A stretch of 64,000 nucleotides of DNA from Lacinutrix sp. C3R15 (lineage in GTDB: Bacteria > Bacteroidota > Bacteroidia > Flavobacteriales > Flavobacteriaceae), in contig NZ_JAHKPZ010000034.1 of NCBI RefSeq assembly GCF_018860825.1, positions 62,001 through 126,000 on the forward strand, in the 5' to 3' direction. The stretch's first letter is position 1, and every line of letters begins with the position of its first letter. The notes under the pieces are model-generated. The model made no database searches and was not told where the DNA came from. It saw only the letters and a program-made list of their open reading frames with translations. The position numbers were made by a program, and so were the translations under genes. Positions 1-64,000 of this stretch are shown here, piece by piece.

Positions 1-417
1 GAAGAATGGTATACTAAAAAGTTTATACCAACCATTTCGCCTATAACACTAATTGCACTTTTATTTACTATAGTAATAATGTTTTCATTAAAAGGAGAGT
101 TAATTGTTGAAATACCAATGGATGTGGTTATTATTGCTATTCCGTTATTGGTTTATTTTACCTTAATGTTTATTATTGGCTTTTTCTTTACTAAAGCTAC
201 TGGTGCCACTTATGATAAAACAGCCTCTGTTGCATTTACTGCAGCAGGTAATAACTTTGAATTAGCTATTGCTGTTGCCATTGCTGTTTTCGGTTTAAAT
301 TCCGGACAAGCATTTGCAGGAGTTATTGGCCCTTTGGTAGAAGTACCTGCTTTAATTTTATTAGTTAGAGTATCCTTTTGGTTACGAAAAAAATATTTTG
401 TGCATGCAGTAAATTAA
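1..417 (+). CDS. arsB: ACR3-family arsenite efflux permease, C-terminal part
   Basis: This is the 3' end of a gene that begins before the window; the frame is open from base 1. The visible 138 residues hold about four membrane helices. They include the segment [15 protein letters not shown] and, near the end, [12 protein letters not shown], both typical of ACR3 (BASS superfamily) arsenite permeases, followed by a basic cytoplasmic tail. The family exports As(III) through the inner membrane using the proton gradient. The gene ends before a strong bidirectional terminator. The assignment rests on remembered family motifs; the N-terminal half with its conserved Cys cannot be checked here. Confidence 0.85.
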
Positions 418-461
418 TTATTGCTTTATAAAAGAAATCCATCCTTTTTAATGGATATAAA

Positions 462-506
462 AAACCAAAAAACTATTATTTATTACAAATAATAGTTTTT
501 TGGTTT
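462..506. terminator. bidirectional Rho-independent terminator
   Basis: A perfect 20-bp inverted repeat (462-481 and 487-506) encloses a 5-base loop. The arms are A/T-rich at their outer ends, so either direction yields a hairpin followed by U residues. It lies between the convergent arsenite-permease gene and the membrane sensor-like gene. A smaller hairpin (ATCCAT/ATGGAT, about 439-454) precedes it. Confidence 0.85.
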
Positions 507-574
507 AAACCTAATTGATACTACTAGTAATTAGTAAATTAAAACATTGTATAAAAAATAAATGAATATTAAAT

Positions 575-1174
575 TCATAACCTTGCTTTAGGCTTATACA
601 TTACAATAATCTGAATTAAAATAGCCAAGAAAATCAATATGTAAATTTCAATTTGGGTAAACAATTCTACCGTATCAATAGCGCGTTTACTAATTGACAT
701 TTGTCTGCTTCCTTCAATAATCTGTATTTTAGACAAATCATTGAGGTTTGTTTTTAAACCCTCAATATAATTGATTACCTGCGTATTATCACTATAATTA
801 GAGTCTAAAAAACGACTTTCAGCATCTAATAACAACTGAATATTTTTTTTAAAATCATTAAATACACGATCCTCTTTTACCGTTAATTTGGTTTGCTCAA
901 ATCTGGAAATTAAAGATTGTAAATCATTATTAACTTTTGGGTTTTGAGTTTTAAAAAAAATGGAATCAGATAGCAATACTGCCAACTCCTTATCCTGAAC
1001 GGACTTTAGCATTTCAAAAATTAATTCTTTTGCTATTAATCTGTCTTCGTAGATAGTAACTACAGAATCACGAACACGTACAAAATTGTTCTTATCTATC
1101 AAATTTGTAGTAATGATTAGTAAAAAAATCATTAAAAATCCGAGTATCCATTTCAACTTATTGAAAAATGCCAT
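575..1174 (-). CDS. four-helix-bundle MCP-type sensor domain membrane protein
   Basis: About 199 residues: an N-terminal membrane helix (LKWILGFLMIFLLIITT), a long helical periplasmic segment of about 140 residues, and a second membrane helix (IYILIFLAILIQIIV) followed by a short basic tail. This arrangement resembles the 4HB_MCP ligand-binding module of chemoreceptors and kinases. However, the protein ends right after the second helix and has no HAMP, kinase or signalling domain. I chose the ATG at 1174; an in-frame GTG at 1183 would add three residues. The family call is by architecture only, so the function is unknown. Confidence 0.6.
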   Translation of the reverse strand: MAFFNKLKWILGFLMIFLLIITTNLIDKNNFVRVRDSVVTIYEDRLIAKELIFEMLKSVQDKELAVLLSDSIFFKTQNPKVNNDLQSLISRFEQTKLTVKEDRVFNDFKKNIQLLLDAESRFLDSNYSDNTQVINYIEGLKTNLNDLSKIQIIEGSRQMSISKRAIDTVELFTQIEIYILIFLAILIQIIVMYKPKARL

Positions 1175-1728
1175 ATTTATCACTTTTAAGAAATTAAATC
1201 CTAGTTACCAAAGATACAAAAACGTAAAAAAAACCTATATAGAAAGTTTTGAAATAATTAAAATAACAACAAAATAGTAGTCGTAAATTTAATAAAACAC
1301 AAAAAATAACCAACATTAATGCTAAATCACTAACAAAATAACAAATGAATTTTATTTGAATTACTCCATTTATTATTCATATTATTAAAAAAAAACACTT
1401 ATATAATGGATATAAAAGTAGATTTTGTTGTAAAAATATAGAAAAGATTTATAGTGCGTAAACCCAAAAGTAAAAATGTGTAATGTCTTTAAATTAATGT
1501 AAAAATAGTTTGACACTCCTACTTTTCATTATTTCTTATACAAATTGAGTTTAATGTAAATAAAATAAGAACAACCATAAACCACTGTATGTAAGTAAAA
1601 TAACACAATAAAAATCCTTTACAAATAATGCTTGCTCTATTATACACCTTGTAAACTACTCAAATTGAGTATTGTAGCTTTTTTAGAATTGTATTTCTTT
1701 TGCTTAAAAACCAATTAAAACTCAAATC
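1175..1728. other. 554-bp intergenic region with one palindrome
   Basis: I see no gene here; possible reading frames are short and A/T-biased. The one structured site is ACTCAAATTGAGT (1658-1670), a perfect palindrome around one central base, about 60 bp before the outer-membrane protein gene. A partial copy (CAAATTGAGT) lies at about 1541-1550. It could be an operator for the downstream gene, but nothing shows which regulator would bind it. Confidence 0.35.
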
Positions 1729-2391
1729 ATGAAAAAATTTTTAACATTGTTAACGCTATTTTTAACTATTTCTATTACTTATGGTCAAGAAGGTGACACT
1801 AACGATTTCTGGGAAAATTTAAGATTAAATGCTGCAGTAACTTTAGGAGACTATACCTTTAGCTCTGATACCCAAGATGTAGAAATTGAATATTCTTATG
1901 GAATAGGATTTCTGTTAGGACTAGACTATGATCTTTTAAAAAAAGACAGACTTACTGTTGGTACAGGTCTTACGCTTACAAACCATAATAGCTCTATAGA
2001 CCAGCCAGATCTAGGCTTAGATATTAAATACACTACTTATTGGGTAGGAACACATGCACAAGCAGACTACCAACTTATTGAAGATAAATTATCTGCTGGA
2101 CTAGGTCTATTTGTAGATTATGGTATTGCAGGAACACAAAAATCTGAAGGAAGCGATAAAGTAGATTTATTTAAAAAAATAGATGGTAATGATGCACCAT
2201 ACAAAAGTATTAACTATGGACTAACAGCAAAAGTATCTTATGTAATGTCATGGACCGATTTTGCAGATGATATTTATATTGGTTACCGTTTAGGTTTAGC
2301 AAATATTGAAGGAGGAGATAGTGATACACAAACTACAAAAACAGGTATGTTTGTAATTGGTGTTCGCGCTAATCTTGACGAATTATTTTAG
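1729..2391 (+). CDS. outer-membrane beta-barrel protein
   Basis: 220 residues with a clear signal peptide (MKKFLTLLTLFLTISITYG, cleaved before Q). Alternating amphipathic strands follow throughout, with many Tyr/Gly-rich segments such as IEYSYGIGFLLGLDYD, and the protein ends with a strand (GMFVIGVRANLDELF). Its size fits an 8-stranded OmpA/OmpW-like or porin-family barrel (outer membrane protein beta-barrel domain). The gene appears monocistronic. No catalytic motif is visible and no substrate can be suggested. Confidence 0.7.
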   Translation: MKKFLTLLTLFLTISITYGQEGDTNDFWENLRLNAAVTLGDYTFSSDTQDVEIEYSYGIGFLLGLDYDLLKKDRLTVGTGLTLTNHNSSIDQPDLGLDIKYTTYWVGTHAQADYQLIEDKLSAGLGLFVDYGIAGTQKSEGSDKVDLFKKIDGNDAPYKSINYGLTAKVSYVMSWTDFADDIYIGYRLGLANIEGGDSDTQTTKTGMFVIGVRANLDELF

Positions 2392-2458
2392 AAAATAGTA
2401 CAACGATATAATAACAACCTTAAAACAAAAAATTTCTTTTTTAAACTAAATCAGCACA

Positions 2459-2482
2459 TTGTAAAAAGAAGTAGTACCTTTG
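2459..2482 (+). promoter_or_regulatory. flavobacterial promoter for the J-domain gene
   Basis: A perfect TAnnTTTG -7 element (TACCTTTG, 2475-2482) lies 28 bp before the ATG. A TTG at 2459-2461 may be the -33 element, although its 13-bp spacing is shorter than the usual 17-23. Confidence 0.55.
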
Positions 2483-2510
2483 CACTCGGTTTAAAAAAAC
2501 ACCTTTATTT

Positions 2511-2957
2511 ATGAAACGTATTAACGAGTATAAAAAGCTATTTAACGTAGAAAAAGAAATGACTTTAAAAAGTTTAAAAACTACGTACAGAAGTTTAGTA
2601 AAAGAATGGCATCCAGATAAGTTTCAAGATGGTGATGAAAAAGCTGCAGAAGCAGAACTTATGAGCCGTAAAGTTATTGATGGTTATCACTTTTTAGTAA
2701 GTATGGCTCCTGAAACTATTGAGGCTAACAAAGAAGAATACGCTACTACAATTTCTAGTGCTATTGTAGATTGGCAACATAAAGGTTTATTATTAGAGGT
2801 TACTTTTTTAGATGGTAACACGTATGAATACTTTGGTGTTAACAAAGGGTTATATATTAAGTTTTCGCAAAGTGACAAGCAAAACCGCTTTGGTAAACGT
2901 AGCATATTTAACTCTTTTCCGTACCGAAAAATTAAGAAAAAAGAAGTAGTAGCTTAA
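2511..2957 (+). CDS. J-domain protein with C-terminal KTSC domain
   Basis: 148 residues. Residues 1-60 form a J-domain-like helical hairpin with the invariant HPD tripeptide at 34-36 (KEWHPDKF), the contact site for DnaK/Hsp70. Residues ~75-140 (SSAIVDWQHKGLLLEVTFLDGNTYEYFGV ... FNSFPYRK, quoted in part) match the small beta-rich KTSC domain. There is no Gly/Phe region or zinc finger, so it is a specialised J-protein rather than DnaJ itself. It is preceded by a good promoter and followed by a terminator, so it is probably transcribed alone. Confidence 0.8.
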   Translation: MKRINEYKKLFNVEKEMTLKSLKTTYRSLVKEWHPDKFQDGDEKAAEAELMSRKVIDGYHFLVSMAPETIEANKEEYATTISSAIVDWQHKGLLLEVTFLDGNTYEYFGVNKGLYIKFSQSDKQNRFGKRSIFNSFPYRKIKKKEVVA

Positions 2958-2981
2958 AAGCTTCTATATATTTAGATTATT

Positions 2982-3018
2982 AAAAAAACAAGGCTACCCT
3001 GTAGACCTTGTTTTTTTA
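2982..3018. terminator. Rho-independent terminator
   Basis: AACAAGG CTAC cct GTAG a CCTTGTT forms a stem interrupted by one bulged base, with a T-run on the plus side and an A-run before it. It serves the convergent J-domain gene and the HlyIII/DUF4294 pair. Confidence 0.8.
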
Positions 3019-3060
3019 TGTCTTTAAATGACAAGATTAGTACCAAAGAGCCTATATGTA

Positions 3061-3687
3061 TTAAATCACATAAAAATACACCATAAAAAAGTGAAAGATT
3101 GCACCTGCTAGCACAAATAAATGCCAAATAACATGATTGTATGGTATTTTATTAATAGCATAAAAGATAATGCCTCCTGTGTACGCAAGGCCTCCTGCAA
3201 ATAAACATAAAATGCCATTATCACCAATAACCTCTCTTAAATGAGTAAAGTCAAATACTACCAACCAGCCCATTGCTAAATATAGCAATACAGAAAAAGC
3301 TTCAAACCGTCCTGTAAAGAATATTTTTAATAGTACGCCAAAAGCAGCAATGCCCCAAACGGTATAAAACAAAGGCCAACCTAAACTACTTTGTAAAGAG
3401 ATTAATAAAATTGGCGTGTAAGTTCCTGCAATTAAAATATAAATACTTATATGATCAATAATTCTAAAATAATGCTTCTGTTTTTCGTTTTGCACATAAT
3501 GGTACATAGTAGATGCAGAAAATAAAATTATAATAGAAATACCATACACTAAAACACTAAAAAAACTCCAATCACTTTTATGGGTATTTTTAAAAATAAG
3601 TGAAACAAGTCCCACAATACCAAACAAAACTCCAATACTATGGGTTAGGGCATTTAGTTTTTCTTCAAAAGGAGTTTGAATGTGCAT
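3061..3687 (-). CDS. trhA: hemolysin III / PAQR-family membrane protein
   Basis: 208 residues with seven predicted membrane helices. The conserved polar positions of the bacterial HlyIII/TrhA (PAQR) family are present: an N-terminal E/H pair (EEKLNALTHSIG), SAxxH (FSASTMYHY), the D-H pair RIIDHISIYILIAGTYTP, and a C-terminal H-x3-H (HVIWHLFVLAGAIFHFF). Family members are linked to membrane fluidity and zinc-dependent hydrolase chemistry; the haemolysin name is historical. It starts immediately after the stop codon of the upstream DUF4294 gene (TAAATG), so the two are certainly co-transcribed. Confidence 0.85.
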   Translation of the reverse strand: MHIQTPFEEKLNALTHSIGVLFGIVGLVSLIFKNTHKSDWSFFSVLVYGISIIILFSASTMYHYVQNEKQKHYFRIIDHISIYILIAGTYTPILLISLQSSLGWPLFYTVWGIAAFGVLLKIFFTGRFEAFSVLLYLAMGWLVVFDFTHLREVIGDNGILCLFAGGLAYTGGIIFYAINKIPYNHVIWHLFVLAGAIFHFFMVYFYVI

Positions 3688-4365
3688 TTATGGCTTATTT
3701 TTATTAGATAACCATTTATTTGAAAGTGCATAAAAATCAAAATAAATTGCAGGTTCCTGATTTTCTAAAACACCACTTTGAAAATTTCGTTGTAATATAT
3801 CTTCAATAAGATAATCTTCCTTTTCTATTTCAGGGTTAAACTCACGTTTTAATGAAATATCAAAAAGATTTGCAGTACTATTAAACCAAAAGGCTCTCCA
3901 ACCACTACGCAATTCTTTAATTAAATCAAAAGCGGTTTGCCCTGTTTGTCTATGTATTAACTTTACAAGTATTTGCCCTTCGGTTCTTGTTAGTTTTTTT
4001 AATTCTTCAGAAAACTCCTCTTCAATATATTTTTGCACACGTTTAGCATATACTTTTTTTAAGCTATTTCGTTCTATACCATCCATTCTTTTCTGCATGG
4101 TTTGCAAACGTTCGGCTGCTAATTTGGCATACGGATAAACTTTTATGGTTTTTCGTCTTAAAATAAGGTATCGTTTTCTATCTGCTCTACTATCAAATTT
4201 TAGTTTATTTAATAGTATCACTTCTTCTAGGTTTATAGCAGATTTTGCAATAGAATCTCCCGCAACTATAATGTAATCATAGTCGGTAGTGTCTTGCTTC
4301 ACCTCCTTAATTTGTCCAAAAATTAAAAAAGGAAATAGCATCAATAAGTAACTAATGTGTTTCAT
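3688..4365 (-). CDS. DUF4294-family exported protein
   Basis: 225 residues with a signal peptide (MKHISYLLMLFPFLIFG, cleaved before Q). A charged helical region follows, with AKLAAERLQTMQKRMDGIERNSLKK, then a segment with TRTEGQILVKLIHRQTGQTAFDLIKELRSGWRAF (quoted in shorter blocks of recognition). This pattern matches DUF4294, a periplasmic family of unknown function found widely in Bacteroidota. It is translationally coupled to the HlyIII-type gene with zero spacing, which suggests a shared envelope role that cannot be specified. Confidence 0.7.
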   Translation of the reverse strand: MKHISYLLMLFPFLIFGQIKEVKQDTTDYDYIIVAGDSIAKSAINLEEVILLNKLKFDSRADRKRYLILRRKTIKVYPYAKLAAERLQTMQKRMDGIERNSLKKVYAKRVQKYIEEEFSEELKKLTRTEGQILVKLIHRQTGQTAFDLIKELRSGWRAFWFNSTANLFDISLKREFNPEIEKEDYLIEDILQRNFQSGVLENQEPAIYFDFYALSNKWLSNKNKP

Positions 4366-4570
4366 GTACTTTTAGTAACAACATTTTTTTAATTTAAAAC
4401 ACCAAAATCGTTCCAAAATAAATTAGAAACCAAACTTTTAATCATTTAAAGCTAAGTGTAAAAATCTAGCTTAAATGCAATATAAAAGTATGGAAGTAAA
4501 ATTAATAATTTACCTCTTGTTAAACCTTAAAATAGTATTAATATTATTATTTTAGTAAAAAATTTTACAA

Positions 4571-5659
4571 ATGGCAAAAAAGAGCATACTTAACAAAAAG
4601 TCTATAGACTTTTTAGAAAAATATTTAAATAATGCAGCTCCAACTGGGTACGAATGGGAAGGACAAAAAATTTGGATGGACTATTTAAAGCCTTATGTTG
4701 ATGAGTTTATTACAGATACCTACGGAACTGCTGTTGGTGTAATTAACCCTAAAGCAAAATACAAAGTAGTTATTGAAGGACATGCTGACGAAATTTCATG
4801 GTACGTAAACTATATTAGTGATGACGGATTAATTTACGTAATTAGAAACGGAGGAAGTGATCACCAGATTGCACCTAGTAAAATTGTTAATATACATACC
4901 AAAAACGGTATTGTAAAAGGAGTATTTGGCTGGCCTGCAATACATACAAGAAACAAAGCAAAAGAAGAAGCACCAAAACCAGATAATATTTTTATTGATT
5001 GTGGTTGCACTACTAAAGAAGAAGTAGAAGCCCTTGGTGTGCATGTTGGTTGTGTTATTACTTACCCAGATGAATTTCATATTCTTAACAAAGACAAATT
5101 TGTTTGTCGTGCTTTAGACAACAGAATGGGTGGATTTATGATTGCTGAAGTGGCACGTTTATTAAAAGAAAACAACAAAACATTACCTTTTGGTTTATAC
5201 ATTACCAACTCGGTACAAGAAGAAATTGGGTTACGTGGTGCAGAAATGATTACACAAACTATTAAGCCTAATGTTGCTATAGTTACAGATGTTACACATG
5301 ATACCACTACGCCAATGATTGACAAAAAGAAAGAAGGTCATTTAGAACTAGGTAAAGGTCCTGTGGTAGCCTTTGCTCCTGCTGTGCAACAAAAACTACG
5401 CGATTTAATTACAGATACTGCCGAAGCTAAAAAAATTCCTTTTCAACGTTCTGCTTTATCAAGAGCTACAGGAACAGATACCGATGCCTTTGCATATAGC
5501 AATGGTGGCGTTGCTTCTGCTTTAATTTCATTGCCTTTACGTTACATGCATACTACGGTAGAAATGGTACATAGAGACGATGTAGAGAATGTTATTAAAA
5601 TGATTTATGAAACACTTCTTAAAATTGAAGATGGGGAAACATTTTCTTATTTTAAATAA
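4571..5659 (+). CDS. M42-family metallopeptidase (glutamyl aminopeptidase-like)
   Basis: 362 residues covering a complete M42 (FrvX/YsdC/PepA-like) peptidase. Metal-site motifs are visible in order: GHADE (H71, D73), DNRMGG with the bridging Asp, QEEIG with the catalytic and metal-binding Glu pair, TDVTHD, and the terminal RYMHTTVEM histidine. The family forms cytoplasmic tetrahedral dodecamers that trim N-terminal residues from peptides using two Zn or Co ions. The gene starts with ATG and is followed by a terminator, so it is probably monocistronic. Confidence 0.9.
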   Translation: MAKKSILNKKSIDFLEKYLNNAAPTGYEWEGQKIWMDYLKPYVDEFITDTYGTAVGVINPKAKYKVVIEGHADEISWYVNYISDDGLIYVIRNGGSDHQIAPSKIVNIHTKNGIVKGVFGWPAIHTRNKAKEEAPKPDNIFIDCGCTTKEEVEALGVHVGCVITYPDEFHILNKDKFVCRALDNRMGGFMIAEVARLLKENNKTLPFGLYITNSVQEEIGLRGAEMITQTIKPNVAIVTDVTHDTTTPMIDKKKEGHLELGKGPVVAFAPAVQQKLRDLITDTAEAKKIPFQRSALSRATGTDTDAFAYSNGGVASALISLPLRYMHTTVEMVHRDDVENVIKMIYETLLKIEDGETFSYFK

Positions 5660-5683
5660 GCAACATTTTAAATACTATAAATT

Positions 5684-5712
5684 AAAAGCCTCTATTGTTG
5701 AGGCTTTTTTTA
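5684..5712 (+). terminator. Rho-independent terminator of the M42 peptidase gene
   Basis: AAAAGCCTC (5684-5692), a 7-base loop and GAGGCTTTT (5700-5708), continuing into a T-run. The hairpin overlaps the longest possible N-terminal extension of the next open frame and so argues against that upstream TTG start. Confidence 0.85.
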
Positions 5713-5781
5713 TTCTTACGCCGCTCCTATTCAATCTACCCAAACTTTAGTAGCTTTATACTTTCAATTACACCAGCAATT

Positions 5782-6924
5782 ATGCAATTACAAAACCAAA
5801 AACACCTTTTCGATCTTCCTAAAGATATCACCTATCTAAACATAGCATCACAATCACCAGCATTTCAAGCAATTTACGAAGCAGGATTAGAAGGTTTAAA
5901 GCAAAAAAACAGACCTTATACCATTAAAGGTTCCGATTATTTTGAACCTGTAGTAACGCTTAAAAAACTCTTTGCAAAACTAATTGATGCTAACAATTAT
6001 AACAGCATTGTAAGCATTCCTTCTGCTTCTTACGCAATAGCAACAGTTACTAATAATATTGTTTTAAAGGAAGGCGATGAAATTTTGGTCATCGAGGAAC
6101 AGTTTCCTAGTAATTATTACTCTTGGCAAAAACTGGCAGAAACCTACAATGCCACAATTATAACAGTAGGCAAAAAGGAAGGTGAGCATTGGAATACCAA
6201 TGTTTTAAACGCAATAACAAACAAAACAGCTGTTGTTGCTATAGGAAATATACATTGGTCTAACGGAAGCTTATTTAATTTAAAAGCTATTAGTACTAAA
6301 GCAAAACAACAAAATGCCTTAGTTATTATTGATGGTAGCCAGAGTGTTGGCGCTTTACCTTTTTCGGTGAAAGAGATACAACCAGATGCATTAATCTGCG
6401 CTGGCTACAAGTGGTTATTTGGTCCTTATGGATGTGCATATGCATACTATGGAGAATATTTTAATAACGGAAAACCTATTGAAGAAAATTGGTCAAACCG
6501 ATTAGATAGCGAAAACTTTGCAGGTTTAACCAATTACCAAAACCAATATAAACCATTAGCAAATAGATATCAAGTTGGTGAAAGCGGAAACTTTATACAT
6601 GTAAAAATGCAAATTGCAGCATTAAAACAAGTTTTAGAATGGACACCAAAGGCCATTCAAGAATATTGCAAAGAGATTTCGGCAGAAGCAGTAAAAGAAT
6701 TAAAAGCTTTAGGCTGTAAAATAGAAGCCGATGACCAAAGAACGCATCATCTTTTCGGAATAGAATTACCAGAAAACATAAACTTAGATGTATTGAAAGA
6801 AAACTTAGTAAATAACCATATTTTTGTTTCTTTTAGAGGCAACTATATTAGAGTTTCCTGTCACGTATTTAATACTAAAGAAGATTTTATACCTTTAATT
6901 AATTGCTTAAAAAAACACATGTAA
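5782..6924 (+). CDS. aminotransferase class V-fold PLP-dependent enzyme
   Basis: 380 residues of the fold-type I family that includes cysteine desulfurases, kynureninase and isopenicillin-N epimerase-like enzymes. Visible features are the PLP-aspartate strand (NALVIIDGSQSVGALPF) and the Schiff-base lysine in ICAGYKWLFGPYGCAY. C-terminal HHLFGIELPEN and SFRGNYIRVSCHVFN fit the small domain. I see no sulfur-relay Cys loop typical of IscS/SufS, so it is not a clear desulfurase. The ATG at 5782 is chosen because the upstream frame runs through the preceding terminator. The Nudix gene follows 10 bp downstream in the same transcript. The substrate is unknown. Confidence 0.8.
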   Translation: MQLQNQKHLFDLPKDITYLNIASQSPAFQAIYEAGLEGLKQKNRPYTIKGSDYFEPVVTLKKLFAKLIDANNYNSIVSIPSASYAIATVTNNIVLKEGDEILVIEEQFPSNYYSWQKLAETYNATIITVGKKEGEHWNTNVLNAITNKTAVVAIGNIHWSNGSLFNLKAISTKAKQQNALVIIDGSQSVGALPFSVKEIQPDALICAGYKWLFGPYGCAYAYYGEYFNNGKPIEENWSNRLDSENFAGLTNYQNQYKPLANRYQVGESGNFIHVKMQIAALKQVLEWTPKAIQEYCKEISAEAVKELKALGCKIEADDQRTHHLFGIELPENINLDVLKENLVNNHIFVSFRGNYIRVSCHVFNTKEDFIPLINCLKKHM

Positions 6925-6934
6925 TTCTTTTATT

Positions 6935-7486
6935 ATGGACGAATTAATAGATATTGTTACCAAAACAGGGTTGCTAACAGGTAAATCTGCTCTAAAATCT
7001 GAAATACATGCAAAAGGGCATTATCACAATACTGCTCATATTTGGTTATACACAAAAAAAGGAGAAGTTTTATTAGCACAAAGAGCGGCTTCAAAAATTA
7101 TCTGCCCTTTACTTTGGGATGTTTCTGTTGCTGGTCATGTAGATGCTGGAGAGACCATTACACAAGCTGCAATTAGAGAAGTAAAAGAAGAAATAGGCCT
7201 TAGCATTTTAGAAAAAGATTTAGAAAAAATTGGTGTTTTTGATTGCTTTCAAAATTATACTAACGGAATTATAGATAACGAGTTTCATCATACCTTTATA
7301 ACAGAATTACAAGTAGACTTTTCAACTTTAGTATATCAAAATGAAGAAGTTGAAGCGCTAAAACTAGTTACTATTTCCAAATTTAAAACACTTTTAAACA
7401 ATAGCGAAAACAACCATCACTTTATAGCAAGTAACTATAACTATTACATGAAAGTACTAGATGCCATTATATTAAAAATACACTAA
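6935..7486 (+). CDS. Nudix hydrolase
   Basis: 183 residues. The complete Nudix box GX5EX7REUXEEXGU runs from G67 to L89 (GHVDAGETITQAAIREVKEE continuing IGL). The preceding core HNTAHIWLYTKKGEVLLAQRA and the overall length resemble the YfcD/isopentenyl-diphosphate isomerase-like branch. The family hydrolyses nucleoside diphosphates linked to other groups; the substrate cannot be told from sequence. It lies 10 bp after the class-V aminotransferase-fold gene and is probably co-transcribed. Confidence 0.85.
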   Translation: MDELIDIVTKTGLLTGKSALKSEIHAKGHYHNTAHIWLYTKKGEVLLAQRAASKIICPLLWDVSVAGHVDAGETITQAAIREVKEEIGLSILEKDLEKIGVFDCFQNYTNGIIDNEFHHTFITELQVDFSTLVYQNEEVEALKLVTISKFKTLLNNSENNHHFIASNYNYYMKVLDAIILKIH

Positions 7487-7536
7487 ACGCTTTACTATAA
7501 AATCATTTTATTAGATTTCACGTATTGTACAAATAA

Positions 7537-7565
7537 AAAATCTCAACCTTTACGATTGAGATTTT
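7537..7565 (+). terminator. Rho-independent terminator after the Nudix gene
   Basis: AAAATCTCAA and TTGAGATTTT form a 10-bp stem around a 9-base loop, with A-run and T-run flanks. It is placed about 50 bp after the Nudix stop codon. Confidence 0.75.
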
Positions 7566-7738
7566 ATAAATTATCACGATTATTACCTTAAAGTCCCTAA
7601 TTGACTGATTAAATAGACTGAAATAATACCCCTAAAATGTCATACTTTTTGGTTACAAATCGTGATTTATCGATTACAATAATATTAAACAAGATTTTCA
7701 GCTGAGTATCTTTATATTATAAAACAAAACTAACTCCT

Positions 7739-7761
7739 AAACAGACATTATATGTCCGTTT
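7739..7761. promoter_or_regulatory. palindrome A (operator-like site), copy 1
   Basis: AAACAGACA ttata TGTCCGTTT is a 9-5-9 inverted repeat with one mismatch. It is identical in both arms to the copy at 10870-10892, and the similarity continues into CTAAAC upstream and TTnAAAT downstream. It sits 137 bp beyond the 3' end of the HNH-like gene. Two identical, rare palindromes bracketing a WYL-regulated gene set suggest binding sites of that regulator; this is inference. Confidence 0.5.
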
Positions 7762-7897
7762 TAAATATTTGACAATAAAAAATAGAGCTTTTTCTTAAGT
7801 TTATAGGGCACGAAACGTACTATAAAGAAATTTAGAAACACATAAATTGAAGTCAATTTATTAAATGGTTAATTACAACATACTTTGATTCATCGTT

Positions 7898-8335
7898 TTA
7901 TATAAATGTACTTGCCTTTTGCTGAATCCCTCTATCTGCTTTAACCAAAACTTTTTTAGTTAATGCAACATTTATGCTGTACTTATGGATATTATCCGCA
8001 TTTGACATCCAATCTTCCATTCGCATTTTACCTTTCGATTGATTGATGGTACGCTGCGTAACTGAAACATTTTCTGGACAGTTAACCACTTCTGCTATTT
8101 CTGCATTGGTTAATCGATCTCGATACGCCATAAATATAGCTTCAGAAGAACGTATGTGCTCATAATCATATCTATCACCTCCACGTAAAGTTTCTCCTGT
8201 GTAACAATCGCTATAAAGCGCTATACCATCTCCACCTCTAACCAAAGCTTGTTGGTGCATTTGTGCTTTTACTTTGGTGAAGAGAAGGTCTATTTCTTGG
8301 CGGTGGTATGGGCGGGTTGGGTTGAAATTATTCAC
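7898..8335 (-). CDS. HNH-like (beta-beta-alpha metal) nuclease, last gene of WYL cassette
   Basis: 145 residues, GTG start. The core reads C44-YTGE, then RYDYEHI (E59-H60-I61), N89 within CPENVSVTQ and TINQSKGK (N98, K101). This order (acidic residue-His-Ile, a central Asn, then a second Asn with Lys-Gly) is the layout of HNH nucleases, and its end resembles the N-x2-K-G close of Cas9-type HNH domains. Zinc cysteines are mostly absent. The N-terminus (NPTRPYHRQEIDLLFTKVK) reads as real protein, supporting the GTG start. It lies 33 bp after the 681-residue gene, so it is the probable effector of the cassette. The family is my inference from motifs; I do not recognise a named family. Confidence 0.55.
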   Translation of the reverse strand: MNNFNPTRPYHRQEIDLLFTKVKAQMHQQALVRGGDGIALYSDCYTGETLRGGDRYDYEHIRSSEAIFMAYRDRLTNAEIAEVVNCPENVSVTQRTINQSKGKMRMEDWMSNADNIHKYSINVALTKKVLVKADRGIQQKASTFI

Positions 8336-8368
8336 TAATTTATTTTTGTTTATTTCACTATATTAATT

Positions 8369-10414
8369 TTATTTAAAACTATTATTTAAAACTTTTTGTC
8401 TTTCCTCACTAATATTATAACGCTTAGCATAGCGTAGTAACATTTTTTGTTCAATTTCACCAATCTCACCTTCTAACAATAATAGCTTATATTCTTCCAA
8501 ATATTTCAACTCATCATTATTAAACATCAACTCTTTCTCTACTTGTTCTGCTTCATCTATTGATATGCCGTATTTTTCAATCTTTCTATTTAACAACTTC
8601 CTTTCTATTTCATCTATAATGCCGTCATCTTCAAGCATAAATAAAACATCCTCTTTATACTTATCTAAATTATTATTAGAACGTTCGTTATTATTTAAAT
8701 TATTATGAACTTGTTTTAGATTATCTATATCTTCAAACTCAACTTGAATCTCTAACTCGAAATGATTCTCTGAACTAGATTTACTTATATCGTCCTTTTG
8801 GTAATCGACATTAGCTTTTGCTAAGAGGACGTTTAACTCTACATTCACTTTTGTTAATTCATGAGATGACAAGCTCTCTATTTGCTTAGAAGTTATTATT
8901 TCTCTATGACTCATCAAACTCCCATTCATTCTTTGTTCAGCCATACGTTGCCAATTTAAATCTGTAGGTAACCAAACTAGCCCTTCTGGAATATAAGGTG
9001 CTTTTTTAGGACTCAATTTTTGATGAAAAGCTAAGTTTAATTCACGCTCTAATTGATTATTATTATTTTCTTTGTTATTATAATCTACATTTGTGCTAAC
9101 AACTTTATAACTAGCTTTTACTCCTATTTTTTTCTCAGAACTATTTTCATTTTTATCGATGTTTCTGTTTTTATTAATAATATCTATTTTAGTTGCTCCT
9201 AAAGTATCTAACAATATGAGAAACTCTCTTAGTTTATCTACAAAAAGTTCTTTTTGATAATCTTTGAGCGGAATATAGCTATTAGCATTATTTGGATGAA
9301 AAGTATAAACTTCATTTAATTGTGGATGAGAAAGTGGAAACTTAATATTTTCAGGTATATCATTCACTTTCAGAACAACCAATCCTTCCATTTCAGAATA
9401 TAATAATTCGTCACTCATAAAAATGAATTTTCTTTTTTGAAATGATATATCTACAAATTCTTTTTTAAGAACTTCATAGCTATTTTCTAATTCTGATTGT
9501 AATTCTTCAATTACATCTACTTCAACGTTTCTATTGGCTTTAGTATACAATTGCAAAGTCTCATTAAACCATTTTATTGAATTTAGACCGTCTTCATTGT
9601 ATTTATAGGCTAAACTATATAAATTACCCAACTGAAAATCATGACTTTTATCATTTCTATCTAAAAACCTTCTATACTCATTGGCTTCCTCTAAAGTTTT
9701 TAAATTTTCGCCCAGACCATGAAAAGCTTCCATTCTAAGAAAGTGATAAGTATAGACATTTTCTAAATCATCTCTATCTATTGACTCCAACTCTATCAAT
9801 AGCTCATCATACTGCTCCTCTTCTAAAAGCACATTTAATTCTTCTATTTTCTCATTACAAACATTTTTATTTAATACTTCAATTATATCGTTAAGCAGCT
9901 CTACTACTAATTTACATGCTTGATAATTTTGAGCATTAAAATGACTACCAAATTTACCAAATTCAATCAGTAATTTATAAAAACTATCGTTATTTTCTCC
10001 ATTTTTAATATCAAAATTTATCCGAGTATGATGTTCATTTACGTATTCTAAATCAATAGACGAAATATCATCCCAATATATTATTTCTAATACATATTCT
10101 GCTTCAAACTCTTCAAAAGGAGGATCATAATAGATTGTAAAAATTCCTAAGTCATTAATAAAACAGAAATCATAATGATCTTCATCAACAATACCTACTG
10201 AAAGAAATCCTAAAAACAATTCTTTTGTTTCAAATTGTAAATCAAAATTATAGTTCTCTAAAGCAAGTTTATTCATTTTTTTATGAAAAGCATCATAAAG
10301 ATTTTTATCAATATTTAAACTTCCATTCTCGTAAAAAAACATATCCCCAACAAGACCAGGCTCCTTTAATAGTCTATTCTTATATTTATTTATAACTTCT
10401 AAAATTTCACTCAT
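8369..10414 (-). CDS. multidomain protein: PH-like N-terminus, TPR-like middle, TerB-like C-terminal repeats
   Basis: 681 residues that I do not recognise as a named family. Residues ~1-170 look like a PH-like module (strand IIYWDDISSIDLEYV and a closing helix CKLVVELLNDIIEVL). Residues ~185-315 are TPR-like helical pairs. Residues ~325-565 are mixed alpha/beta with NLNWQ-type segments (WLPTDLNWQRMAEQRMNG) and an Asn-rich linker. Two helical repeats at ~586-628 and ~636-677 share an acidic D/E-G-x-I-x-EIE-x-(K)-LL-x-R-x3-KY-x-IS pattern like TerB-type or EF-hand-like modules. No nuclease or ATPase motif is seen. By position it could be the sensor or scaffold for the HNH-like gene. Confidence 0.6.
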   Translation of the reverse strand: MSEILEVINKYKNRLLKEPGLVGDMFFYENGSLNIDKNLYDAFHKKMNKLALENYNFDLQFETKELFLGFLSVGIVDEDHYDFCFINDLGIFTIYYDPPFEEFEAEYVLEIIYWDDISSIDLEYVNEHHTRINFDIKNGENNDSFYKLLIEFGKFGSHFNAQNYQACKLVVELLNDIIEVLNKNVCNEKIEELNVLLEEEQYDELLIELESIDRDDLENVYTYHFLRMEAFHGLGENLKTLEEANEYRRFLDRNDKSHDFQLGNLYSLAYKYNEDGLNSIKWFNETLQLYTKANRNVEVDVIEELQSELENSYEVLKKEFVDISFQKRKFIFMSDELLYSEMEGLVVLKVNDIPENIKFPLSHPQLNEVYTFHPNNANSYIPLKDYQKELFVDKLREFLILLDTLGATKIDIINKNRNIDKNENSSEKKIGVKASYKVVSTNVDYNNKENNNNQLERELNLAFHQKLSPKKAPYIPEGLVWLPTDLNWQRMAEQRMNGSLMSHREIITSKQIESLSSHELTKVNVELNVLLAKANVDYQKDDISKSSSENHFELEIQVEFEDIDNLKQVHNNLNNNERSNNNLDKYKEDVLFMLEDDGIIDEIERKLLNRKIEKYGISIDEAEQVEKELMFNNDELKYLEEYKLLLLEGEIGEIEQKMLLRYAKRYNISEERQKVLNNSFK

Positions 10415-10431
10415 TTCAATGTTTTTAATTC

Positions 10432-10641
10432 CTAAACCATTTTATATTCCAACCACCCCAAACTCAAATACCCTTCAGGTTTTAAATCAATACCATGAAC
10501 TCTTATAAAAGCTTTGTATATTTTTTCGACTTCGTCAAAAGGGTTAGAAAACATACTGCTTATCTGTACAGATAATCCAGCATCTACATAATCACCTTGC
10601 ACATGTATTGCGCGTTTGGTTTTAATTTCAAATGTTGCCAT
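10432..10641 (-). CDS. small DUF6140-like protein
   Basis: 69 residues (MATFEIKTKRAIHVQG...). The pattern is an N-terminal FEIKTKR strand, then VDAGLSVQISS, SNPF, and AFIRVHGIDLKPEGYLSLGWLE. It resembles the small DUF6140 proteins of Bacteroidota, which have the same AF-RV-GID-K order; this is from memory of that family and unverified. It sits 15 bp after the 52-residue gene and 17 bp before the 681-residue gene in the WYL-linked operon. The function is unknown. Confidence 0.55.
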   Translation of the reverse strand: MATFEIKTKRAIHVQGDYVDAGLSVQISSMFSNPFDEVEKIYKAFIRVHGIDLKPEGYLSLGWLEYKMV

Positions 10642-10656
10642 AATAACTTTGGGGTT

Positions 10657-10815
10657 TTAATTACAAATTAAATCTTCACTAGAAACCAGTTCCCAACCAT
10701 GAAAACCAACCTCAGGATCCACTTCTGTCCCTTTACAAGTTATAGATGTATTTAATTGAGAAGATACCGTGTCATATTTCTGAATGCCACAAATTTGACA
10801 TTTGTAGGTAGCCAT
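10657..10815 (-). CDS. 52-residue Cys-rich (zinc-ribbon-like) small protein
   Basis: A complete frame from ATG at 10815 to TAA at 10657. The protein starts MATYKCQICGIQKYD and ends SSEDLICN, with Cys at 6, 9, 27 and 51. The CxxCG knuckle at the N-terminus suggests zinc binding. The first three residues MAT match those of the next gene. It is the first gene of the WYL-linked operon, 55 bp downstream of palindrome B and 15 bp before the DUF6140-like gene. The product is too short for a firm family assignment. Confidence 0.55.
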   Translation of the reverse strand: MATYKCQICGIQKYDTVSSQLNTSITCKGTEVDPEVGFHGWELVSSEDLICN

Positions 10816-10869
10816 AATTTAATAGGTTTAAGTAGTTTGGTTTTAATTTCAATTGTAAATCTATATTCT

Positions 10870-10892
10870 AAACAGACAAAACCTGTCCGTTT
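10870..10892. promoter_or_regulatory. palindrome B (operator-like site), copy 2
   Basis: AAACAGACA aaacc TGTCCGTTT has arms identical to those at 7739-7761. It lies 55 bp before the first small gene of the cassette and 115 bp after the WYL gene stop, the expected place for an operator controlling the four-gene transcript. On the coding strand the arm sequence overlaps GGTTTTG, a weak candidate -7 element. Confidence 0.55.
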
Positions 10893-11006
10893 AAATTTTA
10901 TTACAATCATTTTGTAACAATAAAACAGAGATTCTCCATGTAAATGGACATACATTAACTAAAAATAAAATTGAAAAAAAAGAATAATTACCGTTAAGGC
11001 TGGAGA

Positions 11007-11987
11007 TTACTTATAGTAGTCTAACATAAGTTCTAAATGATGCTTTACATAATTTTTAATAGACAACGGACTAACCACTTTTACCCAAAGATTATATTTT
11101 AACACCTCCATTAAAAATTCATAATTAGGCTCTACAAACACTTTAATTTCTCCCCAAATCTCCGGATTAGTATAATCTAAATGCTTTGTGTCTTGTCTTT
11201 TAGGAACCGATACAATTTCTTGAGAGTGATGTAAGGGGTTTGCCTCTAAATACTTAAAATGATGATTAGCAACTTGCATATAAATCCATACTGGAGCTAA
11301 ACTAGATTTTAAAATACCTATAACATCTTTAAAATAAGCTTCTGGAGTAAAACTTATTGGGTCTTTTACCTGATGCTTGGTAATCTGCAACATTTTAATT
11401 CTTTCATCCAAACAAAAAGCATACACACCATACTGCTTATTATTTGCCATTAAATACCAAGCTTTATTAATTTCTTTAATATGCAAAGGTTGAAATAAAC
11501 CAGTAATAGTTTGAAAACCATTATCATCATACCAGCCAGAATAAGAAATATGCACTAATACTTGTTGTTCTATTGCTTGTATTAAAGGAACCAGATCTAC
11601 TCGCGAACTTAAAGAACTTCGTGCTGTGGTAACATGTGTTTTCCATGCATGCGCGTGATGATGCAAGAGATATAGCTCTGTTTTTTCATAAACTTCTTTT
11701 AACGCTGGACCTATCTCAAATTCATCTATATAATAACCATAGTTGCGTTTATGTAAAACTACTACATGATAATAGGATTTTATTTTATTAAGATCGCGTT
11801 TAATCGTTTTTTGTGAAGATTGACTCAATTTATCATAAAGAGCGTCTTCAAGATTATTAGCATGTAACAGACTTAAAGCATTTTGCAGATCAGAAAGTGG
11901 CACATAGCCATTTTTTTCAATTCCATACACTTTAGGATTAGAAATAATACGTAATACATAATAGCGCCTAAGAAACTCTGGAGTCAT
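11007..11987 (-). CDS. WYL-domain transcriptional regulator
   Basis: 326 residues from the ATG at 11987; a GTG at 12032 would add 15 hydrophobic residues that do not look like part of the fold. Residues ~1-95 form a winged-helix-like region (RRYYVLRIIS, SQKTIKRDLNKIKSYYHVVV). The WYL domain follows at ~130-205 (VLVHISYSGWYDD ... LFQPLHIKEINKAWYLMAN, in part), then a C-terminal WCX-type extension ending EVLKYNLWVKVVSPLSIKNYV. WYL regulators such as BrxR and CapW bind inverted repeats and repress phage-defence operons until a nucleic-acid-like ligand binds. The gene precedes the HNH cassette on the same strand. Confidence 0.8.
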   Translation of the reverse strand: MTPEFLRRYYVLRIISNPKVYGIEKNGYVPLSDLQNALSLLHANNLEDALYDKLSQSSQKTIKRDLNKIKSYYHVVVLHKRNYGYYIDEFEIGPALKEVYEKTELYLLHHHAHAWKTHVTTARSSLSSRVDLVPLIQAIEQQVLVHISYSGWYDDNGFQTITGLFQPLHIKEINKAWYLMANNKQYGVYAFCLDERIKMLQITKHQVKDPISFTPEAYFKDVIGILKSSLAPVWIYMQVANHHFKYLEANPLHHSQEIVSVPKRQDTKHLDYTNPEIWGEIKVFVEPNYEFLMEVLKYNLWVKVVSPLSIKNYVKHHLELMLDYYK

Positions 11988-12052
11988 ACTTTCTATTTGT
12001 AAAAACGAATGTAATAATAATCTTTCAAACACTTAAAAGTAATCCGTTTTTA

Positions 12053-12060
12053 TATATTTG
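12053..12060 (+). promoter_or_regulatory. flavobacterial -7 promoter element for the flippase gene
   Basis: TATATTTG is a perfect TAnnTTTG match 18 bp before the flippase ATG, giving a leader of roughly 10 nt. No clear -33 TTTG is seen at the right distance. Confidence 0.5.
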
Positions 12061-12077
12061 AAAACTAAATACATTTC

Positions 12078-13334
12078 ATGACATCGGTTTTTAGTAAAAA
12101 AGATTTTATTGCTACCAAATGGTTTACTCTAGAAAAAATGGTACAGCTTATAACTGGTGTTTTTATAGTTCCACAAATATTTAATGTTCTTGGCACCATA
12201 GATCTAGGAAAACTCAAATTAGTAGAATCTGTTTTAGGCATGCTTACTCCTTTATTTTTTTTAGGCTTGTCTTCTATATGCATAAGAGAAATAGTATACA
12301 AGCCCAAAAACAGCTCCCAAATTCTAGCTACAGCTTTTTACCTTAGACTTATAAGCTGGTTTGCTCTATTTATTGGCATTTTAATTTATTTTAGTATTGC
12401 TCAGGAAAACGTATTAACTAGCCTGTACCTCATTATTACCTGTAGTTACTTTTTTAAATTAACCGATATTTTTGAGTATTATTTACTAGCAAAAAAATCG
12501 ACAAAATATATTTTTATTAGTAAAATAATAAGCTTAATTATTATTGTTTCCTTGCAATACTATGGTGTTAAAAAACAATTCGATGTATATTATTTTGCCA
12601 AACTTATTATTCTTGATTTTATAATTCAGGGATGCATTTATGGCATCATTTTAAAATTTAAGAAACCGCTTCTGTTTAAGCAATGGAAATTTTCATGGCC
12701 TTTAGGAAAATCTTTATTAAAGATGTCTTTTCCTTTTATACTTTCTAACAGTTTGATAATGTTTTACATTTCTGTTGATGAATTGTTTTTAAAATATTTT
12801 TATGACGATTATGCCAACGGACTTTTTGCTACAGTACAGTTTTTAGTGCTTGGCCTGAGTTGGAATATTGGGTTTTCTATTATCAATGCGTTATACCCTT
12901 CTTTGGCAGAATCCTTTCAGCAAAGCAGAACCCTATATATCAAAAAAATAAAAAAGCTTTTAAAAATCATGCTTGTCTTAGGGTTTATTATTGCTAGTTT
13001 TTACACTTTCTTTGGAAACCATATTTTAGACACCTTTTTTACAGCATCTTTTGCCCAAGCAAAAACAGCTTTATTAATATTCTGTTGGGCTCCTCTATTC
13101 GTTTTTATAGGTATGATTTATGAAAAACACCTTATCAATACAGAAGATTTACAAAAAAACGTATATCGTTTTATATTAGGCTGTGTAGTAAACGTAATTT
13201 TGTGCTATTTATTAATTCCTGTTTATTACGTTAATGGTGCTGCAATTGCAGTTTTATCCAGTCATTTTATTACAAATATTGCCTATATTTTAATAGATAA
13301 AAAAAGTAGAAAGCAAGTAGTCTCTATTTTTTAA
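12078..13334 (+). CDS. polysaccharide flippase (Wzx/MOP superfamily)
   Basis: 418 residues with about 12 hydrophobic helices. The N-terminal region (MVQLITGVFIVPQIFNVLGTIDLGKLKL) and the mid-protein segment KMSFPFILSNSLIMFYISVDELFLKYFYDD are typical of oligosaccharide flippases of the MOP superfamily, which move lipid-linked saccharides across the inner membrane. There are no neighbouring glycosyltransferases, so it stands outside a polysaccharide locus. It is divergent from the WYL gene and followed 13 bp later by the PrsW-type protease. Confidence 0.75.
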   Translation: MTSVFSKKDFIATKWFTLEKMVQLITGVFIVPQIFNVLGTIDLGKLKLVESVLGMLTPLFFLGLSSICIREIVYKPKNSSQILATAFYLRLISWFALFIGILIYFSIAQENVLTSLYLIITCSYFFKLTDIFEYYLLAKKSTKYIFISKIISLIIIVSLQYYGVKKQFDVYYFAKLIILDFIIQGCIYGIILKFKKPLLFKQWKFSWPLGKSLLKMSFPFILSNSLIMFYISVDELFLKYFYDDYANGLFATVQFLVLGLSWNIGFSIINALYPSLAESFQQSRTLYIKKIKKLLKIMLVLGFIIASFYTFFGNHILDTFFTASFAQAKTALLIFCWAPLFVFIGMIYEKHLINTEDLQKNVYRFILGCVVNVILCYLLIPVYYVNGAAIAVLSSHFITNIAYILIDKKSRKQVVSIF

Positions 13335-13347
13335 TTATTTTTGAATT

Positions 13348-14040
13348 ATGTATTTACTCTCCTTAGCTATAGCTCCAGTTTTTATAATTATCTTATATAT
13401 TTATTATAAAGATAAATACGATAAAGAACCCAAACGTTTACTTTTGTACAGTTTTTTACTTGGTGCTATTGTAAGCATCATAGTAACAACCATACTTTAC
13501 ATCATTTCAGATTACACCATTCCTATTGCTATTAAAGGAAACACAAGTGTGCTACAACTTTTTATTAAAGCCTTTTTTATAGTTGGTTTTATTGAAGAGT
13601 TTAGTAAATATATTATTGTACGCTACTTTGCTCAAAACAAAAAAGCATTTAATGAGCAATTTGATGGTATAGTATACGCAGTAATGGTTTCTATGGGTTT
13701 TGCTGCAACCGAAAACATCTTATATGTGCTTCAAGGAGGTGCACAAACTGCTTTTTTAAGAGCTTTTACAGCTATTCCTGCACATGCAACCTTTGCCGTT
13801 TTAATGGGATACTTTATGGGGAAAGCAAAGTTTTCAAACAACAAAAGAACTCTAAATTTACTAGGGCTCTTTTTAGCTATTCTATTTCATGGTGCTTATG
13901 ATTTCTTTTTGTTTCTAGAATTCATTCCAGGTATTTGGGTTGGTGCATTTATTTCCCTTTTCATTGGATTAATGCTCTCTAAAAAAGCCATAAAAAAACA
14001 CTCTAACAATTCTAGATTTAAAAATTCTTCAACTTTTTAA
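13348..14040 (+). CDS. PrsW-family intramembrane metalloprotease
   Basis: 230 residues with about seven or eight membrane helices. The family's conserved sites are all present: EEFSK (E83, E84, K87), FDGIVYA (105-111), ENILY (from E122), H146 in IPAHATF and HGAYD (H181, D185). In Bacillus PrsW cleaves the anti-sigma factor RsiW at the membrane; most homologues have no known substrate. It lies 13 bp after the flippase gene on the same transcript. Confidence 0.85.
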   Translation: MYLLSLAIAPVFIIILYIYYKDKYDKEPKRLLLYSFLLGAIVSIIVTTILYIISDYTIPIAIKGNTSVLQLFIKAFFIVGFIEEFSKYIIVRYFAQNKKAFNEQFDGIVYAVMVSMGFAATENILYVLQGGAQTAFLRAFTAIPAHATFAVLMGYFMGKAKFSNNKRTLNLLGLFLAILFHGAYDFFLFLEFIPGIWVGAFISLFIGLMLSKKAIKKHSNNSRFKNSSTF

Positions 14041-14106
14041 AACAAATAACTATATTAAATTAGCATAAATATAATTATTCTACTAAATCGTTTTCGTAAT
14101 TATATA

Positions 14107-14114
14107 TATATTTG
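14107..14114 (+). promoter_or_regulatory. flavobacterial -7 element of the carboxylase operon
   Basis: TATATTTG (TAnnTTTG) lies 23 bp before the ATG of the biotin-carrier gene, inside an AT-repeat stretch. It marks the start of the three-gene acyl-CoA carboxylase operon. Confidence 0.5.
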
Positions 14115-14136
14115 CTTGTAATTAAACGCATTAAAA

Positions 14137-14622
14137 ATGAATACATCCTATACCGTAAAAATCAATAATACTACAGAAATTGATATTACCAAAAATGATG
14201 CTTTAGCTCTTGACGCTATAGAAATATCTTCCTCAAAATTTCACATACTTCAAGAAAACAACTCGTATAAAGCTGAAATTACAGAAGCAAATTTTAACGA
14301 GAAAACATATAAAGTAAAAGTTAACAACAACACTTACAACATAAACATTAACAATGATTTAGATTTGTTAATAAAAGAAATGGGATTTGAAGTTGGAGCT
14401 ACAAAAAAGGTAAATGATATTAAAGCACCAATGCCAGGATTAATATTAGAAATTAATGTACAAGTAGGTCAAGAGGTGCAGGAAGATGATTCGCTTTTAA
14501 TATTAGAAGCAATGAAAATGGAAAACGTTTTAACTTCTCCAAGAGACGGCATTATAAAATCTATTTCAATAACAAAAGGAGAAGCTGTTGAAAAAAATCA
14601 ACTTTTAATAGAGTTCGAATAA
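14137..14622 (+). CDS. biotin carboxyl carrier subunit of acyl-CoA carboxylase
   Basis: 161 residues. Residues ~90-161 form a biotinyl domain with KAPMPGLI and the biotinylation motif EAMKMEN (Lys127). The N-terminal ~85 residues are a poorly conserved, strand-rich region as in separate carrier subunits of propionyl/acetyl-CoA carboxylases in Bacteroidota. The carrier shuttles carboxybiotin between the next two gene products. It is separated from the biotin carboxylase gene by a single base. Confidence 0.9.
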   Translation: MNTSYTVKINNTTEIDITKNDALALDAIEISSSKFHILQENNSYKAEITEANFNEKTYKVKVNNNTYNININNDLDLLIKEMGFEVGATKKVNDIKAPMPGLILEINVQVGQEVQEDDSLLILEAMKMENVLTSPRDGIIKSISITKGEAVEKNQLLIEFE

Positions 14623-14623
14623 T

Positions 14624-16066
14624 ATGAAAAAATTACTAGTAGCAAATAGAGGAGAAATTGCAATTCGCGTTATGCAAACTGCTAAAAAAATGGGTATTAA
14701 AACAGTTGCTATCTACTCTACTGCAGATAGAAATGCTCCTCATGTAAAATTTGCAGATGAAGCCGTTTTAATTGGCGAAGCACCTTCTAACCAATCGTAT
14801 TTATTAGGAAATAAAATTATTGACGTTGCTAAAAAGCTAGACGTAGACGCTATACATCCTGGTTATGGCTTTCTTTCTGAAAATGCCGATTTTGCCGAAG
14901 CTTGCGAAAAAAATAACATCATTTTTATTGGTCCTAAATCAAAAGCCATACAAATAATGGGAAGCAAATTAGCAGCAAAAGAAGCTGTTAAAGCATACAA
15001 CATACCAATGGTTCCTGGTACAGACCAAGCAATTACAGACATACCAGAAGCTAAAAAAATAGCCAAAGAAATTGGCTTTCCAATATTAATTAAAGCCTCT
15101 GCTGGTGGTGGTGGTAAAGGAATGCGTATTGTTGAAAAAGAAGCCGATTTTACCTCACAAATGGATAGAGCCATTAGTGAAGCTATTAACGCATTTGGAG
15201 ATGGCTCTGTGTTTATTGAAAAATACGTAGCCTCACCTAGACATATTGAAATACAAATCATGGCAGATACGCATGGTAATGTAGTACATCTGTTTGAAAG
15301 AGAATGTAGCGTACAACGTCGTCATCAAAAAGTGGTTGAAGAAGCTCCTTCAAGTGTTTTAACTCCAGAATTACGCGAGAAAATGGGAGATGCAGCTATT
15401 AAAGTAGCAAGATCTTGTGATTATGTTGGTGCAGGAACTGTAGAGTTTTTACTAGATGAAGCTAAAAATTTCTATTTTTTAGAAATGAATACGCGATTAC
15501 AAGTAGAACACCCTGTTACAGAACTAATAACAAATACAGATTTAGTAGCGTTGCAAATTCGTGTTGCCAGAGGAGAAACACTTCCTGTTAAACAAGAAGA
15601 ATTAAAAATTCATGGTCATGCTTTAGAGTTACGTGTGTATGCCGAAGACCCTTTAAATGATTTTCTTCCTAGCGTTGGTAATTTAGAAGTATACCAATTA
15701 CCAGAAGGAAAAAATATTCGTGTAGATAATGGTTTTGAAGAAGGAATGGATATTCCTATTTATTACGACCCAATGCTTTCTAAATTAATTACTTATGGCG
15801 CGTCACGTGAAGAGGCAATTCAACTAATGCTACAAGCAATAAAAGCATATAAAATTGAAGGTATTGAAACCACTTTACCATTCGGAAGCTTTGTCTGCGA
15901 ACATGAAGCCTTCCGTTCTGGAAACTTTGATACCCATTTTGTTAAAAAATATTATTCGCCAGAAGCCTTAAAAAGTAAACAGGAGGAAGAAGCAAAAATA
16001 GCAGCACTTATTGCTGTAAAACAATATATTGAAGATCAAAAATTATTGAGATTACCAAACAACTAA
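14624..16066 (+). CDS. accC: biotin carboxylase subunit of acyl-CoA carboxylase
   Basis: 480 residues with the full biotin-carboxylase layout. The N-terminal domain is MKKLLVANRGEIAIRVMQTA, HPGYGFLSEN follows, and the ATP-grasp glycine loop is ASAGGGGKGMRIV. The catalytic region contains ERECSVQRRHQK and FLEMNTRLQVEHPVTE, followed by the C-terminal domain (HALELRVYAEDP). It carboxylates biotin with ATP and bicarbonate. Length and operon context (separate carrier, PCC-type carboxyltransferase) suggest it serves a propionyl-CoA type complex, although AccC-like enzymes look alike. Confidence 0.9.
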   Translation: MKKLLVANRGEIAIRVMQTAKKMGIKTVAIYSTADRNAPHVKFADEAVLIGEAPSNQSYLLGNKIIDVAKKLDVDAIHPGYGFLSENADFAEACEKNNIIFIGPKSKAIQIMGSKLAAKEAVKAYNIPMVPGTDQAITDIPEAKKIAKEIGFPILIKASAGGGGKGMRIVEKEADFTSQMDRAISEAINAFGDGSVFIEKYVASPRHIEIQIMADTHGNVVHLFERECSVQRRHQKVVEEAPSSVLTPELREKMGDAAIKVARSCDYVGAGTVEFLLDEAKNFYFLEMNTRLQVEHPVTELITNTDLVALQIRVARGETLPVKQEELKIHGHALELRVYAEDPLNDFLPSVGNLEVYQLPEGKNIRVDNGFEEGMDIPIYYDPMLSKLITYGASREEAIQLMLQAIKAYKIEGIETTLPFGSFVCEHEAFRSGNFDTHFVKKYYSPEALKSKQEEEAKIAALIAVKQYIEDQKLLRLPNN

Positions 16067-16120
16067 AATTATTTTACCAGTATCACACTAAGCGTATTCA
16101 TGTGTATTATTTGAAAAATT

Positions 16121-17662
16121 ATGGAAGCCAAAATAAAAGACCTTAACAAAAAACTTGACCAAGCCTATTTAGGTGGTGGACAAGCGAGAATAGACAAACA
16201 ACACGAAAAGAAAAAACTAACAGCAAGAGAACGCGTTATGTATTTACTAGACGAAGGTTCTTTTGAAGAAATTGGAGCTTTAGTTACCCATAGAACCAAA
16301 GATTTTGGCATGGAAAAGCAACAGTTTTATGGCGATGGTGTAGTTACTGGTTACGGAACCGTAAACGGTAAATTAATTTATGTATTTGCCCAAGATTTCA
16401 CGGTTTTTGGTGGCTCACTTTCTGAAACACATGCTGAAAAAATTTGTAAGGTTATGGACTTAGCCTTAAAGGTTGGTGCTCCTATAATTGGTTTAAATGA
16501 TTCTGGAGGAGCAAGAATTCAAGAAGGTGTTCGCTCGCTAGGTGGTTACGCAGATATTTTTTACAAAAACGTACAATCTTCAGGTGTTATTCCTCAAATT
16601 TCAGCAATTATGGGTCCATGTGCTGGAGGAGCAGTTTACTCACCTGCAATGACCGATTTCACCATTATGGTAGAAGATACTAGCTATATGTTTGTAACAG
16701 GTCCAAATGTTGTAAAAACGGTTACTAATGAAGAAGTTACTAGTGAAGAACTTGGTGGAGCAAGCACACACTCTACAAAATCTGGAGTTGCACACAAAAC
16801 ATCATCAAATGATGTAGAATGCTTAGAAGACATAAAAAAACTACTAAGCTACTTGCCTCAAAATAATACGGAAACTCCTGCCCTTTTACCTTATGAATTA
16901 CAAGATGAAGTACGCGATACACTATCTAGCATAATTCCTGAAAATGCCAGTACTCCGTATGATATGCATGCGGTAATTTCTGGTATTATTGATGCAGATT
17001 CGTTTTATGAAATACATAAAGATCATGCAGAAAATATTGTTGTAGGATTTGCTCGTTTAGGAGGAAGAAGCATTGGTATTATAGCCAATCAGCCAATGTA
17101 TTTAGCTGGTGTTTTAGATGTTAATAGCTCTAAAAAAGCAGCGCGTTTTGTTCGTTTTTGCGATGCCTTTAATATACCTTTACTAACCTTAGAAGATGTA
17201 CCTGGATTTTTACCAGGAACAGACCAAGAGTGGAATGGTATTATTGTGCATGGTGCTAAACTTTTATACGCTTTTAGTGAAGCTACAGTACCAAGAATTA
17301 CCGTAATTACGCGTAAAGCTTATGGTGGAGCTTATGATGTAATGAACTCAAAACATATTGGTAGTGATATGAATTTTGCTTGGCCAAGTGCAGAAATTGC
17401 AGTTATGGGAGCAAAAGGTGCAGCAGAAATTATCTTTAAAAAAGAAATACAAACTGCTGAAAATAAAGAAGAAAAATGGAAAGAAAAGGAAGCGGAATAT
17501 GCAGACCTTTTTGCAAATCCGTATAGCGCTGCAGAACGTGGTTTTATAGACGAAGTAATCTTACCGCAAGACACCAGAAGAAAGCTAATAAAAGCCTTTG
17601 CAATGCTAGAAAACAAAGCAATAGAAAGACCTAAACGTAAACATGGTAATATTCCGTTATAA
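16121..17662 (+). CDS. pccB: carboxyltransferase (beta) subunit, propionyl-CoA carboxylase type
   Basis: 513 residues in the crotonase-fold carboxyltransferase family. Visible landmarks are [20 protein letters not shown], the acyl-CoA and oxyanion loops [12 protein letters not shown] and [26 protein letters not shown], and the second-domain loop [20 protein letters not shown]. It transfers CO2 from carboxybiotin to propionyl-CoA (or a related acyl-CoA), giving methylmalonyl-CoA. Together with the prpE-like ligase at 56.5-58.4 kb this implies propionate assimilation. The exact acyl specificity is inferred. Confidence 0.88.
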
Positions 17663-17690
17663 AATTCTTTTAAAACAAATCTTTTAATTC

Positions 17691-18677
17691 ATGGATTATG
17701 CTCCTGCTATTAGCAGTATTCTTTCTCCAAAATACCTTGCTGGATTAGTAAAACAACGGTACAACTTAGATGCAACAACAACATGTAGCATCTTAAAAAC
17801 CGGAATAAACCATACGTATTTAATTACAGAACCGAATACAAAATATGTTCTCAGAGTATATTTTTTAGACTGGAGAACACAAAACGAAATTGAAGAAGAG
17901 CTCCAACTATTAGACTTTTTAAAGGCAAACGGTATTTCTGTTTCTTTTCCTATAAAAGACAAAAACAACCAATACATTCAAAGTATTCCTGCTTTTGAAG
18001 GTAAAAGATATGCTGTTTTGTTTTCTTACGCCAAAGGCGAAACAGTTAGAAACCCTTCAAAAGAAGTTTGCTTTACCCTTGGTGAAACCATGGCAAAATT
18101 TCATCAACTAACGCTAGACAAACACATTAACAGAATAGATTACACTGCCAAAACTCTAGTAAATGATGCTTTTAATTCTGCCAATACATTCTTTAAAAAG
18201 AACACAGAAGAGATGGCTTATTACCAACAAGCAAATACCATAATCACTTCTAAATTTGAAAACGCAGATACTTCTAAATTACGAAAAGGTATTGTTCACT
18301 TAGACTTTTGGTATGAAAATTTAAAAGTTAAAGAGACCTCTGAAATTACTGTTTTCGATTTTGATAATTGTGGTAATGGCTGGCTGTTTTTAGATCTTTC
18401 TTATACATTAATGATTCTTTTTAGAAACGAAGCAAACAAAGATAATTTTAAAGAAAAACAAGCTAGTTTTTATCAAGGCTATACCACTATTGCTCATGTT
18501 TCTGATGAAGAGAAAAAACTAATTCCGTATGGAGGTTTAGCTATCTGGTTGCATTATAATAGTATTCATATAAATAGATTTAATGATTTTTCAAATCCTT
18601 TTTTAAGCGAAGATTTTTTAAAATATTGGATACACACAGTAAAACAATGGATGGAGTTTAATGGCATAAAAATTTAA
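17691..18677 (+). CDS. APH-fold phosphotransferase family protein
   Basis: 328 residues of the aminoglycoside/choline kinase-like fold. The N-lobe has INHTYLITEPNTKYVLRVY (ATP-site Lys is replaced by Arg in VLRVY). The catalytic loop is GIVHLDFWYENL and the metal-binding Asp lies in ITVFDFDNCGNGW. It resembles SrkA/homoserine-kinase-type phosphotransferases rather than drug-resistance enzymes; note FW-Y-N in place of the usual G/H-x-N. It follows pccB by 28 bp and may be co-transcribed. The substrate is unknown. Confidence 0.75.
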   Translation: MDYAPAISSILSPKYLAGLVKQRYNLDATTTCSILKTGINHTYLITEPNTKYVLRVYFLDWRTQNEIEEELQLLDFLKANGISVSFPIKDKNNQYIQSIPAFEGKRYAVLFSYAKGETVRNPSKEVCFTLGETMAKFHQLTLDKHINRIDYTAKTLVNDAFNSANTFFKKNTEEMAYYQQANTIITSKFENADTSKLRKGIVHLDFWYENLKVKETSEITVFDFDNCGNGWLFLDLSYTLMILFRNEANKDNFKEKQASFYQGYTTIAHVSDEEKKLIPYGGLAIWLHYNSIHINRFNDFSNPFLSEDFLKYWIHTVKQWMEFNGIKI

Positions 18678-18697
18678 AGCTTAAACCTCAACTTTAT

Positions 18698-20467
18698 TTA
18701 AATTTTAGCCTGATAGGTATACAAATCAAAGTATCTTCCTTTAGCAGCAATAAGAGTATCATGATTACCACGTTCGGCAATTTTTCCGTTTTCAATAACT
18801 AAAATTTGATCTGCTTTTCTAATAGTACTTAATCTATGTGCAATAACTATTGTAGTTCTGTTCTTGGTTAATTGTGTTAAAGATTTTTGAATCAACGCTT
18901 CACTTTCTGTATCTAAGTTTGAGGTAGCTTCGTCAAGAATAATAACTTTAGGATCTGCTAAAATAGCTCTTGCAATTGCAATACGCTGTCTTTGTCCTCC
19001 AGAGAGCTTCACTCCTCTTTCTCCTATTAAAGTTTCTAAACCATCCTCAAATCTATCTGTAAACTCATTTACATAAGCCGCTTTAATTGCTGCTTGTACC
19101 TGATCTTCGGTAGCATTTGGTCTAGGAAACATAATGTTTTCACGTATGGTACCTTCAAATAAAAATTCATCTTGCAAAACAACACCCAAGTGTTTTCTAA
19201 AACTGTTTAATTTTACTTTAGAAAGATCTTGACCATCAATAGTGATTTTACCAGATTCTGGATTTAAAAAAGTGGCAGACAATCCTGCAATAGTTGATTT
19301 TCCAGAACCTGAGCTTCCTACTAAGGCTATTACAGAACCCGAAGGTGCTTTAAAATCTATATTATGAAGTACTGGTTTACCTTCTTCATAAGAAAAATTA
19401 ACCTTATTAAATGCTATATCTCCTTTTAGGCTTGGTAATTCAATGGTACGGTTTTCGTCTTCGTCTTCGGCAGCCATATTCATTAGTTCTTCGGTTCTGT
19501 CTAATCCTGCTAAAGCTTCGGTTAACTGACTACCAATATTACTCATTTGTATAATTGGTGCAATCATAAACCCTAAAACCAAAGTAAAAAACAAAAAATC
19601 ACCTGTAGTCATTTCGTTTTGCATCATATAATAACCACCAATTCCCATGATTCCTGTGGTAGCAACTCCTATTAAAAAAGTAGACGAACTAGTCATTAAA
19701 GCTGTTGCTGTTAAACTCTTTTTTACATTTTGATACAATCTATCTACTCCTTTTTCAAAGATTATGTTTTCTTGTTCTTCGGCATTAAAGGCTTTTATAA
19801 CGCGAACTCCTGCTAAAGTTTCGGTTAATCTACCTGTAACTTCTGCATTAATTTTTCCTCTAGTTCTAAAAATAGGACGTATATATTTAAACGCTTTTAA
19901 AGCGATTATACCAAAAACAGATAATGGAATAAACACAAAAAGTGTCATCCAAGGGTTTAGTTTAATCAATATAATTAGAGATATAATTGCTGTAAAAGTA
20001 CCTCCTACTAATTGTACTAAACCTGTACCTATAAGATTTCTAACTCCTTCTACATCTGTCATTATTCTTGAAACTAAGGCTCCTGATTTTGTATTATCAA
20101 AAAAACGAATAGGTAGTGATAATACTTTCTTTTGTACTTGGGCACGTAATTCTGATATTAAATATTGCGCTTGAACACTTAATATTTTTGTAAGCAAAAA
20201 AGAAGTAACTGCTTGTGCTGTAATAGCCAAAATTACAATAGCAATTAGCATCCATAGTTTACTGGAATCACCACTTGGTACAACCTCATCTAGCAATACC
20301 TTACTCTGCCAAGGCAGTATTAAACCAGAAATACTTTTTATAACGATTAGCACCAAACCAATAAATACCAACTTACGTCTTGGCCAAATAATGGTTTTAA
20401 ACGCTTGTTTTAAAGTTACTTTTGATTTGGTTTTATCTTTAGAATCTGAAGTTTTTAAATGCTGCAT
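18698..20467 (-). CDS. ABC exporter (fused membrane and ATPase domains)
   Basis: 589 residues from the ATG at 20467. Residues ~30-315 form a six-helix type-1 exporter membrane domain. The nucleotide-binding domain has Walker A GSSGSGKST, Q-loop VVLQDEFLFEGTIREN, signature LSGGQRQRIAIARAI, Walker B VIILDEATSNLD and the switch His in VIAHRLSTI. This is the MsbA/MDR-like half-transporter class that works as a homodimer exporting lipids or hydrophobic compounds. An upstream TTG in the same frame is rejected because it lies inside a promoter element. The gene is convergent with the APH-fold kinase. Confidence 0.88.
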   Translation of the reverse strand: MQHLKTSDSKDKTKSKVTLKQAFKTIIWPRRKLVFIGLVLIVIKSISGLILPWQSKVLLDEVVPSGDSSKLWMLIAIVILAITAQAVTSFLLTKILSVQAQYLISELRAQVQKKVLSLPIRFFDNTKSGALVSRIMTDVEGVRNLIGTGLVQLVGGTFTAIISLIILIKLNPWMTLFVFIPLSVFGIIALKAFKYIRPIFRTRGKINAEVTGRLTETLAGVRVIKAFNAEEQENIIFEKGVDRLYQNVKKSLTATALMTSSSTFLIGVATTGIMGIGGYYMMQNEMTTGDFLFFTLVLGFMIAPIIQMSNIGSQLTEALAGLDRTEELMNMAAEDEDENRTIELPSLKGDIAFNKVNFSYEEGKPVLHNIDFKAPSGSVIALVGSSGSGKSTIAGLSATFLNPESGKITIDGQDLSKVKLNSFRKHLGVVLQDEFLFEGTIRENIMFPRPNATEDQVQAAIKAAYVNEFTDRFEDGLETLIGERGVKLSGGQRQRIAIARAILADPKVIILDEATSNLDTESEALIQKSLTQLTKNRTTIVIAHRLSTIRKADQILVIENGKIAERGNHDTLIAAKGRYFDLYTYQAKI

Positions 20468-20485
20468 AAGTATATAAATGAATTG

Positions 20486-20493
20486 CAAATATA
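20486..20493 (-). promoter_or_regulatory. flavobacterial -7 element for the ABC exporter gene
   Basis: On the minus strand TATATTTG is a perfect TAnnTTTG match ending 18 bp before the ATG at 20467. It overlaps the apparent TTG start of the longer reading frame and so fixes the shorter start. Confidence 0.55.
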
Positions 20494-20618
20494 CACATCT
20501 TAACTGTTGCTATATTTAGTATTTATGATATATAGCAGCCTGTGTTTTTATCTTAGCTGCTTCTTTTTTAATTCTCCTCTACATTCTAGCACTTTACAAG
20601 AGAATTATTACTTTATAA

Positions 20619-20652
20619 AAAAAGCCAAAACAGGTTTCTGTTTTGGCTTTTG
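20619..20652 (-). terminator. Rho-independent terminator of the gdh operon
   Basis: AAAAGCCAAAACAG gttt CTGTTTTGGCTTTT is a perfect 14-bp stem. On the minus strand it is followed by a run of seven T. It closes the operon ending with the 125-residue gene and insulates the ABC exporter gene downstream. Confidence 0.85.
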
Positions 20653-20672
20653 CATAAAATATAAAGCATTTT

Positions 20673-21050
20673 TTATTTAAGTATTTCAGAATAAAATTTG
20701 TCTTTCTGTTTTCTAAAATCAGTAATCGTTTTTAAATACAAAACTCTAAAATTTTCATGTTTATTAATATAGTATAGATCGCATTCAAAATTATCACATT
20801 CTTTGTACTGTACCATGGTACTTTTATAGTTAACTAATGTATTTAAAACAGATTGGTTTTTAATGATTAGCTCTAAAAACAGATCTCTAAAATCTCTGTT
20901 TTTAATTACATTTGAAGCTATTTTTGCTAACCTATCACTTTCTTTAATTGCATAACTAATATGAGACATCCATAAGCGTAATTCTTCAGCGGTTCTTTTT
21001 TGAACAATTTGCTCATCGCTATCATGGTTAAAAAATGTATTTAATTCCAT
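20673..21050 (-). CDS. conserved helical protein of unknown function
   Basis: 125 residues, almost entirely predicted helix (RTAEELRLWMSHISYAIKESDRLAKIA), without signal peptide or membrane segments. No catalytic motif is visible. It is the last gene of the glutamate-dehydrogenase operon, 14 bp after the GreA-like gene, and is followed directly by a terminator. I do not recognise the family. Confidence 0.6.
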   Translation of the reverse strand: MELNTFFNHDSDEQIVQKRTAEELRLWMSHISYAIKESDRLAKIASNVIKNRDFRDLFLELIIKNQSVLNTLVNYKSTMVQYKECDNFECDLYYINKHENFRVLYLKTITDFRKQKDKFYSEILK

Positions 21051-21064
21051 AATTTTTTATTTTA

Positions 21065-21466
21065 TTACTTTACTTTTTCTGTTTGTTTCACCTCTTTAAT
21101 TTCTAGAGATTTTACACCACCAGGAAATTCCCAATCTATAATATCTCCTTTTGCATAGCCAATTATAGCTAAACCCATTGGAGTTAAAACAGATACCTTT
21201 TTATTAGAAAAATTGCTTTCTGTTGGTGTTACTAATTGAAACTCATTTTGCCATCCATCTTTAGTTGCAACCACTACATAAGAGTTAAAACGAATAACAT
21301 CATCTGGCAATTCCTCTTCATCTAATACAATAGCGCTTTTTAATTCTTCATGTAACCTTAAAACAGATTGTTTTCTAACAGTTTCTTTATAACCTTCTGA
21401 TAGATTAAGTAATTGCTTTATAGTCACAAATTCCTTTTTTTCTAATACAATATTACCATACTTCAT
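21065..21466 (-). CDS. GreA/GreB-family (Rnk-like) RNA polymerase-binding protein
   Basis: 133 residues. The C-terminal half (SYVVVATKDGWQNEFQLVTP ... NKKVSVLTPMGLAIIGYAKGD, in parts) is the FKBP-like domain of GreA/GreB, with the characteristic LTPMG-A-IG-KGD signature. The N-terminal part (~50 residues) is helical but too short for the full GreA coiled coil that enters the secondary channel. It may therefore modulate polymerase as Rnk does, without transcript-cleavage activity. It follows the gdh gene by 19 bp. Confidence 0.8.
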   Translation of the reverse strand: MKYGNIVLEKKEFVTIKQLLNLSEGYKETVRKQSVLRLHEELKSAIVLDEEELPDDVIRFNSYVVVATKDGWQNEFQLVTPTESNFSNKKVSVLTPMGLAIIGYAKGDIIDWEFPGGVKSLEIKEVKQTEKVK

Positions 21467-21485
21467 GTTTCATAATTTTAAATTA

Positions 21486-22781
21486 TCAAGGAAAAATTCC
21501 TCTTTGTATATATGCTTTTTCAATACGTTCTATTGCTATAAAATAAGCTGCCGAACGTAAATCAATTTCTTTGCTCTCTGCGGTATTTAAAACCCTATTA
21601 AAAACTTCTTTAATTTTTTTATCTAGTTTTATTAATATTTCATCCAGCTCCCAAAGTTCTCCATTACGGTTTTGTAACCATTCAAAATAGCTACCAATTA
21701 CACCTCCAGAATTACATAAAATATCAGGAATAACAGTAACTCCTTTTTCTAACAAAATCTTTTCTGCTTCTACTGTTGTAGGTCCGTTTGCGCCTTCAGC
21801 AATTAAAAAAGCTTTTATATCATTAGCATTATCTTTAGTAATTTGATTTCCTAAGGCTGCAGGAATAAAAATATCACAATCTAAAGCAAAGAAATCTTCT
21901 TTAACCACAGCTGTAGCACCAGGAAATCCTTGAACACTACCCTGATTGTTTTTAATGTACGCTAATAAATCTTCTACAGATAAACCTTTGGTACTACCAA
22001 TAGAAGCAAAAGCATCTTGAACACCAACCATTTTTGCACCTTCTAACTCTAAAAAGTGCGCTGCCCAATAACCAACATTACCAAACCCTTGCACCATAAA
22101 TGTTTTGCCTTTTAAATCTACATTTTTGTTTTGTGCCCAATATTTAATAGTTAAAAACACACCAAAACCTGTTGCTCTATCTCTACCTTCTAAACCACCA
22201 GAACCAACAGGTTTACCCGTTACTACATGTTGATTTTTAGAACGCTCTGATGGTGCTTTTGTAGACATATAAGTATCTGCAATCCACGCCATAGTTTGTG
22301 CATTGGTATTTACATCTGGAGCAGGAATATCATGTTCTGGGCCAATATTTTCGCCTAAAGCATAGGTAAAACGTCTTGTAATACGCTCTAATTCTGCATT
22401 AGAATACTTTTTAGGATCCATTTGTATTCCTCCTTTAGCTCCACCATAAGGCAAACCTGCAAGAGACGTTTTCCAGGTCATCCACATAGCTAATGCTTTT
22501 ACAGAATCTATATCAATAGTTGGATGGTAACGCAAACCTCCTTTATAAGGTCCTAATGCATTATTGTGTTGTACTCTGTAGCCTTTAAAAATTTCTACTT
22601 CGCCATTATCCATACGTACCGGAAAATGAATAATTAATTCATTATTGGTAACTTCTAGTATTTTTTTTATGTTAGGATTTAAATTAACCAAATTTGCTGC
22701 AGTGTCAAATTGTTTCATCACATTTGCTAGCATACCTTGCTTTGGTTGCTTTTTCTTTTTTAATTCTTTTGTTAAAGTCAT
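21486..22781 (-). CDS. gdhA: Glu/Leu/Phe/Val-type glutamate dehydrogenase
   Basis: 431 residues of the hexameric glutamate dehydrogenase family. Substrate-binding GPYKGGLRYHP (K80) and TSLAGLPYGGAKGG (catalytic Lys116) are followed by PAPDVNT (D156). The dinucleotide loop is GFGNVG (232-237). It interconverts glutamate and 2-oxoglutarate plus ammonium. It lies 21 bp after the small Cys protein and belongs to an operon led by a sigma-54 promoter motif, with NtrB/NtrC-like genes upstream, which fits nitrogen control. NAD versus NADP use cannot be settled from sequence alone. Confidence 0.9.
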   Translation of the reverse strand: MTLTKELKKKKQPKQGMLANVMKQFDTAANLVNLNPNIKKILEVTNNELIIHFPVRMDNGEVEIFKGYRVQHNNALGPYKGGLRYHPTIDIDSVKALAMWMTWKTSLAGLPYGGAKGGIQMDPKKYSNAELERITRRFTYALGENIGPEHDIPAPDVNTNAQTMAWIADTYMSTKAPSERSKNQHVVTGKPVGSGGLEGRDRATGFGVFLTIKYWAQNKNVDLKGKTFMVQGFGNVGYWAAHFLELEGAKMVGVQDAFASIGSTKGLSVEDLLAYIKNNQGSVQGFPGATAVVKEDFFALDCDIFIPAALGNQITKDNANDIKAFLIAEGANGPTTVEAEKILLEKGVTVIPDILCNSGGVIGSYFEWLQNRNGELWELDEILIKLDKKIKEVFNRVLNTAESKEIDLRSAAYFIAIERIEKAYIQRGIFP

Positions 22782-22802
22782 TGTAAGATTTGTTTTAAAT
22801 TT

Positions 22803-22991
22803 TTAAACTGTGTATTCGGTAGCTTGGTACTCGAAAGCATTTTTAGTTGTTCCTTTTTGTTGTTCTAAATTGTTTGTAGTAGTTACTTCAAATTCACTAC
22901 AGGACCATATAAAATTTTTATTGGATGTTAAACTACAGTCGTTGTTAAACTTGCAAGTACTGCATAGGCTGTTTTCCATAACACTATTCAT
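22803..22991 (-). CDS. small Cys-cluster protein leading the gdh operon
   Basis: 62 residues from the ATG at 22991. The core LCSTCKFNNDCSLTSNKNFIWSCSEFE contains four Cys (CxxCx5C...C) and an invariant-looking W-S-C-SEFE end, suggesting a small zinc or iron site; I quote it in pieces of the reading. The in-frame extension to 23033 runs back across both a TAnnTTTG element and a sigma-54 motif, so the shorter start is preferred. It lies 21 bp before gdhA. The function is unknown. Confidence 0.6.
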   Translation of the reverse strand: MNSVMENSLCSTCKFNNDCSLTSNKNFIWSCSEFEVTTTNNLEQQKGTTKNAFEYQATEYTV

Positions 22992-23011
22992 ATTTTTAGT
23001 TTTACATATTG

Positions 23012-23019
23012 CAAACCTA
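23012..23019 (-). promoter_or_regulatory. flavobacterial -7 element before the gdh operon
   Basis: On the minus strand TAGGTTTG matches TAnnTTTG and ends 20 bp before the ATG at 22991. It partly abuts the sigma-54 motif, so the operon may have both a housekeeping and a sigma-54 start. Confidence 0.45.
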
Positions 23020-23021
23020 AA

Positions 23022-23037
23022 AGCAAGTGCCATGCCA
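23022..23037 (-). promoter_or_regulatory. sigma-54 (-24/-12) promoter of the gdh operon
   Basis: On the minus strand TGGCATGGCACTTGCT carries GG and GC at the exact 12-bp offset of the -24/-12 consensus TGGCAC-N5-TTGCW, with one mismatch in the -24 box. The predicted start, about 23011, gives a 20-nt leader before the ATG at 22991. The gene directly upstream encodes a GAFTGA-bearing sigma-54 activator. This is the strongest sigma-54 site I noticed in the window. Confidence 0.75.
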
Positions 23038-23065
23038 TTAAAAAAAACAGTATAATAAGAAACAC

Positions 23066-23092
23066 AAAAACACCTTAAAAAAACAGGTGTTT
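23066..23092 (-). terminator. terminator of the NtrC-like gene
   Basis: AAACACCT and AGGTGTTT form an 8-bp stem around a 9-base A-rich loop, followed on the minus strand by a T-run. It separates the activator gene from the sigma-54 promoter of the gdh operon. Confidence 0.65.
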
Positions 23093-23178
23093 ACATGGTT
23101 TTATAAAGAATATGGTATAATATAGAAGTGTGGTAAAATTACACAACTGCGTAAAAATTACTCGGTTTTAGGTAGCCT

Positions 23179-24507
23179 TTATTTTATTTTTTCACCTAAA
23201 GTTTTTCGGTCAATTTGTAAAATTTTTGCTGCTTTTGTTTTATTGTTATTAGTAGCCTTAAGTACCTTAAGAATATACTTTTTTTCTATTTCTTTTAAAG
23301 GAAGGAGTTCTTGATTTTCTTCAGGAAAAACTATGGTATACTTTAAATGTTCTGGTAAGTCTTGTATAGTAACCTGTTTATTACACATAATTACAGCACG
23401 TTGTATAACGTTTTCTAATTCTCTAATATTTCCTGGCCAGTTATAGCGTTCAAGAGCTGTTAGTGCTTCTGGAGTAATTGATATTAACCTATCTTTAAAC
23501 TCTACACCATACTTAAACAAAAATTTATTTACTAAAAGCAAAATATCTTCTTTACGCTCACGTAATGGAGGTACATTAATTTCTACAACGGTTAAACGAT
23601 AATAAAGGTCTTCGCGAAAACGCTCTTTTGATATTAAGTTTTTTAAATCTACATTAGTTGCTGCAATGACACGTACATCTATGGGTTCTACTTTTTGAGA
23701 ACCAACCCTAAGCACTTCTTTTTCTTGTAGCACCCGTAGTAAACGCAATTGGGTTGCTAAAGATGCATTACCTATTTCATCTAAAAATATGGTTCCTTTA
23801 TTAGCTGCTTGAAAAAATCCGTTTCTATCCTTTTCTGCTCCAGTAAAAGCGCCTTTAGTATAACCAAACAATTCTGCTTCTAATAAATTTTCTGGTATAG
23901 CACCACAATTTACAGCTACAAAAGGAGCTGCTGCATATTTACCCTTATAATGAATAGAACGTGCCACTAATTCTTTTCCTGTACCACTTTCACCTGTAAT
24001 AAAAACTGTTGCCTTATTGTCTTTTACACGCTCAATAACAGCAGTTACTTTTTTTATTGCTTTAGATTGTCCGATGAGATCGCCATAAGCTGTTTTATCG
24101 GTTGCTTTAGAAGAATCAACTTTGGTTGTTTTAGGTTTTTCAAGTAATGCTTTTACAACTGCGTTTTTTAATTCTTCTTTTGTGAATGGCTTGGTTACAT
24201 ACTCCATAGCACCAGATTTTAAAGCATCTAAAGCACCATCAATAGAAGGGTATCCTGTTACCACAAGTTTAGGAATACTAGGAAAATGTTCAGAAACATA
24301 TTTTACCAACTCTAAACCATCCACTCCAGGCATTTTTAAATCTGTTATTAACAAATCTATATTTTTATCTTGTAAAATAGCAATAGCTTCTTTTACAGAA
24401 ACAGCCTTGTATGTATGATAGTTTAATGTTTTTAAATGCCTCTGAATAAGTTCTAAAATGTGCACATCATCATCTACAATTAATATGTTTTCACGATTTA
24501 ATTCCAT
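23179..24507 (-). CDS. NtrC-family sigma-54 response regulator
   Basis: 442 residues in three domains. The receiver (1-120) has DDD at 12-14, phospho-acceptor D56 and K106. The AAA+ domain has Walker A GESGTGKE (172-179), GAFTGA (219-224), which contacts sigma-54, Walker B FLDEIG, and the arginine region RFREDLYYRL. The C-terminal Fis-type HTH is NNNKTKAAKILQIDRKTL. All sigma-54 activation motifs are intact. It lies 3 bp after the kinase gene, and the nearest target is the -24/-12 promoter just downstream. Confidence 0.92.
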   Translation of the reverse strand: MELNRENILIVDDDVHILELIQRHLKTLNYHTYKAVSVKEAIAILQDKNIDLLITDLKMPGVDGLELVKYVSEHFPSIPKLVVTGYPSIDGALDALKSGAMEYVTKPFTKEELKNAVVKALLEKPKTTKVDSSKATDKTAYGDLIGQSKAIKKVTAVIERVKDNKATVFITGESGTGKELVARSIHYKGKYAAAPFVAVNCGAIPENLLEAELFGYTKGAFTGAEKDRNGFFQAANKGTIFLDEIGNASLATQLRLLRVLQEKEVLRVGSQKVEPIDVRVIAATNVDLKNLISKERFREDLYYRLTVVEINVPPLRERKEDILLLVNKFLFKYGVEFKDRLISITPEALTALERYNWPGNIRELENVIQRAVIMCNKQVTIQDLPEHLKYTIVFPEENQELLPLKEIEKKYILKVLKATNNNKTKAAKILQIDRKTLGEKIK

Positions 24508-24510
24508 GTT

Positions 24511-25611
24511 TTAATTTTTAGGAAGCTGAATTGTAAAAATAGTACCTTTTGGTATATTAGGTGTATGTTTTATGCTTCCTTTATGACTTTTAACAATGCC
24601 ATGTACTACACTTAAACCAAGACCAGAACCTTCACCAACAGGTTTTGTGGTATAAAATGGATGGAATACATTTTCACTATTACCTGCTTCAATCCCTTTT
24701 CCTTGATCACTTATTTCTATTTCAATATCTTTTTTAGATTGTTTTACACTTACTTGAATAACCCCTTTTTCTGGCGAAAAGTAAATTGCATTAATTACTA
24801 AATTAAAAATAACTTGTGTTAATTGAATGGCATCTACACGAAGAGGTATATTTTTATCTATAATATGCAATTGGCAGTCTAAATTCTTTTTTATAAAATT
24901 AGGTTTTAACAAGCTAATTGCGTCTTTTACTATAGGTACTATGTTTGTTAATTTCATTTGCTGTGGCATATCACATGAAAAAAACATGAGCTTTTTAACT
25001 ACTTCTCTAGAGTAAATGGCACTGTTTGTAATTTTTTCTAAGTCTTTTAAAGCTTCGGAGTTATCTAAAAACTGCTCTTTTAGTAATTCTGAATAACCTA
25101 AAATATTTGCTAAAGGCGTATTAAGTTCATGAGCAATACCTGCTGTAATTTCTCCTAAAATAGATAATCTATCTGTACGTTCTATTTGTCTTCTGGTTAT
25201 GGCTTCGTTTACAATAATTTGTTTACGTTCTAATAAATTACCAATCTCTAAAGCTACTTTTTCTAGTAGTTGTTTTTCTTCATTAAAAAAACTACTAGAA
25301 GTGTATTTAGATTGCGAATAGCCAATTTTAATAGAACCTATTGGTGTATTAAATGTTTTTATAGCAGAAAGAATAAACACCTTTTCTACAGGTTCTTTTC
25401 CTGTTTTAAACAATTCATTATTAATAAAAATTTCAACAGAAGCATCTTCTGGATAGCGAATTGCTTTTTGTAGACTTATAGCAATTGCTTGTATGGTAGG
25501 GTTTAAATTTTCGAAATCACAATTTGCTATATAAGAGCTTATTGTATATAAACAGGTAAGTTCTTTTATACGTTCTTTTAATTTTTCTTCTGTAGTAATT
25601 AATGGAGCCAT
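24511..25611 (-). CDS. cytosolic NtrB-like sensor histidine kinase
   Basis: 366 residues with no membrane helices. Residues ~10-130 look like a GAF domain. The dimerisation/phosphoacceptor helix contains GIAHELNTPLANILGYSEL (His161), followed by the HATPase domain with VINAIYFSPE (N box), SDQGKGIE and GEGSGLGLSVVHGIV. It would phosphorylate the adjacent NtrC-like regulator in response to a cytoplasmic signal, probably nitrogen or redox status given the gdh operon next door. That signal is inferred from context only. Confidence 0.88.
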   Translation of the reverse strand: MAPLITTEEKLKERIKELTCLYTISSYIANCDFENLNPTIQAIAISLQKAIRYPEDASVEIFINNELFKTGKEPVEKVFILSAIKTFNTPIGSIKIGYSQSKYTSSSFFNEEKQLLEKVALEIGNLLERKQIIVNEAITRRQIERTDRLSILGEITAGIAHELNTPLANILGYSELLKEQFLDNSEALKDLEKITNSAIYSREVVKKLMFFSCDMPQQMKLTNIVPIVKDAISLLKPNFIKKNLDCQLHIIDKNIPLRVDAIQLTQVIFNLVINAIYFSPEKGVIQVSVKQSKKDIEIEISDQGKGIEAGNSENVFHPFYTTKPVGEGSGLGLSVVHGIVKSHKGSIKHTPNIPKGTIFTIQLPKN

Positions 25612-25628
25612 TGTTATTGTTTACTAAA

Positions 25629-25636
25629 CAAAAATA
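25629..25636 (-). promoter_or_regulatory. flavobacterial -7 element for the kinase/regulator pair
   Basis: On the minus strand TATTTTTG (TAnnTTTG) ends 17 bp before the kinase ATG at 25611. The initiating transcript would carry kinase and activator together. Confidence 0.45.
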
Positions 25637-25724
25637 CATATTTTATTAGCTAACTAAATATTAGCAATGTATTATATATACTAAGTTAAAAGATAAAACA
25701 AAATATACTAATAATTATGAATAC

Positions 25725-25753
25725 AAAAAAAGGGCTTCTTACGAAACCCCTTT
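25725..25753 (-). terminator. terminator after the first beta-propeller protein gene
   Basis: On the minus strand AAAGGGGTTTC gtaa GAAGCCCTTT forms a near-perfect stem followed by a T-run, about 30 bp beyond the stop codon of the 854-residue gene. Confidence 0.65.
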
Positions 25754-25782
25754 CTTCCTTAATAACTATTAATAATTACAAC

Positions 25783-28347
25783 TTACTTAATAATTACCTT
25801 TTGTGATGACACTGTTTTACCATCTGTCATTCTGACTACATATACTCCTGTAGCTACATTGCTAACATCTAATGTATTTAGACCTGTATTTAATGTTCCT
25901 TTTTTAACCAAACCACCAATAACATTATACATTTTATAGTCATAATTGCTATTTGTATCATTTAATTTAATGTTTAATACTCCGTCTTCTACTGGATTTG
26001 GATATATTGTAGGAGCTGTTAATTCATCAGCCTCTACCTCATTTACACCAAGCGTGTTATTTGCTATACTAATTTCCCATAAACCTCTACCAAAAGTACC
26101 TACAACTAACTTATCTTGTGTATAATTAATTTCAATATCACTAACTACAACATTAGGTAAACCTTGACCTAATTTAGTCCAACTATCTGTTCCTATTTTA
26201 TAATAAACCCCAATTTCTGTACCTAGAAACAAAATTTCTTGTCCTTGATTTTGTTTTAGTACAACTTGCTTTGCAACAACATTAGGCAAACCTGTAGAAA
26301 TGTTGGTCCAAGTTGTTCCTCCATTTGTAGATTTAAAAACTTTAGAACCGTCTACATACCCATTAACTGTAGCGTAAACAGTGTTTGTATTATTTTGGTC
26401 TAACGAAATAGAGTTCATTTTTGCTCCTGCTTCTGGTTCTGTAACCGAACTCCATGAGCTACCATCATTAGTTGATTTTTTAATAGCGTTTTCACCAATT
26501 ACAAATAAATTATCTCCAAAGGTTTCGATGAATTCTATTTGACCTGCTCCAGAATTAAGGTTAGACCAAGTATCTCCTTTATTTGTAGACTTATATACAT
26601 CGGCAAAACCACCATATAGTGTTGTAGAAGTTGTAGAGTGCATTTTTAATGTCCAAACAAAAGGAGCTCCTGTAGTTGGAGTAGTTAAATTTGTACCCCA
26701 AACATCACCTAAAAATCCATTATCAGCTCTTGTTAGCCCACCATTTTGAGAACCTAAATATCTAATCTGTGGGTTAGAATAATCTACGGCTGTACAAGTA
26801 CCATCTCCTGCTCCTGCAGTAACCCAAGTTGGGCTACCTCCTACCATTTCTAAACTATAACCATCATTATCTTGGTTACCCATAATAATGTTATCTGTAC
26901 TCGTTTGTGGTGTTATTGCTACAGAATATAGTTGCGTAACTATTACACCATTAGATTTGTATTCTACTGTAGGTTTTTCTTCTGCGATATTTGAATAAGT
27001 AACAAAATTTAAACCACCATCATTTACATTCCAAAAAGAAAATCCGTTATCTAAATAACCAATTTCATGAATATCTGCATGACCATAAGAACCGTCAGAA
27101 GAATTATCTTGCCATGCATTATTTAAAGTAATATACCAAGTATTACCAAGATCATCAGAATTAATACCATCTACTCCACCACTTACAATAAGTCCGTTTT
27201 TAACGGCTAAACATTGGTTATAAGAATCTTGAGTATTATAACCAACTGTAGGACTACCAACAGCAGTTAACACTGGAGATGTAGCGCTAGGGTTGTATGA
27301 AGAAACTTGACCGCTTTCTGCTTGCACATAAAACACACCATTTTCATCTGTAGTAATAGCATGACGTGCACTATTTTCGCCTTCTGAGATTAATACACTC
27401 CATGTGTTTCCGTTGTTAGAAGAAAAGAATAACCCTCCCCAACTACCAGAACACATTATGTTTGTTCCATTTCTATGAAACTTTCCTAAAACAGCATCAT
27501 CATAATTATGTGTATATACATTAGACCATGTTAGCCCTCCATCTGTAGTTTTTTTAATGTATTTATTGGTTCCAACTACTACAGTGTTTGCATCTATAAC
27601 AATTAAATTAGAAGTAGTTTCTTTCTCGTCTAAACTAAATGTAAGACTTGTTGGCTGGTAGGTTTCACCAAAATCTGTTGATTTATATACACCAATTGAG
27701 TTAATATGTTTGGCATCAAAATCTCCTGTAGAGATGTAAATAGTACCAGGATTATTAATATCAGACGAACTACTTTTTATATCTGTAACACCAATACCTG
27801 CTAGAAAATCTAATTTTGGAGACCATGTTTCACCATTATCTAAAGATTTCCAAACACCTCCAACTGGAGCGCTTACAAATAGTACATTTTGGCTAGCATC
27901 TGTAGCGTGTTTATATCTTAAAAAATTAGTTAAACGTCCTAATTGCGGATTATTAGGATATCCATTAGCATCTGGCACTTCTTGAGGACCAATATTAGTC
28001 CAAGTTTCTTGAGTACCTGAAACTCTATTTGTTGTATTTGTAGTAGTATTTAATTTTCCATTAGCATCAATAATTCCTGCATTATACCATCCAGAAAAAG
28101 CATTAGGAAAGTTACCGTTTATATCTACTCTATCTTTCCAGTAATAAGCCCATCTTTCAAATTGTTTATGCTTTTTTATTTCCGCTTTAGTAGCATTCTT
28201 GTTATATTCTCCTAGTTCTTCTCTAACCTTATTAGTGATTTCATAATAATTGCTACCTTTTATTTTAGTAGCCGCTTTATAGTCTATAGATTGTGAATAG
28301 GACACAATTGTAAAGACCATTAATAAAAGAGTAATTGTTTTTTTCAT
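25783..28347 (-). CDS. secreted BNR/sortilin-like beta-propeller protein with T9SS type A sorting domain
   Basis: 854 residues from the ATG at 28347, directly preceding the signal peptide MKKTITLLLMVFTIVSYSQ; the longer frame is rejected for that reason. The body holds many BNR/Asp-box repeats of the form S-T-(N/D)-G-G-x-T-W (KSLDNGETWSP, KSTNGGTTWTN) that build two sortilin-type propellers. The C-terminus has PTIYPNPVEDGVLNIKL and GVYVVRMTDGKTVSSQKVIIK, the type IX secretion sorting domain, so the protein is exported and cell-surface anchored or released. It may bind glycans or proteins. It is the second member of a tandem paralogue pair. Confidence 0.85.
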   Translation of the reverse strand: MKKTITLLLMVFTIVSYSQSIDYKAATKIKGSNYYEITNKVREELGEYNKNATKAEIKKHKQFERWAYYWKDRVDINGNFPNAFSGWYNAGIIDANGKLNTTTNTTNRVSGTQETWTNIGPQEVPDANGYPNNPQLGRLTNFLRYKHATDASQNVLFVSAPVGGVWKSLDNGETWSPKLDFLAGIGVTDIKSSSSDINNPGTIYISTGDFDAKHINSIGVYKSTDFGETYQPTSLTFSLDEKETTSNLIVIDANTVVVGTNKYIKKTTDGGLTWSNVYTHNYDDAVLGKFHRNGTNIMCSGSWGGLFFSSNNGNTWSVLISEGENSARHAITTDENGVFYVQAESGQVSSYNPSATSPVLTAVGSPTVGYNTQDSYNQCLAVKNGLIVSGGVDGINSDDLGNTWYITLNNAWQDNSSDGSYGHADIHEIGYLDNGFSFWNVNDGGLNFVTYSNIAEEKPTVEYKSNGVIVTQLYSVAITPQTSTDNIIMGNQDNDGYSLEMVGGSPTWVTAGAGDGTCTAVDYSNPQIRYLGSQNGGLTRADNGFLGDVWGTNLTTPTTGAPFVWTLKMHSTTSTTLYGGFADVYKSTNKGDTWSNLNSGAGQIEFIETFGDNLFVIGENAIKKSTNDGSSWSSVTEPEAGAKMNSISLDQNNTNTVYATVNGYVDGSKVFKSTNGGTTWTNISTGLPNVVAKQVVLKQNQGQEILFLGTEIGVYYKIGTDSWTKLGQGLPNVVVSDIEINYTQDKLVVGTFGRGLWEISIANNTLGVNEVEADELTAPTIYPNPVEDGVLNIKLNDTNSNYDYKMYNVIGGLVKKGTLNTGLNTLDVSNVATGVYVVRMTDGKTVSSQKVIIK

Positions 28348-28470
28348 TTTTTCTATATTAATATTTTGAACTATACAAATATCGAAATTCAATTATATTA
28401 AAATTGAATTTCTACTACGCACCTACTACGCACTATGCTATTAATGTGAATAAAAAACATAATAAAATTA

Positions 28471-28510
28471 AAAACAGCCTCCATGTTTTCACTAGAAGGC
28501 TGTTTTATTT
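28471..28510 (-). terminator. terminator between the tandem propeller genes
   Basis: AAAACAGCCT (28471-28480) and AGGCTGTTTT (28497-28506) form a 10-bp stem with flanking A and T runs. It closes the upstream propeller gene. Confidence 0.75.
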
Positions 28511-28527
28511 TAAATTAAGCTATTAAT

Positions 28528-31107
28528 CTAAAATATAATTTTGTTTATGGCAATAGAACCATCAGAAAGTGATGTTCTAACAAATAAAACACGCTGACTT
28601 TTAGTTATAGAATTATCCTTAAATATTGTTGCGTTAATTCCTTCTTTTTGAAATATTCTTTTTCCTAAAATATCATAAATCGCTACTTTATCAATGTTAT
28701 GTAAAGAAGACTTTATTTGTAGGTTTTCATTTTCAACACTAGAAATAAGTACAGTACTATCATTATTAATATTAGCAATATCTTGAACACCTAAAGTTTC
28801 ATTATTAAGATCTGTTTCCCAAACGCCTCTACCATAAGTTCCTGCTCTTAGTTTATTTGTTGGATAAAATATCTCTAAATCTCTAACAGCTGCATTAGGT
28901 AAATTAGTCATAAACGCTTGCCATGTACTCACATTATTATTAATAATAAAAACTCCTACATCTGCTCCTAGATAAATCTCGTCTGCAATACCAGCGTTTC
29001 TAAATACTAATGTATTCATTGGTACGTTTGGTAACCCTGTAGAAATATTAGTCCATGTTAAACCTCCATTTACAGATTTAAAGACTTTGTTAGCAGCATC
29101 ATAACCTGAATAGGTTACCCAAACTTTATCTGTATCTACATTAGATACAGTTATACTAGAAAATGCAACTGTTGTTGGCAATGAACCTGTAATATTTGTA
29201 AATGTAGCTCCTGAATCTGTTGATTTAGAAATTGCATCTGTTTGTACCGTATAAATTACCGATGGATCACTTGGTGCAACTACAAAATCTTTAATACTAC
29301 CTGTTCCTGGAGAAGTTGCTAAAGCTGTCCAGTTATCACCTTGGTCATCAGACGTATATAAAGTTGGTGTACCACCAGAATATAGTTTCAAGTGATTTAC
29401 TGGATCCATTTTAAAAGGGCTATAAAAATCTATTCCACTTGGAAGACCAGATGTAATTGGTGTATTTGTTTCAGCTGGATATTCAATACGTCCATATTTA
29501 CCTTCAACATATTGCACATAAACGATGTTATCATCGGTATAATCAATGAAACATTCACCACCATCACCACCATTAATACCATACCAATCATTTAATGAAA
29601 CTTCATTGAGTATGGTACCATTATCTTGCTCTCCTGCAACAATTCCGAAAGCATTACTACTAGATAATCCTAATTTAACAACTTGACCAATAGCTAAATT
29701 TCCACTAATATCTGTCCATGAATCCCCATTATCTACAGAAATAAAAAAACCTCCATCGTTACAAGAATACATAGTTGAAGAACTACCTGGATGATAGTTA
29801 AGTTCATGCACATCTGCATGAATTTCTCCAGAATCCCAAACTGAAACGTTTTCCCAAGTAGAACCACCATCAAAAGATCTCCAATGATTAACACCACCAA
29901 CGGTAATATTATCTACATCAGTTGATGAAGCTACAATTGCTAAATCAAAAAATGCTTGCCCTCCAAAATCTGAACCATCCATCTCATACCCTAATAAATT
30001 TGGTGTTGTAGACATGGTTGTAAAATTATTTCCACTATCAGTAGAGCGATAGGTTCCCATATAAGATTGATCGCTATCCTTACCAATAACGGCATACACA
30101 TAAGAGTCATCTCCAGGTGTTACAGCAAGAGCTATACGCGAAATTCCAGAAGTTGGTAATCCACTTGTAATTTGCGTCCAGTTTGCTCCAAAATCTGTTG
30201 ATTTATAAAACTCTGTACCAGAAGCATATACTGTACTTGCATTTAATAATCCTGGTTTAAATTCCATATCCTTCAACGCAGGAGTAGAACCACTAAACAC
30301 ACTACTGTAGTAAGTATCCCAACCATCTGTAGTATAATATGCTCCATAACTAGAAGCTACAACCATTTTTAAAGGATCATTTGGATCCATTAATAATTTA
30401 GAGAGTTGCTCTGGATAGAAAGCAGGATCAAAAACCAGAGATGTAGGATTCCATGTTGCACCTCCATCAGTAGATTTTAATATACCTAAACTGTTTCTGT
30501 TACCTTCAAGATCACCAGTTGCTAAATACATTATTTGAGTATTGGTTGGATCAATAGCTAAATCAGAACACCCTATAACAGTTAAGAAATCTGTATTTGT
30601 AGACCAAGAAGCACCTCCATTTGTTGATTTCCATAAACCACCATCTGGAGCACCTACATACATAGTATTTGCATTTGTAGGGTCAAAACGCACAAAATTA
30701 ACACGTCCAGCTCCAGTTCCTGTATATGGTGCAGGACCATTAGCAGCTCCTATTGGACCAAGTTGTGTCCAGTTGCTTGTTACTTCTGCAGATGATCTAC
30801 TAAACGGATTAGTTCTACCTAATTGCCATTTCATATAATTATCATAAGTTGTAGTTGGTAAAGACATATCACCAGAAGGATATACTCTTGGTGCCATATA
30901 GTCTTCCCAACGCTTAAAAGGTTTATACCCTTTTCCTCTCTCTGGCGTTTTATCTTTCCAGTAATTATTAAAATTTTCTTGAACTTGATAAAAAGTTGCT
31001 CCTTCATTATTGTTCATTTTGGTCCAATTAATTTTCGCCTGAGGTTTTGTTTGCGAAAACATGAATACCGAAGAAAACAACAATGTTATTACGTATAGTT
31101 TTTTCAT
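28528..31107 (-). CDS. secreted BNR/sortilin-like beta-propeller protein (paralogue)
   Basis: 859 residues with signal peptide (MKKLYVITLLFSSVFMFS). Asp-box repeats such as KSTNGGASWST, KSTDGGATWNP and KSVNGGLTWTN run throughout. It shares layout and phrases with the downstream paralogue (LPNVVVSDIEI versus LPNAAVRDLEI, TFGRGLWE versus TYGRGVWE). The C-terminal ~70 residues (VAIYDILGKRIFQ ... INKIIF) look like a divergent T9SS sorting domain. The pair suggests duplication. The regulator gene upstream is a candidate controller. Confidence 0.82.
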   Translation of the reverse strand: MKKLYVITLLFSSVFMFSQTKPQAKINWTKMNNNEGATFYQVQENFNNYWKDKTPERGKGYKPFKRWEDYMAPRVYPSGDMSLPTTTYDNYMKWQLGRTNPFSRSSAEVTSNWTQLGPIGAANGPAPYTGTGAGRVNFVRFDPTNANTMYVGAPDGGLWKSTNGGASWSTNTDFLTVIGCSDLAIDPTNTQIMYLATGDLEGNRNSLGILKSTDGGATWNPTSLVFDPAFYPEQLSKLLMDPNDPLKMVVASSYGAYYTTDGWDTYYSSVFSGSTPALKDMEFKPGLLNASTVYASGTEFYKSTDFGANWTQITSGLPTSGISRIALAVTPGDDSYVYAVIGKDSDQSYMGTYRSTDSGNNFTTMSTTPNLLGYEMDGSDFGGQAFFDLAIVASSTDVDNITVGGVNHWRSFDGGSTWENVSVWDSGEIHADVHELNYHPGSSSTMYSCNDGGFFISVDNGDSWTDISGNLAIGQVVKLGLSSSNAFGIVAGEQDNGTILNEVSLNDWYGINGGDGGECFIDYTDDNIVYVQYVEGKYGRIEYPAETNTPITSGLPSGIDFYSPFKMDPVNHLKLYSGGTPTLYTSDDQGDNWTALATSPGTGSIKDFVVAPSDPSVIYTVQTDAISKSTDSGATFTNITGSLPTTVAFSSITVSNVDTDKVWVTYSGYDAANKVFKSVNGGLTWTNISTGLPNVPMNTLVFRNAGIADEIYLGADVGVFIINNNVSTWQAFMTNLPNAAVRDLEIFYPTNKLRAGTYGRGVWETDLNNETLGVQDIANINNDSTVLISSVENENLQIKSSLHNIDKVAIYDILGKRIFQKEGINATIFKDNSITKSQRVLFVRTSLSDGSIAINKIIF

Positions 31108-31250
31108 GACTTTGTAGTTTATTATTTGATACTACAAATATCTATATGGTATAGTAAAAACAAGAATTTTATACTACGTATTAACTACGCAACTAAAAAA
31201 AACAAAGCAATAATTAAAAGAATTACACCTTAAGCTTCCTTGATTTTAGT

Positions 31251-32831
31251 TTATTTAAATGTTTCATTTAAATATTCTACCAGCGTAATATTATTAGTTT
31301 TTGTATCCATTTTTTTAGAAATACGATAACGTTTACTTTCAATTGCTCGAGTAGAAGAATTTAAAAAGGTAGCAATTTCCTTATTTTTAAATCCTATAGA
31401 AAGGTAATAACAAATAGTGATTTCTGAATCGTTTAACTTAGGATGCAAGGTTTTCATTTGCGTAAAAAAATCAATATTTAGATCATTTATAAGTTCTAAA
31501 TAATTTTCTTCTTTTGCTAAAAACGTGGAAGAATTAAGGTTAATGTTTTTATATAGTTCTTTAATTTTTTCTTTTTGTTCTAAAGAATTATTAATTGAAG
31601 AAATAGCCTTTATTTCTTTTTTAACTTCTTTAATATAATCTTCTAAACCACGAGTTTTTACTTTTAATTTTTCATGATTGGTTTTTAAAAAAGAAAACTC
31701 TTTATCGCTTTTTGTATACTCTAAAATTGCTGCTTTAATTTTTTTATACCTTGCTATTACAATAGTAGCAAATGCTATTAATAAAATTACTAAAAGTCCT
31801 ATTATATAACTGTTTCTATGCTTTTTCTTTCTTTCAGCTTCTAACTTGGTTTCGGCTTCCATTAAATCTGTATTAATTTTAATACTTGCATTTAATGTTT
31901 TGTTCATTTGCGCAGTTTCAAAGTTTCGTAAAGAATCTTTAAAAGCATTTTTCAATTCTATATCATTAGTTAAATCATAATAATCAAGCTGTAATCTAAA
32001 ATAATTTCTAGTATCTTGATCATTCATTGCAGAACGCAAAGCCCCAAATTTTTGAAGATACAGCTGTAAGGAATCTATTGCTTTATTTTTAAAATGAAAA
32101 TCAGCTACATCACCATATAAAGTAACAATATGTCTATTAAATAATGCTTGTGGTATGGTCTTATTATTTTTTAGCTTTTTTAATTTATTAAAATACTTAT
32201 GTGCATTAGCTATATCATCTAACCCAATATAGTTAGTAGTTAGCATAAATAAAGCATACATATAATAATACGCATCATCTGTTATATTTTTATAATACTC
32301 TAAATCTTTAAGTATTATGGCATTACTTTTATGGTGTTTTTTATTATTTAAAGCAACATAAGCAGGCATTTGCTTTACCTCTGCCAAACCATTAATATTA
32401 TTAGATAGTGAATAATATTTCTGGGCTTCATTTAAATAACGGAATGCTAAAACAGAATCTTTTTTTACTAAATAAGTGTTATAAAAAAGCTCTAAACTAC
32501 TCATTCCTGCAACATCATAGTTTTTTTCTTTTTTAGCATATTTTAAAGCTTGCATAAAATTATGAATAATCAATGCTTGCTCGTGCAATCCATCATTAAC
32601 AAGGCCTTTTAATTGATAATACTCAGCCAAACGGCCTTCTATTTTTTTATCAACAGGCTCTGTAATAGAGTCTAAATAAGCCTTCGCTAGTTTCGGATTT
32701 TCATCAATAATAGTCCAAGCAGAATCTATATATTTTAAAAACTCATTATTACTAGATTGTGCAAATGAGCAAAAAATACTTAAAGAGAATACGAAATAAT
32801 AAAAAATACCTTTTAGGTAGCAATTAAACAT
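31251..32831 (-). CDS. TPR-transmembrane-LuxR-type transcriptional regulator
   Basis: 526 residues. A signal or anchor segment (YYFVFSLSIFCSFAQ) is followed by periplasmic TPR-like helical repeats (~30-330). A membrane helix (SYIIGLLVILLIAFATIVIARY, ~345) and a coiled coil follow. The C-terminal helix-turn-helix is HPKLNDSEITICYYLSIGFKNKEIATFLN, continuing with TRAIESKRYRISKKM, as in LuxR/GerE domains. This one-component layout is common in Bacteroidota for regulators sensing the envelope. It lies 143 bp upstream of the propeller genes on the same strand. Confidence 0.8.
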   Translation of the reverse strand: MFNCYLKGIFYYFVFSLSIFCSFAQSSNNEFLKYIDSAWTIIDENPKLAKAYLDSITEPVDKKIEGRLAEYYQLKGLVNDGLHEQALIIHNFMQALKYAKKEKNYDVAGMSSLELFYNTYLVKKDSVLAFRYLNEAQKYYSLSNNINGLAEVKQMPAYVALNNKKHHKSNAIILKDLEYYKNITDDAYYYMYALFMLTTNYIGLDDIANAHKYFNKLKKLKNNKTIPQALFNRHIVTLYGDVADFHFKNKAIDSLQLYLQKFGALRSAMNDQDTRNYFRLQLDYYDLTNDIELKNAFKDSLRNFETAQMNKTLNASIKINTDLMEAETKLEAERKKKHRNSYIIGLLVILLIAFATIVIARYKKIKAAILEYTKSDKEFSFLKTNHEKLKVKTRGLEDYIKEVKKEIKAISSINNSLEQKEKIKELYKNINLNSSTFLAKEENYLELINDLNIDFFTQMKTLHPKLNDSEITICYYLSIGFKNKEIATFLNSSTRAIESKRYRISKKMDTKTNNITLVEYLNETFK

Positions 32832-32936
32832 GTATATACTTTATTTAATGAAAGTGTAAATGTAAAAAATATTATAATGAATTTTACACTATTGAAAAGC
32901 TGTATTGGTTTAATATATCATTAAAAAATGGATCTT

Positions 32937-33383
32937 TTAATTATCTAGCAAACGTCTGTGATAATTTATTTGTCCTAAATGATACGAAAGATGCATAGTA
33001 AGATGTACTAAAAAATATTCGGTAGTCATTGTATCTTCAAAAACACGTCGCTTATATTCTTTTTGTAAATCTTCTTCTGTTAGGTTTTTCAAAGTATTTT
33101 CAACTACTTTAACAGTATCTTTTATTTGTTGAATTAATTCTATTCTAGGAATATCTTTTAGTGAAAATTCTAAATCTCGTTTTCTTATGTATCCTGTGTT
33201 TCCTAGTGCTGCTCCAATAAAAGCATTTAAATTACCTACTAAATGAAGACATAAATTTCCTGCAGAATTTTTAACGTCTCCTTGCACTTTCCATATATTT
33301 TTTTCACTAGAATAAGCCTCTAGTTCTGCTATTACAGCATGTAAGTCTCGCGTATAAAGTTTTACTAAGGTTACTAACAACAT
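32937..33383 (-). CDS. DinB-like (DUF1572) four-helix protein
   Basis: 148 residues in a four-helix layout. Candidate metal-binding histidines are in NLCLHLVGNLNAFIG and in the final helix FLVHLTMHLSYHLGQINYHRR, which matches the DinB/YfiT-like superfamily closing motif HLSYHLGQINY. Bacterial members include thiol-dependent transferases (bacillithiol or mycothiol S-transferases) and proteins of unknown role. It is divergent from the Bcr/CflA transporter gene, from which it is separated by about 60 bp. Confidence 0.75.
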   Translation of the reverse strand: MLLVTLVKLYTRDLHAVIAELEAYSSEKNIWKVQGDVKNSAGNLCLHLVGNLNAFIGAALGNTGYIRKRDLEFSLKDIPRIELIQQIKDTVKVVENTLKNLTEEDLQKEYKRRVFEDTMTTEYFLVHLTMHLSYHLGQINYHRRLLDN

Positions 33384-33433
33384 AATTAATATTTTATTAA
33401 GAAATGAAAAGCAAAAATAGCTATTAAATGGCT

Positions 33434-33441
33434 TACTTTTG
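33434..33441 (+). promoter_or_regulatory. flavobacterial -7 element overlapping the transporter start region
   Basis: TACTTTTG (TAnnTTTG) lies 5 bp before the ATG at 33446 and inside the longer possible frame beginning at 33428. If active it would give a leaderless or near-leaderless transcript starting at about the ATG at 33446. Confidence 0.45.
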
Positions 33442-33445
33442 CAGC

Positions 33446-34660
33446 ATGCAAGAAAATCAATCTGTAAAATTAGAGTTTATAGCCTTAATGGCGTCTTTAA
33501 TGTCTATAGTAGCTTTAGCTATAGACGCTATTTTACCTGCAATGACTTCTATAGGAATTTCTATTAATAGTTTTGATGCAGTAAATAACCAACTTTTAAT
33601 AACCATGATTTTTCTTGGTTTAGGGTTTGGACAATTATTATTTGGACCATTATCAGATAGTTTTGGAAGAAAACCAATAGTTTACTTAGGCTTTACAGTT
33701 TTTACCATTGCTAGCATGATATGTGTACTATCACCAAGTTTAGAATGGATGGTGTTTGGTAGAATATTACAAGGTGTAGGTTTAGCTGCTCCAAGAACAA
33801 TTGCTATTGCTGTTATTAGAGATATGTATAAAGGGGACTACATGGCTAAAATCATGTCATTTGTAACTACCTTTTTTATTTTAGTTCCTGTAATTGCTCC
33901 TGTAATGGGAAAATTTATATTAAACCATTATAATTGGAAAGGTATTTTTTATGTACAACTAATTATGGCACTTTTAGTAAGTATCTGGTTTTGGAAAAGA
34001 CAACCAGAAACACTAAAGCCCGAATACAAAATAAAATTTAGTTCTCATGTGTTTATTGATGGCTTAAAAGAATTACTAAAATATAAAGAAACCATTGGTT
34101 TTACTATTATTTCTGGTTTTATTTCTGGTGCTTTTATTGTGTATTTAAGTGCATCACAAGTTATTTTTGAAACCCAATATGGTTTAGTAAATGAGTTTCC
34201 GTACATTTTTGCTGGATTGGCTGCTGGAGTTGGATTATCTACTTTTTTAAATGGTAGTTTTGTTATGCGTTTAGGCATGTGGCGCTTATCATACATAGCA
34301 ATTGTAGTATTTAGTTTAAACGCACTAATTTATGTATTGCTTTTTTGGAGTTCTACTACAAACCCTCCATTAGCTATAATACTTTTATTTATGGCGATTC
34401 AGTTTTTTACCATTGGTTTTATTTTTGGAAACTTAAGAGCTATTGCCATGGAGCCTATAGGCCACATTGCAGGAATTGGTGCTGCCATTACTGGGTTTGT
34501 TTCTACAATCATGGCTGTACCAATAGCTAATTATATTGGTAGTTTTGTAAAAGATACTGCCTTACCTCTATTTATTGGTTTTACTGTATTTGGCACGCTT
34601 TCTTTTTTAATTTTTATTAGAATGCGTGTGTTACACAAAAGAAATCTAGCTACTGCTTAG
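33446..34660 (+). CDS. Bcr/CflA-family MFS drug efflux transporter
   Basis: 404 residues from the ATG at 33446, with 12 membrane helices. Family motifs include LAIDAILPAMTSIG in the first helix, the MFS motif A loop GPLSDSFGRKPIVYLG, and GRILQGVGLAAPRTIAIAVIRDMY. Bcr/CflA (DHA1) transporters export bicyclomycin, chloramphenicol or other small molecules by proton antiport; specificity cannot be read from sequence. An upstream ATG at 33428 is less likely because it precedes a promoter element. Confidence 0.85.
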   Translation: MQENQSVKLEFIALMASLMSIVALAIDAILPAMTSIGISINSFDAVNNQLLITMIFLGLGFGQLLFGPLSDSFGRKPIVYLGFTVFTIASMICVLSPSLEWMVFGRILQGVGLAAPRTIAIAVIRDMYKGDYMAKIMSFVTTFFILVPVIAPVMGKFILNHYNWKGIFYVQLIMALLVSIWFWKRQPETLKPEYKIKFSSHVFIDGLKELLKYKETIGFTIISGFISGAFIVYLSASQVIFETQYGLVNEFPYIFAGLAAGVGLSTFLNGSFVMRLGMWRLSYIAIVVFSLNALIYVLLFWSSTTNPPLAIILLFMAIQFFTIGFIFGNLRAIAMEPIGHIAGIGAAITGFVSTIMAVPIANYIGSFVKDTALPLFIGFTVFGTLSFLIFIRMRVLHKRNLATA

Positions 34661-34729
34661 TAATCTAAGCTTGCAAGCTATACCTTTTATAAAAGTAGAA
34701 ACTCTCTAAACAATACCAGTAACAAAACA

Positions 34730-35788
34730 CTAAAACGCACCAGCATCTACATCTTTAATAAAGCGTATTAACCCTTTAAAAAATACTTTCTGGTCATCAA
34801 ATTGCGATAAATGACTTCCGTTTGGGCAAAGTAAAAATCGTCCGTTTTGCACTTCTGTACTTATCCATTTCATATGTTCAGGATCCATAGTATCATGCGT
34901 TGCACCAATAGTTAATGTTGGTACTGTTATTTTATGTAACTTTTTGGTAACATCCCATTCTTTAAGTGTTGCATCTCCTTTTATACCAAACTCACTTGGT
35001 CCTTGCATGGTAACATATACTTCTGGATTTAAATGTTTAAACCCTCTATTAACAGGCTCTGGCCAATCTGCAACAGGCATTCTAATCACATGTTCTGTAT
35101 AATAATTATTTACAATAAGTTCTAAATACCTAGGGTTACTATAGTCTTCGTTTGCTTCATATTGCAGTATCTCTTTTAAAACTTCTGGTTTCATTTTTGG
35201 CGCTAACACTTGGTCTGAATATTTTTGATATTCTGGAATAGAAGCCACCATATTCGATATTATTAAGCCTTTTAAATTTTCTTGATATTTTAAGGCATAT
35301 TGCATTCCTAAAATGCCTCCCCAAGATTGTCCGTAGAGATAAAAATTATCTTTATTTAAACCCAGAGCAATACGTACCTGCTCTACTTCTTCTACAAAAC
35401 GGTCTAAATCCCAAAGCGATACATCTTTTGGCTGGTCGCTGTAATAAGAACCCAATTGATCATAGTAATAATACTCTATATTTTCCTGCGGAAAGTAGCC
35501 ATCAAAACATTCATAAATTTCATGTGTCATTCCTGGTCCTCCATGAAGCAACAATACTTTCATGGTAGGATTATTACCAACACGTTTGGTCCAAACTTTA
35601 AATTCTCCCTTAGGAGTTTTAATGGGAATCATTTTAATTCCTCCTAAAAACTGATCGCCTTTTTGAGGTTCTAAATATTTTTCTGCAGTAATATTAAGTA
35701 GCTCTGTATCCTGACCATGCTCGTGTTTTTCTTTACAATTAAAACAAAATAAAACAAGCAAACTTAGTAATGCATAATTAACTTTCAT
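34730..35788 (-). CDS. proline iminopeptidase-like alpha/beta hydrolase lipoprotein
   Basis: 352 residues from the ATG at 35788, which starts the lipoprotein signal MKVNYALLSLLVLFCFNC; the lipobox cysteine is the last residue quoted. The S33 family is indicated by oxyanion motif HGGPGMTHE, nucleophile elbow GQSWGG, the acid region GATHDTMDP and the C-terminal GSHLSQFDD histidine. These enzymes release N-terminal proline or other residues from small peptides. The lipid anchor puts this one in the periplasm or outer membrane. Confidence 0.82.
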   Translation of the reverse strand: MKVNYALLSLLVLFCFNCKEKHEHGQDTELLNITAEKYLEPQKGDQFLGGIKMIPIKTPKGEFKVWTKRVGNNPTMKVLLLHGGPGMTHEIYECFDGYFPQENIEYYYYDQLGSYYSDQPKDVSLWDLDRFVEEVEQVRIALGLNKDNFYLYGQSWGGILGMQYALKYQENLKGLIISNMVASIPEYQKYSDQVLAPKMKPEVLKEILQYEANEDYSNPRYLELIVNNYYTEHVIRMPVADWPEPVNRGFKHLNPEVYVTMQGPSEFGIKGDATLKEWDVTKKLHKITVPTLTIGATHDTMDPEHMKWISTEVQNGRFLLCPNGSHLSQFDDQKVFFKGLIRFIKDVDAGAF

Positions 35789-35906
35789 AATAAATGGCTT
35801 TAGCATACTAAGTTAGTTAAATTATTTTTCAATTTAACTATAGTAATTTAGCAAATACCTGATAATTAAGCGAATATTACTGCCTGATTTTCTATAACTT
35901 AGTACA

Positions 35907-37814
35907 ATGAAGAATACCATTGCAGAACGCATTTTAGATTTCTTAAAAGGCTTCCCTCCTTTTGATGCATTAACCTATGAACAGCTGTTAAGCATTGCAA
36001 CACAAGTACAAGTAATGTACGTAGAAAAAGACAGCTTTATATTTAAACAAAATGAAGATTTGCACGATTCTTTTTATGTTGTAAAAGATGGTGGTATTGG
36101 TATTTACAGAGAAAATATTTTGGTTGACCAATGTGATGAAGGCGATATTTTTGGACTACGCGCTTTAATAAGAAAAGACAAATATTTACTTAACGCCAAA
36201 GCTATTGAAGAAAGTATTGTATACAGTATGTCTTCTAAAGTACTAGAAGAAATACTTATCACGAATACAAAAGCTAATCGGTTTTTAATTGCCAGTTTTG
36301 CTACCAATACGCGTAATCCGTATTCTGAAGAAGACAAAGGAACCCTCTTTGCTAACGAAGATATATTACTACCAAACAGCAATAGTTTTACCGAAGTGCA
36401 GTCTGCCAACTTCTCTAAAAACCCAATTGTTTGTGCAGCATATACCTGTATAAAAGAAGCCTCTATAATAATGAGTACAAACAAAATTGGCTCTATTATT
36501 ATTACAGAAAACCAAAAACCTATTGGTATTATTACAGACAAAGATTTACGTAATAAAATTGCAACAGGCCTGCATACCATAACCGAAGAAGTAGAAACCA
36601 TTATGTCTGCTCCTGTAATTACATTTGCACCAACAATAACGGTTGCCGAAGCGCAAATAGCCATGTTAAAACACGAAATTTCGCATTTGTGTATTACTAC
36701 AGATGGTACACCTAACACAAATTTAATTGGCATACTATCTGAACATGATATTATTGTTATTCATGGTAATAATCCTTCGGTATTAATTAAAGAAATTAAA
36801 AGAGCAACCACTGCAGAAACGTTAAAGTATATACGAGAAAAAGCGCAGCTGTTGTTAAACAATTATATAGAGCAACATATACCAATTTTATTTATAGCTA
36901 ACGTTATTTCTGCTATAAACGAAGCCATTACCAAACGCATTATTACCTTAAGCATTACAAAAATGCCTACAAAACCTCCTGTTGCTTTTGCTTGGCTAGC
37001 TATTGGTAGTCAAGGTAGAAAAGAACAATTACTACTTACAGATCAGGATAATGCATTGGTATTTGAAGATGTAACAGAAGACCAAAAAGAAACCGTTAGC
37101 TCTTATTTTATTACACTAGCTAAAGCTATTAACCAGCAACTTAATATTGTTGGTTTTGCACTTTGTCCTGCAAATATGATGGCTAGTAACCCAAAATGGT
37201 GTTTAAGTATTACAGAATGGAAAGCGCAATTTAAAAACTGGATTACACATCCTGATGCCGATAAAATCATGCTTTGTAATATATTTTTTGATTATGCATT
37301 AGTCTATGGAAAACAAGAATTAGTCTCAAAAATGTCTACTAGTATTTTTGAAGCTATTGATAGCTATGAGATTTTTTTAAATTTCATGGGACAAAATGCC
37401 TTAAAAAACCCTGCTCCTTTAAGTTTTTTTAGAAACTTTTTGGTAGAAGATTCTGGTGAGCACAAAGACCAGTTTGATATTAAAGCTCGTGCTATTATGC
37501 CACTTGTAGACGCTGCACGTTTACTAGTACTTTCTCATAATATAAAAGATGTAAATAGCACCATAGCACGTTATAATAAACTAGCAGAAATAGAACCTCA
37601 AAATAAAAACTTATACCATTCTTGCATGAATGCATTTAAAATTTTACTGCGTTTTAGAACCCAACAAGGATTAAAAAATAAGGATTCTGGACGTTTTATA
37701 GACCTACAAAGCCTAAGCAAAGCAGACAGGTTAAAATTAAAAGGATGTTTTAAACCTATAAAAGAAATACAAGAGCTATTAAAAACAAGATTTAAACTTT
37801 CACAATTATTATAA
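35907..37814 (+). CDS. DUF294-type nucleotidyltransferase with cNMP and CBS domains
   Basis: 635 residues: cyclic-nucleotide-binding domain ~17-120, a CBS pair ~165-290 (SIIMSTNKIGSIIITENQKP, TIMSAPVITF), a nucleotidyltransferase domain at ~310-450 with GSQGRKEQLLLTDQDNALV (G367, D379, D381), and a DUF294 C-terminal substrate-binding domain. The layout resembles signal-transduction nucleotidyltransferases analogous to GlnD/GlnE whose targets are mostly unknown. The exonuclease gene starts two bases after its stop, so they form one operon, a pairing seen in other bacteria. Confidence 0.85.
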   Translation: MKNTIAERILDFLKGFPPFDALTYEQLLSIATQVQVMYVEKDSFIFKQNEDLHDSFYVVKDGGIGIYRENILVDQCDEGDIFGLRALIRKDKYLLNAKAIEESIVYSMSSKVLEEILITNTKANRFLIASFATNTRNPYSEEDKGTLFANEDILLPNSNSFTEVQSANFSKNPIVCAAYTCIKEASIIMSTNKIGSIIITENQKPIGIITDKDLRNKIATGLHTITEEVETIMSAPVITFAPTITVAEAQIAMLKHEISHLCITTDGTPNTNLIGILSEHDIIVIHGNNPSVLIKEIKRATTAETLKYIREKAQLLLNNYIEQHIPILFIANVISAINEAITKRIITLSITKMPTKPPVAFAWLAIGSQGRKEQLLLTDQDNALVFEDVTEDQKETVSSYFITLAKAINQQLNIVGFALCPANMMASNPKWCLSITEWKAQFKNWITHPDADKIMLCNIFFDYALVYGKQELVSKMSTSIFEAIDSYEIFLNFMGQNALKNPAPLSFFRNFLVEDSGEHKDQFDIKARAIMPLVDAARLLVLSHNIKDVNSTIARYNKLAEIEPQNKNLYHSCMNAFKILLRFRTQQGLKNKDSGRFIDLQSLSKADRLKLKGCFKPIKEIQELLKTRFKLSQLL

Positions 37815-37815
37815 A

Positions 37816-38451
37816 ATGGGTTGGTTTACACGCAAGACATATCCTGATTTTTATAACGCTTACGCGGAAAGCTTTAAGCAAAAAAATAAGCCTCTAGAAA
37901 ACATACGCTTTGTAGTATTTGACACCGAAACCACAGGGCTAAACCCTAAAGAAGATTTCATATTGTCTATTGGTACAGTAACCATACAAAATTTTAATAT
38001 ACATGTAGCAGATAGTCTAGAATGTTATATACAACAAGACAATTACAATGCAAAAACAGTAGAAATACATGGTATTTTAAAAGCAGGATCAATTGGTAAA
38101 ATAGAAGAAACCGAAGCTATAAAACGCTTTTTAAAACATATTGAAGGTGCTGTTTTGGTTGCTCACCATATTGCATTTGATGTCGCTATGATAAACCAGG
38201 CTTTAAAACGAATGGATTTACCAAAACTTAAAAATAAATTAGTAGATACAGGGCAACTTTATAAAAAAACAAAATATGTAAAAGACCACAAACATTATAG
38301 TTTAGATGCCTTGTGTACTACTTTTAATATTAAAATGCACGATAGGCATACAGCCTCTGGCGATGCATACTTAACAGCTATAATTTTTTTAAAGTGCTGC
38401 GCTTTACTAAAAAAGAAAAAAAACAGAAACCTGCGTTTGCGTGATTTTTAA
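37816..38451 (+). CDS. DEDDh 3'-5' exonuclease (DNA polymerase III epsilon-like)
   Basis: 211 residues. Exo I is VFDTETTG (D36, E38), Exo II AHHIAFDVAMINQAL, and Exo III HTASGDAYLTA with the catalytic His and Asp. The fold is that of DnaQ but without extra domains, so it could be a repair or oligonucleotide exonuclease rather than the replicative proofreader. It is paired with the DUF294 protein. Its 3' end borders repeat element 1, the outer limit of the accessory array. Confidence 0.85.
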   Translation: MGWFTRKTYPDFYNAYAESFKQKNKPLENIRFVVFDTETTGLNPKEDFILSIGTVTIQNFNIHVADSLECYIQQDNYNAKTVEIHGILKAGSIGKIEETEAIKRFLKHIEGAVLVAHHIAFDVAMINQALKRMDLPKLKNKLVDTGQLYKKTKYVKDHKHYSLDALCTTFNIKMHDRHTASGDAYLTAIIFLKCCALLKKKKNRNLRLRDF

Positions 38452-38493
38452 ATTTAGTTTTTTACCTTTTACCTCAGGAAAGGGCTTAATTAT

Positions 38494-38625
38494 GCCTGAC
38501 ATGTTTGTGTGTGGTTAGTGGCACGTTTAAGCACCAAATTTAGCAAATACAAACCGAATAGAAAATCCGATAGGATTTTTGTAAGTAGGCTAGAACTAGC
38601 AATTAATTTTACACGAAGTTGTAGG
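38494..38625 (-). repeat. structured gene-end repeat 1
   Basis: Outer arms are TGTTTGTGTGTGG on one side and TTTTACACGAAGTTGTAGG on the other. The inner conserved blocks are AAATTTAGCAAATAC and GTAAGTAGGCTAGAACTAG. The central hairpin is AAAATCC gata GGATTTT (38562-38579). Relative to repeat 2 the hairpin stem sequence differs but pairing is kept. The arm includes the last codons and stop of the minus-strand gene at 38609. It marks the lower end of the array against the core exonuclease gene. Confidence 0.75.
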
Positions 38626-39316
38626 TAGTATATGCATCATTAAGAATCAAATTATTCTGATTTATAAACGATTCAATTTTTTTCATTGACTCTTTGGAAT
38701 AAATATAAAACCAAATTTGTCCAGAATAATGAAATGAAAAAACTGTTTTCAAAGTCTCTGAATAGAAAAAGTTGTTGCCGTAATAATTTGATTGAACCAA
38801 ATTGAAATAGTTGAGTAACATTTTTTCCAATTCAGAATAGTCAGAGACTAAAATTCCACCACTATAATTTGAGTCTCCGATAAACTTTTTAAAATTGGAA
38901 TAAGCAGTTTTTGTTGAAGGATGGTGACGTTCAATTTTTTCATGAAACCAAGGTAAATTAAACAAAGGAATGAAAGTATATTCAATCTTATTTTCTTTGG
39001 CAAATAACGTTAATATTTTACTCAAGTATACAATTTCATCTTCATCGGGAGGTGAGTCAATCACAATATTGCATATCATCTCAAAATCTTGTTTCTTAAT
39101 ATCGTCAGTGATTTTTTTAAATTCGTTAATTTCTTTATCTAATATTTCGTTCAATTCATTCTGCGAATAAAAGCGATCGGTGTCAGATTTTTCATCATAA
39201 TATTCACCTTCCTTTCTTGCAGCACTTTCAGAAGGATACCTTGTGTTTTGCCAGCCAGATATGAACGATGCAAATATTGGATCTTGAAGGACTTTTTTTC
39301 TGCTTAAATATTTCAT
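38609..39316 (-). CDS. hypothetical protein in repeat-bounded cassette
   Basis: 235 residues, soluble, without recognised motifs. There is an N-terminal basic segment (MKYLSRKKVLQDPIFASFIS), a Glu/Lys-rich helical region, then alpha/beta sequence (IEYTFIPLFNLPWFHEKIERHH). The final residues YTTYNFV and the stop are encoded by the arm of repeat 1. The start lies about 10 bp after repeat 2. One gene between two structured repeats is the cassette pattern seen along this array. The function is unknown. Confidence 0.6.
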   Translation of the reverse strand: MKYLSRKKVLQDPIFASFISGWQNTRYPSESAARKEGEYYDEKSDTDRFYSQNELNEILDKEINEFKKITDDIKKQDFEMICNIVIDSPPDEDEIVYLSKILTLFAKENKIEYTFIPLFNLPWFHEKIERHHPSTKTAYSNFKKFIGDSNYSGGILVSDYSELEKMLLNYFNLVQSNYYGNNFFYSETLKTVFSFHYSGQIWFYIYSKESMKKIESFINQNNLILNDAYTTYNFV

Positions 39317-39326
39317 CTATATATTA

Positions 39327-39464
39327 CCTACAACGGTTTTGTATATGATACGTTGCGTGTATGAGCAACTAATTTAGCAAATAAAAACTGAATAGAATAT
39401 TCCGCAGGAATATTCGTAAGTAGGCTAGAACTAGCAATTAATTTTACACGGTGTTGTGTGTAGT
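39327..39464 (-). repeat. structured gene-end repeat 2
   Basis: The best-preserved copy. It begins ACAACGGTTTTGTATATG, contains GCAACTAATTTAGCAAATAA, a perfect hairpin GAATATTCC gca GGAATATTC (39395-39415), GTAAGTAGGCTAGAAC, AGCAATTAATTTTACACGG and ends GTTGTG. ACAAC and GTTGT at the two ends can pair. It fills the gap between the SH3 gene stop (39466) and the next gene start (39316) almost completely. Confidence 0.85.
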
Positions 39465-39465
39465 G

Positions 39466-40641
39466 CTATTCCGCTAATTTAGTTCTCACTATTTTCCATT
39501 TCCCGTATTGATATTCTAAAATCAGTATTTGTTTCCATCTTCTTGAAGTGTGCAAAGGATCGCTTGCATAATAATCAGCAAAAACAACTGCTTGATCATC
39601 AAAAGCATTTTCAAGTCTTACTTCATAAATAGTAACATAATCAATTCCACCATAAGCATCAGTTGACGAAAACCATTTATAACCACCGTTTTTATTCCAG
39701 CTTGGATTATTAGTTAATGAAAATGCATTATAAAATTCTTCATTTCCTAAATGTTTTAAAAAACTCTTAACAACAGAGGTCGGGCTATCTTTTTGGTCGC
39801 TTTCGGTAATTTTATTATTAGATATTAGACTATTACTTAAAAACCCTATGAAAAATCCATCATCAACTTCTACTATAATTTTTGTCCAAGAGCTATAAGT
39901 TGAATTGTCAATTATTCGAATTTTTTCGTTCCGCTCAATTGTAGTTAGCACGTTTGTTATTGTTGTCGGTCCTAATCTCAAATTGGCTTTTCTTGCAGAA
40001 ACGTATTTACTTGGTAAAGCATAAATTTTTGAAACATCTATATCAAATATCTCATTTACTGTTGCTTTGTTGTCATCATTATCTGAAAATTTTTCTTCTG
40101 TGTTTTTTAGACTTTTCATTGAAGAATTTTCATTTATTGTAATATAATTTACATATCCAACTGTGCCGTTTGATATTACCTTATAAAACCCATTGTCATA
40201 TTCAATTACCTTAACACTACTACCTTTTTTTAATGGACGAATTGCGTCGTATTGTGATGGTGTTCTCCATAGTTGACCATAGGAACTTGTAGTAGTATAA
40301 ATGGTACTCGAATTATATGAACTGTTTGACGTACTCGATGATGTATTGTTATATGTTGTTTTAGGATAACTTGTAGTGGTAGTTGAATATGTGCTTGGTG
40401 TATAAGTTGAAGATGTATTATTGTCAGGTGTAATATATCCGGCTTGCCCTGTATATGGATTCGTATTTCCTCTCGTTGAGAAATTATCTCTATTTGTACT
40501 GTTAGGCGCAGTTCGATAATGAGGCTTTACATAAGTACCATTACTTCTATAATATCCACTAACATAAACGTGATTTGGATTTGTTTGCGCAAATGAAAAT
40601 AAGAATAGAAAGAAAAATAGAATTGTAAATACTTGTTTCAT
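39466..40641 (-). CDS. secreted protein with bacterial SH3-like domains
   Basis: 391 residues from the ATG at 40641, which begins the signal peptide MKQVFTILFFFLFLFSFAQ; a GTG 30 bp upstream lies within repeat 3. An N-terminal segment VSGYYRSNGTYVKPHYRT and NTNPYTGQAGY is a tail found on many flavobacterial secreted proteins. A Ser/Thr/Tyr-rich linker (~95-130) and two SH3-like modules follow (AIRPLKKGSSVKVIEYDNGFYKV; SARKANLRLGPTT). The C-terminal ~100 residues form an NTF2-like or DUF domain. It is probably periplasmic or surface-bound; the role is unknown. Confidence 0.7.
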   Translation of the reverse strand: MKQVFTILFFFLFLFSFAQTNPNHVYVSGYYRSNGTYVKPHYRTAPNSTNRDNFSTRGNTNPYTGQAGYITPDNNTSSTYTPSTYSTTTTSYPKTTYNNTSSSTSNSSYNSSTIYTTTSSYGQLWRTPSQYDAIRPLKKGSSVKVIEYDNGFYKVISNGTVGYVNYITINENSSMKSLKNTEEKFSDNDDNKATVNEIFDIDVSKIYALPSKYVSARKANLRLGPTTITNVLTTIERNEKIRIIDNSTYSSWTKIIVEVDDGFFIGFLSNSLISNNKITESDQKDSPTSVVKSFLKHLGNEEFYNAFSLTNNPSWNKNGGYKWFSSTDAYGGIDYVTIYEVRLENAFDDQAVVFADYYASDPLHTSRRWKQILILEYQYGKWKIVRTKLAE

Positions 40642-40666
40642 AATTTCATTTGTTTTTTTCGCATTA

Positions 40667-40869
40667 CACACAACGGTCTTGTATATGAAACGTAGCGTCT
40701 AAATAAACGCTAACTTTTCGGATTATGCACGAGCCAAATTTTTATTTTTTCTATTTATCTTTTAATTTTCTAAATATACAAAAATAAAAATTTGGTGGAC
40801 TTCGAAAATACACACAAACCTCTCGAAAGGCCTGTAATAGCTATGTTTTATATACGTTGTTGTGCATAG
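40667..40869 (-). repeat. structured gene-end repeat 3, long-hairpin variant
   Basis: The outer arms are those of repeat 2 (ACAACGG-TCTTGTATATGA at one end and TATATACGTTGTTGTG at the other), but the interior differs. It holds a perfect 16-bp hairpin, CCAAATTTTTATTTTT (40734-40749) against its complement at 40780-40795, with a 30-base AT-rich loop. It is therefore a subtype rather than a decayed copy. Confidence 0.7.
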
Positions 40870-40920
40870 TGCTTTTCACCTTCTGCTTGGTTTTCAGATG
40901 TTTTATTTCAGTTCGGAAGT

Positions 40921-41008
40921 GTGTGTTTGCAAGACATACTCTTTTACAATTTTTGGCGTAGCATTGGCTGTAGCGAATTGCAAATGTGTATGGCTTTCAG
41001 CGTTGGAA
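40921..41008. repeat. imperfect direct repeat, left flank of copper operon
   Basis: About 88 bp, with CTCTTTTA, AGCATTGGCT, GCAAA, ATGTG and AGCGTTGGA in the same order as at 44614-44699. It ends 9 bp before the multicopper oxidase stop codon. Copies on both sides of the copper genes suggest that these moved as one unit. Confidence 0.5.
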
Positions 41009-41017
41009 ATTAAGATG

Positions 41018-43237
41018 CTAATAGTTTAATGTTGCTCCAAATCCAATACCCATATCACTATCGTAATGTGTTGAAATCGCTATATTTCGAGTTGTGATAT
41101 ACTTAAATCCAGTCATATATTCCTTGTCAGTATTTACCATAAAAGCCCAACGTAATCTTGGTGTTAAAGGAATATCCTCTCGCATTAATTGAAAGCGTAC
41201 ATTTCCATCAGAAAATACTTCTCCTTGTAATTTTACAAGCATTGGCAACGTATATTCTGCTCCTAAACTCAAAACTGCTCGTTGGTCTTTTGTATTAGTT
41301 TGTCCAAAAAGATTTTTTTCAATTTCGCCATTTTGTTTTCTGTATCTCCAATCAAAACCAATAAATGGCATAAACCATTGGTTTTTTCCAATATATCGTC
41401 CAATGTGTGTTTCGGTTTCGTAACCGTGTCCATCGTGATAGCCTAAACTCCATTCCGTTCCAATACTCCAACGTGTATTTTGTAACATTGCCATTCCATC
41501 GTTTCCGTTTGTTGCAAAGTCATTTTCAATCATAAAATGAAATTTGTTACTTTCTGCTTGTAATTTTTTATAAGCCCATTTTTTATCTGGTAGATTTGGG
41601 TTTACGTAGTCACCTGTTGAAAATACTCTATTCATTCCAGCCATCATATGATATAAAATATGGCAATGAAAAAACCAATCGCCTTCAGCATTTGCTGAAA
41701 ACTCAATAGTATCGGTTTCCATTGGCATTATATCTAACACGTTTTTAAGTGGTGCATATTCTTCTTTCCCGTTCAACACTCTAAAATCTTGTCCGTGAAG
41801 ATGCATTGGATGTCGCATCATTGAATTGTTATAAAGTGTTATCCTAACATTTTCACCTTTCTTGATTAAAATTTTATCACTTTCTGAAAGTACTTTATTG
41901 TCCATACTCCAAACGTAACGGTTCATATTTCCAGTCAATTCAAATTGGATTTCTCTTACTGGTGCATCTTTTGGCAATGTTGTTGGCTGTGGTGCTTTTA
42001 ACATTCCATAATTTAAAGTTACAATATCTTGGTTTGTTTTCATTGAATGATTGGAATGGTCCATTTTGTCGTCCATTTTCATTTCAGAATTTCCAGTAAT
42101 TTCAGGATACATAACAGTATTCATATCCATTTTTTGTAACGACATATCCATTCCCATATCATCCATACTTCCGTCCATATTCATCATATCGTTCATCATT
42201 TTCATTCCTTCAAAATATTTTAGTTTTGGCATTCTGCTTTTAAGCTGAATTTTTCCATTTCCTAAATATATTGAAGCAGAATTTGTTCGGTCTTCTGGTG
42301 TTGCCAAAAACTCGTAAGCAATATCTTCGTTGGGAATTGTAACCACAACATCGTAAGTTTCTGAAACTCCAATAATTAATCTATCTACTTCTAAAGGTTC
42401 AACATCATTTCCATCATTGGCAACAACTGTCATTTTTCCACCTGCATAATTCAGCCAAAAATAGGACGAAGCTCCACCATTTGAAATGCGTAAACGCACT
42501 TTTTCTCCACCTTTAAATTGAGATAATTGACTTTCGTTTTTTCCGTTGATTAAAAACTTGTCGTAATAAACATCGCTTACATCCATTGCTAACATTCGTT
42601 TCATTTCATTACCTAATTTGGTTTTGAAATGCCCTGCTTTTATGGCTTCGGAATAACTTTGAACTGTTCCTTTTTTAATCGCAGACCAATCGTTTGCATT
42701 GTGCAACATTCGATGTACATTTTCGGGTTTAATATCTGTCCATTCGCTCAAAATTATCGGAACTTCTGGTAAATCGTCAATTCCTTTTCTAAACGTTGGG
42801 TCGTCTTTTTTCTTTAATAAAACTAATGAGCCATACATTCCAATTTGCTCTTGTAAACCACTATGACTGTGATACCAATGTGTTCCGCTTTGAATTATTG
42901 GAAAACGATAGGTAAATGTTTCGCTAGGTTCAATTGGCATTTGCGTTAAATACGGAACACCATCTTCTTTGTTTGGTAGAAAAAGTCCGTGCCAATGTAA
43001 AGAAGTACTTTCTTTTAATTTATTATGAACCACAATTTCCGCAATATCTCCTTCTGTAAAAGTCAATGTTGGCATCGGAATTTGTCCGTTTACAGCAATT
43101 GCTCTTTTTTCTTTACCAGAATAATTTACGATTGTATCTGTAATGGTTAAATCGTAATTGACAACATTTTGAGCATAAGCAAAATGACTTAACAGCATTC
43201 CAAAAAACGCTGTTAAGTTTAATTTTATATTTTTCAT
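41018..43237 (-). CDS. multicopper oxidase (CopA-like) fused to a CopB-like outer-membrane barrel
   Basis: 739 residues with signal peptide MKNIKLNLTAFFGMLLSHFAYA. The four copper-ligand motifs are present: HWHG (81-84), HWYHSHSG (from 120), HPMHLHGQDF and HCHILYHMMAGM. A Met/Asp-rich insert (EGMKMMNDMMNMDGSMDDMG) is typical of copper-binding CopA proteins. Residues ~590-739 look like amphipathic barrel strands (SIGTEWSLGYHDGHGYETE, FMPFIGFDWRYRK), resembling CopB. The protein would oxidise Cu(I) in the periplasm. It is the last gene of the copper operon. Confidence 0.85.
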   Translation of the reverse strand: MKNIKLNLTAFFGMLLSHFAYAQNVVNYDLTITDTIVNYSGKEKRAIAVNGQIPMPTLTFTEGDIAEIVVHNKLKESTSLHWHGLFLPNKEDGVPYLTQMPIEPSETFTYRFPIIQSGTHWYHSHSGLQEQIGMYGSLVLLKKKDDPTFRKGIDDLPEVPIILSEWTDIKPENVHRMLHNANDWSAIKKGTVQSYSEAIKAGHFKTKLGNEMKRMLAMDVSDVYYDKFLINGKNESQLSQFKGGEKVRLRISNGGASSYFWLNYAGGKMTVVANDGNDVEPLEVDRLIIGVSETYDVVVTIPNEDIAYEFLATPEDRTNSASIYLGNGKIQLKSRMPKLKYFEGMKMMNDMMNMDGSMDDMGMDMSLQKMDMNTVMYPEITGNSEMKMDDKMDHSNHSMKTNQDIVTLNYGMLKAPQPTTLPKDAPVREIQFELTGNMNRYVWSMDNKVLSESDKILIKKGENVRITLYNNSMMRHPMHLHGQDFRVLNGKEEYAPLKNVLDIMPMETDTIEFSANAEGDWFFHCHILYHMMAGMNRVFSTGDYVNPNLPDKKWAYKKLQAESNKFHFMIENDFATNGNDGMAMLQNTRWSIGTEWSLGYHDGHGYETETHIGRYIGKNQWFMPFIGFDWRYRKQNGEIEKNLFGQTNTKDQRAVLSLGAEYTLPMLVKLQGEVFSDGNVRFQLMREDIPLTPRLRWAFMVNTDKEYMTGFKYITTRNIAISTHYDSDMGIGFGATLNY

Positions 43238-43242
43238 TTTGA

Positions 43243-44106
43243 CTAATTTATTGTTTCAACAGTTTTACCACAACTCAACATCATTGAACCATAATAAGGG
43301 TTTTTTACTTCTTTTTCTTTGCTCAACCAGTTTGCACCTTTTCCATCATTTGCCATTGGACAATGTTGGTAATATGTTGGTGTTTCTTGTTTTGAAATTT
43401 TAATTAATTTATACATAGATTCAGAAAGTGAAATAAAAGATGCTCTTTGTTCTTTTGTGTCTTTTGAAGCTGAAATTGAAGTTGTTTCTGCTTTTAGGTT
43501 TTCTAAAACTTTCATCCAAACCATATGAACGTCCATTTTTAGAGTTTCCATTTTCACTTTATTAATTGCAGAAAGCAACTCTGTTGCTTTTGCTGATGCT
43601 GTATTTCCATCTGTTTTTACCAAAGCATCTTTTACAGAAAAATAAGTATCGAAAACTACTGAAAGTGTATTTGTCTCTTGCGTTTCGGTCATTTCGTCAG
43701 AATGCATAGAATGGTCTTTTGTTTCCATTTCCATTTTTGTTTCGTCCATTTTGGCAATTGTTTTTTCAGCTCTTTCGTATTGGCAACAACCTGCTAAATT
43801 AGAATAAGTGTCGTTTGGTGCTAAAAAAATATCGCTGTCATAACCTGCTAAAGCAATACGTTTTAATATTTTTTCTTTTGAAGTTTTCAAACTGTCGTAT
43901 GAAATAGTTGCCATTTTGGTTTCCTTGTCCCAATTTACAATAGATTGGTTTTTCAAATTTCCAGCTTTTTCAATTGTGCTTTTGCACATTCCACAATTAC
44001 CGTAGATTTTTACAGTTTCTGTTTTTTGATTTTTTGTTTGTGCATTACACGATGTGAATGATAACAATACAATGATTGCTACCAATATTTTTGATATTGA
44101 TTTCAT
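43243..44106 (-). CDS. copper-binding lipoprotein with HMA and DUF3347 domains
   Basis: 287 residues. The lipoprotein signal is MKSISKILVAIIVLLSFTSC. Residues ~30-95 form a heavy-metal-associated domain with CGMC in place of the usual MxCxxC (YGNCGMCKSTIEKAG). A His/Met-rich linker (KDHSMHSDEM) follows. Residues ~145-285 match DUF3347 (TETLKMDVHMVWMKV-like helices, YYQHCPMANDGKGANWLS and NPYYGSMMLSCG), a periplasmic copper-binding family. It probably hands copper to the oxidase, whose gene starts 5 bp downstream. Confidence 0.85.
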   Translation of the reverse strand: MKSISKILVAIIVLLSFTSCNAQTKNQKTETVKIYGNCGMCKSTIEKAGNLKNQSIVNWDKETKMATISYDSLKTSKEKILKRIALAGYDSDIFLAPNDTYSNLAGCCQYERAEKTIAKMDETKMEMETKDHSMHSDEMTETQETNTLSVVFDTYFSVKDALVKTDGNTASAKATELLSAINKVKMETLKMDVHMVWMKVLENLKAETTSISASKDTKEQRASFISLSESMYKLIKISKQETPTYYQHCPMANDGKGANWLSKEKEVKNPYYGSMMLSCGKTVETIN

Positions 44107-44196
44107 TTTATAAATTTTAAATTGTTGTAAAAACTAAAGAATACAAGCCGTAGGCTTGTTTTCAAAAAGACAGACCTTTGGCTGTCAAAAAGGTTT

Positions 44197-44565
44197 TTAG
44201 CTTATTTTTGGCGGTTGCCAAATGGAAAGATATACTGCTTTTGGTTTGTTTTGAACGTAAGTCCATTCGTTAACCAAAAGTTTGAAATTATTTGAATTAG
44301 AAAATTCAAAATCGTTGAATGAAACAGAAATGTTTACGACAATTGGGCAATGACAAGAAGTGTTGTCACAAGCACCATCACAACCATCATCGTCTTTTTC
44401 TCCCTTATCGCAACACGATTTTTTTTCAGAATGGTCGTCTTGTTTTTCGCAAGATGTTTTTTCAGTTTTTTCTTTGTCAGAAGTTTTTCCGCACGCAAAT
44501 GTTGTACTGGTTGGAATAACCAATAATATTAAAAAGAGGATTAATATTTGCGTTTTGTTTTTCAT
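44197..44565 (-). CDS. secreted Cys-rich metal-binding protein of the copper operon
   Basis: 122 residues with signal peptide (MKNKTQILILFLILLVIPTSTTFA). A highly charged stretch with eight or more Cys (TSCEKQDDHSEKKSCCDKG, GCDGACDNTSCHC, quoted in parts) looks like a metal-binding loop. The C-terminal half is strand-rich (IVVNISVSFNDFEF ... YLSIWQPPKIS). First gene of the copper operon, 90 bp before the HMA/DUF3347 gene. I do not recognise the family; metal binding is inferred from composition and neighbours. Confidence 0.6.
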   Translation of the reverse strand: MKNKTQILILFLILLVIPTSTTFACGKTSDKEKTEKTSCEKQDDHSEKKSCCDKGEKDDDGCDGACDNTSCHCPIVVNISVSFNDFEFSNSNNFKLLVNEWTYVQNKPKAVYLSIWQPPKIS

Positions 44566-44613
44566 AAAATTCTACAGCAAAGGTAATAAAAATTTCAATT
44601 GGTTTCTATTTTC

Positions 44614-44699
44614 GTGCCTCGGCAGAAACAGCTCTTTTATTTTTTAAGCATTGGCTTTTCGCGTTGGCAAAAAAATAAATGTGCTGTTTGAGCGTTGGA
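44614..44699. repeat. imperfect direct repeat, right flank of copper operon
   Basis: Matches 40921-41008 in the order GTG...GCA, CTCTTTTA, AGCATTGGCT, GCAAA, ATGTG and AGCGTTGGA, with small gaps. It lies 49 bp upstream of the first copper gene. Confidence 0.5.
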
Positions 44700-44747
44700 T
44701 TTTTCAGAACTAAATTTGATGGTTTGCACGATTTTCCGCATTATGCA

Positions 44748-45072
44748 CAACTAATTCATATAACTACAAAACCCATCGTTTAAAACCTTATGAAACCGCA
44801 TAAGTGTGTATTATATGTTTCTATATAAAATGTTATTTTAACTGGTTTAGGGTATAATTAATTAATAGCGAGAGCAATATAAAAAAATACTTTTTTTTAA
44901 CAATAAAAAAACATAAATATTTTCTTACAAAGAGAACGCTCTTGTTTTTAAGAATTAAAATATTTGTTTGTGCTTTACAACGGTAAGATGTTATACAATA
45001 GTAACACCATAAGCTCCACAAAAACACAAAAAAAGTCTTACAGATTAATGTAAGACTTGTAATAAATTATTT
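44748..45072 (-). repeat. long non-coding repeat R, copy A
   Basis: About 325 bp, roughly 90% identical by eye to 52250-52580. It starts CAACTAATTCATATAACTAC and ends after a terminator-like hairpin, AAGTCTTACA gattaa TGTAAGACTT (45033-45058). Differences include indels that break any shared reading frame, so the conservation is not for protein. Repeat 4 follows directly. Together with copy B it brackets five cassette genes. Confidence 0.8.
45033..45058 (-). terminator. terminator hairpin inside repeat R copy A
   Basis: AAGTCTTACA and TGTAAGACTT form a perfect 10-bp stem; on the minus strand a run of seven T follows. It would stop transcription entering from the SUKH-like gene. Confidence 0.7.
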
Positions 45073-45076
45073 TTTT

Positions 45077-45195
45077 AACGGTTTTGTATATGGTTACGCT
45101 CTTTATTTAGCAAATAAAACCAAATAGAAATTCCGATAGAATTTTAGTAAGTAAAACTGTAACTCGCAATAAATTATATACATTATTGCAGTTCG
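45077..45195 (-). repeat. structured gene-end repeat 4
   Basis: Starts AACGGTTTTGTATATGGTTACG, contains ATTTAGCAAATAAAACC, hairpin AAATTC cgata GAATTT (45128-45144), AGTAAGTAAAACTG and CGCAATAAATTATATAC. It ends at the stop codon of the SUKH-like gene (45199). The stem differs from other copies but remains paired. Confidence 0.7.
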
Positions 45196-45198
45196 TTT

Positions 45199-45900
45199 TT
45201 ATACGTTTTCAATTTCAAAAGCTTTTAAATCTAGTGTTACATGCGGAAGTATTTTTGGTAAAAATCGTTTTATTAATTCATGATATTCCGTCTTCTCTTT
45301 AAAGAGGTAACTGAGCTGCCAATAATGAAATCCCTTTGCTTGATAAGCCAGGTTTAAATATTCTTCTATGGTAATTTCCATATTATAAATAGCAGCTGCA
45401 TCAGTATGTACCAACCAAATATTATCAACTATTTCATCTCCTTCCCTTTTTAAACAAGCCGTTAGGCTCCAACAGATATCAAAAGGAAAGAAATCATCTT
45501 GGTTTTCTTCTTTATTAGATAAAGTATGGTAAAAAGCTTGGTCTCTGCAAAAATTTGGATTAAACAAATTTTCGGCCTTTGTTATATTTATAAATCCACT
45601 TAAATATTCATGTACAACTCCCCAAGTATAATTGTTGTTTAAATATTTTTCATTAAGAAACGTATCTTCTTTAAATTGTTTGGTGTTTTCTTCGGTTTGC
45701 TGCAATTCCCAAATAATCTCAACTCCAGAAGTTTGATTATATAAATCAAGAATGCTTTTAGGTAAATTAGCGTTATTATTAATAATTCCTTTTGGTGGAA
45801 ATGAATATGTAGCTGGTGTTTTAATATTTACTCCATGTTGAAAAGCATAGCCTATTTCTTGTAACATTCTGGTCAAAAAAACTTCATTTATATTAATCAT
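45199..45900 (-). CDS. SMI1/KNR4 (SUKH)-like protein
   Basis: 233 residues, soluble. The segment NNANLPKSILDLYNQTSGVEIIWEL resembles the SUKH N-terminal helix and strand (P-x-L-x-x-x-Y/F-x-x-x-x-G). The later region SLTACLKREGDEIVDNIWLVH and ITIEEYLNLAYQAKGFHYWQLSYLF fits the C-terminal part. SUKH proteins often act as immunity proteins to polymorphic toxins, but no toxin gene lies beside this one. Cassette gene between repeats 4 and 5. The family call is tentative. Confidence 0.5.
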   Translation of the reverse strand: MININEVFLTRMLQEIGYAFQHGVNIKTPATYSFPPKGIINNNANLPKSILDLYNQTSGVEIIWELQQTEENTKQFKEDTFLNEKYLNNNYTWGVVHEYLSGFINITKAENLFNPNFCRDQAFYHTLSNKEENQDDFFPFDICWSLTACLKREGDEIVDNIWLVHTDAAAIYNMEITIEEYLNLAYQAKGFHYWQLSYLFKEKTEYHELIKRFLPKILPHVTLDLKAFEIENV

Positions 45901-45961
45901 ACTTTTAACATTTAATTTATACCACTATAAAGTTTGGTTGGAGTTTATCTATTTTTAGTAA

Positions 45962-46057
45962 TCTACGTTGTTGTATTTGGTTTATTGCGCTGTTTAATCA
46001 CCTAATTTAGCAAATAAAACAGAATTGACATAGGTATAAGCAAAATCTCACTATATC
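45962..46057 (-). repeat. structured gene-end repeat 5 (degenerate)
   Basis: Carries the outer ACGTTGTTGTATTTGG and the inner CACCTAATTTAGCAAATAAAACAGAAT blocks in the right order. It lacks the central hairpin and the second half, ending at the stop codon of the ABC gene (46058). It looks like a truncated copy. Confidence 0.5.
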
Positions 46058-47293
46058 TTATTTTTGTATACCAACAGAACCCTTTGAAGAAGATTGAAGC
46101 GCAAAGGTAAAATTGGGATGTATATTAGGCTCATCACGATGTGATACAAACAAAATACTGGTATCACTTTCTTTTGCTATTTTGTTTATTAGTGCAGAAA
46201 TAAGTGCTGCACCTTGATCATCTACATTAATTAATGGTTCATCTAATATTAATAAAGGAGGATGCTTAATCATAGCTCTTGCTATTAATATTAAGCGTTG
46301 AATAGCTGGTGATAATTTAAGAAAAGAGGTGTTCTTTTCTTGATTTAAATTTAATACGTCTATCCACTGAGCAGCTGTATGTATTTGTGCCGTAGATGGT
46401 GATTGGTATAAGCCAATACTATCAAAAAAACCCGAAACAATCATTTGCTCTACGGTATAGCTTCTTTTAAATAATTCTAAAATAGCAGGGCTAATATATC
46501 CAATCTTCTGTTTTATATCCCAAACGCTTTCACCACTACCTTTTTTCTTACCAAAGAGATATACCTCTTGGCCATAAGCCTTGCTATTGTTACCATAAAT
46601 CATAGATAGTAACGTCGTTTTACCAGATCCATTAGGGCCAATTAAATGCCAAAACTCTTTTTTCTTAATGGTCCAGCTGATATCTTTTAAAATGGAACGA
46701 TTCTCATAATTTACATTTACATTTTTAAGCTCTACGAGCACTTCTGGAATATTTGTGTACTTTGTTATTGCCGCTGGTATATCTTTATCAAAAACAAACT
46801 CACTTCTTTTAAAATTATAATCTTCAATTGGCACTAATGCTTTGAGCTCCTCTCTTTCAAAGGTAATAATATGTGTAATTACTGGTAATAAATCATCCTG
46901 TCTGTTTAATATAAACACGAGAGGCATCTCTTTAGATAAAGTAATTAACTGTTGTTTTAATACAGCTACAGATTCTTTGTCTAGCGCTTCGTAAGGATTG
47001 TTTAATACTATAAAATCTGGGTTTTGTTGCAGTAAATAAGCTAACAATGCTTTTTTTTGTTCACCAGTAGATAATGTTCTGAGACTTCTGTTTATTTCTG
47101 ATGTTAACTCAAAATTATCGTGTTTTTCTTCCTCTTCAATATATTTTTCTAAAACGGAATTTGAAAATAAAACCCCTCGCTTTCCTTCTAATCCTGGTAA
47201 TTTATAGGTACCACTCAATAAATGAGATAACCAATACTCTTGTGGTGAACGTGTGGTATCTTCAATGGCATAATGTTGATGTGATGGTTTCAT
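46058..47293 (-). CDS. double-ABC ATPase, ModF-like, first half degenerate
   Basis: 411 residues. The second half has Walker A GPNGSGKTT, a degenerate signature (LKLSPAIQRLILIARAM), Walker B LLILDEP and the switch SHRDEP. The first half keeps a signature (LRTLSTGEQKKALLAYLL) and a changed Walker B (FIVLNNPYEALD), but its P-loop is missing: only ~60 residues precede the signature. There are no membrane helices. ModF/PhrA-type proteins have two complete halves of ~490 residues in total, so this one is shortened. The role is unknown; it may be a regulatory ATPase. Confidence 0.7.
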   Translation of the reverse strand: MKPSHQHYAIEDTTRSPQEYWLSHLLSGTYKLPGLEGKRGVLFSNSVLEKYIEEEEKHDNFELTSEINRSLRTLSTGEQKKALLAYLLQQNPDFIVLNNPYEALDKESVAVLKQQLITLSKEMPLVFILNRQDDLLPVITHIITFEREELKALVPIEDYNFKRSEFVFDKDIPAAITKYTNIPEVLVELKNVNVNYENRSILKDISWTIKKKEFWHLIGPNGSGKTTLLSMIYGNNSKAYGQEVYLFGKKKGSGESVWDIKQKIGYISPAILELFKRSYTVEQMIVSGFFDSIGLYQSPSTAQIHTAAQWIDVLNLNQEKNTSFLKLSPAIQRLILIARAMIKHPPLLILDEPLINVDDQGAALISALINKIAKESDTSILFVSHRDEPNIHPNFTFALQSSSKGSVGIQK

Positions 47294-47360
47294 TATTCTT
47301 GTTATAAGTGTTTTACCTTTGACTTATTCTTTAATTTATTTTTGTCTCACCTTTAAATAT

Positions 47361-47495
47361 GGCTACAGGTTATAATTGAATTTACGCTGCTAATTTATAT
47401 ACCATATTGGGTGTTTTAGACACTAAAACTAGCAAATACACAGGGATTTCTGAGAGAAAATTCCGTCGCAATAAACTATAGCCATTGTTAGCAAA
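47361..47495 (-). repeat. structured gene-end repeat 6 (degenerate)
   Basis: Contains GGCTACAGGTTATAATTG, TACGCTGCTAATTT, AAACTAGCAAATACACAGG, a weak hairpin around GGGATTTC and GAAAATTCC (~47443-47465), CGCAATAAACTATAGCC and GTTAGCAAACG. The order is the same as in the intact copies. It ends at the stop of the esterase-like gene (47500). Confidence 0.55.
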
Positions 47496-47499
47496 CGTT

Positions 47500-48642
47500 T
47501 TATTCTATTTCTTTTAAAATTTCCTTCTTTTGAGAATTGGTATAAAATTCTGATTGATTAAGATTTTTTATCAGCCTTTCTTTAGTTTGTTTAGTGTCTA
47601 ATTTTAGTTCTTCTTGAGCCCATATAATATTTAGATATCCTTCAGAATAGTTTGGGTATTCGGTTAAAAGAATTTCCCAAACCGTAATTGCTTTTTGATA
47701 TTGTTTGTCATTGTAAAATTCCCAACCTTTCCCATTTAAGATGCCAATTGATGGACGTAACTTTTCACCATAATGATTTTCAATATTTTTTGAAGCAATT
47801 TCTAATGCATTAATATTTTTATTGCTTATGTCAAAAAACAGGTGTACCTGTTTACTCCAATATTCAAAAACTTCGTAAATGGCTATTGGTGCTATTAAGC
47901 CTGGTGTTACATTATGATAAGCCTCTGGTAATAGAATTCCTTTTGCATTTATAAATTTATTATCTATTAATTTTAATGATTGTTCCATAATCTCAAATTC
48001 TTTGGGGAAATCATTTCCTATACCATATCTATAATACTTTGTTTGTTTTCCTTTATATGAATTGACTTTGATTATTGAGTCAGTGAGATTCATATTTTTT
48101 TGAGTAGTAAAAAATGGGCTCAACGAAATGACAGCATTTAGTTGATGTAGTCTTTTTTCAAATAAATAAGTAGTTAAATATCCATATCTTGAATGTCCAA
48201 TTAAAACTCTAAACTTACTTGCTTTATAATTTTTATCAATAAATGGAATTAATTCATTAAATATAAAAAGCTCATTCTCTTTAGCCTTACCTATAGAATT
48301 TGTTTTTTTATGTAGAGTCTCTTTTGTGCGCTTCATTTGTTGAGAGTTAACACTAACAATAATTGAAGCTGGCATTTGGTCATTAATAGTCAAATAATCA
48401 ATGGTGTTTATGATAAATTGATTACTTCTTTTATTCTGTCTGTCAAATATTATAGTTAAAGGATATTTTTTTTCGATATTTTGTTGCCAATCTTTTGGTA
48501 CAATTACAGAGATGCTTTTATTGTATCCTAAATAAGATGATGATATAGTTGTATCTGCAATCTTTTTGTAGCTTTCATAATTTTGAGAAAATATTTGAAT
48601 AGTACAAAAAAGGAATAATAGGATTAGTATTTTTTTTTGCAT
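47500..48642 (-). CDS. secreted esterase (D-type) with C-terminal TPR-like tail
   Basis: 380 residues with signal peptide MQKKILILLFLFCTIQIFS. The alpha/beta-hydrolase fold of the esterase D/Fes family is suggested by SISVIVPKDW, YPLTIIFDRQN, the nucleophile motif GHSRYG (Ser of GxSxG), and a late AYHNVTPG histidine. Residues ~300-380 are helical (GKGWEFYNDKQYQKAITVWEILL, a TPR-like hairpin). Such enzymes hydrolyse ester bonds in siderophores, carbohydrate esters or peptides. A single cassette gene between repeats 6 and 7. Confidence 0.72.
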   Translation of the reverse strand: MQKKILILLFLFCTIQIFSQNYESYKKIADTTISSSYLGYNKSISVIVPKDWQQNIEKKYPLTIIFDRQNKRSNQFIINTIDYLTINDQMPASIIVSVNSQQMKRTKETLHKKTNSIGKAKENELFIFNELIPFIDKNYKASKFRVLIGHSRYGYLTTYLFEKRLHQLNAVISLSPFFTTQKNMNLTDSIIKVNSYKGKQTKYYRYGIGNDFPKEFEIMEQSLKLIDNKFINAKGILLPEAYHNVTPGLIAPIAIYEVFEYWSKQVHLFFDISNKNINALEIASKNIENHYGEKLRPSIGILNGKGWEFYNDKQYQKAITVWEILLTEYPNYSEGYLNIIWAQEELKLDTKQTKERLIKNLNQSEFYTNSQKKEILKEIE

Positions 48643-48656
48643 AATTATTTTAATGT

Positions 48657-48792
48657 TTACAACGGTTTTGTGTATGATTCCGTTGCGTGTTTGAGCAACT
48701 AATTTAGCAAAAACAAACCGAATAGAATATTTCGCAGGAATATTCCTAAGTAGTCAAAAACAAGCAATTACTTTTACATGTTGTTAGCCAAA
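48657..48792 (-). repeat. structured gene-end repeat 7
   Basis: TTACAACGGTTTTGTGTATG, GAGCAACTAATTTAGCAAAA, a hairpin GAATATTTC gca GGAATATTC (48725-48745, one T-G wobble), CTAAGTAGTC, AAGCAATTACTTTTACATG and TTGTTAGCC. The distal arm encodes the last residues LANNM and stop of the permease gene. An intact copy. Confidence 0.8.
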
Positions 48793-50096
48793 GTTTTTTT
48801 ATGGGATGAAAACCTCCAAGCTCCAAATGCGAGTAGAATATAAATTATAATTATTGCTGCCATTTGTTGCCAATTGTTTGTCAATTCATAATATAGAATT
48901 AATATTCCACCAATACTCAATCCGATTATGGATAGTATTGTCAAAAAAGTTGATGAATTCGTTTTTTTTCGAATTTTAAAATTTGCAATTGCCATTAATA
49001 ATGAAACTAATAGAAAGGTAACACTCCCAAACTCAAGAATTAATTCTAATCCGCCAATTGAGATTAAAAGACAAGAAATTACTGCCATAGCAATAATTGC
49101 ATTTTGCGGACTGTTATTTTTTCGGATAGATAAAATTTTAGGAAAATATCCATCTTTAGCTATTACAGACATTTGACGAGAAGAGCCAAAAACTGTTCCA
49201 CTAATCGCACTACTTGTAGCCAAAATTGCACCAAATATAACAAGATTTGTACCTAATGAACCCAAAACATTTCCTGCACCTGATGCGAGAGCAAACTCTT
49301 TATTTTTAATGATTTCTTCTGTAGGTATCGCAAACAAAGCACCCATTGCAATGACTACATAAATTATGACAGCTAAAGAAATTGCGCTATAAATTGCTCT
49401 TGGTATGTTTTTTTCTGGATTAGTCATTTCGTTGACTGCATTAATTACTAATTGAAACCCTTCAAAAGCTACAAAAGTTAATGAAGAAACTATTAAAATT
49501 GAAAAAACACTTGATTGCTCTAAATCTGAAGCCATATTCTCAATGAATGTATTAAAATCAGTTGTTCCGTGGGTCATTAATACAATTGAGATAATTGTTA
49601 AAACTACAAGTTTGGTATAAACCATTAAATCTTCAATTTTTCCCATTCCATTTACGCTCCAAATGTTTATTAAAGTAAAAATTGCAATAACTCCAATTGC
49701 GACACCTTTTCTTATCCAAATATTATCAGCAAAGTTGGTACTACTAATTGCATAGGATGAAAATGTATAAGCATATAAAGCCAATGTACTTATGTAACCG
49801 AAAATAATAAACCAACCTATTGCAGAAGCAGAAAAATTTGATTTTGAATAGGTTTTTTTGAAAAAAGAATATGTAGCTCCTTCATCTTTGTAATAAAGCC
49901 CTAATTTTACATATGAATAAGCGGCTAATGCTGCAATTAGTCCACCAATAATTATTGCAAATGGTGTCAGGTTTCCAATTAACGAAACTGAAATTCCGAG
50001 TATTGTAAAAATTCCACCTCCAACCATTCCACCAAGAGCAATTGCAATTAATTCTGCTAAACCTAAATTCTTGTTTCTTCTCCTGTGTTGTGTCAT
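48774..50096 (-). CDS. APC-family amino-acid permease
   Basis: 440 residues with 12 membrane helices. The first helix region LAELIAIALGGMVGGGIFTILG has the glycine-rich unwound stretch of the APC superfamily, and VAFEGFQLVINAVNEMTNPEKNIPRAI is the family's helix 6/loop signature. It imports amino acids or amines by proton or exchange mechanisms; specificity is unknown. The last five codons fall inside repeat 7. It is a single cassette gene between repeats 7 and 8. Confidence 0.82.
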   Translation of the reverse strand: MTQHRRRNKNLGLAELIAIALGGMVGGGIFTILGISVSLIGNLTPFAIIIGGLIAALAAYSYVKLGLYYKDEGATYSFFKKTYSKSNFSASAIGWFIIFGYISTLALYAYTFSSYAISSTNFADNIWIRKGVAIGVIAIFTLINIWSVNGMGKIEDLMVYTKLVVLTIISIVLMTHGTTDFNTFIENMASDLEQSSVFSILIVSSLTFVAFEGFQLVINAVNEMTNPEKNIPRAIYSAISLAVIIYVVIAMGALFAIPTEEIIKNKEFALASGAGNVLGSLGTNLVIFGAILATSSAISGTVFGSSRQMSVIAKDGYFPKILSIRKNNSPQNAIIAMAVISCLLISIGGLELILEFGSVTFLLVSLLMAIANFKIRKKTNSSTFLTILSIIGLSIGGILILYYELTNNWQQMAAIIIIYILLAFGAWRFSSHKKTLANNM

Positions 50097-50108
50097 TTTC
50101 TAAAATTG

Positions 50109-50246
50109 GGCATAACGTGTTTGTATATGGTTTGTTGCGTGGTTTAAGCAACTAATTTAGTAAATAATTACCGACAAAGAAAGTCCGCGAGGACTTTCGT
50201 AAGTAGGCTAGAAGCCAGCAATAAATTATATACGGTGTTGCCAGTA
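50109..50246 (-). repeat. structured gene-end repeat 8
   Basis: CATAACGTGTTTGTATATGG, AAGCAACTAATTTAGTAAAT, a perfect hairpin GAAAGTCC gcga GGACTTTC (50179-50198), GTAAGTAGGCTAGAAGCC, AGCAATAAATTATATACGG and GTTGCC. Both stem halves differ from repeats 1, 2, 4 and 7 in a compensatory way. It lies between the OLD-like gene stop (50252) and the permease start (50096). Confidence 0.82.
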
Positions 50247-50251
50247 GTTTT

Positions 50252-52222
50252 TTATTTTGTGTAAAATTTCTCTATTTTCTCAATCCATTTTGGTTTGTGT
50301 TCAATATTTAATTCACAATAATTTTTGCAAATTAATTTTTTATTAGAATCGATAAAATCAACTATTTTATCTTTGATTCGATTTGGTTTTTTTCCTTCTT
50401 CAATTTTAGTTGGGTAAATTATAGAGTTATCTCCCTTTATATAACTATTTTTTGCTTCTTCATCAAATCCGAAATTTAAAAATTCCATTTTAATTTCCTC
50501 ATTTTCACTTTCGTTTATTGTTTTCTTTAAAGCTAGATAAAAAGCTTTGGGAATCATTGATTCCTCTATTTCAGTTGGATATTTTATGTCTGTCTCCAAC
50601 TTATGTAAAGTTATTTCTTGACTTTCTTCTACTTGAAGTCTTCTTATTTTAAGTAGATTTCCATTTAATTCAGTTGGAATATCTTGAGTACCTACACCTT
50701 GTATATCTGTGTCAATTAAGCAAAACACTCTACCTAATAATTCTTTTTTTTCTGCCTTATGAGAAATAGGTGTATATAGGTAATTATACAATAGTTTTAC
50801 TACTCCACATCCACCAACAGGAAGATATTTAATATTAATATTTGGGTCAATATGCTTGTTAATATAATTTTTATCTTCTTCACTCTCAACAATCATCCAG
50901 TTATTTTCTTTATTCCTTAGTGAGCTTATAATTGCTGAAGCTAAATCGAAAAAGCTTTTAAATTGAACATCATTAGGATGACTACCATTATCTTCAAAAT
51001 AATTTCTAAAAGAAAATTCAGAAATATTAGGTGCGGTGGATGAGTCAGATGGACTTATATGATATAAATTTCCTTTGTCAATTATTGGTAAAGCTCCGTA
51101 CCAATGAGAGGTTAAAAGCAGTTGAGTATCAAAGTTGTTAGCTAATTTTTCTAACCTGTCAAATTGTTCATAGCACATAGAGATATGTAATGAGGATTCA
51201 GGTTCATCAATTGCCAAAATAAATTTCTTATCTCTAATAGTATTTTGAGTTAAAAAAGCATAAGCAATATCAATTAATGCTTTTTTACGCTCTCCTGCAG
51301 AAAGGTTTTTTATAGGTTTTTCTCCTTTTTTCAACTTTCTTTTAGAAAAAAAAGTTTCAATCATTACATCTGTTAGATGATTCGCTGTAATTTTAGTTTT
51401 TTCTTTGAATTTTTTTTGAAAGTCGTAATCATTGTCAATTTCTTGTATAGTAGTTTCAACTTCTGATACAAAATTTTCTAAATCTGTATTGACAATATCT
51501 AAAATACTTTGACTTCGAGTTCTTCCTGCTTTTATAGGAAGCTTTTCATTTAAGGTTTTTTCAATTCTCTTTTTTACATTTTCACTCATTAAATCTTGCA
51601 TTCCTTTTGATTCTAGTCGTAAGAAGTCTTGAATTGATGTTTCAACAGGAATATATTGATATGCGAAATATTTTGAGATATCAGATTTTAGAGAATTAAT
51701 CAATTTATTATACTTTCTTTCGTCATTAAAATCTTCTAACTCTTGTAGTTTTTTCTTAATAGAAACATTGAAGGTGATGAATACTTCATCATTTCTTTCT
51801 GTTTGTCCCCAATTAGCTAATAAAAATAAGTAGTTATTTTCCTTATCTGATTCTAAGTTTTTTTGTTGTTTAAAAAAACTTTCATATTGTTTGTAGTTTG
51901 ATGATGGACTGTAATTTATGCTAAATAAAAACTCACTTATTATTGGAATTGCTTTTTGAGAGTTTTTTGAAAATTTTCTTAATAATTCGTCTTTAGGAAT
52001 GTAAAATAATGGTGCAACAAATGCTTCTGTCTTTTTTTCTGTTGTATGAAATATAAACTCTCGCTGATTGAAATACGTATCAAGAGCTTCTAATATTGAA
52101 CTTTTTCCAGCTCCATTTTGTCCAATAAAAAGATTTAGATTTTCAATTTGTTTAGTTCCAAAGGGAATGTAATTAGCTCCTTTGTAAACCTTATAATGTC
52201 TGAGGAATATTCCTATTATCAT
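50252..52222 (-). CDS. OLD-like ATPase/TOPRIM nuclease
   Basis: 656 residues. An ABC-type ATPase is split by a coiled insert: Walker A GQNGAGKSS (34-42), signature NLSAGERKKALIDIAYAF, Walker B FILAIDEPESSLH and LLTSHWYG. A TOPRIM domain follows (~430-560) with WMIVESEEDKNYI (Glu), VGGCG and FCLIDTDIQG (DxD). This is the layout of OLD-family nucleases, several of which act in phage exclusion (for example GajA, and P2 Old). No partner helicase lies beside it, so it would be a stand-alone class 1-type protein. First cassette below repeat R copy B. Confidence 0.8.
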   Translation of the reverse strand: MIIGIFLRHYKVYKGANYIPFGTKQIENLNLFIGQNGAGKSSILEALDTYFNQREFIFHTTEKKTEAFVAPLFYIPKDELLRKFSKNSQKAIPIISEFLFSINYSPSSNYKQYESFFKQQKNLESDKENNYLFLLANWGQTERNDEVFITFNVSIKKKLQELEDFNDERKYNKLINSLKSDISKYFAYQYIPVETSIQDFLRLESKGMQDLMSENVKKRIEKTLNEKLPIKAGRTRSQSILDIVNTDLENFVSEVETTIQEIDNDYDFQKKFKEKTKITANHLTDVMIETFFSKRKLKKGEKPIKNLSAGERKKALIDIAYAFLTQNTIRDKKFILAIDEPESSLHISMCYEQFDRLEKLANNFDTQLLLTSHWYGALPIIDKGNLYHISPSDSSTAPNISEFSFRNYFEDNGSHPNDVQFKSFFDLASAIISSLRNKENNWMIVESEEDKNYINKHIDPNINIKYLPVGGCGVVKLLYNYLYTPISHKAEKKELLGRVFCLIDTDIQGVGTQDIPTELNGNLLKIRRLQVEESQEITLHKLETDIKYPTEIEESMIPKAFYLALKKTINESENEEIKMEFLNFGFDEEAKNSYIKGDNSIIYPTKIEEGKKPNRIKDKIVDFIDSNKKLICKNYCELNIEHKPKWIEKIEKFYTK

Positions 52223-52249
52223 ATTGTGATATTTTTCTCAAATTACTGG

Positions 52250-52580
52250 CAACTAATTTATATAACTACAAAACCCATCGTTTAAAACCTTATAAAACCG
52301 CATAAGTGTGTATTATATGTTTCTTATCTAAAATGTTATTTTAACTAGTTTAGGGCATAATTAATTAATAGCGAGGGCAATATAAAAAAACACTTTTTTT
52401 TTAGCAAAAAAAACATAAATATTTTCTTACAAAGAAAACGTCCTTGCTTGCTATCTAGAATTAAAATTTTTGTTTGTGCTTTACAACGTTAAGATGTAAT
52501 ATAATAGTAACACCATAAGCTCCACAAAAACACAAAAAAAAGTCTCACAAATAAATGTAAGACTTGTAATAAATTATTAT
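52250..52580 (-). repeat. long non-coding repeat R, copy B
   Basis: About 331 bp, matching 44748-45072 nearly throughout: CTACAAAACCCATCGTTTAA, GCATAAGTGTGTATTATATG, TTAATTAATAGCGAG, TAACACCATAAGCTCCAC and the closing hairpin 52540-52565. It sits at the boundary between the desaturase gene (core) and the first cassette gene. Its position, at the promoter side of the array, is where an integron would carry its attI/Pc region; that comparison is inference. Confidence 0.8.
52540..52565 (-). terminator. terminator hairpin in repeat R copy B
   Basis: AAGTCTCACA aataaa TGTAAGACTT is a 10-bp stem with one mismatch and, on the minus strand, a following T-run. It lies 119 bp past the desaturase stop codon. 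Confidence 0.65.
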
Positions 52581-52683
52581 TTTTAAATTCCTCTTTCCTG
52601 CTACAAAAACAAGAGATTAAAGATTTATGGTAGTATGTATAAGTAAATTGAAGTGCTTTATAAAATAAGCCAGGTAATTAGCC

Positions 52684-53418
52684 TTAAGAAGTTGCTTTAT
52701 TTAATTTAATAAAACGCAACTTATCTAGCACCACCATAATACAATAGGTAATATCTATTTCATGCCATTTTACACCAAAATTTGCGCGTCCGCTATGCGA
52801 ATGATGGTTGTTATGGTAACCTTCTCCCATCATTAAAAAATCAAATGGTAAAAGGTTTTTAGAAGTATCACTTACCTTAAAGTTTCTGTAGCCATAAATA
52901 TGTGCAAACCAGTTAATAATTACACCATGTATTGGCGCCATAAAAAAAGCAATAGGTAATAATAACCAATGCCACCAAGCAGTAGCAAATACAATAAAAA
53001 ACAAGGTATATAATGCAGCCCAAACTAATCTGGATGCTCTAGAGCTTGCAAATTTATCAAAAGACTCCCATTGCGGAACGTTTTTAGTAAACTTATCTGC
53101 AACAGCAATGCGTTTTTGGTTAATGTCTTGATATATGTTTTTGGTACGCCACATCATAGAAAACACATTAGCATCGTATTTTGGAGAGTGCGGATCTTTT
53201 TCTGTGTCTGCATAGGCATGGTGCATTCTATGCATTACCCCATAACCATAAGCACTTAAATAATTAGACCCTTGAAATACCCAAGTTAAAAAAAAGCATA
53301 CGCGCTCTGCCGTTTTAGACATGGTAAAGGTTTGATGAGCTGCGTAACGATGTAAAAAGAAAGTTTGAAAAAACAAACCTGTGTACCATAAAATGATAAC
53401 AAATAATAATATACTCAT
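52684..53418 (-). CDS. acyl-CoA/acyl-lipid delta-9-type fatty acid desaturase
   Basis: 244 residues with three membrane regions. The three histidine boxes of integral-membrane desaturases are present: HRYAAH (23-28), HRMHH (63-67, followed by AYADTEKDPHSP) and HNNHH near residue 200. The enzyme introduces a cis double bond into fatty acyl chains using a di-iron site and electrons from ferredoxin or cytochrome b5-like donors. It lacks the longer N-terminus of many homologues, although the first His box is complete. A Crp-type regulator gene lies upstream on the same strand. Confidence 0.88.
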   Translation of the reverse strand: MSILLFVIILWYTGLFFQTFFLHRYAAHQTFTMSKTAERVCFFLTWVFQGSNYLSAYGYGVMHRMHHAYADTEKDPHSPKYDANVFSMMWRTKNIYQDINQKRIAVADKFTKNVPQWESFDKFASSRASRLVWAALYTLFFIVFATAWWHWLLLPIAFFMAPIHGVIINWFAHIYGYRNFKVSDTSKNLLPFDFLMMGEGYHNNHHSHSGRANFGVKWHEIDITYCIMVVLDKLRFIKLNKATS

Positions 53419-53434
53419 AGTTTTTATTAAAACG

Positions 53435-53465
53435 CAAAGGTCTTAATAAGGCAATATAATTACAA
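53435..53465 (-). promoter_or_regulatory. promoter of the desaturase gene
   Basis: On the minus strand TTG (53463-53465), a 20-bp spacer and GACCTTTG (53435-53442) match the TTG-N17-23-TAnnTTTG consensus with one mismatch. It lies 17 bp before the ATG at 53418. Confidence 0.55.
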
Positions 53466-53560
53466 TGAACCTAGGTTAAGAAATGGTTTTTTATTTTTAT
53501 AAATAATATAAAATACGTAAAGGTATTGTTTACTATATATAACAAACGTGCTAAATTACA

Positions 53561-54130
53561 TTAAGAAATACGTTTTCTTATTCGGCTTAAAGCCTGTGCT
53601 GTAACACCAATATACGATGCTATGTATTTTAAAGGAACTTCTTTAATAAGGTTTGGTCTTTCTGTAAAAAGGTTTAAGTAACGCTCTTCTGCAGTTTCAT
53701 TTAAAAGCGATTGTTCGCGTTTAGATTTTATAAGAAATAAACGTTCTGAAGATAATCTGCCAATTAAATTACCCATTGCCGTTTTTTCATATACTTCTTG
53801 CAAATCTGCATATGAAATACTCCAAATAGTCAAAGTACTTAAAGCTTCTATTTGATAAAGTGATGGTGTTCTTGTTAAAAAAGAATCATAAGCACTTATA
53901 AATTCATTTTTAAAACAAAAACCAAAGGTTATTTCTTTTTCTTTATCTTCTTTAGGTATTAAAAAACGTGCAATTCCTTTTTCTATAAAAGATATATAGT
54001 TTTCTGTTTCGCCAACATCTAACAATTTGCTCTTTTTTTTAATAACTCTCTTTTCTAATTTTGAAGAAAACAATTGCCAATCTGCATCAGAAACAGGCAC
54101 TGTTTTTTCAATATACTCTCTAAAATCCAT
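53561..54130 (-). CDS. Crp/Fnr-family transcriptional regulator
   Basis: 189 residues from the ATG at 54130, preceded by AAAAAAAGGA; a TTG seven codons upstream is less likely. The N-terminal cyclic-nucleotide-binding fold reads [22 protein letters not shown] ... [11 protein letters not shown] (in part). The C-terminal helix-turn-helix is [25 protein letters not shown]. There is no Fnr-type Fe-S cysteine set at the N-terminus. It may control the adjacent desaturase or the acetate cluster; neither is shown by the sequence. Confidence 0.82.
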
Positions 54131-54319
54131 TCCTTTTTTTGTGTAAAGCAAAGAAAGGAATTTAATTTTATAGTTGTAATAATTTTGTTATAAATACAGT
54201 ATTATAATACGTATTTCTGAACAAAAAATGTGTGTAAAAAAATCTCCTTCTTGTGATAAGGAAAAGAATTTATTACTGCTTTTTTTAAGAAAAAATTGGT
54301 TTGTTTTTTAAAAGTACAA

Positions 54320-54347
54320 ACCCTCTTTCATCAAAAAAGGAAAGAGG
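54320..54347 (-). terminator. terminator after acs
   Basis: CCCTCTTTC (54320-54328) and GAAAGAGGG (54339-54347) form a perfect 9-bp stem about 50 bp beyond the acs stop codon. The following T-run on the minus strand is weak. Confidence 0.6.
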
Positions 54348-54399
54348 GCAATACTTTTTTACGTTATTTATGTAATAAAACAGTAATAAAGGAGATGTA

Positions 54400-56307
54400 T
54401 TATAATGCGTTATCAATAATATCCTGCACACATTCTGGATTTAATAAAGTACTAATATCTCCTAAATTACTTGTATCTTTTTCTGCTATTTTACGTAAAA
54501 TACGACGCATAATTTTTCCGCTTCGTGTTTTTGGTAAACCTTCTGTAAACTGAATTTTATCTAGTTTAGCAATAGGACCAATTTTATCTGAAATTAATTG
54601 ATTAATCTCTTTTCTTAGGTTATCCTGGTTTCTATATTCTCCAGCGTCTTTTAAAGTAATATAACCATAAAGTGCACTTCCTTTTACATCATGAGGAAAA
54701 CCTACAATGGCACTTTCAGAAATTGCTTGATGCTCATTAATAGCATCTTCAATTGGTGCTGTACCTAAATTATGACCCGAAACAATAATAACATCATCTA
54801 CTCTACCTGTTATTCTGTAATAGCCAACCTCATCACGTAAAGCACCATCTCCTGTAAAATATTTATTTTCAAAACTTGAAAAATAGGTGTCTTTATAGCG
54901 TTGGTGATTTCCCCAAATGGTTCTAGCAATACTTGGCCAAGGGAATTTAACACATAATCGACCTTCTACTTGATTTCCTTTTAATTCTTCGCCATTTTCA
55001 TCCATTAAACAAGGCTGTATACCTATAAAAGGTAAAGTTGCATAGGTTGGTTTTGTTGGTGTTACATACGGAATTGGTGTTATCATAATACCTCCTGTTT
55101 CGGTTTGCCACCAAGAATCTATAATTGGACTTTTTCCTTTTCCTACATTGTCATTATACCAATGCCAAGCTTCTTCATTAATGGGTTCTCCTACACTACC
55201 TAAAACTTTTAGAGAAGATAAATCGTATTTTTCTACTAACTCTACTCCTTGTTTTGCTAAGGCACGAATAGCTGTTGGTGCTGTATAAAACTGATTTACT
55301 TTATGTTTTTCTACAATATTCCAAAAACGTCCAAAATCTGGATAGCTAGGTACTCCTTCAAAAAGCACTGTGGTTGCACCATTACATAATGGACCATATA
55401 CAATGTAAGAATGCCCAGTAATCCATCCTATATCTGCAGTACACCAATACACATCATTTTCTCTATATTGAAAGGCATTTTTAAAGGAGTATGCAGTATA
55501 CACCATATAACCAGCTGTAGTATGTACCATTCCTTTTGGTTTACCAGTAGATCCTGAAGTATATAATATAAATAACGGATCTTCGGCTTGCATTATTTCT
55601 GCTTTACATTGGTCTGAAGCAGCGTCTAATAAAGGTTGTAACCATTTATCTCTACCTTCTTTCATTTGAATATCGGAATGAATTCGTTTTGCTACTAAAA
55701 CCGTATTTACACCATCACAACTCTCTAAAGCTTCATCTACAATACCTTTTAAATCGATAGTTTTGGAACCTCGATACGAACCATCTGCAGTAATTACAAT
55801 TTTACAATCACTATCATTAATTCTTGTGGCTAATGCTGTTGCCGAAAAACCTGCAAAAACTACAGAGTGAATTGCTCCTATTCTAGCACAAGCTAAAACC
55901 GAAATAGCCAATTCAGGAATCATAGGCACATAAATACACACTCTGTCTCCTTTTTTTACACCTTGCTCTTTTAATACATTAGCAAATTGATTAACTCTAT
56001 GGTATAATTGTCTATACGTAATATGCTCTGCTCCTTCATTTGGGTCATTAGGCTCAAATAAGATTGCTGTTTTATCACCACGAGTGGCTAAATGTCTGTC
56101 TATACAGTTTTCGGTAATATTTAATTGCGCTCCTTCAAACCATTTTACTTCTGGTTTAGAAAAATCCCATTCTAAAACATTATCCCATTTTTTTCGCCAT
56201 AAAAAATGCTCTTCGGCTATTTCTTCCCAGAAATTCTCAGGATTCCTAACGGATTTTCTATAGACTTGGTAGTACTCTTCTAGGTGTTTTATGTGATAAT
56301 TACTCAT
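54400..56307 (-). CDS. acs: acetate-CoA ligase (acetyl-CoA synthetase)
   Basis: 635 residues. AMP-binding motifs include YTSGSTGKPKG, DSWWQTETGG, FTGDGALRDEVGYYRITGRVDD (in parts) and the acetylatable lysine in PKTRSGKIMRR. The N-terminal ACAS domain (YHIKHLEEYYQVYRKS) is typical of Acs. It activates acetate to acetyl-CoA via acetyl-AMP. The Trp of DSWWQTE fits a small acyl pocket. It is the last gene of the acetate/propionate cluster, 168 bp after the prpE-like gene. Confidence 0.92.
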   Translation of the reverse strand: MSNYHIKHLEEYYQVYRKSVRNPENFWEEIAEEHFLWRKKWDNVLEWDFSKPEVKWFEGAQLNITENCIDRHLATRGDKTAILFEPNDPNEGAEHITYRQLYHRVNQFANVLKEQGVKKGDRVCIYVPMIPELAISVLACARIGAIHSVVFAGFSATALATRINDSDCKIVITADGSYRGSKTIDLKGIVDEALESCDGVNTVLVAKRIHSDIQMKEGRDKWLQPLLDAASDQCKAEIMQAEDPLFILYTSGSTGKPKGMVHTTAGYMVYTAYSFKNAFQYRENDVYWCTADIGWITGHSYIVYGPLCNGATTVLFEGVPSYPDFGRFWNIVEKHKVNQFYTAPTAIRALAKQGVELVEKYDLSSLKVLGSVGEPINEEAWHWYNDNVGKGKSPIIDSWWQTETGGIMITPIPYVTPTKPTYATLPFIGIQPCLMDENGEELKGNQVEGRLCVKFPWPSIARTIWGNHQRYKDTYFSSFENKYFTGDGALRDEVGYYRITGRVDDVIIVSGHNLGTAPIEDAINEHQAISESAIVGFPHDVKGSALYGYITLKDAGEYRNQDNLRKEINQLISDKIGPIAKLDKIQFTEGLPKTRSGKIMRRILRKIAEKDTSNLGDISTLLNPECVQDIIDNAL

Positions 56308-56475
56308 AATTTGATTGTTTAAGGTTTTTATTAAATAGGTCTAGACTGTGCTTGACCTTACATTAATTATATTTTACATTAATTCTTTAGATTTCAATAC
56401 CAGTTGCTTCTACTTATAAAATTACCAATTGCAATGATGGTTTATTGTTATTTTTAAAAGCAGGATAGCAAGCAC

Positions 56476-58374
56476 TTAGTTATGAATTCCAATTTTATGG
56501 GTTTGATAAACGGTTTTAATTTCTTCTATTATTGATACATCATCAATAGTAGAAGGTATATTATATTGTTGTTCATCTGCAATGTTTCGTAATAATTTAC
56601 GAAGAATTTTTCCGCTTCGCGTTTTGGGTAATCTGTTAACCACTAACACATCTCTAAAAGATGCTACAGCACCAATTTCTTTACGTACATCTTGAATAAT
56701 TTCTTTTTGAATGGTTTGTTGTTTTCCTGGAGTTTCATTAGATTTTAAAACGACTAAACCCAATGGTTTTTGTCCTTTAAGTTCGCAATGCACTCCAAAA
56801 ACAGCACATTCTGCAACATCACTATGTGAGGCTACAATTTCTTCCATTTCTGCTGTAGATAAACGGTGTCCTGCAACATTAATAATATCATCAACACGAC
56901 CAGTAATAAACACATAATTGTCTTCGTCTTTATAGCCACCATCTCCCGAAAAATAATATCCCGGAAAACGATCTAAGTATCCAGACTTAAAACGTTCTGG
57001 ATTTCCCCAAAGGTTACTTAATGTTCCTGGTGGTAATGGTAGTTTTACAGCAACATAACCTTCTACACTTGACTCTACTTGCTCACCATCTTCATCTAAA
57101 ATTTGAATATCATAACCACAAACAGGAGAACCTGCAGAACCTGGTCTTATTTCTTGTAAATCTACACCAACCATATTGGCTAACATAGGCCAACCACTTT
57201 CGGTTTGCCACCAATGGTCTATTACAGGAATACCTAACTGCTCTTCTGCCCAGGTTAATGTTGCTACATCACAACGCTCACCAGCCAAAAACTGATATTT
57301 TAAACACGATAAATCATATCTTTTAATAAATTCACCTTCAGGATCTTCTTTTTTTATGGCTCTAATTGCAGTTGGTGCAGTAAACATTGCTTTTACATTA
57401 TGTTCACTTATTACTCGCCAAAACGTAGATGCATCTGGAGTACGAATAGGTTTTCCTTCAAATAATACGGAAGTATTTCTGTTTAATAAAGGTCCGTAAG
57501 CAATAAAGCTATGTCCTACAACCCAACCAACATCACTTGCAGCCCAAAAAGTTTCGCCTTCATTTACGCCATAGATATATTTCATTGAAAATTTTAAAGC
57601 AGTTGCATAACCTCCTGTATCTCTAATTATTCCTTTTGGTGTTCCTGTTGTTCCTGAAGTATACAGTATATAGGAAGGATGTGTCGATTTAACAGAAACA
57701 GGTGCTACAGAAGGAGATTCTGCTACTAAAGTGGTATAATTTATATCGTAGCTTTTATTAGGTATTTCTACACCTAATTGTCTATCAAAAACTACAACAC
57801 GTTCTGGTTTATTTTTAGCTTTTTCAATCGCTTCATCTACAAAAGGTTTGTATGGAATAATACGTTCAATTTCTACTCCGTTAGATGCTGTAATAATTAC
57901 TTTTGGTTTAGAATCATCTATACGAATAGCCAATTCATGTGGTGCAAAACCACCAAACACAACCGAGTGTATTACACCTATTCTAGCACAGGCTAACATT
58001 GCATATAATGCTTGCGGAATCATTGGCATATAAATAATACAGGTATCTCCTTTTTGTAAACCTAAACCTTGTAATCCACCAGCAAGTTTAGAAACCTCGT
58101 GGTGTAATTGATTAAAAGTTATGTGTTGTTTTGTGTTGGTTACTGGCGAATCATAAATAATAGCATTTTGAGCTCCAAAACCGTCGTTAATATGTTTGTC
58201 TATACACAAATAACTTAGATTAAGTTCTCCATCTTCAAACCATTGGTTATAATTAAAGGCATCTTTAGACAAGATGTTTTTTGGTACTTTAAACCAATCT
58301 AATTGCTTTGCTTGTTCACTCCAGAATTGTTCTGGGTGTGCAATACTTTCTTGATAAAAATTTTGATATTTCAT
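56476..58374 (-). CDS. prpE: propionyl-CoA synthetase-like acyl-CoA ligase
   Basis: 632 residues of the same family as Acs. It carries YTSGTTGTPKG, DHWWQTESGWPM, FSGDGGYKDEDNYVFITGR (in part) and PKTRSGKILRK with the catalytic lysine. The GWPM sequence after the TES motif and FLAGERCDVATLTWAEEQLG are characteristic of PrpE/ACSS3-type ligases rather than Acs. It would make propionyl-CoA, feeding the carboxylase encoded at 14.1-17.7 kb. It starts 2 bp after the small membrane-protein gene stop. The symbol reflects a likely, untested specificity. Confidence 0.8.
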   Translation of the reverse strand: MKYQNFYQESIAHPEQFWSEQAKQLDWFKVPKNILSKDAFNYNQWFEDGELNLSYLCIDKHINDGFGAQNAIIYDSPVTNTKQHITFNQLHHEVSKLAGGLQGLGLQKGDTCIIYMPMIPQALYAMLACARIGVIHSVVFGGFAPHELAIRIDDSKPKVIITASNGVEIERIIPYKPFVDEAIEKAKNKPERVVVFDRQLGVEIPNKSYDINYTTLVAESPSVAPVSVKSTHPSYILYTSGTTGTPKGIIRDTGGYATALKFSMKYIYGVNEGETFWAASDVGWVVGHSFIAYGPLLNRNTSVLFEGKPIRTPDASTFWRVISEHNVKAMFTAPTAIRAIKKEDPEGEFIKRYDLSCLKYQFLAGERCDVATLTWAEEQLGIPVIDHWWQTESGWPMLANMVGVDLQEIRPGSAGSPVCGYDIQILDEDGEQVESSVEGYVAVKLPLPPGTLSNLWGNPERFKSGYLDRFPGYYFSGDGGYKDEDNYVFITGRVDDIINVAGHRLSTAEMEEIVASHSDVAECAVFGVHCELKGQKPLGLVVLKSNETPGKQQTIQKEIIQDVRKEIGAVASFRDVLVVNRLPKTRSGKILRKLLRNIADEQQYNIPSTIDDVSIIEEIKTVYQTHKIGIHN

Positions 58375-58376
58375 GG

Positions 58377-58595
58377 CTATGCTTTTTTATAATTAAATAA
58401 GCCAAACCAATTGGGATTAAGCACTTTTAGCTTGATAAGCGCCCAAATAATAATTACAAAACAAACTCCCATGACTATAGATAGCAAAGGGCTAACGTTG
58501 GTTTTGTTTTCGAATTTAAACCTTAAAAAAAGGGTACCAATAATATAGATACTAATAATAATATCTGACATTAATGGGTTGATGCGAAATTTCAT
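58377..58595 (-). CDS. small two-helix membrane protein
   Basis: 72 residues: a helix at ~10-25 (DIIISIYIIGTLFLRF), a second at ~38-58 (LLSIVMGVCFVIIIWALIKL), and a short basic tail. It sits between the response-regulator gene and the prpE-like gene, with a 2-bp gap to the latter, which strongly suggests co-transcription. I do not recognise the family. Confidence 0.6.
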   Translation of the reverse strand: MKFRINPLMSDIIISIYIIGTLFLRFKFENKTNVSPLLSIVMGVCFVIIIWALIKLKVLNPNWFGLFNYKKA

Positions 58596-58667
58596 GTCTT
58601 TAAACTTTAATTAAACTTAGTTTGTTTGCACACAAAACCAATTTTAAAAAAACTTAAAAAACTATTT

Positions 58668-59033
58668 CTAAGCTATGAGTTCCAGTATTTCTGAAACTAT
58701 TTTTTTAACTGAAAAAGGTTTGTTTAAATACTTATCTGCTCCTAGTTTTAAACCCTTTTCTATATCTGAAGCTTTATTTTTAGCAGTTAAAAATACGACT
58801 TTAGTATTTTTTAAACTATCTGTTTTTTTTATTTGTGTCAAGGTTTGGTAACCATCTACATTAGGCATCATAATATCTAACAAAACTACGTCTGGTATAT
58901 GATGTTTTAAAATTTCTAAAGCTTCACTTCCATCTCTTGCAATAAACACTTCAAAATCTTGTTTTTTAAAGGTGTATTCTAACGACATGACAATATTTGG
59001 CTCGTCGTCTACAATTAAAATTTTCTTCTTCAT
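58668..59033 (-). CDS. single-domain response regulator
   Basis: 121 residues from the ATG at 59033 (MKKKILIVDDEPNIVMSLEY). Receiver landmarks are DDE at 9-11, the phospho-acceptor Asp in VVLLDIMMPNVDGY, the Thr in VVFLTAKNKAS and Lys in DKYLNKPFSV. There is no output domain. The gene starts 16 bp after the SSS-kinase stop and is its obvious partner. A TTG further upstream overlaps the kinase gene and is rejected. Confidence 0.88.
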   Translation of the reverse strand: MKKKILIVDDEPNIVMSLEYTFKKQDFEVFIARDGSEALEILKHHIPDVVLLDIMMPNVDGYQTLTQIKKTDSLKNTKVVFLTAKNKASDIEKGLKLGADKYLNKPFSVKKIVSEILELIA

Positions 59034-59049
59034 ACTTTGAGGGAACAAT

Positions 59050-61740
59050 TTACTTAAAAGGTATGGTAAAAACAAGTATTGCTCCTTTTTTTACGCCTTT
59101 TGTAGCCCAAATTTTTCCTTGGTGTTTTTCTATTATTTGTTTGGTTATTGCTAAACCTAAACCACTACCTTCTGGTTTTCTGGTATTTTGGTGTTTAGAC
59201 TGGTAAAATTTATCGAAAATATAATCAAAATCTTCTTCAGGAATTCCTTTACCATTATCTGTTACAGAGATTTCAATTCTTTCATTTCCTAATTTATAAT
59301 CTACTATAATCTTTCCTTTTTTGCTTTCACAAAACTTAATCGCATTAGACAATAAGTTGGTTAATACCTGAAGAATTCTATCTTCATCATAATTAGTTTT
59401 AAAACTATGTGTATTTTTATTTATAATTTGCACTTCTTTTTTGGCTGCAATTTGCGCAATACTACTAATTGCTTTTACAATGGTTTTTTGAATATCGTGG
59501 TATTCTAAGTCTAAATTTAAACGTCCTGTTTCTAGTTTTTCAAAATCTAGAATATTATGAATTAATCTTCCTAAACGATCAGAATCTTGAAGAATGTTTT
59601 TTAAAAACTGTGCCTTTATTTCTTTTGGCATATCATCTTCTTCATCCATCAATAACTCTGTTGCTGCACGAATACCTGTAATTGGCGTTTTAAGTTCATG
59701 AGCTACTGTATCTAAAAATTCATCTTTTTGTTTGTCTTTACTTATTAATTCTTCATTGGCCTCTTTAAGTTTAGACGAAAGTTGAGTAAGCTCATTCGAT
59801 TTTTCTAGCAGCACCTTATTACTAACAATATTCTCTTTAGATTCTTCTAAAATTTTTAAAACTTCTACTAAACTAACACGCTCTTCTTTTACCACACTAG
59901 CAATAAGTATTTTAGCAGAAGCTGAGCCTATACTACCTGTTAACAGCTTTTCAGAAAAATTAATTAAACGCGCATCTGCTAACTGTGTGTCTTTTGGTAG
60001 TTTATATTTTGTGAAGAAAATACCCAAAGCTCGTGTTGCTCTTTTTTCTCCTAAAAAACGAATCAATACATTTTTAATATCTGCAACATAAGCCTCTCCT
60101 TTCCACACCAAAGCACTATCTTGAAGTGTTGTAAAATTCTTACTATCTACAAACATTTCGGCATAATTACGTTCTCTATAATTTCCTTTTGCCAGTAAGG
60201 AAACCACCATATAGGTCATTATATTAAAAGTCATACTCCAGAAAAAAGCATGTGCTGGCGGACTTAAAAAATCGATACCAAAAAGCGCATAAGGTTTTAA
60301 ATTAGTAACATTAAATAAACCAAATTGAGTAAAATCATCTGTTCCTGTATATACACGTAAAGTAAAAGGTAAAATCAAGGTATAAACAGCAATACAAAAA
60401 CCAACGAGAACACCTATAATAGCTGCTTTTGACGAACCACGATTCCAATACAAACCAAGAAAAAAAGAAGGTGCTAATTGCGCTATAATAACAAAAGATA
60501 TTAATCCTATAGAATATAACGACAACTCTTTAGAAAACAACACATAAAAGAAATACGCAGTAATTATAATAGTAAAAATAGAAATACGACGTATGTTTTT
60601 TATGTACTTAGAATTGCGTTCGGGTTGGTTTTTTATGAATTTATCAAGAAAACCATAAGGTATAATTAAGTTATTACTTACCATAGTAGACAAGGCTAAT
60701 GTAGAAACAATAACCATAGAGATAACTGCTGAAAAGCCACCTAAAAACACCAATGTTGCTAAAAAAGAATTATTGTTTTCTAATGGCAATAACAAAGAAT
60801 AGTATTCGGCATTTTTAGTGCTACCAAAGGTGAGTTTACCTGCCCAAGCAATAAAAATAACAAACAAATTAAACAGTAATAAGTATAACGGAAACAACCA
60901 AATGGCTTTTTTTAAATGCTTTTCTCTATTATTTTCTAATACCGAAACTTGAAATTGTCTTGGCAATAAAAAAACAGCCATAAAGGATAAAGAAATTAAA
61001 AACAACCAATTAAGTCCGTCTTCTACTCCGTTTAGCGTAGTGAGTTGTTTAAAATTTTGAGATATAGAAATTTGATCATAAATATCTGTTGTACCATCAA
61101 ACAAATAATAAGTTACATACACACCAATAATTAAAAAGAATACTAATTTTAAAACAGACTCAAAAGCTACAGTGGCAATGATTCCTTTGTGTTTTTCTGA
61201 AGCATCTGTATTTTGCGTACCAAAAAAAGTAGCAAAAACAGCTAACAACAAGGCTACATAAAATGTAGAATCGTCTATTACTGCTGTAGAAATATAACTG
61301 GTATCATCAGACATGATTTCAAAAGTTTCAGAAACTGCTTTTAGCTGTAAAGAAATGTATGGTAACGTACCAAAAAGACAAACAATAGTTACTAATGCTC
61401 CTAAAAACCTATTGTTTCCGTAACGAAGGGAAATAAAATCTGCTATAGATGAAATTTTATGTTGTTTAGAAATTCTAATAATTTTTCTGAGTACTACAAT
61501 CCATAAAGGCACAGCAATTACAGGACCTAAATAAATAGGCAAAAAGTTAATACCTGAATTTGCAGCTATACCAACACTACCATAATAGGTCCATGCAGAA
61601 CAATATACTGCTAAAGACAAGGTGTACACATACGGATTATTTACCCATTTGCTTTGTCGTTTTTTTTCAGCAAGAAAAGCAATGTAAAATAGCACTGCCA
61701 AATAAATTACAATAATGGAGATTAAAGCGTAATTATTCAT
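59050..61740 (-). CDS. sodium:solute symporter-histidine kinase fusion (CbrA-like)
   Basis: 896 residues. The first ~490 are an SSS-family transporter domain with about 13 helices (WVNNPYVYTLSLAVYCSAWTYYG, SSIADFISLRYGN). A linker follows, with a coiled coil (~590-660). The kinase part has DTVAHELKTPITGIRAATELL (His) and an HATPase domain with VLTNLLSNAIKF, VTDNGKGIPEEDF and GSGLGLAITKQII. CbrA-type proteins couple substrate passage to signalling. The gene overlaps the preceding small gene by 8 bp and is followed by a single-domain regulator. The likely signal is acetate or propionate, given the cluster. Confidence 0.9.
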   Translation of the reverse strand: MNNYALISIIVIYLAVLFYIAFLAEKKRQSKWVNNPYVYTLSLAVYCSAWTYYGSVGIAANSGINFLPIYLGPVIAVPLWIVVLRKIIRISKQHKISSIADFISLRYGNNRFLGALVTIVCLFGTLPYISLQLKAVSETFEIMSDDTSYISTAVIDDSTFYVALLLAVFATFFGTQNTDASEKHKGIIATVAFESVLKLVFFLIIGVYVTYYLFDGTTDIYDQISISQNFKQLTTLNGVEDGLNWLFLISLSFMAVFLLPRQFQVSVLENNREKHLKKAIWLFPLYLLLFNLFVIFIAWAGKLTFGSTKNAEYYSLLLPLENNNSFLATLVFLGGFSAVISMVIVSTLALSTMVSNNLIIPYGFLDKFIKNQPERNSKYIKNIRRISIFTIIITAYFFYVLFSKELSLYSIGLISFVIIAQLAPSFFLGLYWNRGSSKAAIIGVLVGFCIAVYTLILPFTLRVYTGTDDFTQFGLFNVTNLKPYALFGIDFLSPPAHAFFWSMTFNIMTYMVVSLLAKGNYRERNYAEMFVDSKNFTTLQDSALVWKGEAYVADIKNVLIRFLGEKRATRALGIFFTKYKLPKDTQLADARLINFSEKLLTGSIGSASAKILIASVVKEERVSLVEVLKILEESKENIVSNKVLLEKSNELTQLSSKLKEANEELISKDKQKDEFLDTVAHELKTPITGIRAATELLMDEEDDMPKEIKAQFLKNILQDSDRLGRLIHNILDFEKLETGRLNLDLEYHDIQKTIVKAISSIAQIAAKKEVQIINKNTHSFKTNYDEDRILQVLTNLLSNAIKFCESKKGKIIVDYKLGNERIEISVTDNGKGIPEEDFDYIFDKFYQSKHQNTRKPEGSGLGLAITKQIIEKHQGKIWATKGVKKGAILVFTIPFK

Positions 61741-61927
61741 AATGACGTTTTAATACGATATAAGAAATTATAATAGATACCAGCCAAACAGAAAATATAG
61801 AAAAATAGAGCGTTGGTATACCAAAAATAGCGCCTTCCAAATTAAAAATTAGAATAAATGGTATATTAAAAATTAAAAATAAAGCGATAGATAATACCAC
61901 AAGTTTTTGTTCGTGACGTTTTTTCAT
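61733..61927 (-). CDS. small membrane protein, candidate symporter accessory subunit
   Basis: 64 residues with two helices (LVVLSIALFLIFNIPFILIF; LYFSIFSVWLVSIIISYIVL) and basic ends. A good ribosome-binding site (AAAGGAG) precedes the ATG. It overlaps the SSS-kinase start by 8 bp, so the two are translationally coupled. Small two-helix subunits (DUF4212 class) commonly pair with SSS symporters; this one has the same layout, but the sequence match is loose. Confidence 0.65.
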   Translation of the reverse strand: MKKRHEQKLVVLSIALFLIFNIPFILIFNLEGAIFGIPTLYFSIFSVWLVSIIISYIVLKRHYE

Positions 61928-62141
61928 TTGCTTGGTTTTGCTCCTTTAATTAATTTAATAAAGTTAAATATTGCTTTCCCTTCAAAAAAAAAGAAGAGTG
62001 CTTTTACACCCATTACTTAATAGAGAAGTAAAACAATAATATTTTACTAATATAAGAAATCAGCACTACAAAATAGTAATGCTGATTTGCTAACTAAGTA
62101 AACTAAAATTAAGAGACTATAAAATGTTGACAAACAATTTT

Positions 62142-63908
62142 TTAATGCTCTGAAGCTTCACCTGCTCCTGAAGGTATTCTTATACTTTCTACCATATCTT
62201 GCACATTTTGAGGTGGTGCTGGAGTCATTCTTGAAACAACAACCGAAATCACAATATTTACACACATTGCTACAGTACCAAATCCTTCTGGAGAAGTACC
62301 AAACCACCAATCTGCACTTGTACCACCACCAAACATGTTGAGTTTAAATTTCATCATATAAAACAGCATTAATACGATACCTACTACCATTCCTGAGATA
62401 GCACCTTGACTGTTCATACGCTTATCAAAAATTCCTAAAATAATAGCAGGAAAAAAAGATGCTGCTGCAAGACCAAAGGCCAATGCGACGACTGCTGCTA
62501 CAAATCCTGGTGGATTAATACCAAAATAACCTGCAATTAAGATGGCAACAAAAATGGAAATTCTTGCTGCTGTTAACTCTCCTTTATCCGAAATATTTGG
62601 TTTTAATTGTTTTTTAATTAAATCATGAGAAATAGAAGTTGAAATTACCAATAACAATCCAGCTGCTGTAGACAATGCTGCTGCTAAACCACCAGCTGCG
62701 ACTAATGCAATCACCCAATTAGGAAGATTTGCAATTTCCGGATTTGCCAATACCATAATATCTCTATCTACATACAATTCATTTTCTGCAGCACTAGCAT
62801 TAGTAATCATACGCTCTCCATGAGCTCCTCTTGCATCTGTATAATCTGGTTTTTTACTAGATAAAGCGGCTCCTGCTACGTATTGAATTTTACCGTCACC
62901 ATTTTTATCTGCCCAAGCAATTAAACCTGTGTTTTCCCAGTTTTTAAACCATTCTGGAATTTCTGTATATTCTTTATTACTTACTGTTTCAATTAAGTTT
63001 GTTCTAGAAAATACTGCAATTGCTGGTGCTGTAGTATATAAAATAGCAATTAAAAATAATGCGTATCCAGCAGATTTACGTGCATCTTTTACTTTAGGCA
63101 CTGTAAAGAAACGCACAATTACGTGAGGTAATCCTGCTGTTCCTGTCATTAAAGCTAAAGTAATTGCAAAAACATCCCAAGTAGATTTTGTTCCGCTAGT
63201 ATATTCGTTAAAACCGAGTTCTGTATGTAGTTTATCTAATTTATCTAATAAAAACTCACCACCTTCAAGGGTACCTCCCATTCCTATTTGCGGTATAATA
63301 TTTCCTGTCATTTGCATAGAGATAAAAAACGCAGGAACCATAAAGGCAAAGATTAACACACAGTATTGTGCTACTTGCGTATATGTAATTCCTTTCATAC
63401 CACCTAATAATGCAAAAGTTAGCACTACAGTCATTCCTATAATTACCCCTAAATTAATATCTACTTGTAAGAATTGCGAAAACACAATACCTACACCACG
63501 CATTTGGCCTGCAACGTAGGTAAAGGATACAATTAAAGCACAAATTACGGCAACTGTTCTAGCAGTATTAGAGTAATATCTATCTCCAATAAAATCTGGT
63601 ACAGTAAATTTACCAAACTTACGCAAATAAGGTGCTAGTAGTAATGCCAGAAGCACGTATCCGCCTGTCCAACCCATCAAATACACAGAACCATCATAAC
63701 CTGCAAAGGATATAATTCCTGCCATACTAATAAAGGAGGCAGCACTCATCCAATCGGCTGCTGTTGCCATACCATTAGCTAAAGGAGAAACCCCTCCACC
63801 AGCAACATAAAATTCTTTAGTTGAGCCAGCTCTAGCCCAAATTGCGATTCCAAAATATAAGGCAAAAGTAATTCCTACTAATAACCAGGTCCAAGTTTGT
63901 ACACTCAT
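62142..63908 (-). CDS. actP: sodium:solute symporter, acetate permease-like (ActP/VC_2705 type)
   Basis: 588 residues with about 13 helices. N-terminal FYVAGGGVSPLANGMATAADWMSAASFISMAG is the SSS-family sodium-site region, quoted by its first and last parts. An EF-hand-like loop DKNGDGKIQYV (~330) sits in a large periplasmic insert, as in VC_2705-type carriers. The cluster with Acs and PrpE suggests uptake of acetate or propionate with Na+. It is the first complete gene of the cluster on the minus strand. Confidence 0.85.
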   Translation of the reverse strand: MSVQTWTWLLVGITFALYFGIAIWARAGSTKEFYVAGGGVSPLANGMATAADWMSAASFISMAGIISFAGYDGSVYLMGWTGGYVLLALLLAPYLRKFGKFTVPDFIGDRYYSNTARTVAVICALIVSFTYVAGQMRGVGIVFSQFLQVDINLGVIIGMTVVLTFALLGGMKGITYTQVAQYCVLIFAFMVPAFFISMQMTGNIIPQIGMGGTLEGGEFLLDKLDKLHTELGFNEYTSGTKSTWDVFAITLALMTGTAGLPHVIVRFFTVPKVKDARKSAGYALFLIAILYTTAPAIAVFSRTNLIETVSNKEYTEIPEWFKNWENTGLIAWADKNGDGKIQYVAGAALSSKKPDYTDARGAHGERMITNASAAENELYVDRDIMVLANPEIANLPNWVIALVAAGGLAAALSTAAGLLLVISTSISHDLIKKQLKPNISDKGELTAARISIFVAILIAGYFGINPPGFVAAVVALAFGLAAASFFPAIILGIFDKRMNSQGAISGMVVGIVLMLFYMMKFKLNMFGGGTSADWWFGTSPEGFGTVAMCVNIVISVVVSRMTPAPPQNVQDMVESIRIPSGAGEASEH

Positions 63909-63952
63909 AATATTTTTATTTTTTTAGGTTTGAATTAAATTTTAAAATGCTA

Positions 63953-64000
63953 TTAAAACGATTGCTCTACCAAATAATAATTTTGGAATTCACGTTTAAA
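63953..64000 (-). CDS. possible C-terminal end of an upstream gene
   Basis: On the minus strand the frame from base 64000 to the TAA at 63953 is open and reads FKREFQNYYLVEQSF; the other two frames close within 33 bases. It would be the tail of a gene 45 bp upstream of the symporter gene. At 15 residues no family can be named. Confidence 0.3.
   Translation of the reverse strand, partial: FKREFQNYYLVEQSF

What the first reader, a model, noticed from the sequence alone, without database searches (positions are those of the whole stretch)
38494..50246. Array of structured ~120-140 bp repeats at gene ends, with a covarying central hairpin: an integron-like cassette array without a visible integrase
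Seen: copies at 38494, 39327, 40667, 45077, 48657 and 50109, plus degenerate ones at 45962 and 47361. All have the same orientation relative to the minus-strand genes, and each starts at or overlaps a stop codon and ends near the next start. Shared blocks are ACAACGGTTTTGTATATG, GCAACTAATTTAGCAAAT, GTAAGTAGGCTAGAAC and CAATTAATTTTACACGG. The central stem differs between copies but stays paired: AAAATCC/GGATTTT, GAATATTCC/GGAATATTC, GAAAGTCC/GGACTTTC, AAATTC/GAATTT. That is compensatory change, so the folded form is under selection. Known: integron attC sites sit at cassette 3' ends and are recognised as folded single strands. Inference: these elements could be recombination or mobilisation signals that collect single genes; the genes they separate are functionally unrelated. 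I recall similar sequences from other marine flavobacteria but cannot verify this here.
Basis: partly seen in the sequence, partly recalled or inferred. Interest (0 to 1): 0.82.

Follow-up and report, generated by a model that had tools for sequence, protein, structure and literature searches.

The report
Integron-like gene cassettes in flavobacteria
The repeats separate single genes that appear to be inserted and shuffled as cassettes by an integron-like system whose enzyme is not the usual integron integrase.

Summary
Confirmed, and larger than proposed. The 38.5-50.2 kb repeats look like attC-type sites of an integron-like platform. No integrase is in the window, but one is in the same genome (contig C35). 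In relatives the order is integrase, attI-like site (about ATATAACnAGTT), same-strand cassettes.

Evidence: (1) each cassette's start complements its own end (112 of 128 perfect 6-mers; other cassettes 42 of 1514). (2) A long-range stem covaries (0 of 500 shuffles); its conserved A.C positions would pair as G.T on the bottom strand, which folds more stably in 104 of 106 sites (shuffled 235 of 318). (3) Nearly identical gene+site units stand at four places in one array, bounded at C|GTT. (4) Elements share the integrase's strand in 18 of 18 loci and lie only 3' of it in named loci (46 of 46 hits). (5) The array is missing in 3 of 3 congeners with both flanks read.

The integrase is not IntI: no IntI insertion, outside the IntI clade, extra N-terminal domain weakly resembling HARP/XPB. 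Sites rarely match GTTRRRY (8 of 128). New variant of the integron kind; recombination itself is not shown.

The parts
52250..52583 (-). leader with attI-like end (TATATAAATTAGTT), head of the array; first cassette starts GTTGCCAGTAAT
   Evidence: 3' end resembles the 3' flank of the genome's own integrase and the attI-like sites of relatives; only one other full-length copy in the genome, 91% identical
50252..52222 (-). cassette gene: AAA_15/AAA_21 ATPase, 656 aa
   Evidence: unit starts GTTGCCAGTA and ends TACTGGCAAC
50114..50239 (-). attC-like element C8
   Evidence: R2 111.6 bits, E 1.8e-23
48774..50096 (-). cassette gene: amino acid permease, 440 aa; its start and end match only in part
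48661..48785 (-). attC-like element C7
   Evidence: R2 86.9 bits
47500..48642 (-). cassette gene: putative esterase, 380 aa
47356..47489 (-). degenerate attC-like element C6
   Evidence: R2 25.1 bits, E 0.0014
46058..47293 (-). gene: ABC transporter ATPase, 411 aa, between two degenerate elements
45960..46067 (-). degenerate half element C5 (right half only)
   Evidence: R1 E 0.017; not listed by R2
45199..45900 (-). cassette gene, no Pfam match, 233 aa
45077..45187 (-). attC-like element C4
   Evidence: R2 58.2 bits
44748..45076 (-). second leader with attI-like end; next unit starts GTTGTGCATAATGC
   Evidence: 91% identical to 52250-52583
41018..44565 (-). three-gene copper unit (multicopper oxidase, DUF3347 protein, small protein) behaving as one cassette: starts GTTGTGCATAATGC, ends GCACTATGCACAAC
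40672..40861 (-). attC-like element C3, long apical part
   Evidence: R2 50.7 bits
39466..40671 (-). cassette gene: SH3_3 domain protein; unit starts GTTGTGTGTAATGC, ends GCACTACACACAAC
39332..39455 (-). attC-like element C2
   Evidence: R2 94.6 bits
38609..39316 (-). cassette gene, no Pfam match, 235 aa; unit starts GTTGTAGGTAATAT, ends ATACTACCTACAAC
38498..38620 (-). attC-like element C1, last of the array; its 3' GTT is degenerate
   Evidence: R2 62.5 bits; sequence

Best explanation
The array is the cassette part of an integron-type platform. SHOWN: units of one gene (here once three) plus a structured 3' element, all on one strand. In relatives such arrays follow, 3' and on the same strand, a tyrosine recombinase and an attI-like site (about ATATAACnA|GTT). 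Each unit's start is the inverse complement of its own end, as expected if the site is made whole in a circular cassette. A long-range stem covaries and pairs best if read on the bottom strand. Copies of a unit begin and end at C|GTT. INFERRED: the tyrosine recombinase (381 aa in this genome, with an extra N-terminal domain that weakly resembles HARP/XPB domains) binds the bottom strand of the element folded as single-stranded DNA, cuts at GTT, and inserts the circular cassette next to the GTT of attI or excises it between two elements. The N-terminal domain may help to recognise the folded site, in place of the IntI-specific insertion. The window's array is a detached array, with attI-like heads but no integrase beside it.
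For: Cassette start/own end: 112 of 128 perfect 6/6 at +3..+8, against 42 of 1514 pairs of different cassettes of one locus; same-element agreement equals the control. Stem: the true register pairs 80% of cells on the top and 95% on the bottom strand; slid registers 26-39% top and 29-45% bottom. Tool count on 36 elements: 89.8% paired, 12 of 14 pairs changed on both sides, 0/500 shuffles, slid 24-44%. In the true register A.C makes 434 and G.T 17 cells; 120 and 17 without the two near-invariant columns. Bottom strand more stable in 104 of 106, shuffled 235 of 318. Strand: 182 of 182 elements in 18 loci are on the integrase's strand (with strands). Side: 46 of 46 CM hits in 15 named loci, most with up to 10 kb upstream held, are 3' of the integrase and on its strand; 12 of the 15 loci have hits. 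attI-like site by eye in 17 of 20 flanks; exact 7/7 first-cassette pair starting within 330 nt of the integrase in 25 of 39 flanks. Junctions at C|GTT. Array missing in 3 of 3 congeners with both flanks read. Integrase match in 96 of 133 genomes with elements and 2 of 16 without, Fisher p 5e-6. ORF on the element strand in 136 of 140 cassettes; stop within 40 nt of AAC in 117 of those 136.
Against: No recombination event was observed; everything is comparative. The 18 loci were fetched almost only 3' of the integrase, so they test strand, not side. The own genome's integrase lies 112 bp from a contig end, so its array was not read through. 37 of 133 genomes with elements have no integrase match at E<=1e-50. 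A.C also exceeds G.T in slid registers (for example 303 to 8 at one step, 439 to 241 at another), because the arms are G-poor, and base composition alone favours bottom-strand folding in 235 of 318 shuffles; so only part of the strand signal is beyond composition. Blast pair ends fell within 0-5 of GTT in both copies in only 18 of 76 pairs before refinement. In 14 of 39 flanks no exact start/end pair was found, and the displaced-position control (10 of 30 against 19 of 30) is not clean, because other cassettes start there. Opposite-strand hits: two in L132 in a looser scan and 2 of 129 R1 hits at E 0.32 and 0.84, both overlapping a same-strand element. Co-occurrence was not corrected for phylogeny.
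Confidence: 0.87

Rival explanations
1. A classical IntI integron that lost its integrase (a CALIN), with attC sites that have simply diverged.
For: Same layout; AAC and GTT ends; asymmetric spacer; bottom-strand folding.
Against: None of the 58 of 198 sampled phylum genomes with a TIGR02249 match at E<=1e-50 is of the same family or order (at least 18 other genomes of the family were in the sample). The family-wide integrase scores 191.5 bits against a cut-off of 265, lacks the insertion (88-89 against 130 residues between two catalytic motifs) and lies outside the IntI clade. GTTRRRY in only 8 of 128.
Confidence: 0.03
2. Miniature transposon or REP-like repeats that insert at gene ends; the genes between them are not mobile units.
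For: Conserved ends, many dispersed copies, position close to stop codons.
Against: The variable flanks match within a gene unit, not within an element. Gene plus element is repeated as one unit with sharp ends. Elements follow an integrase and keep its orientation.
Confidence: 0.03
3. Transcribed RNA structures (terminators or stability elements) at gene ends; the DNA fold has no role.
For: 3' of genes and structured.
Against: The transcript is the top strand, where the conserved A.C positions do not pair; they pair as G.T only on the bottom strand. No Rfam match at gathering threshold in the window. The cassette-level complementarity is not explained.
Confidence: 0.02
4. The elements are recombination sites, but the working enzyme is XerC/XerD or another recombinase, and the linked integrase only travels with them.
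For: XerC- and XerD-like proteins are present; 37 of 133 element-bearing genomes lack an integrase match at E<=1e-50.
Against: Where the linked integrase was read with its 3' flank, elements followed it on its strand, mostly behind an attI-like site, and the family is found across the class (51 of 119 genomes at E<=1e-90).
Confidence: 0.05

Closest known systems
Integrons with IntI integrase (mobile and sedentary chromosomal integrons; CALIN arrays)
   Same: Single-gene same-strand cassettes; integrase plus attI head; AAC/GTT ends; start-end complementarity of a cassette; asymmetric central spacer; bottom-strand hairpin. For known attC see PMC2727003 (abstract and passages seen).
   Different: The integrase lacks the IntI additional domain and is outside the IntI clade; it has an extra N-terminal domain. 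GTTRRRY/RYYYAAC is rarely kept. No extrahelical base was seen in the covarying stem; instead there are conserved A.C positions, G.T on the bottom strand. In relatives the integrase runs in the same direction as the cassettes; I recall that in most IntI integrons it runs the other way.
Archaeal XerA / NF040815 'site-specific tyrosine recombinase/integron integrase'
   Same: Best solved relative by sequence is XerA 5hxy; NF040815 is the best NCBIfam match, 208.2 bits against a cut-off of 220. NCBI gives this name to a plasmid member.
   Different: Below the cut-off; extra N-terminal domain; linked to attI-like sites and cassette arrays.
Homology-independent cassette uptake in Riemerella anatipestifer (PMC13148043)
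   Same: A gene with 27 bp 5' and 140 bp 3' DNA is inserted site-specifically without flanking homology; the authors call the 3' fold attC-like (section 11 read).
   Different: The section read names no integrase or attI. I did not test whether its 140-bp region belongs to this element family.

Membership tests
Integron (IntI family platform) | integrase with the IntI-specific additional domain / TIGR02249 above cut-off | tested here: not met
   191.5 bits against 265; 88-89 residues between catalytic R and HxxR in 22 of 22 against 130 in 12 of 12 IntI (XerC, XerD and 14 other recombinases have 88-95, so lacking it is the usual state); VchIntIA residues 202-247 have no counterpart
Integron (IntI family platform) | integrase inside the IntI clade | tested here: not met
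   IntI 12 sequences monophyletic, support 1.0; this family plus homologues 38 sequences, support 0.84, separate (FastTree, midpoint-rooted)
Integron (IntI family platform) | attI next to the integrase, receiving the first cassette | tested here: met
   attI-like motif in 17 of 20 flanks by eye; exact first-cassette pair in 25 of 39 flanks
Integron (IntI family platform) | tandem same-strand single-gene cassettes each ending in a recombination site | tested here: met
Integron (IntI family platform) | cassette start (R') complements its own end (R'') | tested here: met
   112 of 128 against 42 of 1514
Integron (IntI family platform) | RYYYAAC / GTTRRRY core sites (consensus recalled) | tested here: not met
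   9 of 128 and 8 of 128; AAC and GTT themselves were required in choosing these rows
Integron (IntI family platform) | folded bottom strand is the substrate | tested here: inconclusive
   computed preference only: 104 of 106 against 235 of 318 shuffled; A.C 434 and G.T 17; no biochemistry
Integron (IntI family platform) | extrahelical bases in the L'' arm | tested here: inconclusive
   no single unpaired base in the constant register of the 16-position stem; two conserved A.C positions instead; the inner part was not resolved
Integron (IntI family platform) | cassette promoter at attI | not tested
   -
Integron (IntI family platform) | integrase-dependent excision and insertion | not testable with these tools
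   -
XerA (NF040815) | NCBIfam curated cut-off | tested here: not met
   208.2 bits against 220
HARP / XPB damage-recognition fold (integrase N-terminal domain) | Pfam PF07443 cut-off or clear fold match | tested here: inconclusive

The most novel reading that the evidence does not exclude
Bacteroidota own a second integron lineage, separate from IntI. A XerA-like recombinase gained a structure-specific HARP/XPB-type DNA-binding domain that reads folded single-stranded cassette ends. Strand choice is set by conserved positions that pair as G.T on the bottom strand but mismatch as A.C on the top strand, instead of by extrahelical bases. It is a major route of single-gene exchange in flavobacteria and beyond, also on plasmids.
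Probability: 0.6. Interest if true: 0.95.

Novelty: new variant of a known kind. Interest (0 to 1): 0.88.

Why it matters
Integrons are usually found through IntI and its attC sites. The IntegronFinder 2.0 paper says that only In0 had been found in Bacteroidetes before and adds one complete integron, in Salinibacter ruber (PMC9024848, passages seen); a review lists Bacteroidota among phyla with integrons (PMC8618304, passage seen). A parallel platform with elements in 133 of 149 sampled genomes of one family and integrase relatives in 51 of 119 sampled genomes of the class would mean that much single-gene turnover in these bacteria is site-specific and was missed. It offers a second, separate solution to recombining folded single-stranded DNA, so the needs of that chemistry can be compared. 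It also supplies a candidate for the unnamed enzyme behind homology-independent gene uptake reported in Riemerella (PMC13148043).

Tried and rejected
Rfam, window, gathering threshold: no match. Model R1 with an automatic structure found elements but did not contain the long-range stem fully; replaced by R2. A first breakpoint test by blastn ends was blurred by the conserved element arms (18 of 76 pairs); replaced by base-level reading of repeated cassettes. In one search the percent values for unrelated flanks are artefacts of free end gaps; I use them only as a contrast. The three L092 copies that rounds to 100% are not strictly identical: lengths 560, 561 and 560. A distance between catalytic motifs by regular expression failed for most rows and was replaced by alignment columns. 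The generic start/end scan outside the two-motif model is at or near chance in several loci (L101, L102, L105, L115, L129, L133, L135), so the reach beyond Flavobacteriaceae rests on attI-like sites and CM hits, not on that scan; its 'opposite strand' column is equal by symmetry and tests nothing. The two-motif scan found downstream elements in 9 of 38 named loci. The full-length integrase was not folded. Literature: ten searches listed no paper that by title or abstract describes this integrase-attI-cassette system; passages of six papers were seen and one section of one of them read. No preprints are held and most subscription journals are missing, so prior description is not excluded.

Rows dropped: 215 elements found, 211 with enough flank, 175 of core length 118-132 used for covariation, 36 for R2; 164 cassettes, 128 with exact GTT and AAC anchors, 106 for folding. 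Integrase alignment A5: 22 of the 30 loci (others short, truncated, odd or not found). R2 was run on 15 of the 82 named loci. Pfam was run on 10 of the 34 cassette ORFs listed.
Full report
OBSERVATION. The repeats are real and on the minus strand with the genes. Seven of the eight listed copies match covariance model R2 in the window (E 1.8e-23 to 0.0014); the half copy at 45962 does not. The own genome (3.6 Mb, 42 contigs; the window is C23:62001-126000) has 35 blastn matches; several small contigs (for example C17, C19, C26, C33) hold two or more elements in one direction. The genome's family is Flavobacteriaceae by inference: a same-family genome (G145) has a contig of the same length, 267,382 bases, and the same integrase match as Algibacter onchidii, a name now filed under Cognatitamlana.

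CASSETTE ENDS. Reading the minus strand, the bases after one element's GTT match, inverted, the bases before the next element's AAC. Unit 38609-39316 starts GTTGTAGGTAATAT and ends ATACTACCTACAAC; unit 39466-40671 starts GTTGTGTGTAATGC and ends GCACTACACACAAC; the copper unit starts GTTGTGCATAATGC and ends GCACTATGCACAAC; the ATPase unit starts GTTGCCAGTA and ends TACTGGCAAC. The permease unit matches only in part. Over 164 cassettes the same-cassette match at +3..+8 is 75-84%, the same-element match 26-54%, like the shuffled control. With exact anchors, 112 of 128 are perfect 6/6 against 42 of 1514 pairs of different cassettes of one locus. This is what a site completed in a circular cassette predicts; an inserted repeat does not predict it.

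FOLD AND STRAND. In 175 aligned elements (core 118-132 nt) one long-range register pairs 80% of cells on the top strand; shifted registers pair 26-39%, and 200 permutations at most 62%; 13 of 16 pairs have changes on both sides, permutations at most 12. The tool count on 36 elements and 14 pairs gives 89.8% paired, 12 pairs changed on both sides, 0 of 500 shuffles as high, slid versions 24-44% (the structure came from the wider set that includes these rows). Two positions are almost always A.C (154 and 160 of 175), which is G.T on the other strand. Counting A.C as paired gives 95% against 29-45% in slid registers. In the true register A.C makes 434 and G.T 17 cells (120 and 17 without those two columns; one locus, L090, holds 10 of the 17). 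Slid registers also have more A.C than G.T (303 to 8 in one), since the arms are G-poor, so the ratio alone proves little; what is special is that A.C fills about three quarters of the cells that are not Watson-Crick in the true register (computed). The cassette end stem has the same A.C at +10 in 107 of 128. With DNA energies the bottom strand of the circular form is more stable in 104 of 106 (one tie; mean -29.0 against -24.3 kcal/mol). Shuffled sequences give 235 of 318 and cassette-body windows 44 of 150, so composition explains part but not all. Known attC sites recombine as a folded bottom strand, share only AAC and GTT, and can pair beyond the R boxes (PMC2727003, abstract and passages).

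THE ENZYME. The own genome has six tyrosine recombinase matches. Three were scanned: XerD-like, XerC-like, and a 381-aa protein at C35:546426-547568. The last lies 112 bp from the contig end; its 3' flank ends in GTATATAAACTAGTTACCAAAAATAGCGTAACA, and GTTACCAAAAATAGCGTAACA also follows an element on contig C29. Relatives at E<=1e-50 occur in 98 of 149 family genomes (some matches do not include the N-terminal domain). Twenty 3' flanks were fetched; in the 18 that reach more than 6 kb, 182 of 182 elements lie on the integrase's strand (with strands). These stretches hold almost nothing upstream, so the side is tested in named loci with up to 10 kb upstream: 46 of 46 R2 hits are 3' of the integrase and on its strand, in 12 of 15 loci (L105, L115, L199 without a hit). 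They include Algibacter (the same genome as one of the 18), Winogradskyella, Seonamhaeicola, Algoriphagus, Rufibacter, Aquiflexum, a Sphingobacteriales MAG and a Chryseobacterium plasmid. The looser two-motif scan found downstream elements in 9 of 38 named loci, none upstream, and two on the opposite strand in L132. Between integrase and first cassette stands about ATATAACnA|GTT, seen by eye in 17 of 20 flanks (not in L088, L096, L097). In 25 of 39 flanks a GTT in the first 330 nt has an exact 7/7 partner before an AAC downstream.

JUNCTIONS AND TURNOVER. In the array of genome G014 (locus L092) a unit of about 560 bp, gene plus element, stands at four places. Three copies are nearly identical (560, 561 and 560 bp); the fourth is 96-97% identical in its gene part. 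The copies share sequence from C|GTT to C|GTT; left of it the agreement is 1 base in two of three comparisons and 8 in the third, right of the closing GTT 0 or 1. Single cassettes are also shared between three genera with different neighbours (L083, L088, L090). The stretch 38452-52683 is absent in 3 of 3 congeners in which both conserved flanking genes were read (flanking proteins 81-91% identical); no element was found in those loci. The other three congener stretches held only one flank.

CO-OCCURRENCE AND REACH. R2 finds elements in 133 of 149 family genomes (at most 23 candidates scored each, so counts saturate). Of these, 96 have an integrase match; of the 16 without elements, 2 do (p 5e-6, not corrected for phylogeny). 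The profile of the integrase matches 51 of 119 genomes of the class at E<=1e-90, some without the N-terminal part. Plasmids carry it too: 82 records match, 8 over 80% of the query or more.

CONTENT. Cassette genes look unrelated: permease, esterase, copper genes, ATPases, rhomboid, short-chain dehydrogenase, hydrolase, restriction enzyme, STAND ATPase; 4 of 10 sampled have no Pfam match or only a domain of unknown function. The ORF is on the element strand in 136 of 140 cassettes with an ORF of 60 aa or more (24 of 164 had none), and its stop lies within 40 nt of AAC in 117 of those 136.

VERDICT. It works like an integron (confidence 0.87). It is not a member of the IntI-defined family. Whether it evolved independently or from a very early common ancestor is open.

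Noticed in passing
window 44748-45076 and 52250-52583: A 330-bp leader occurs in full only twice in the genome, 91% identical; it begins with a terminator-like hairpin followed by a T run (by eye) and ends in an attI-like site, so the window may hold two array heads in tandem.
   Followed up: partly
PMC13148043 (paper, section 11): In Riemerella anatipestifer a gene with a 140-bp attC-like 3' region enters the genome by natural transformation without flanking homology; the section read names no enzyme. This may be the same system.
   Followed up: partly
L186-L197: IntI integrases above the cut-off occur in 57 of 198 sampled genomes of the phylum; all but one of the 58 matching genomes are outside this class.
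   Followed up: no
L113 (Rufibacter), 3' of the integrase: Cassette-like start/end pairs are separated by about 56 nt in two places, which would mean much shorter sites than in flavobacteria.
   Followed up: no
L198, L199 (Chryseobacterium plasmids): The integrase family sits on plasmids; in L198 it is followed by mostly same-strand small genes and four R2 hits, in L199 no hit.
   Followed up: partly
window 41018-44565: A three-gene copper-handling group of about 3.9 kb behaves as one cassette with matching ends, much longer than the usual unit.
   Followed up: no
genomes without elements: The 16 element-free family genomes are mostly small: 15 of 16 have 1.3-2.8 Mb, one 4.2 Mb.
   Followed up: no
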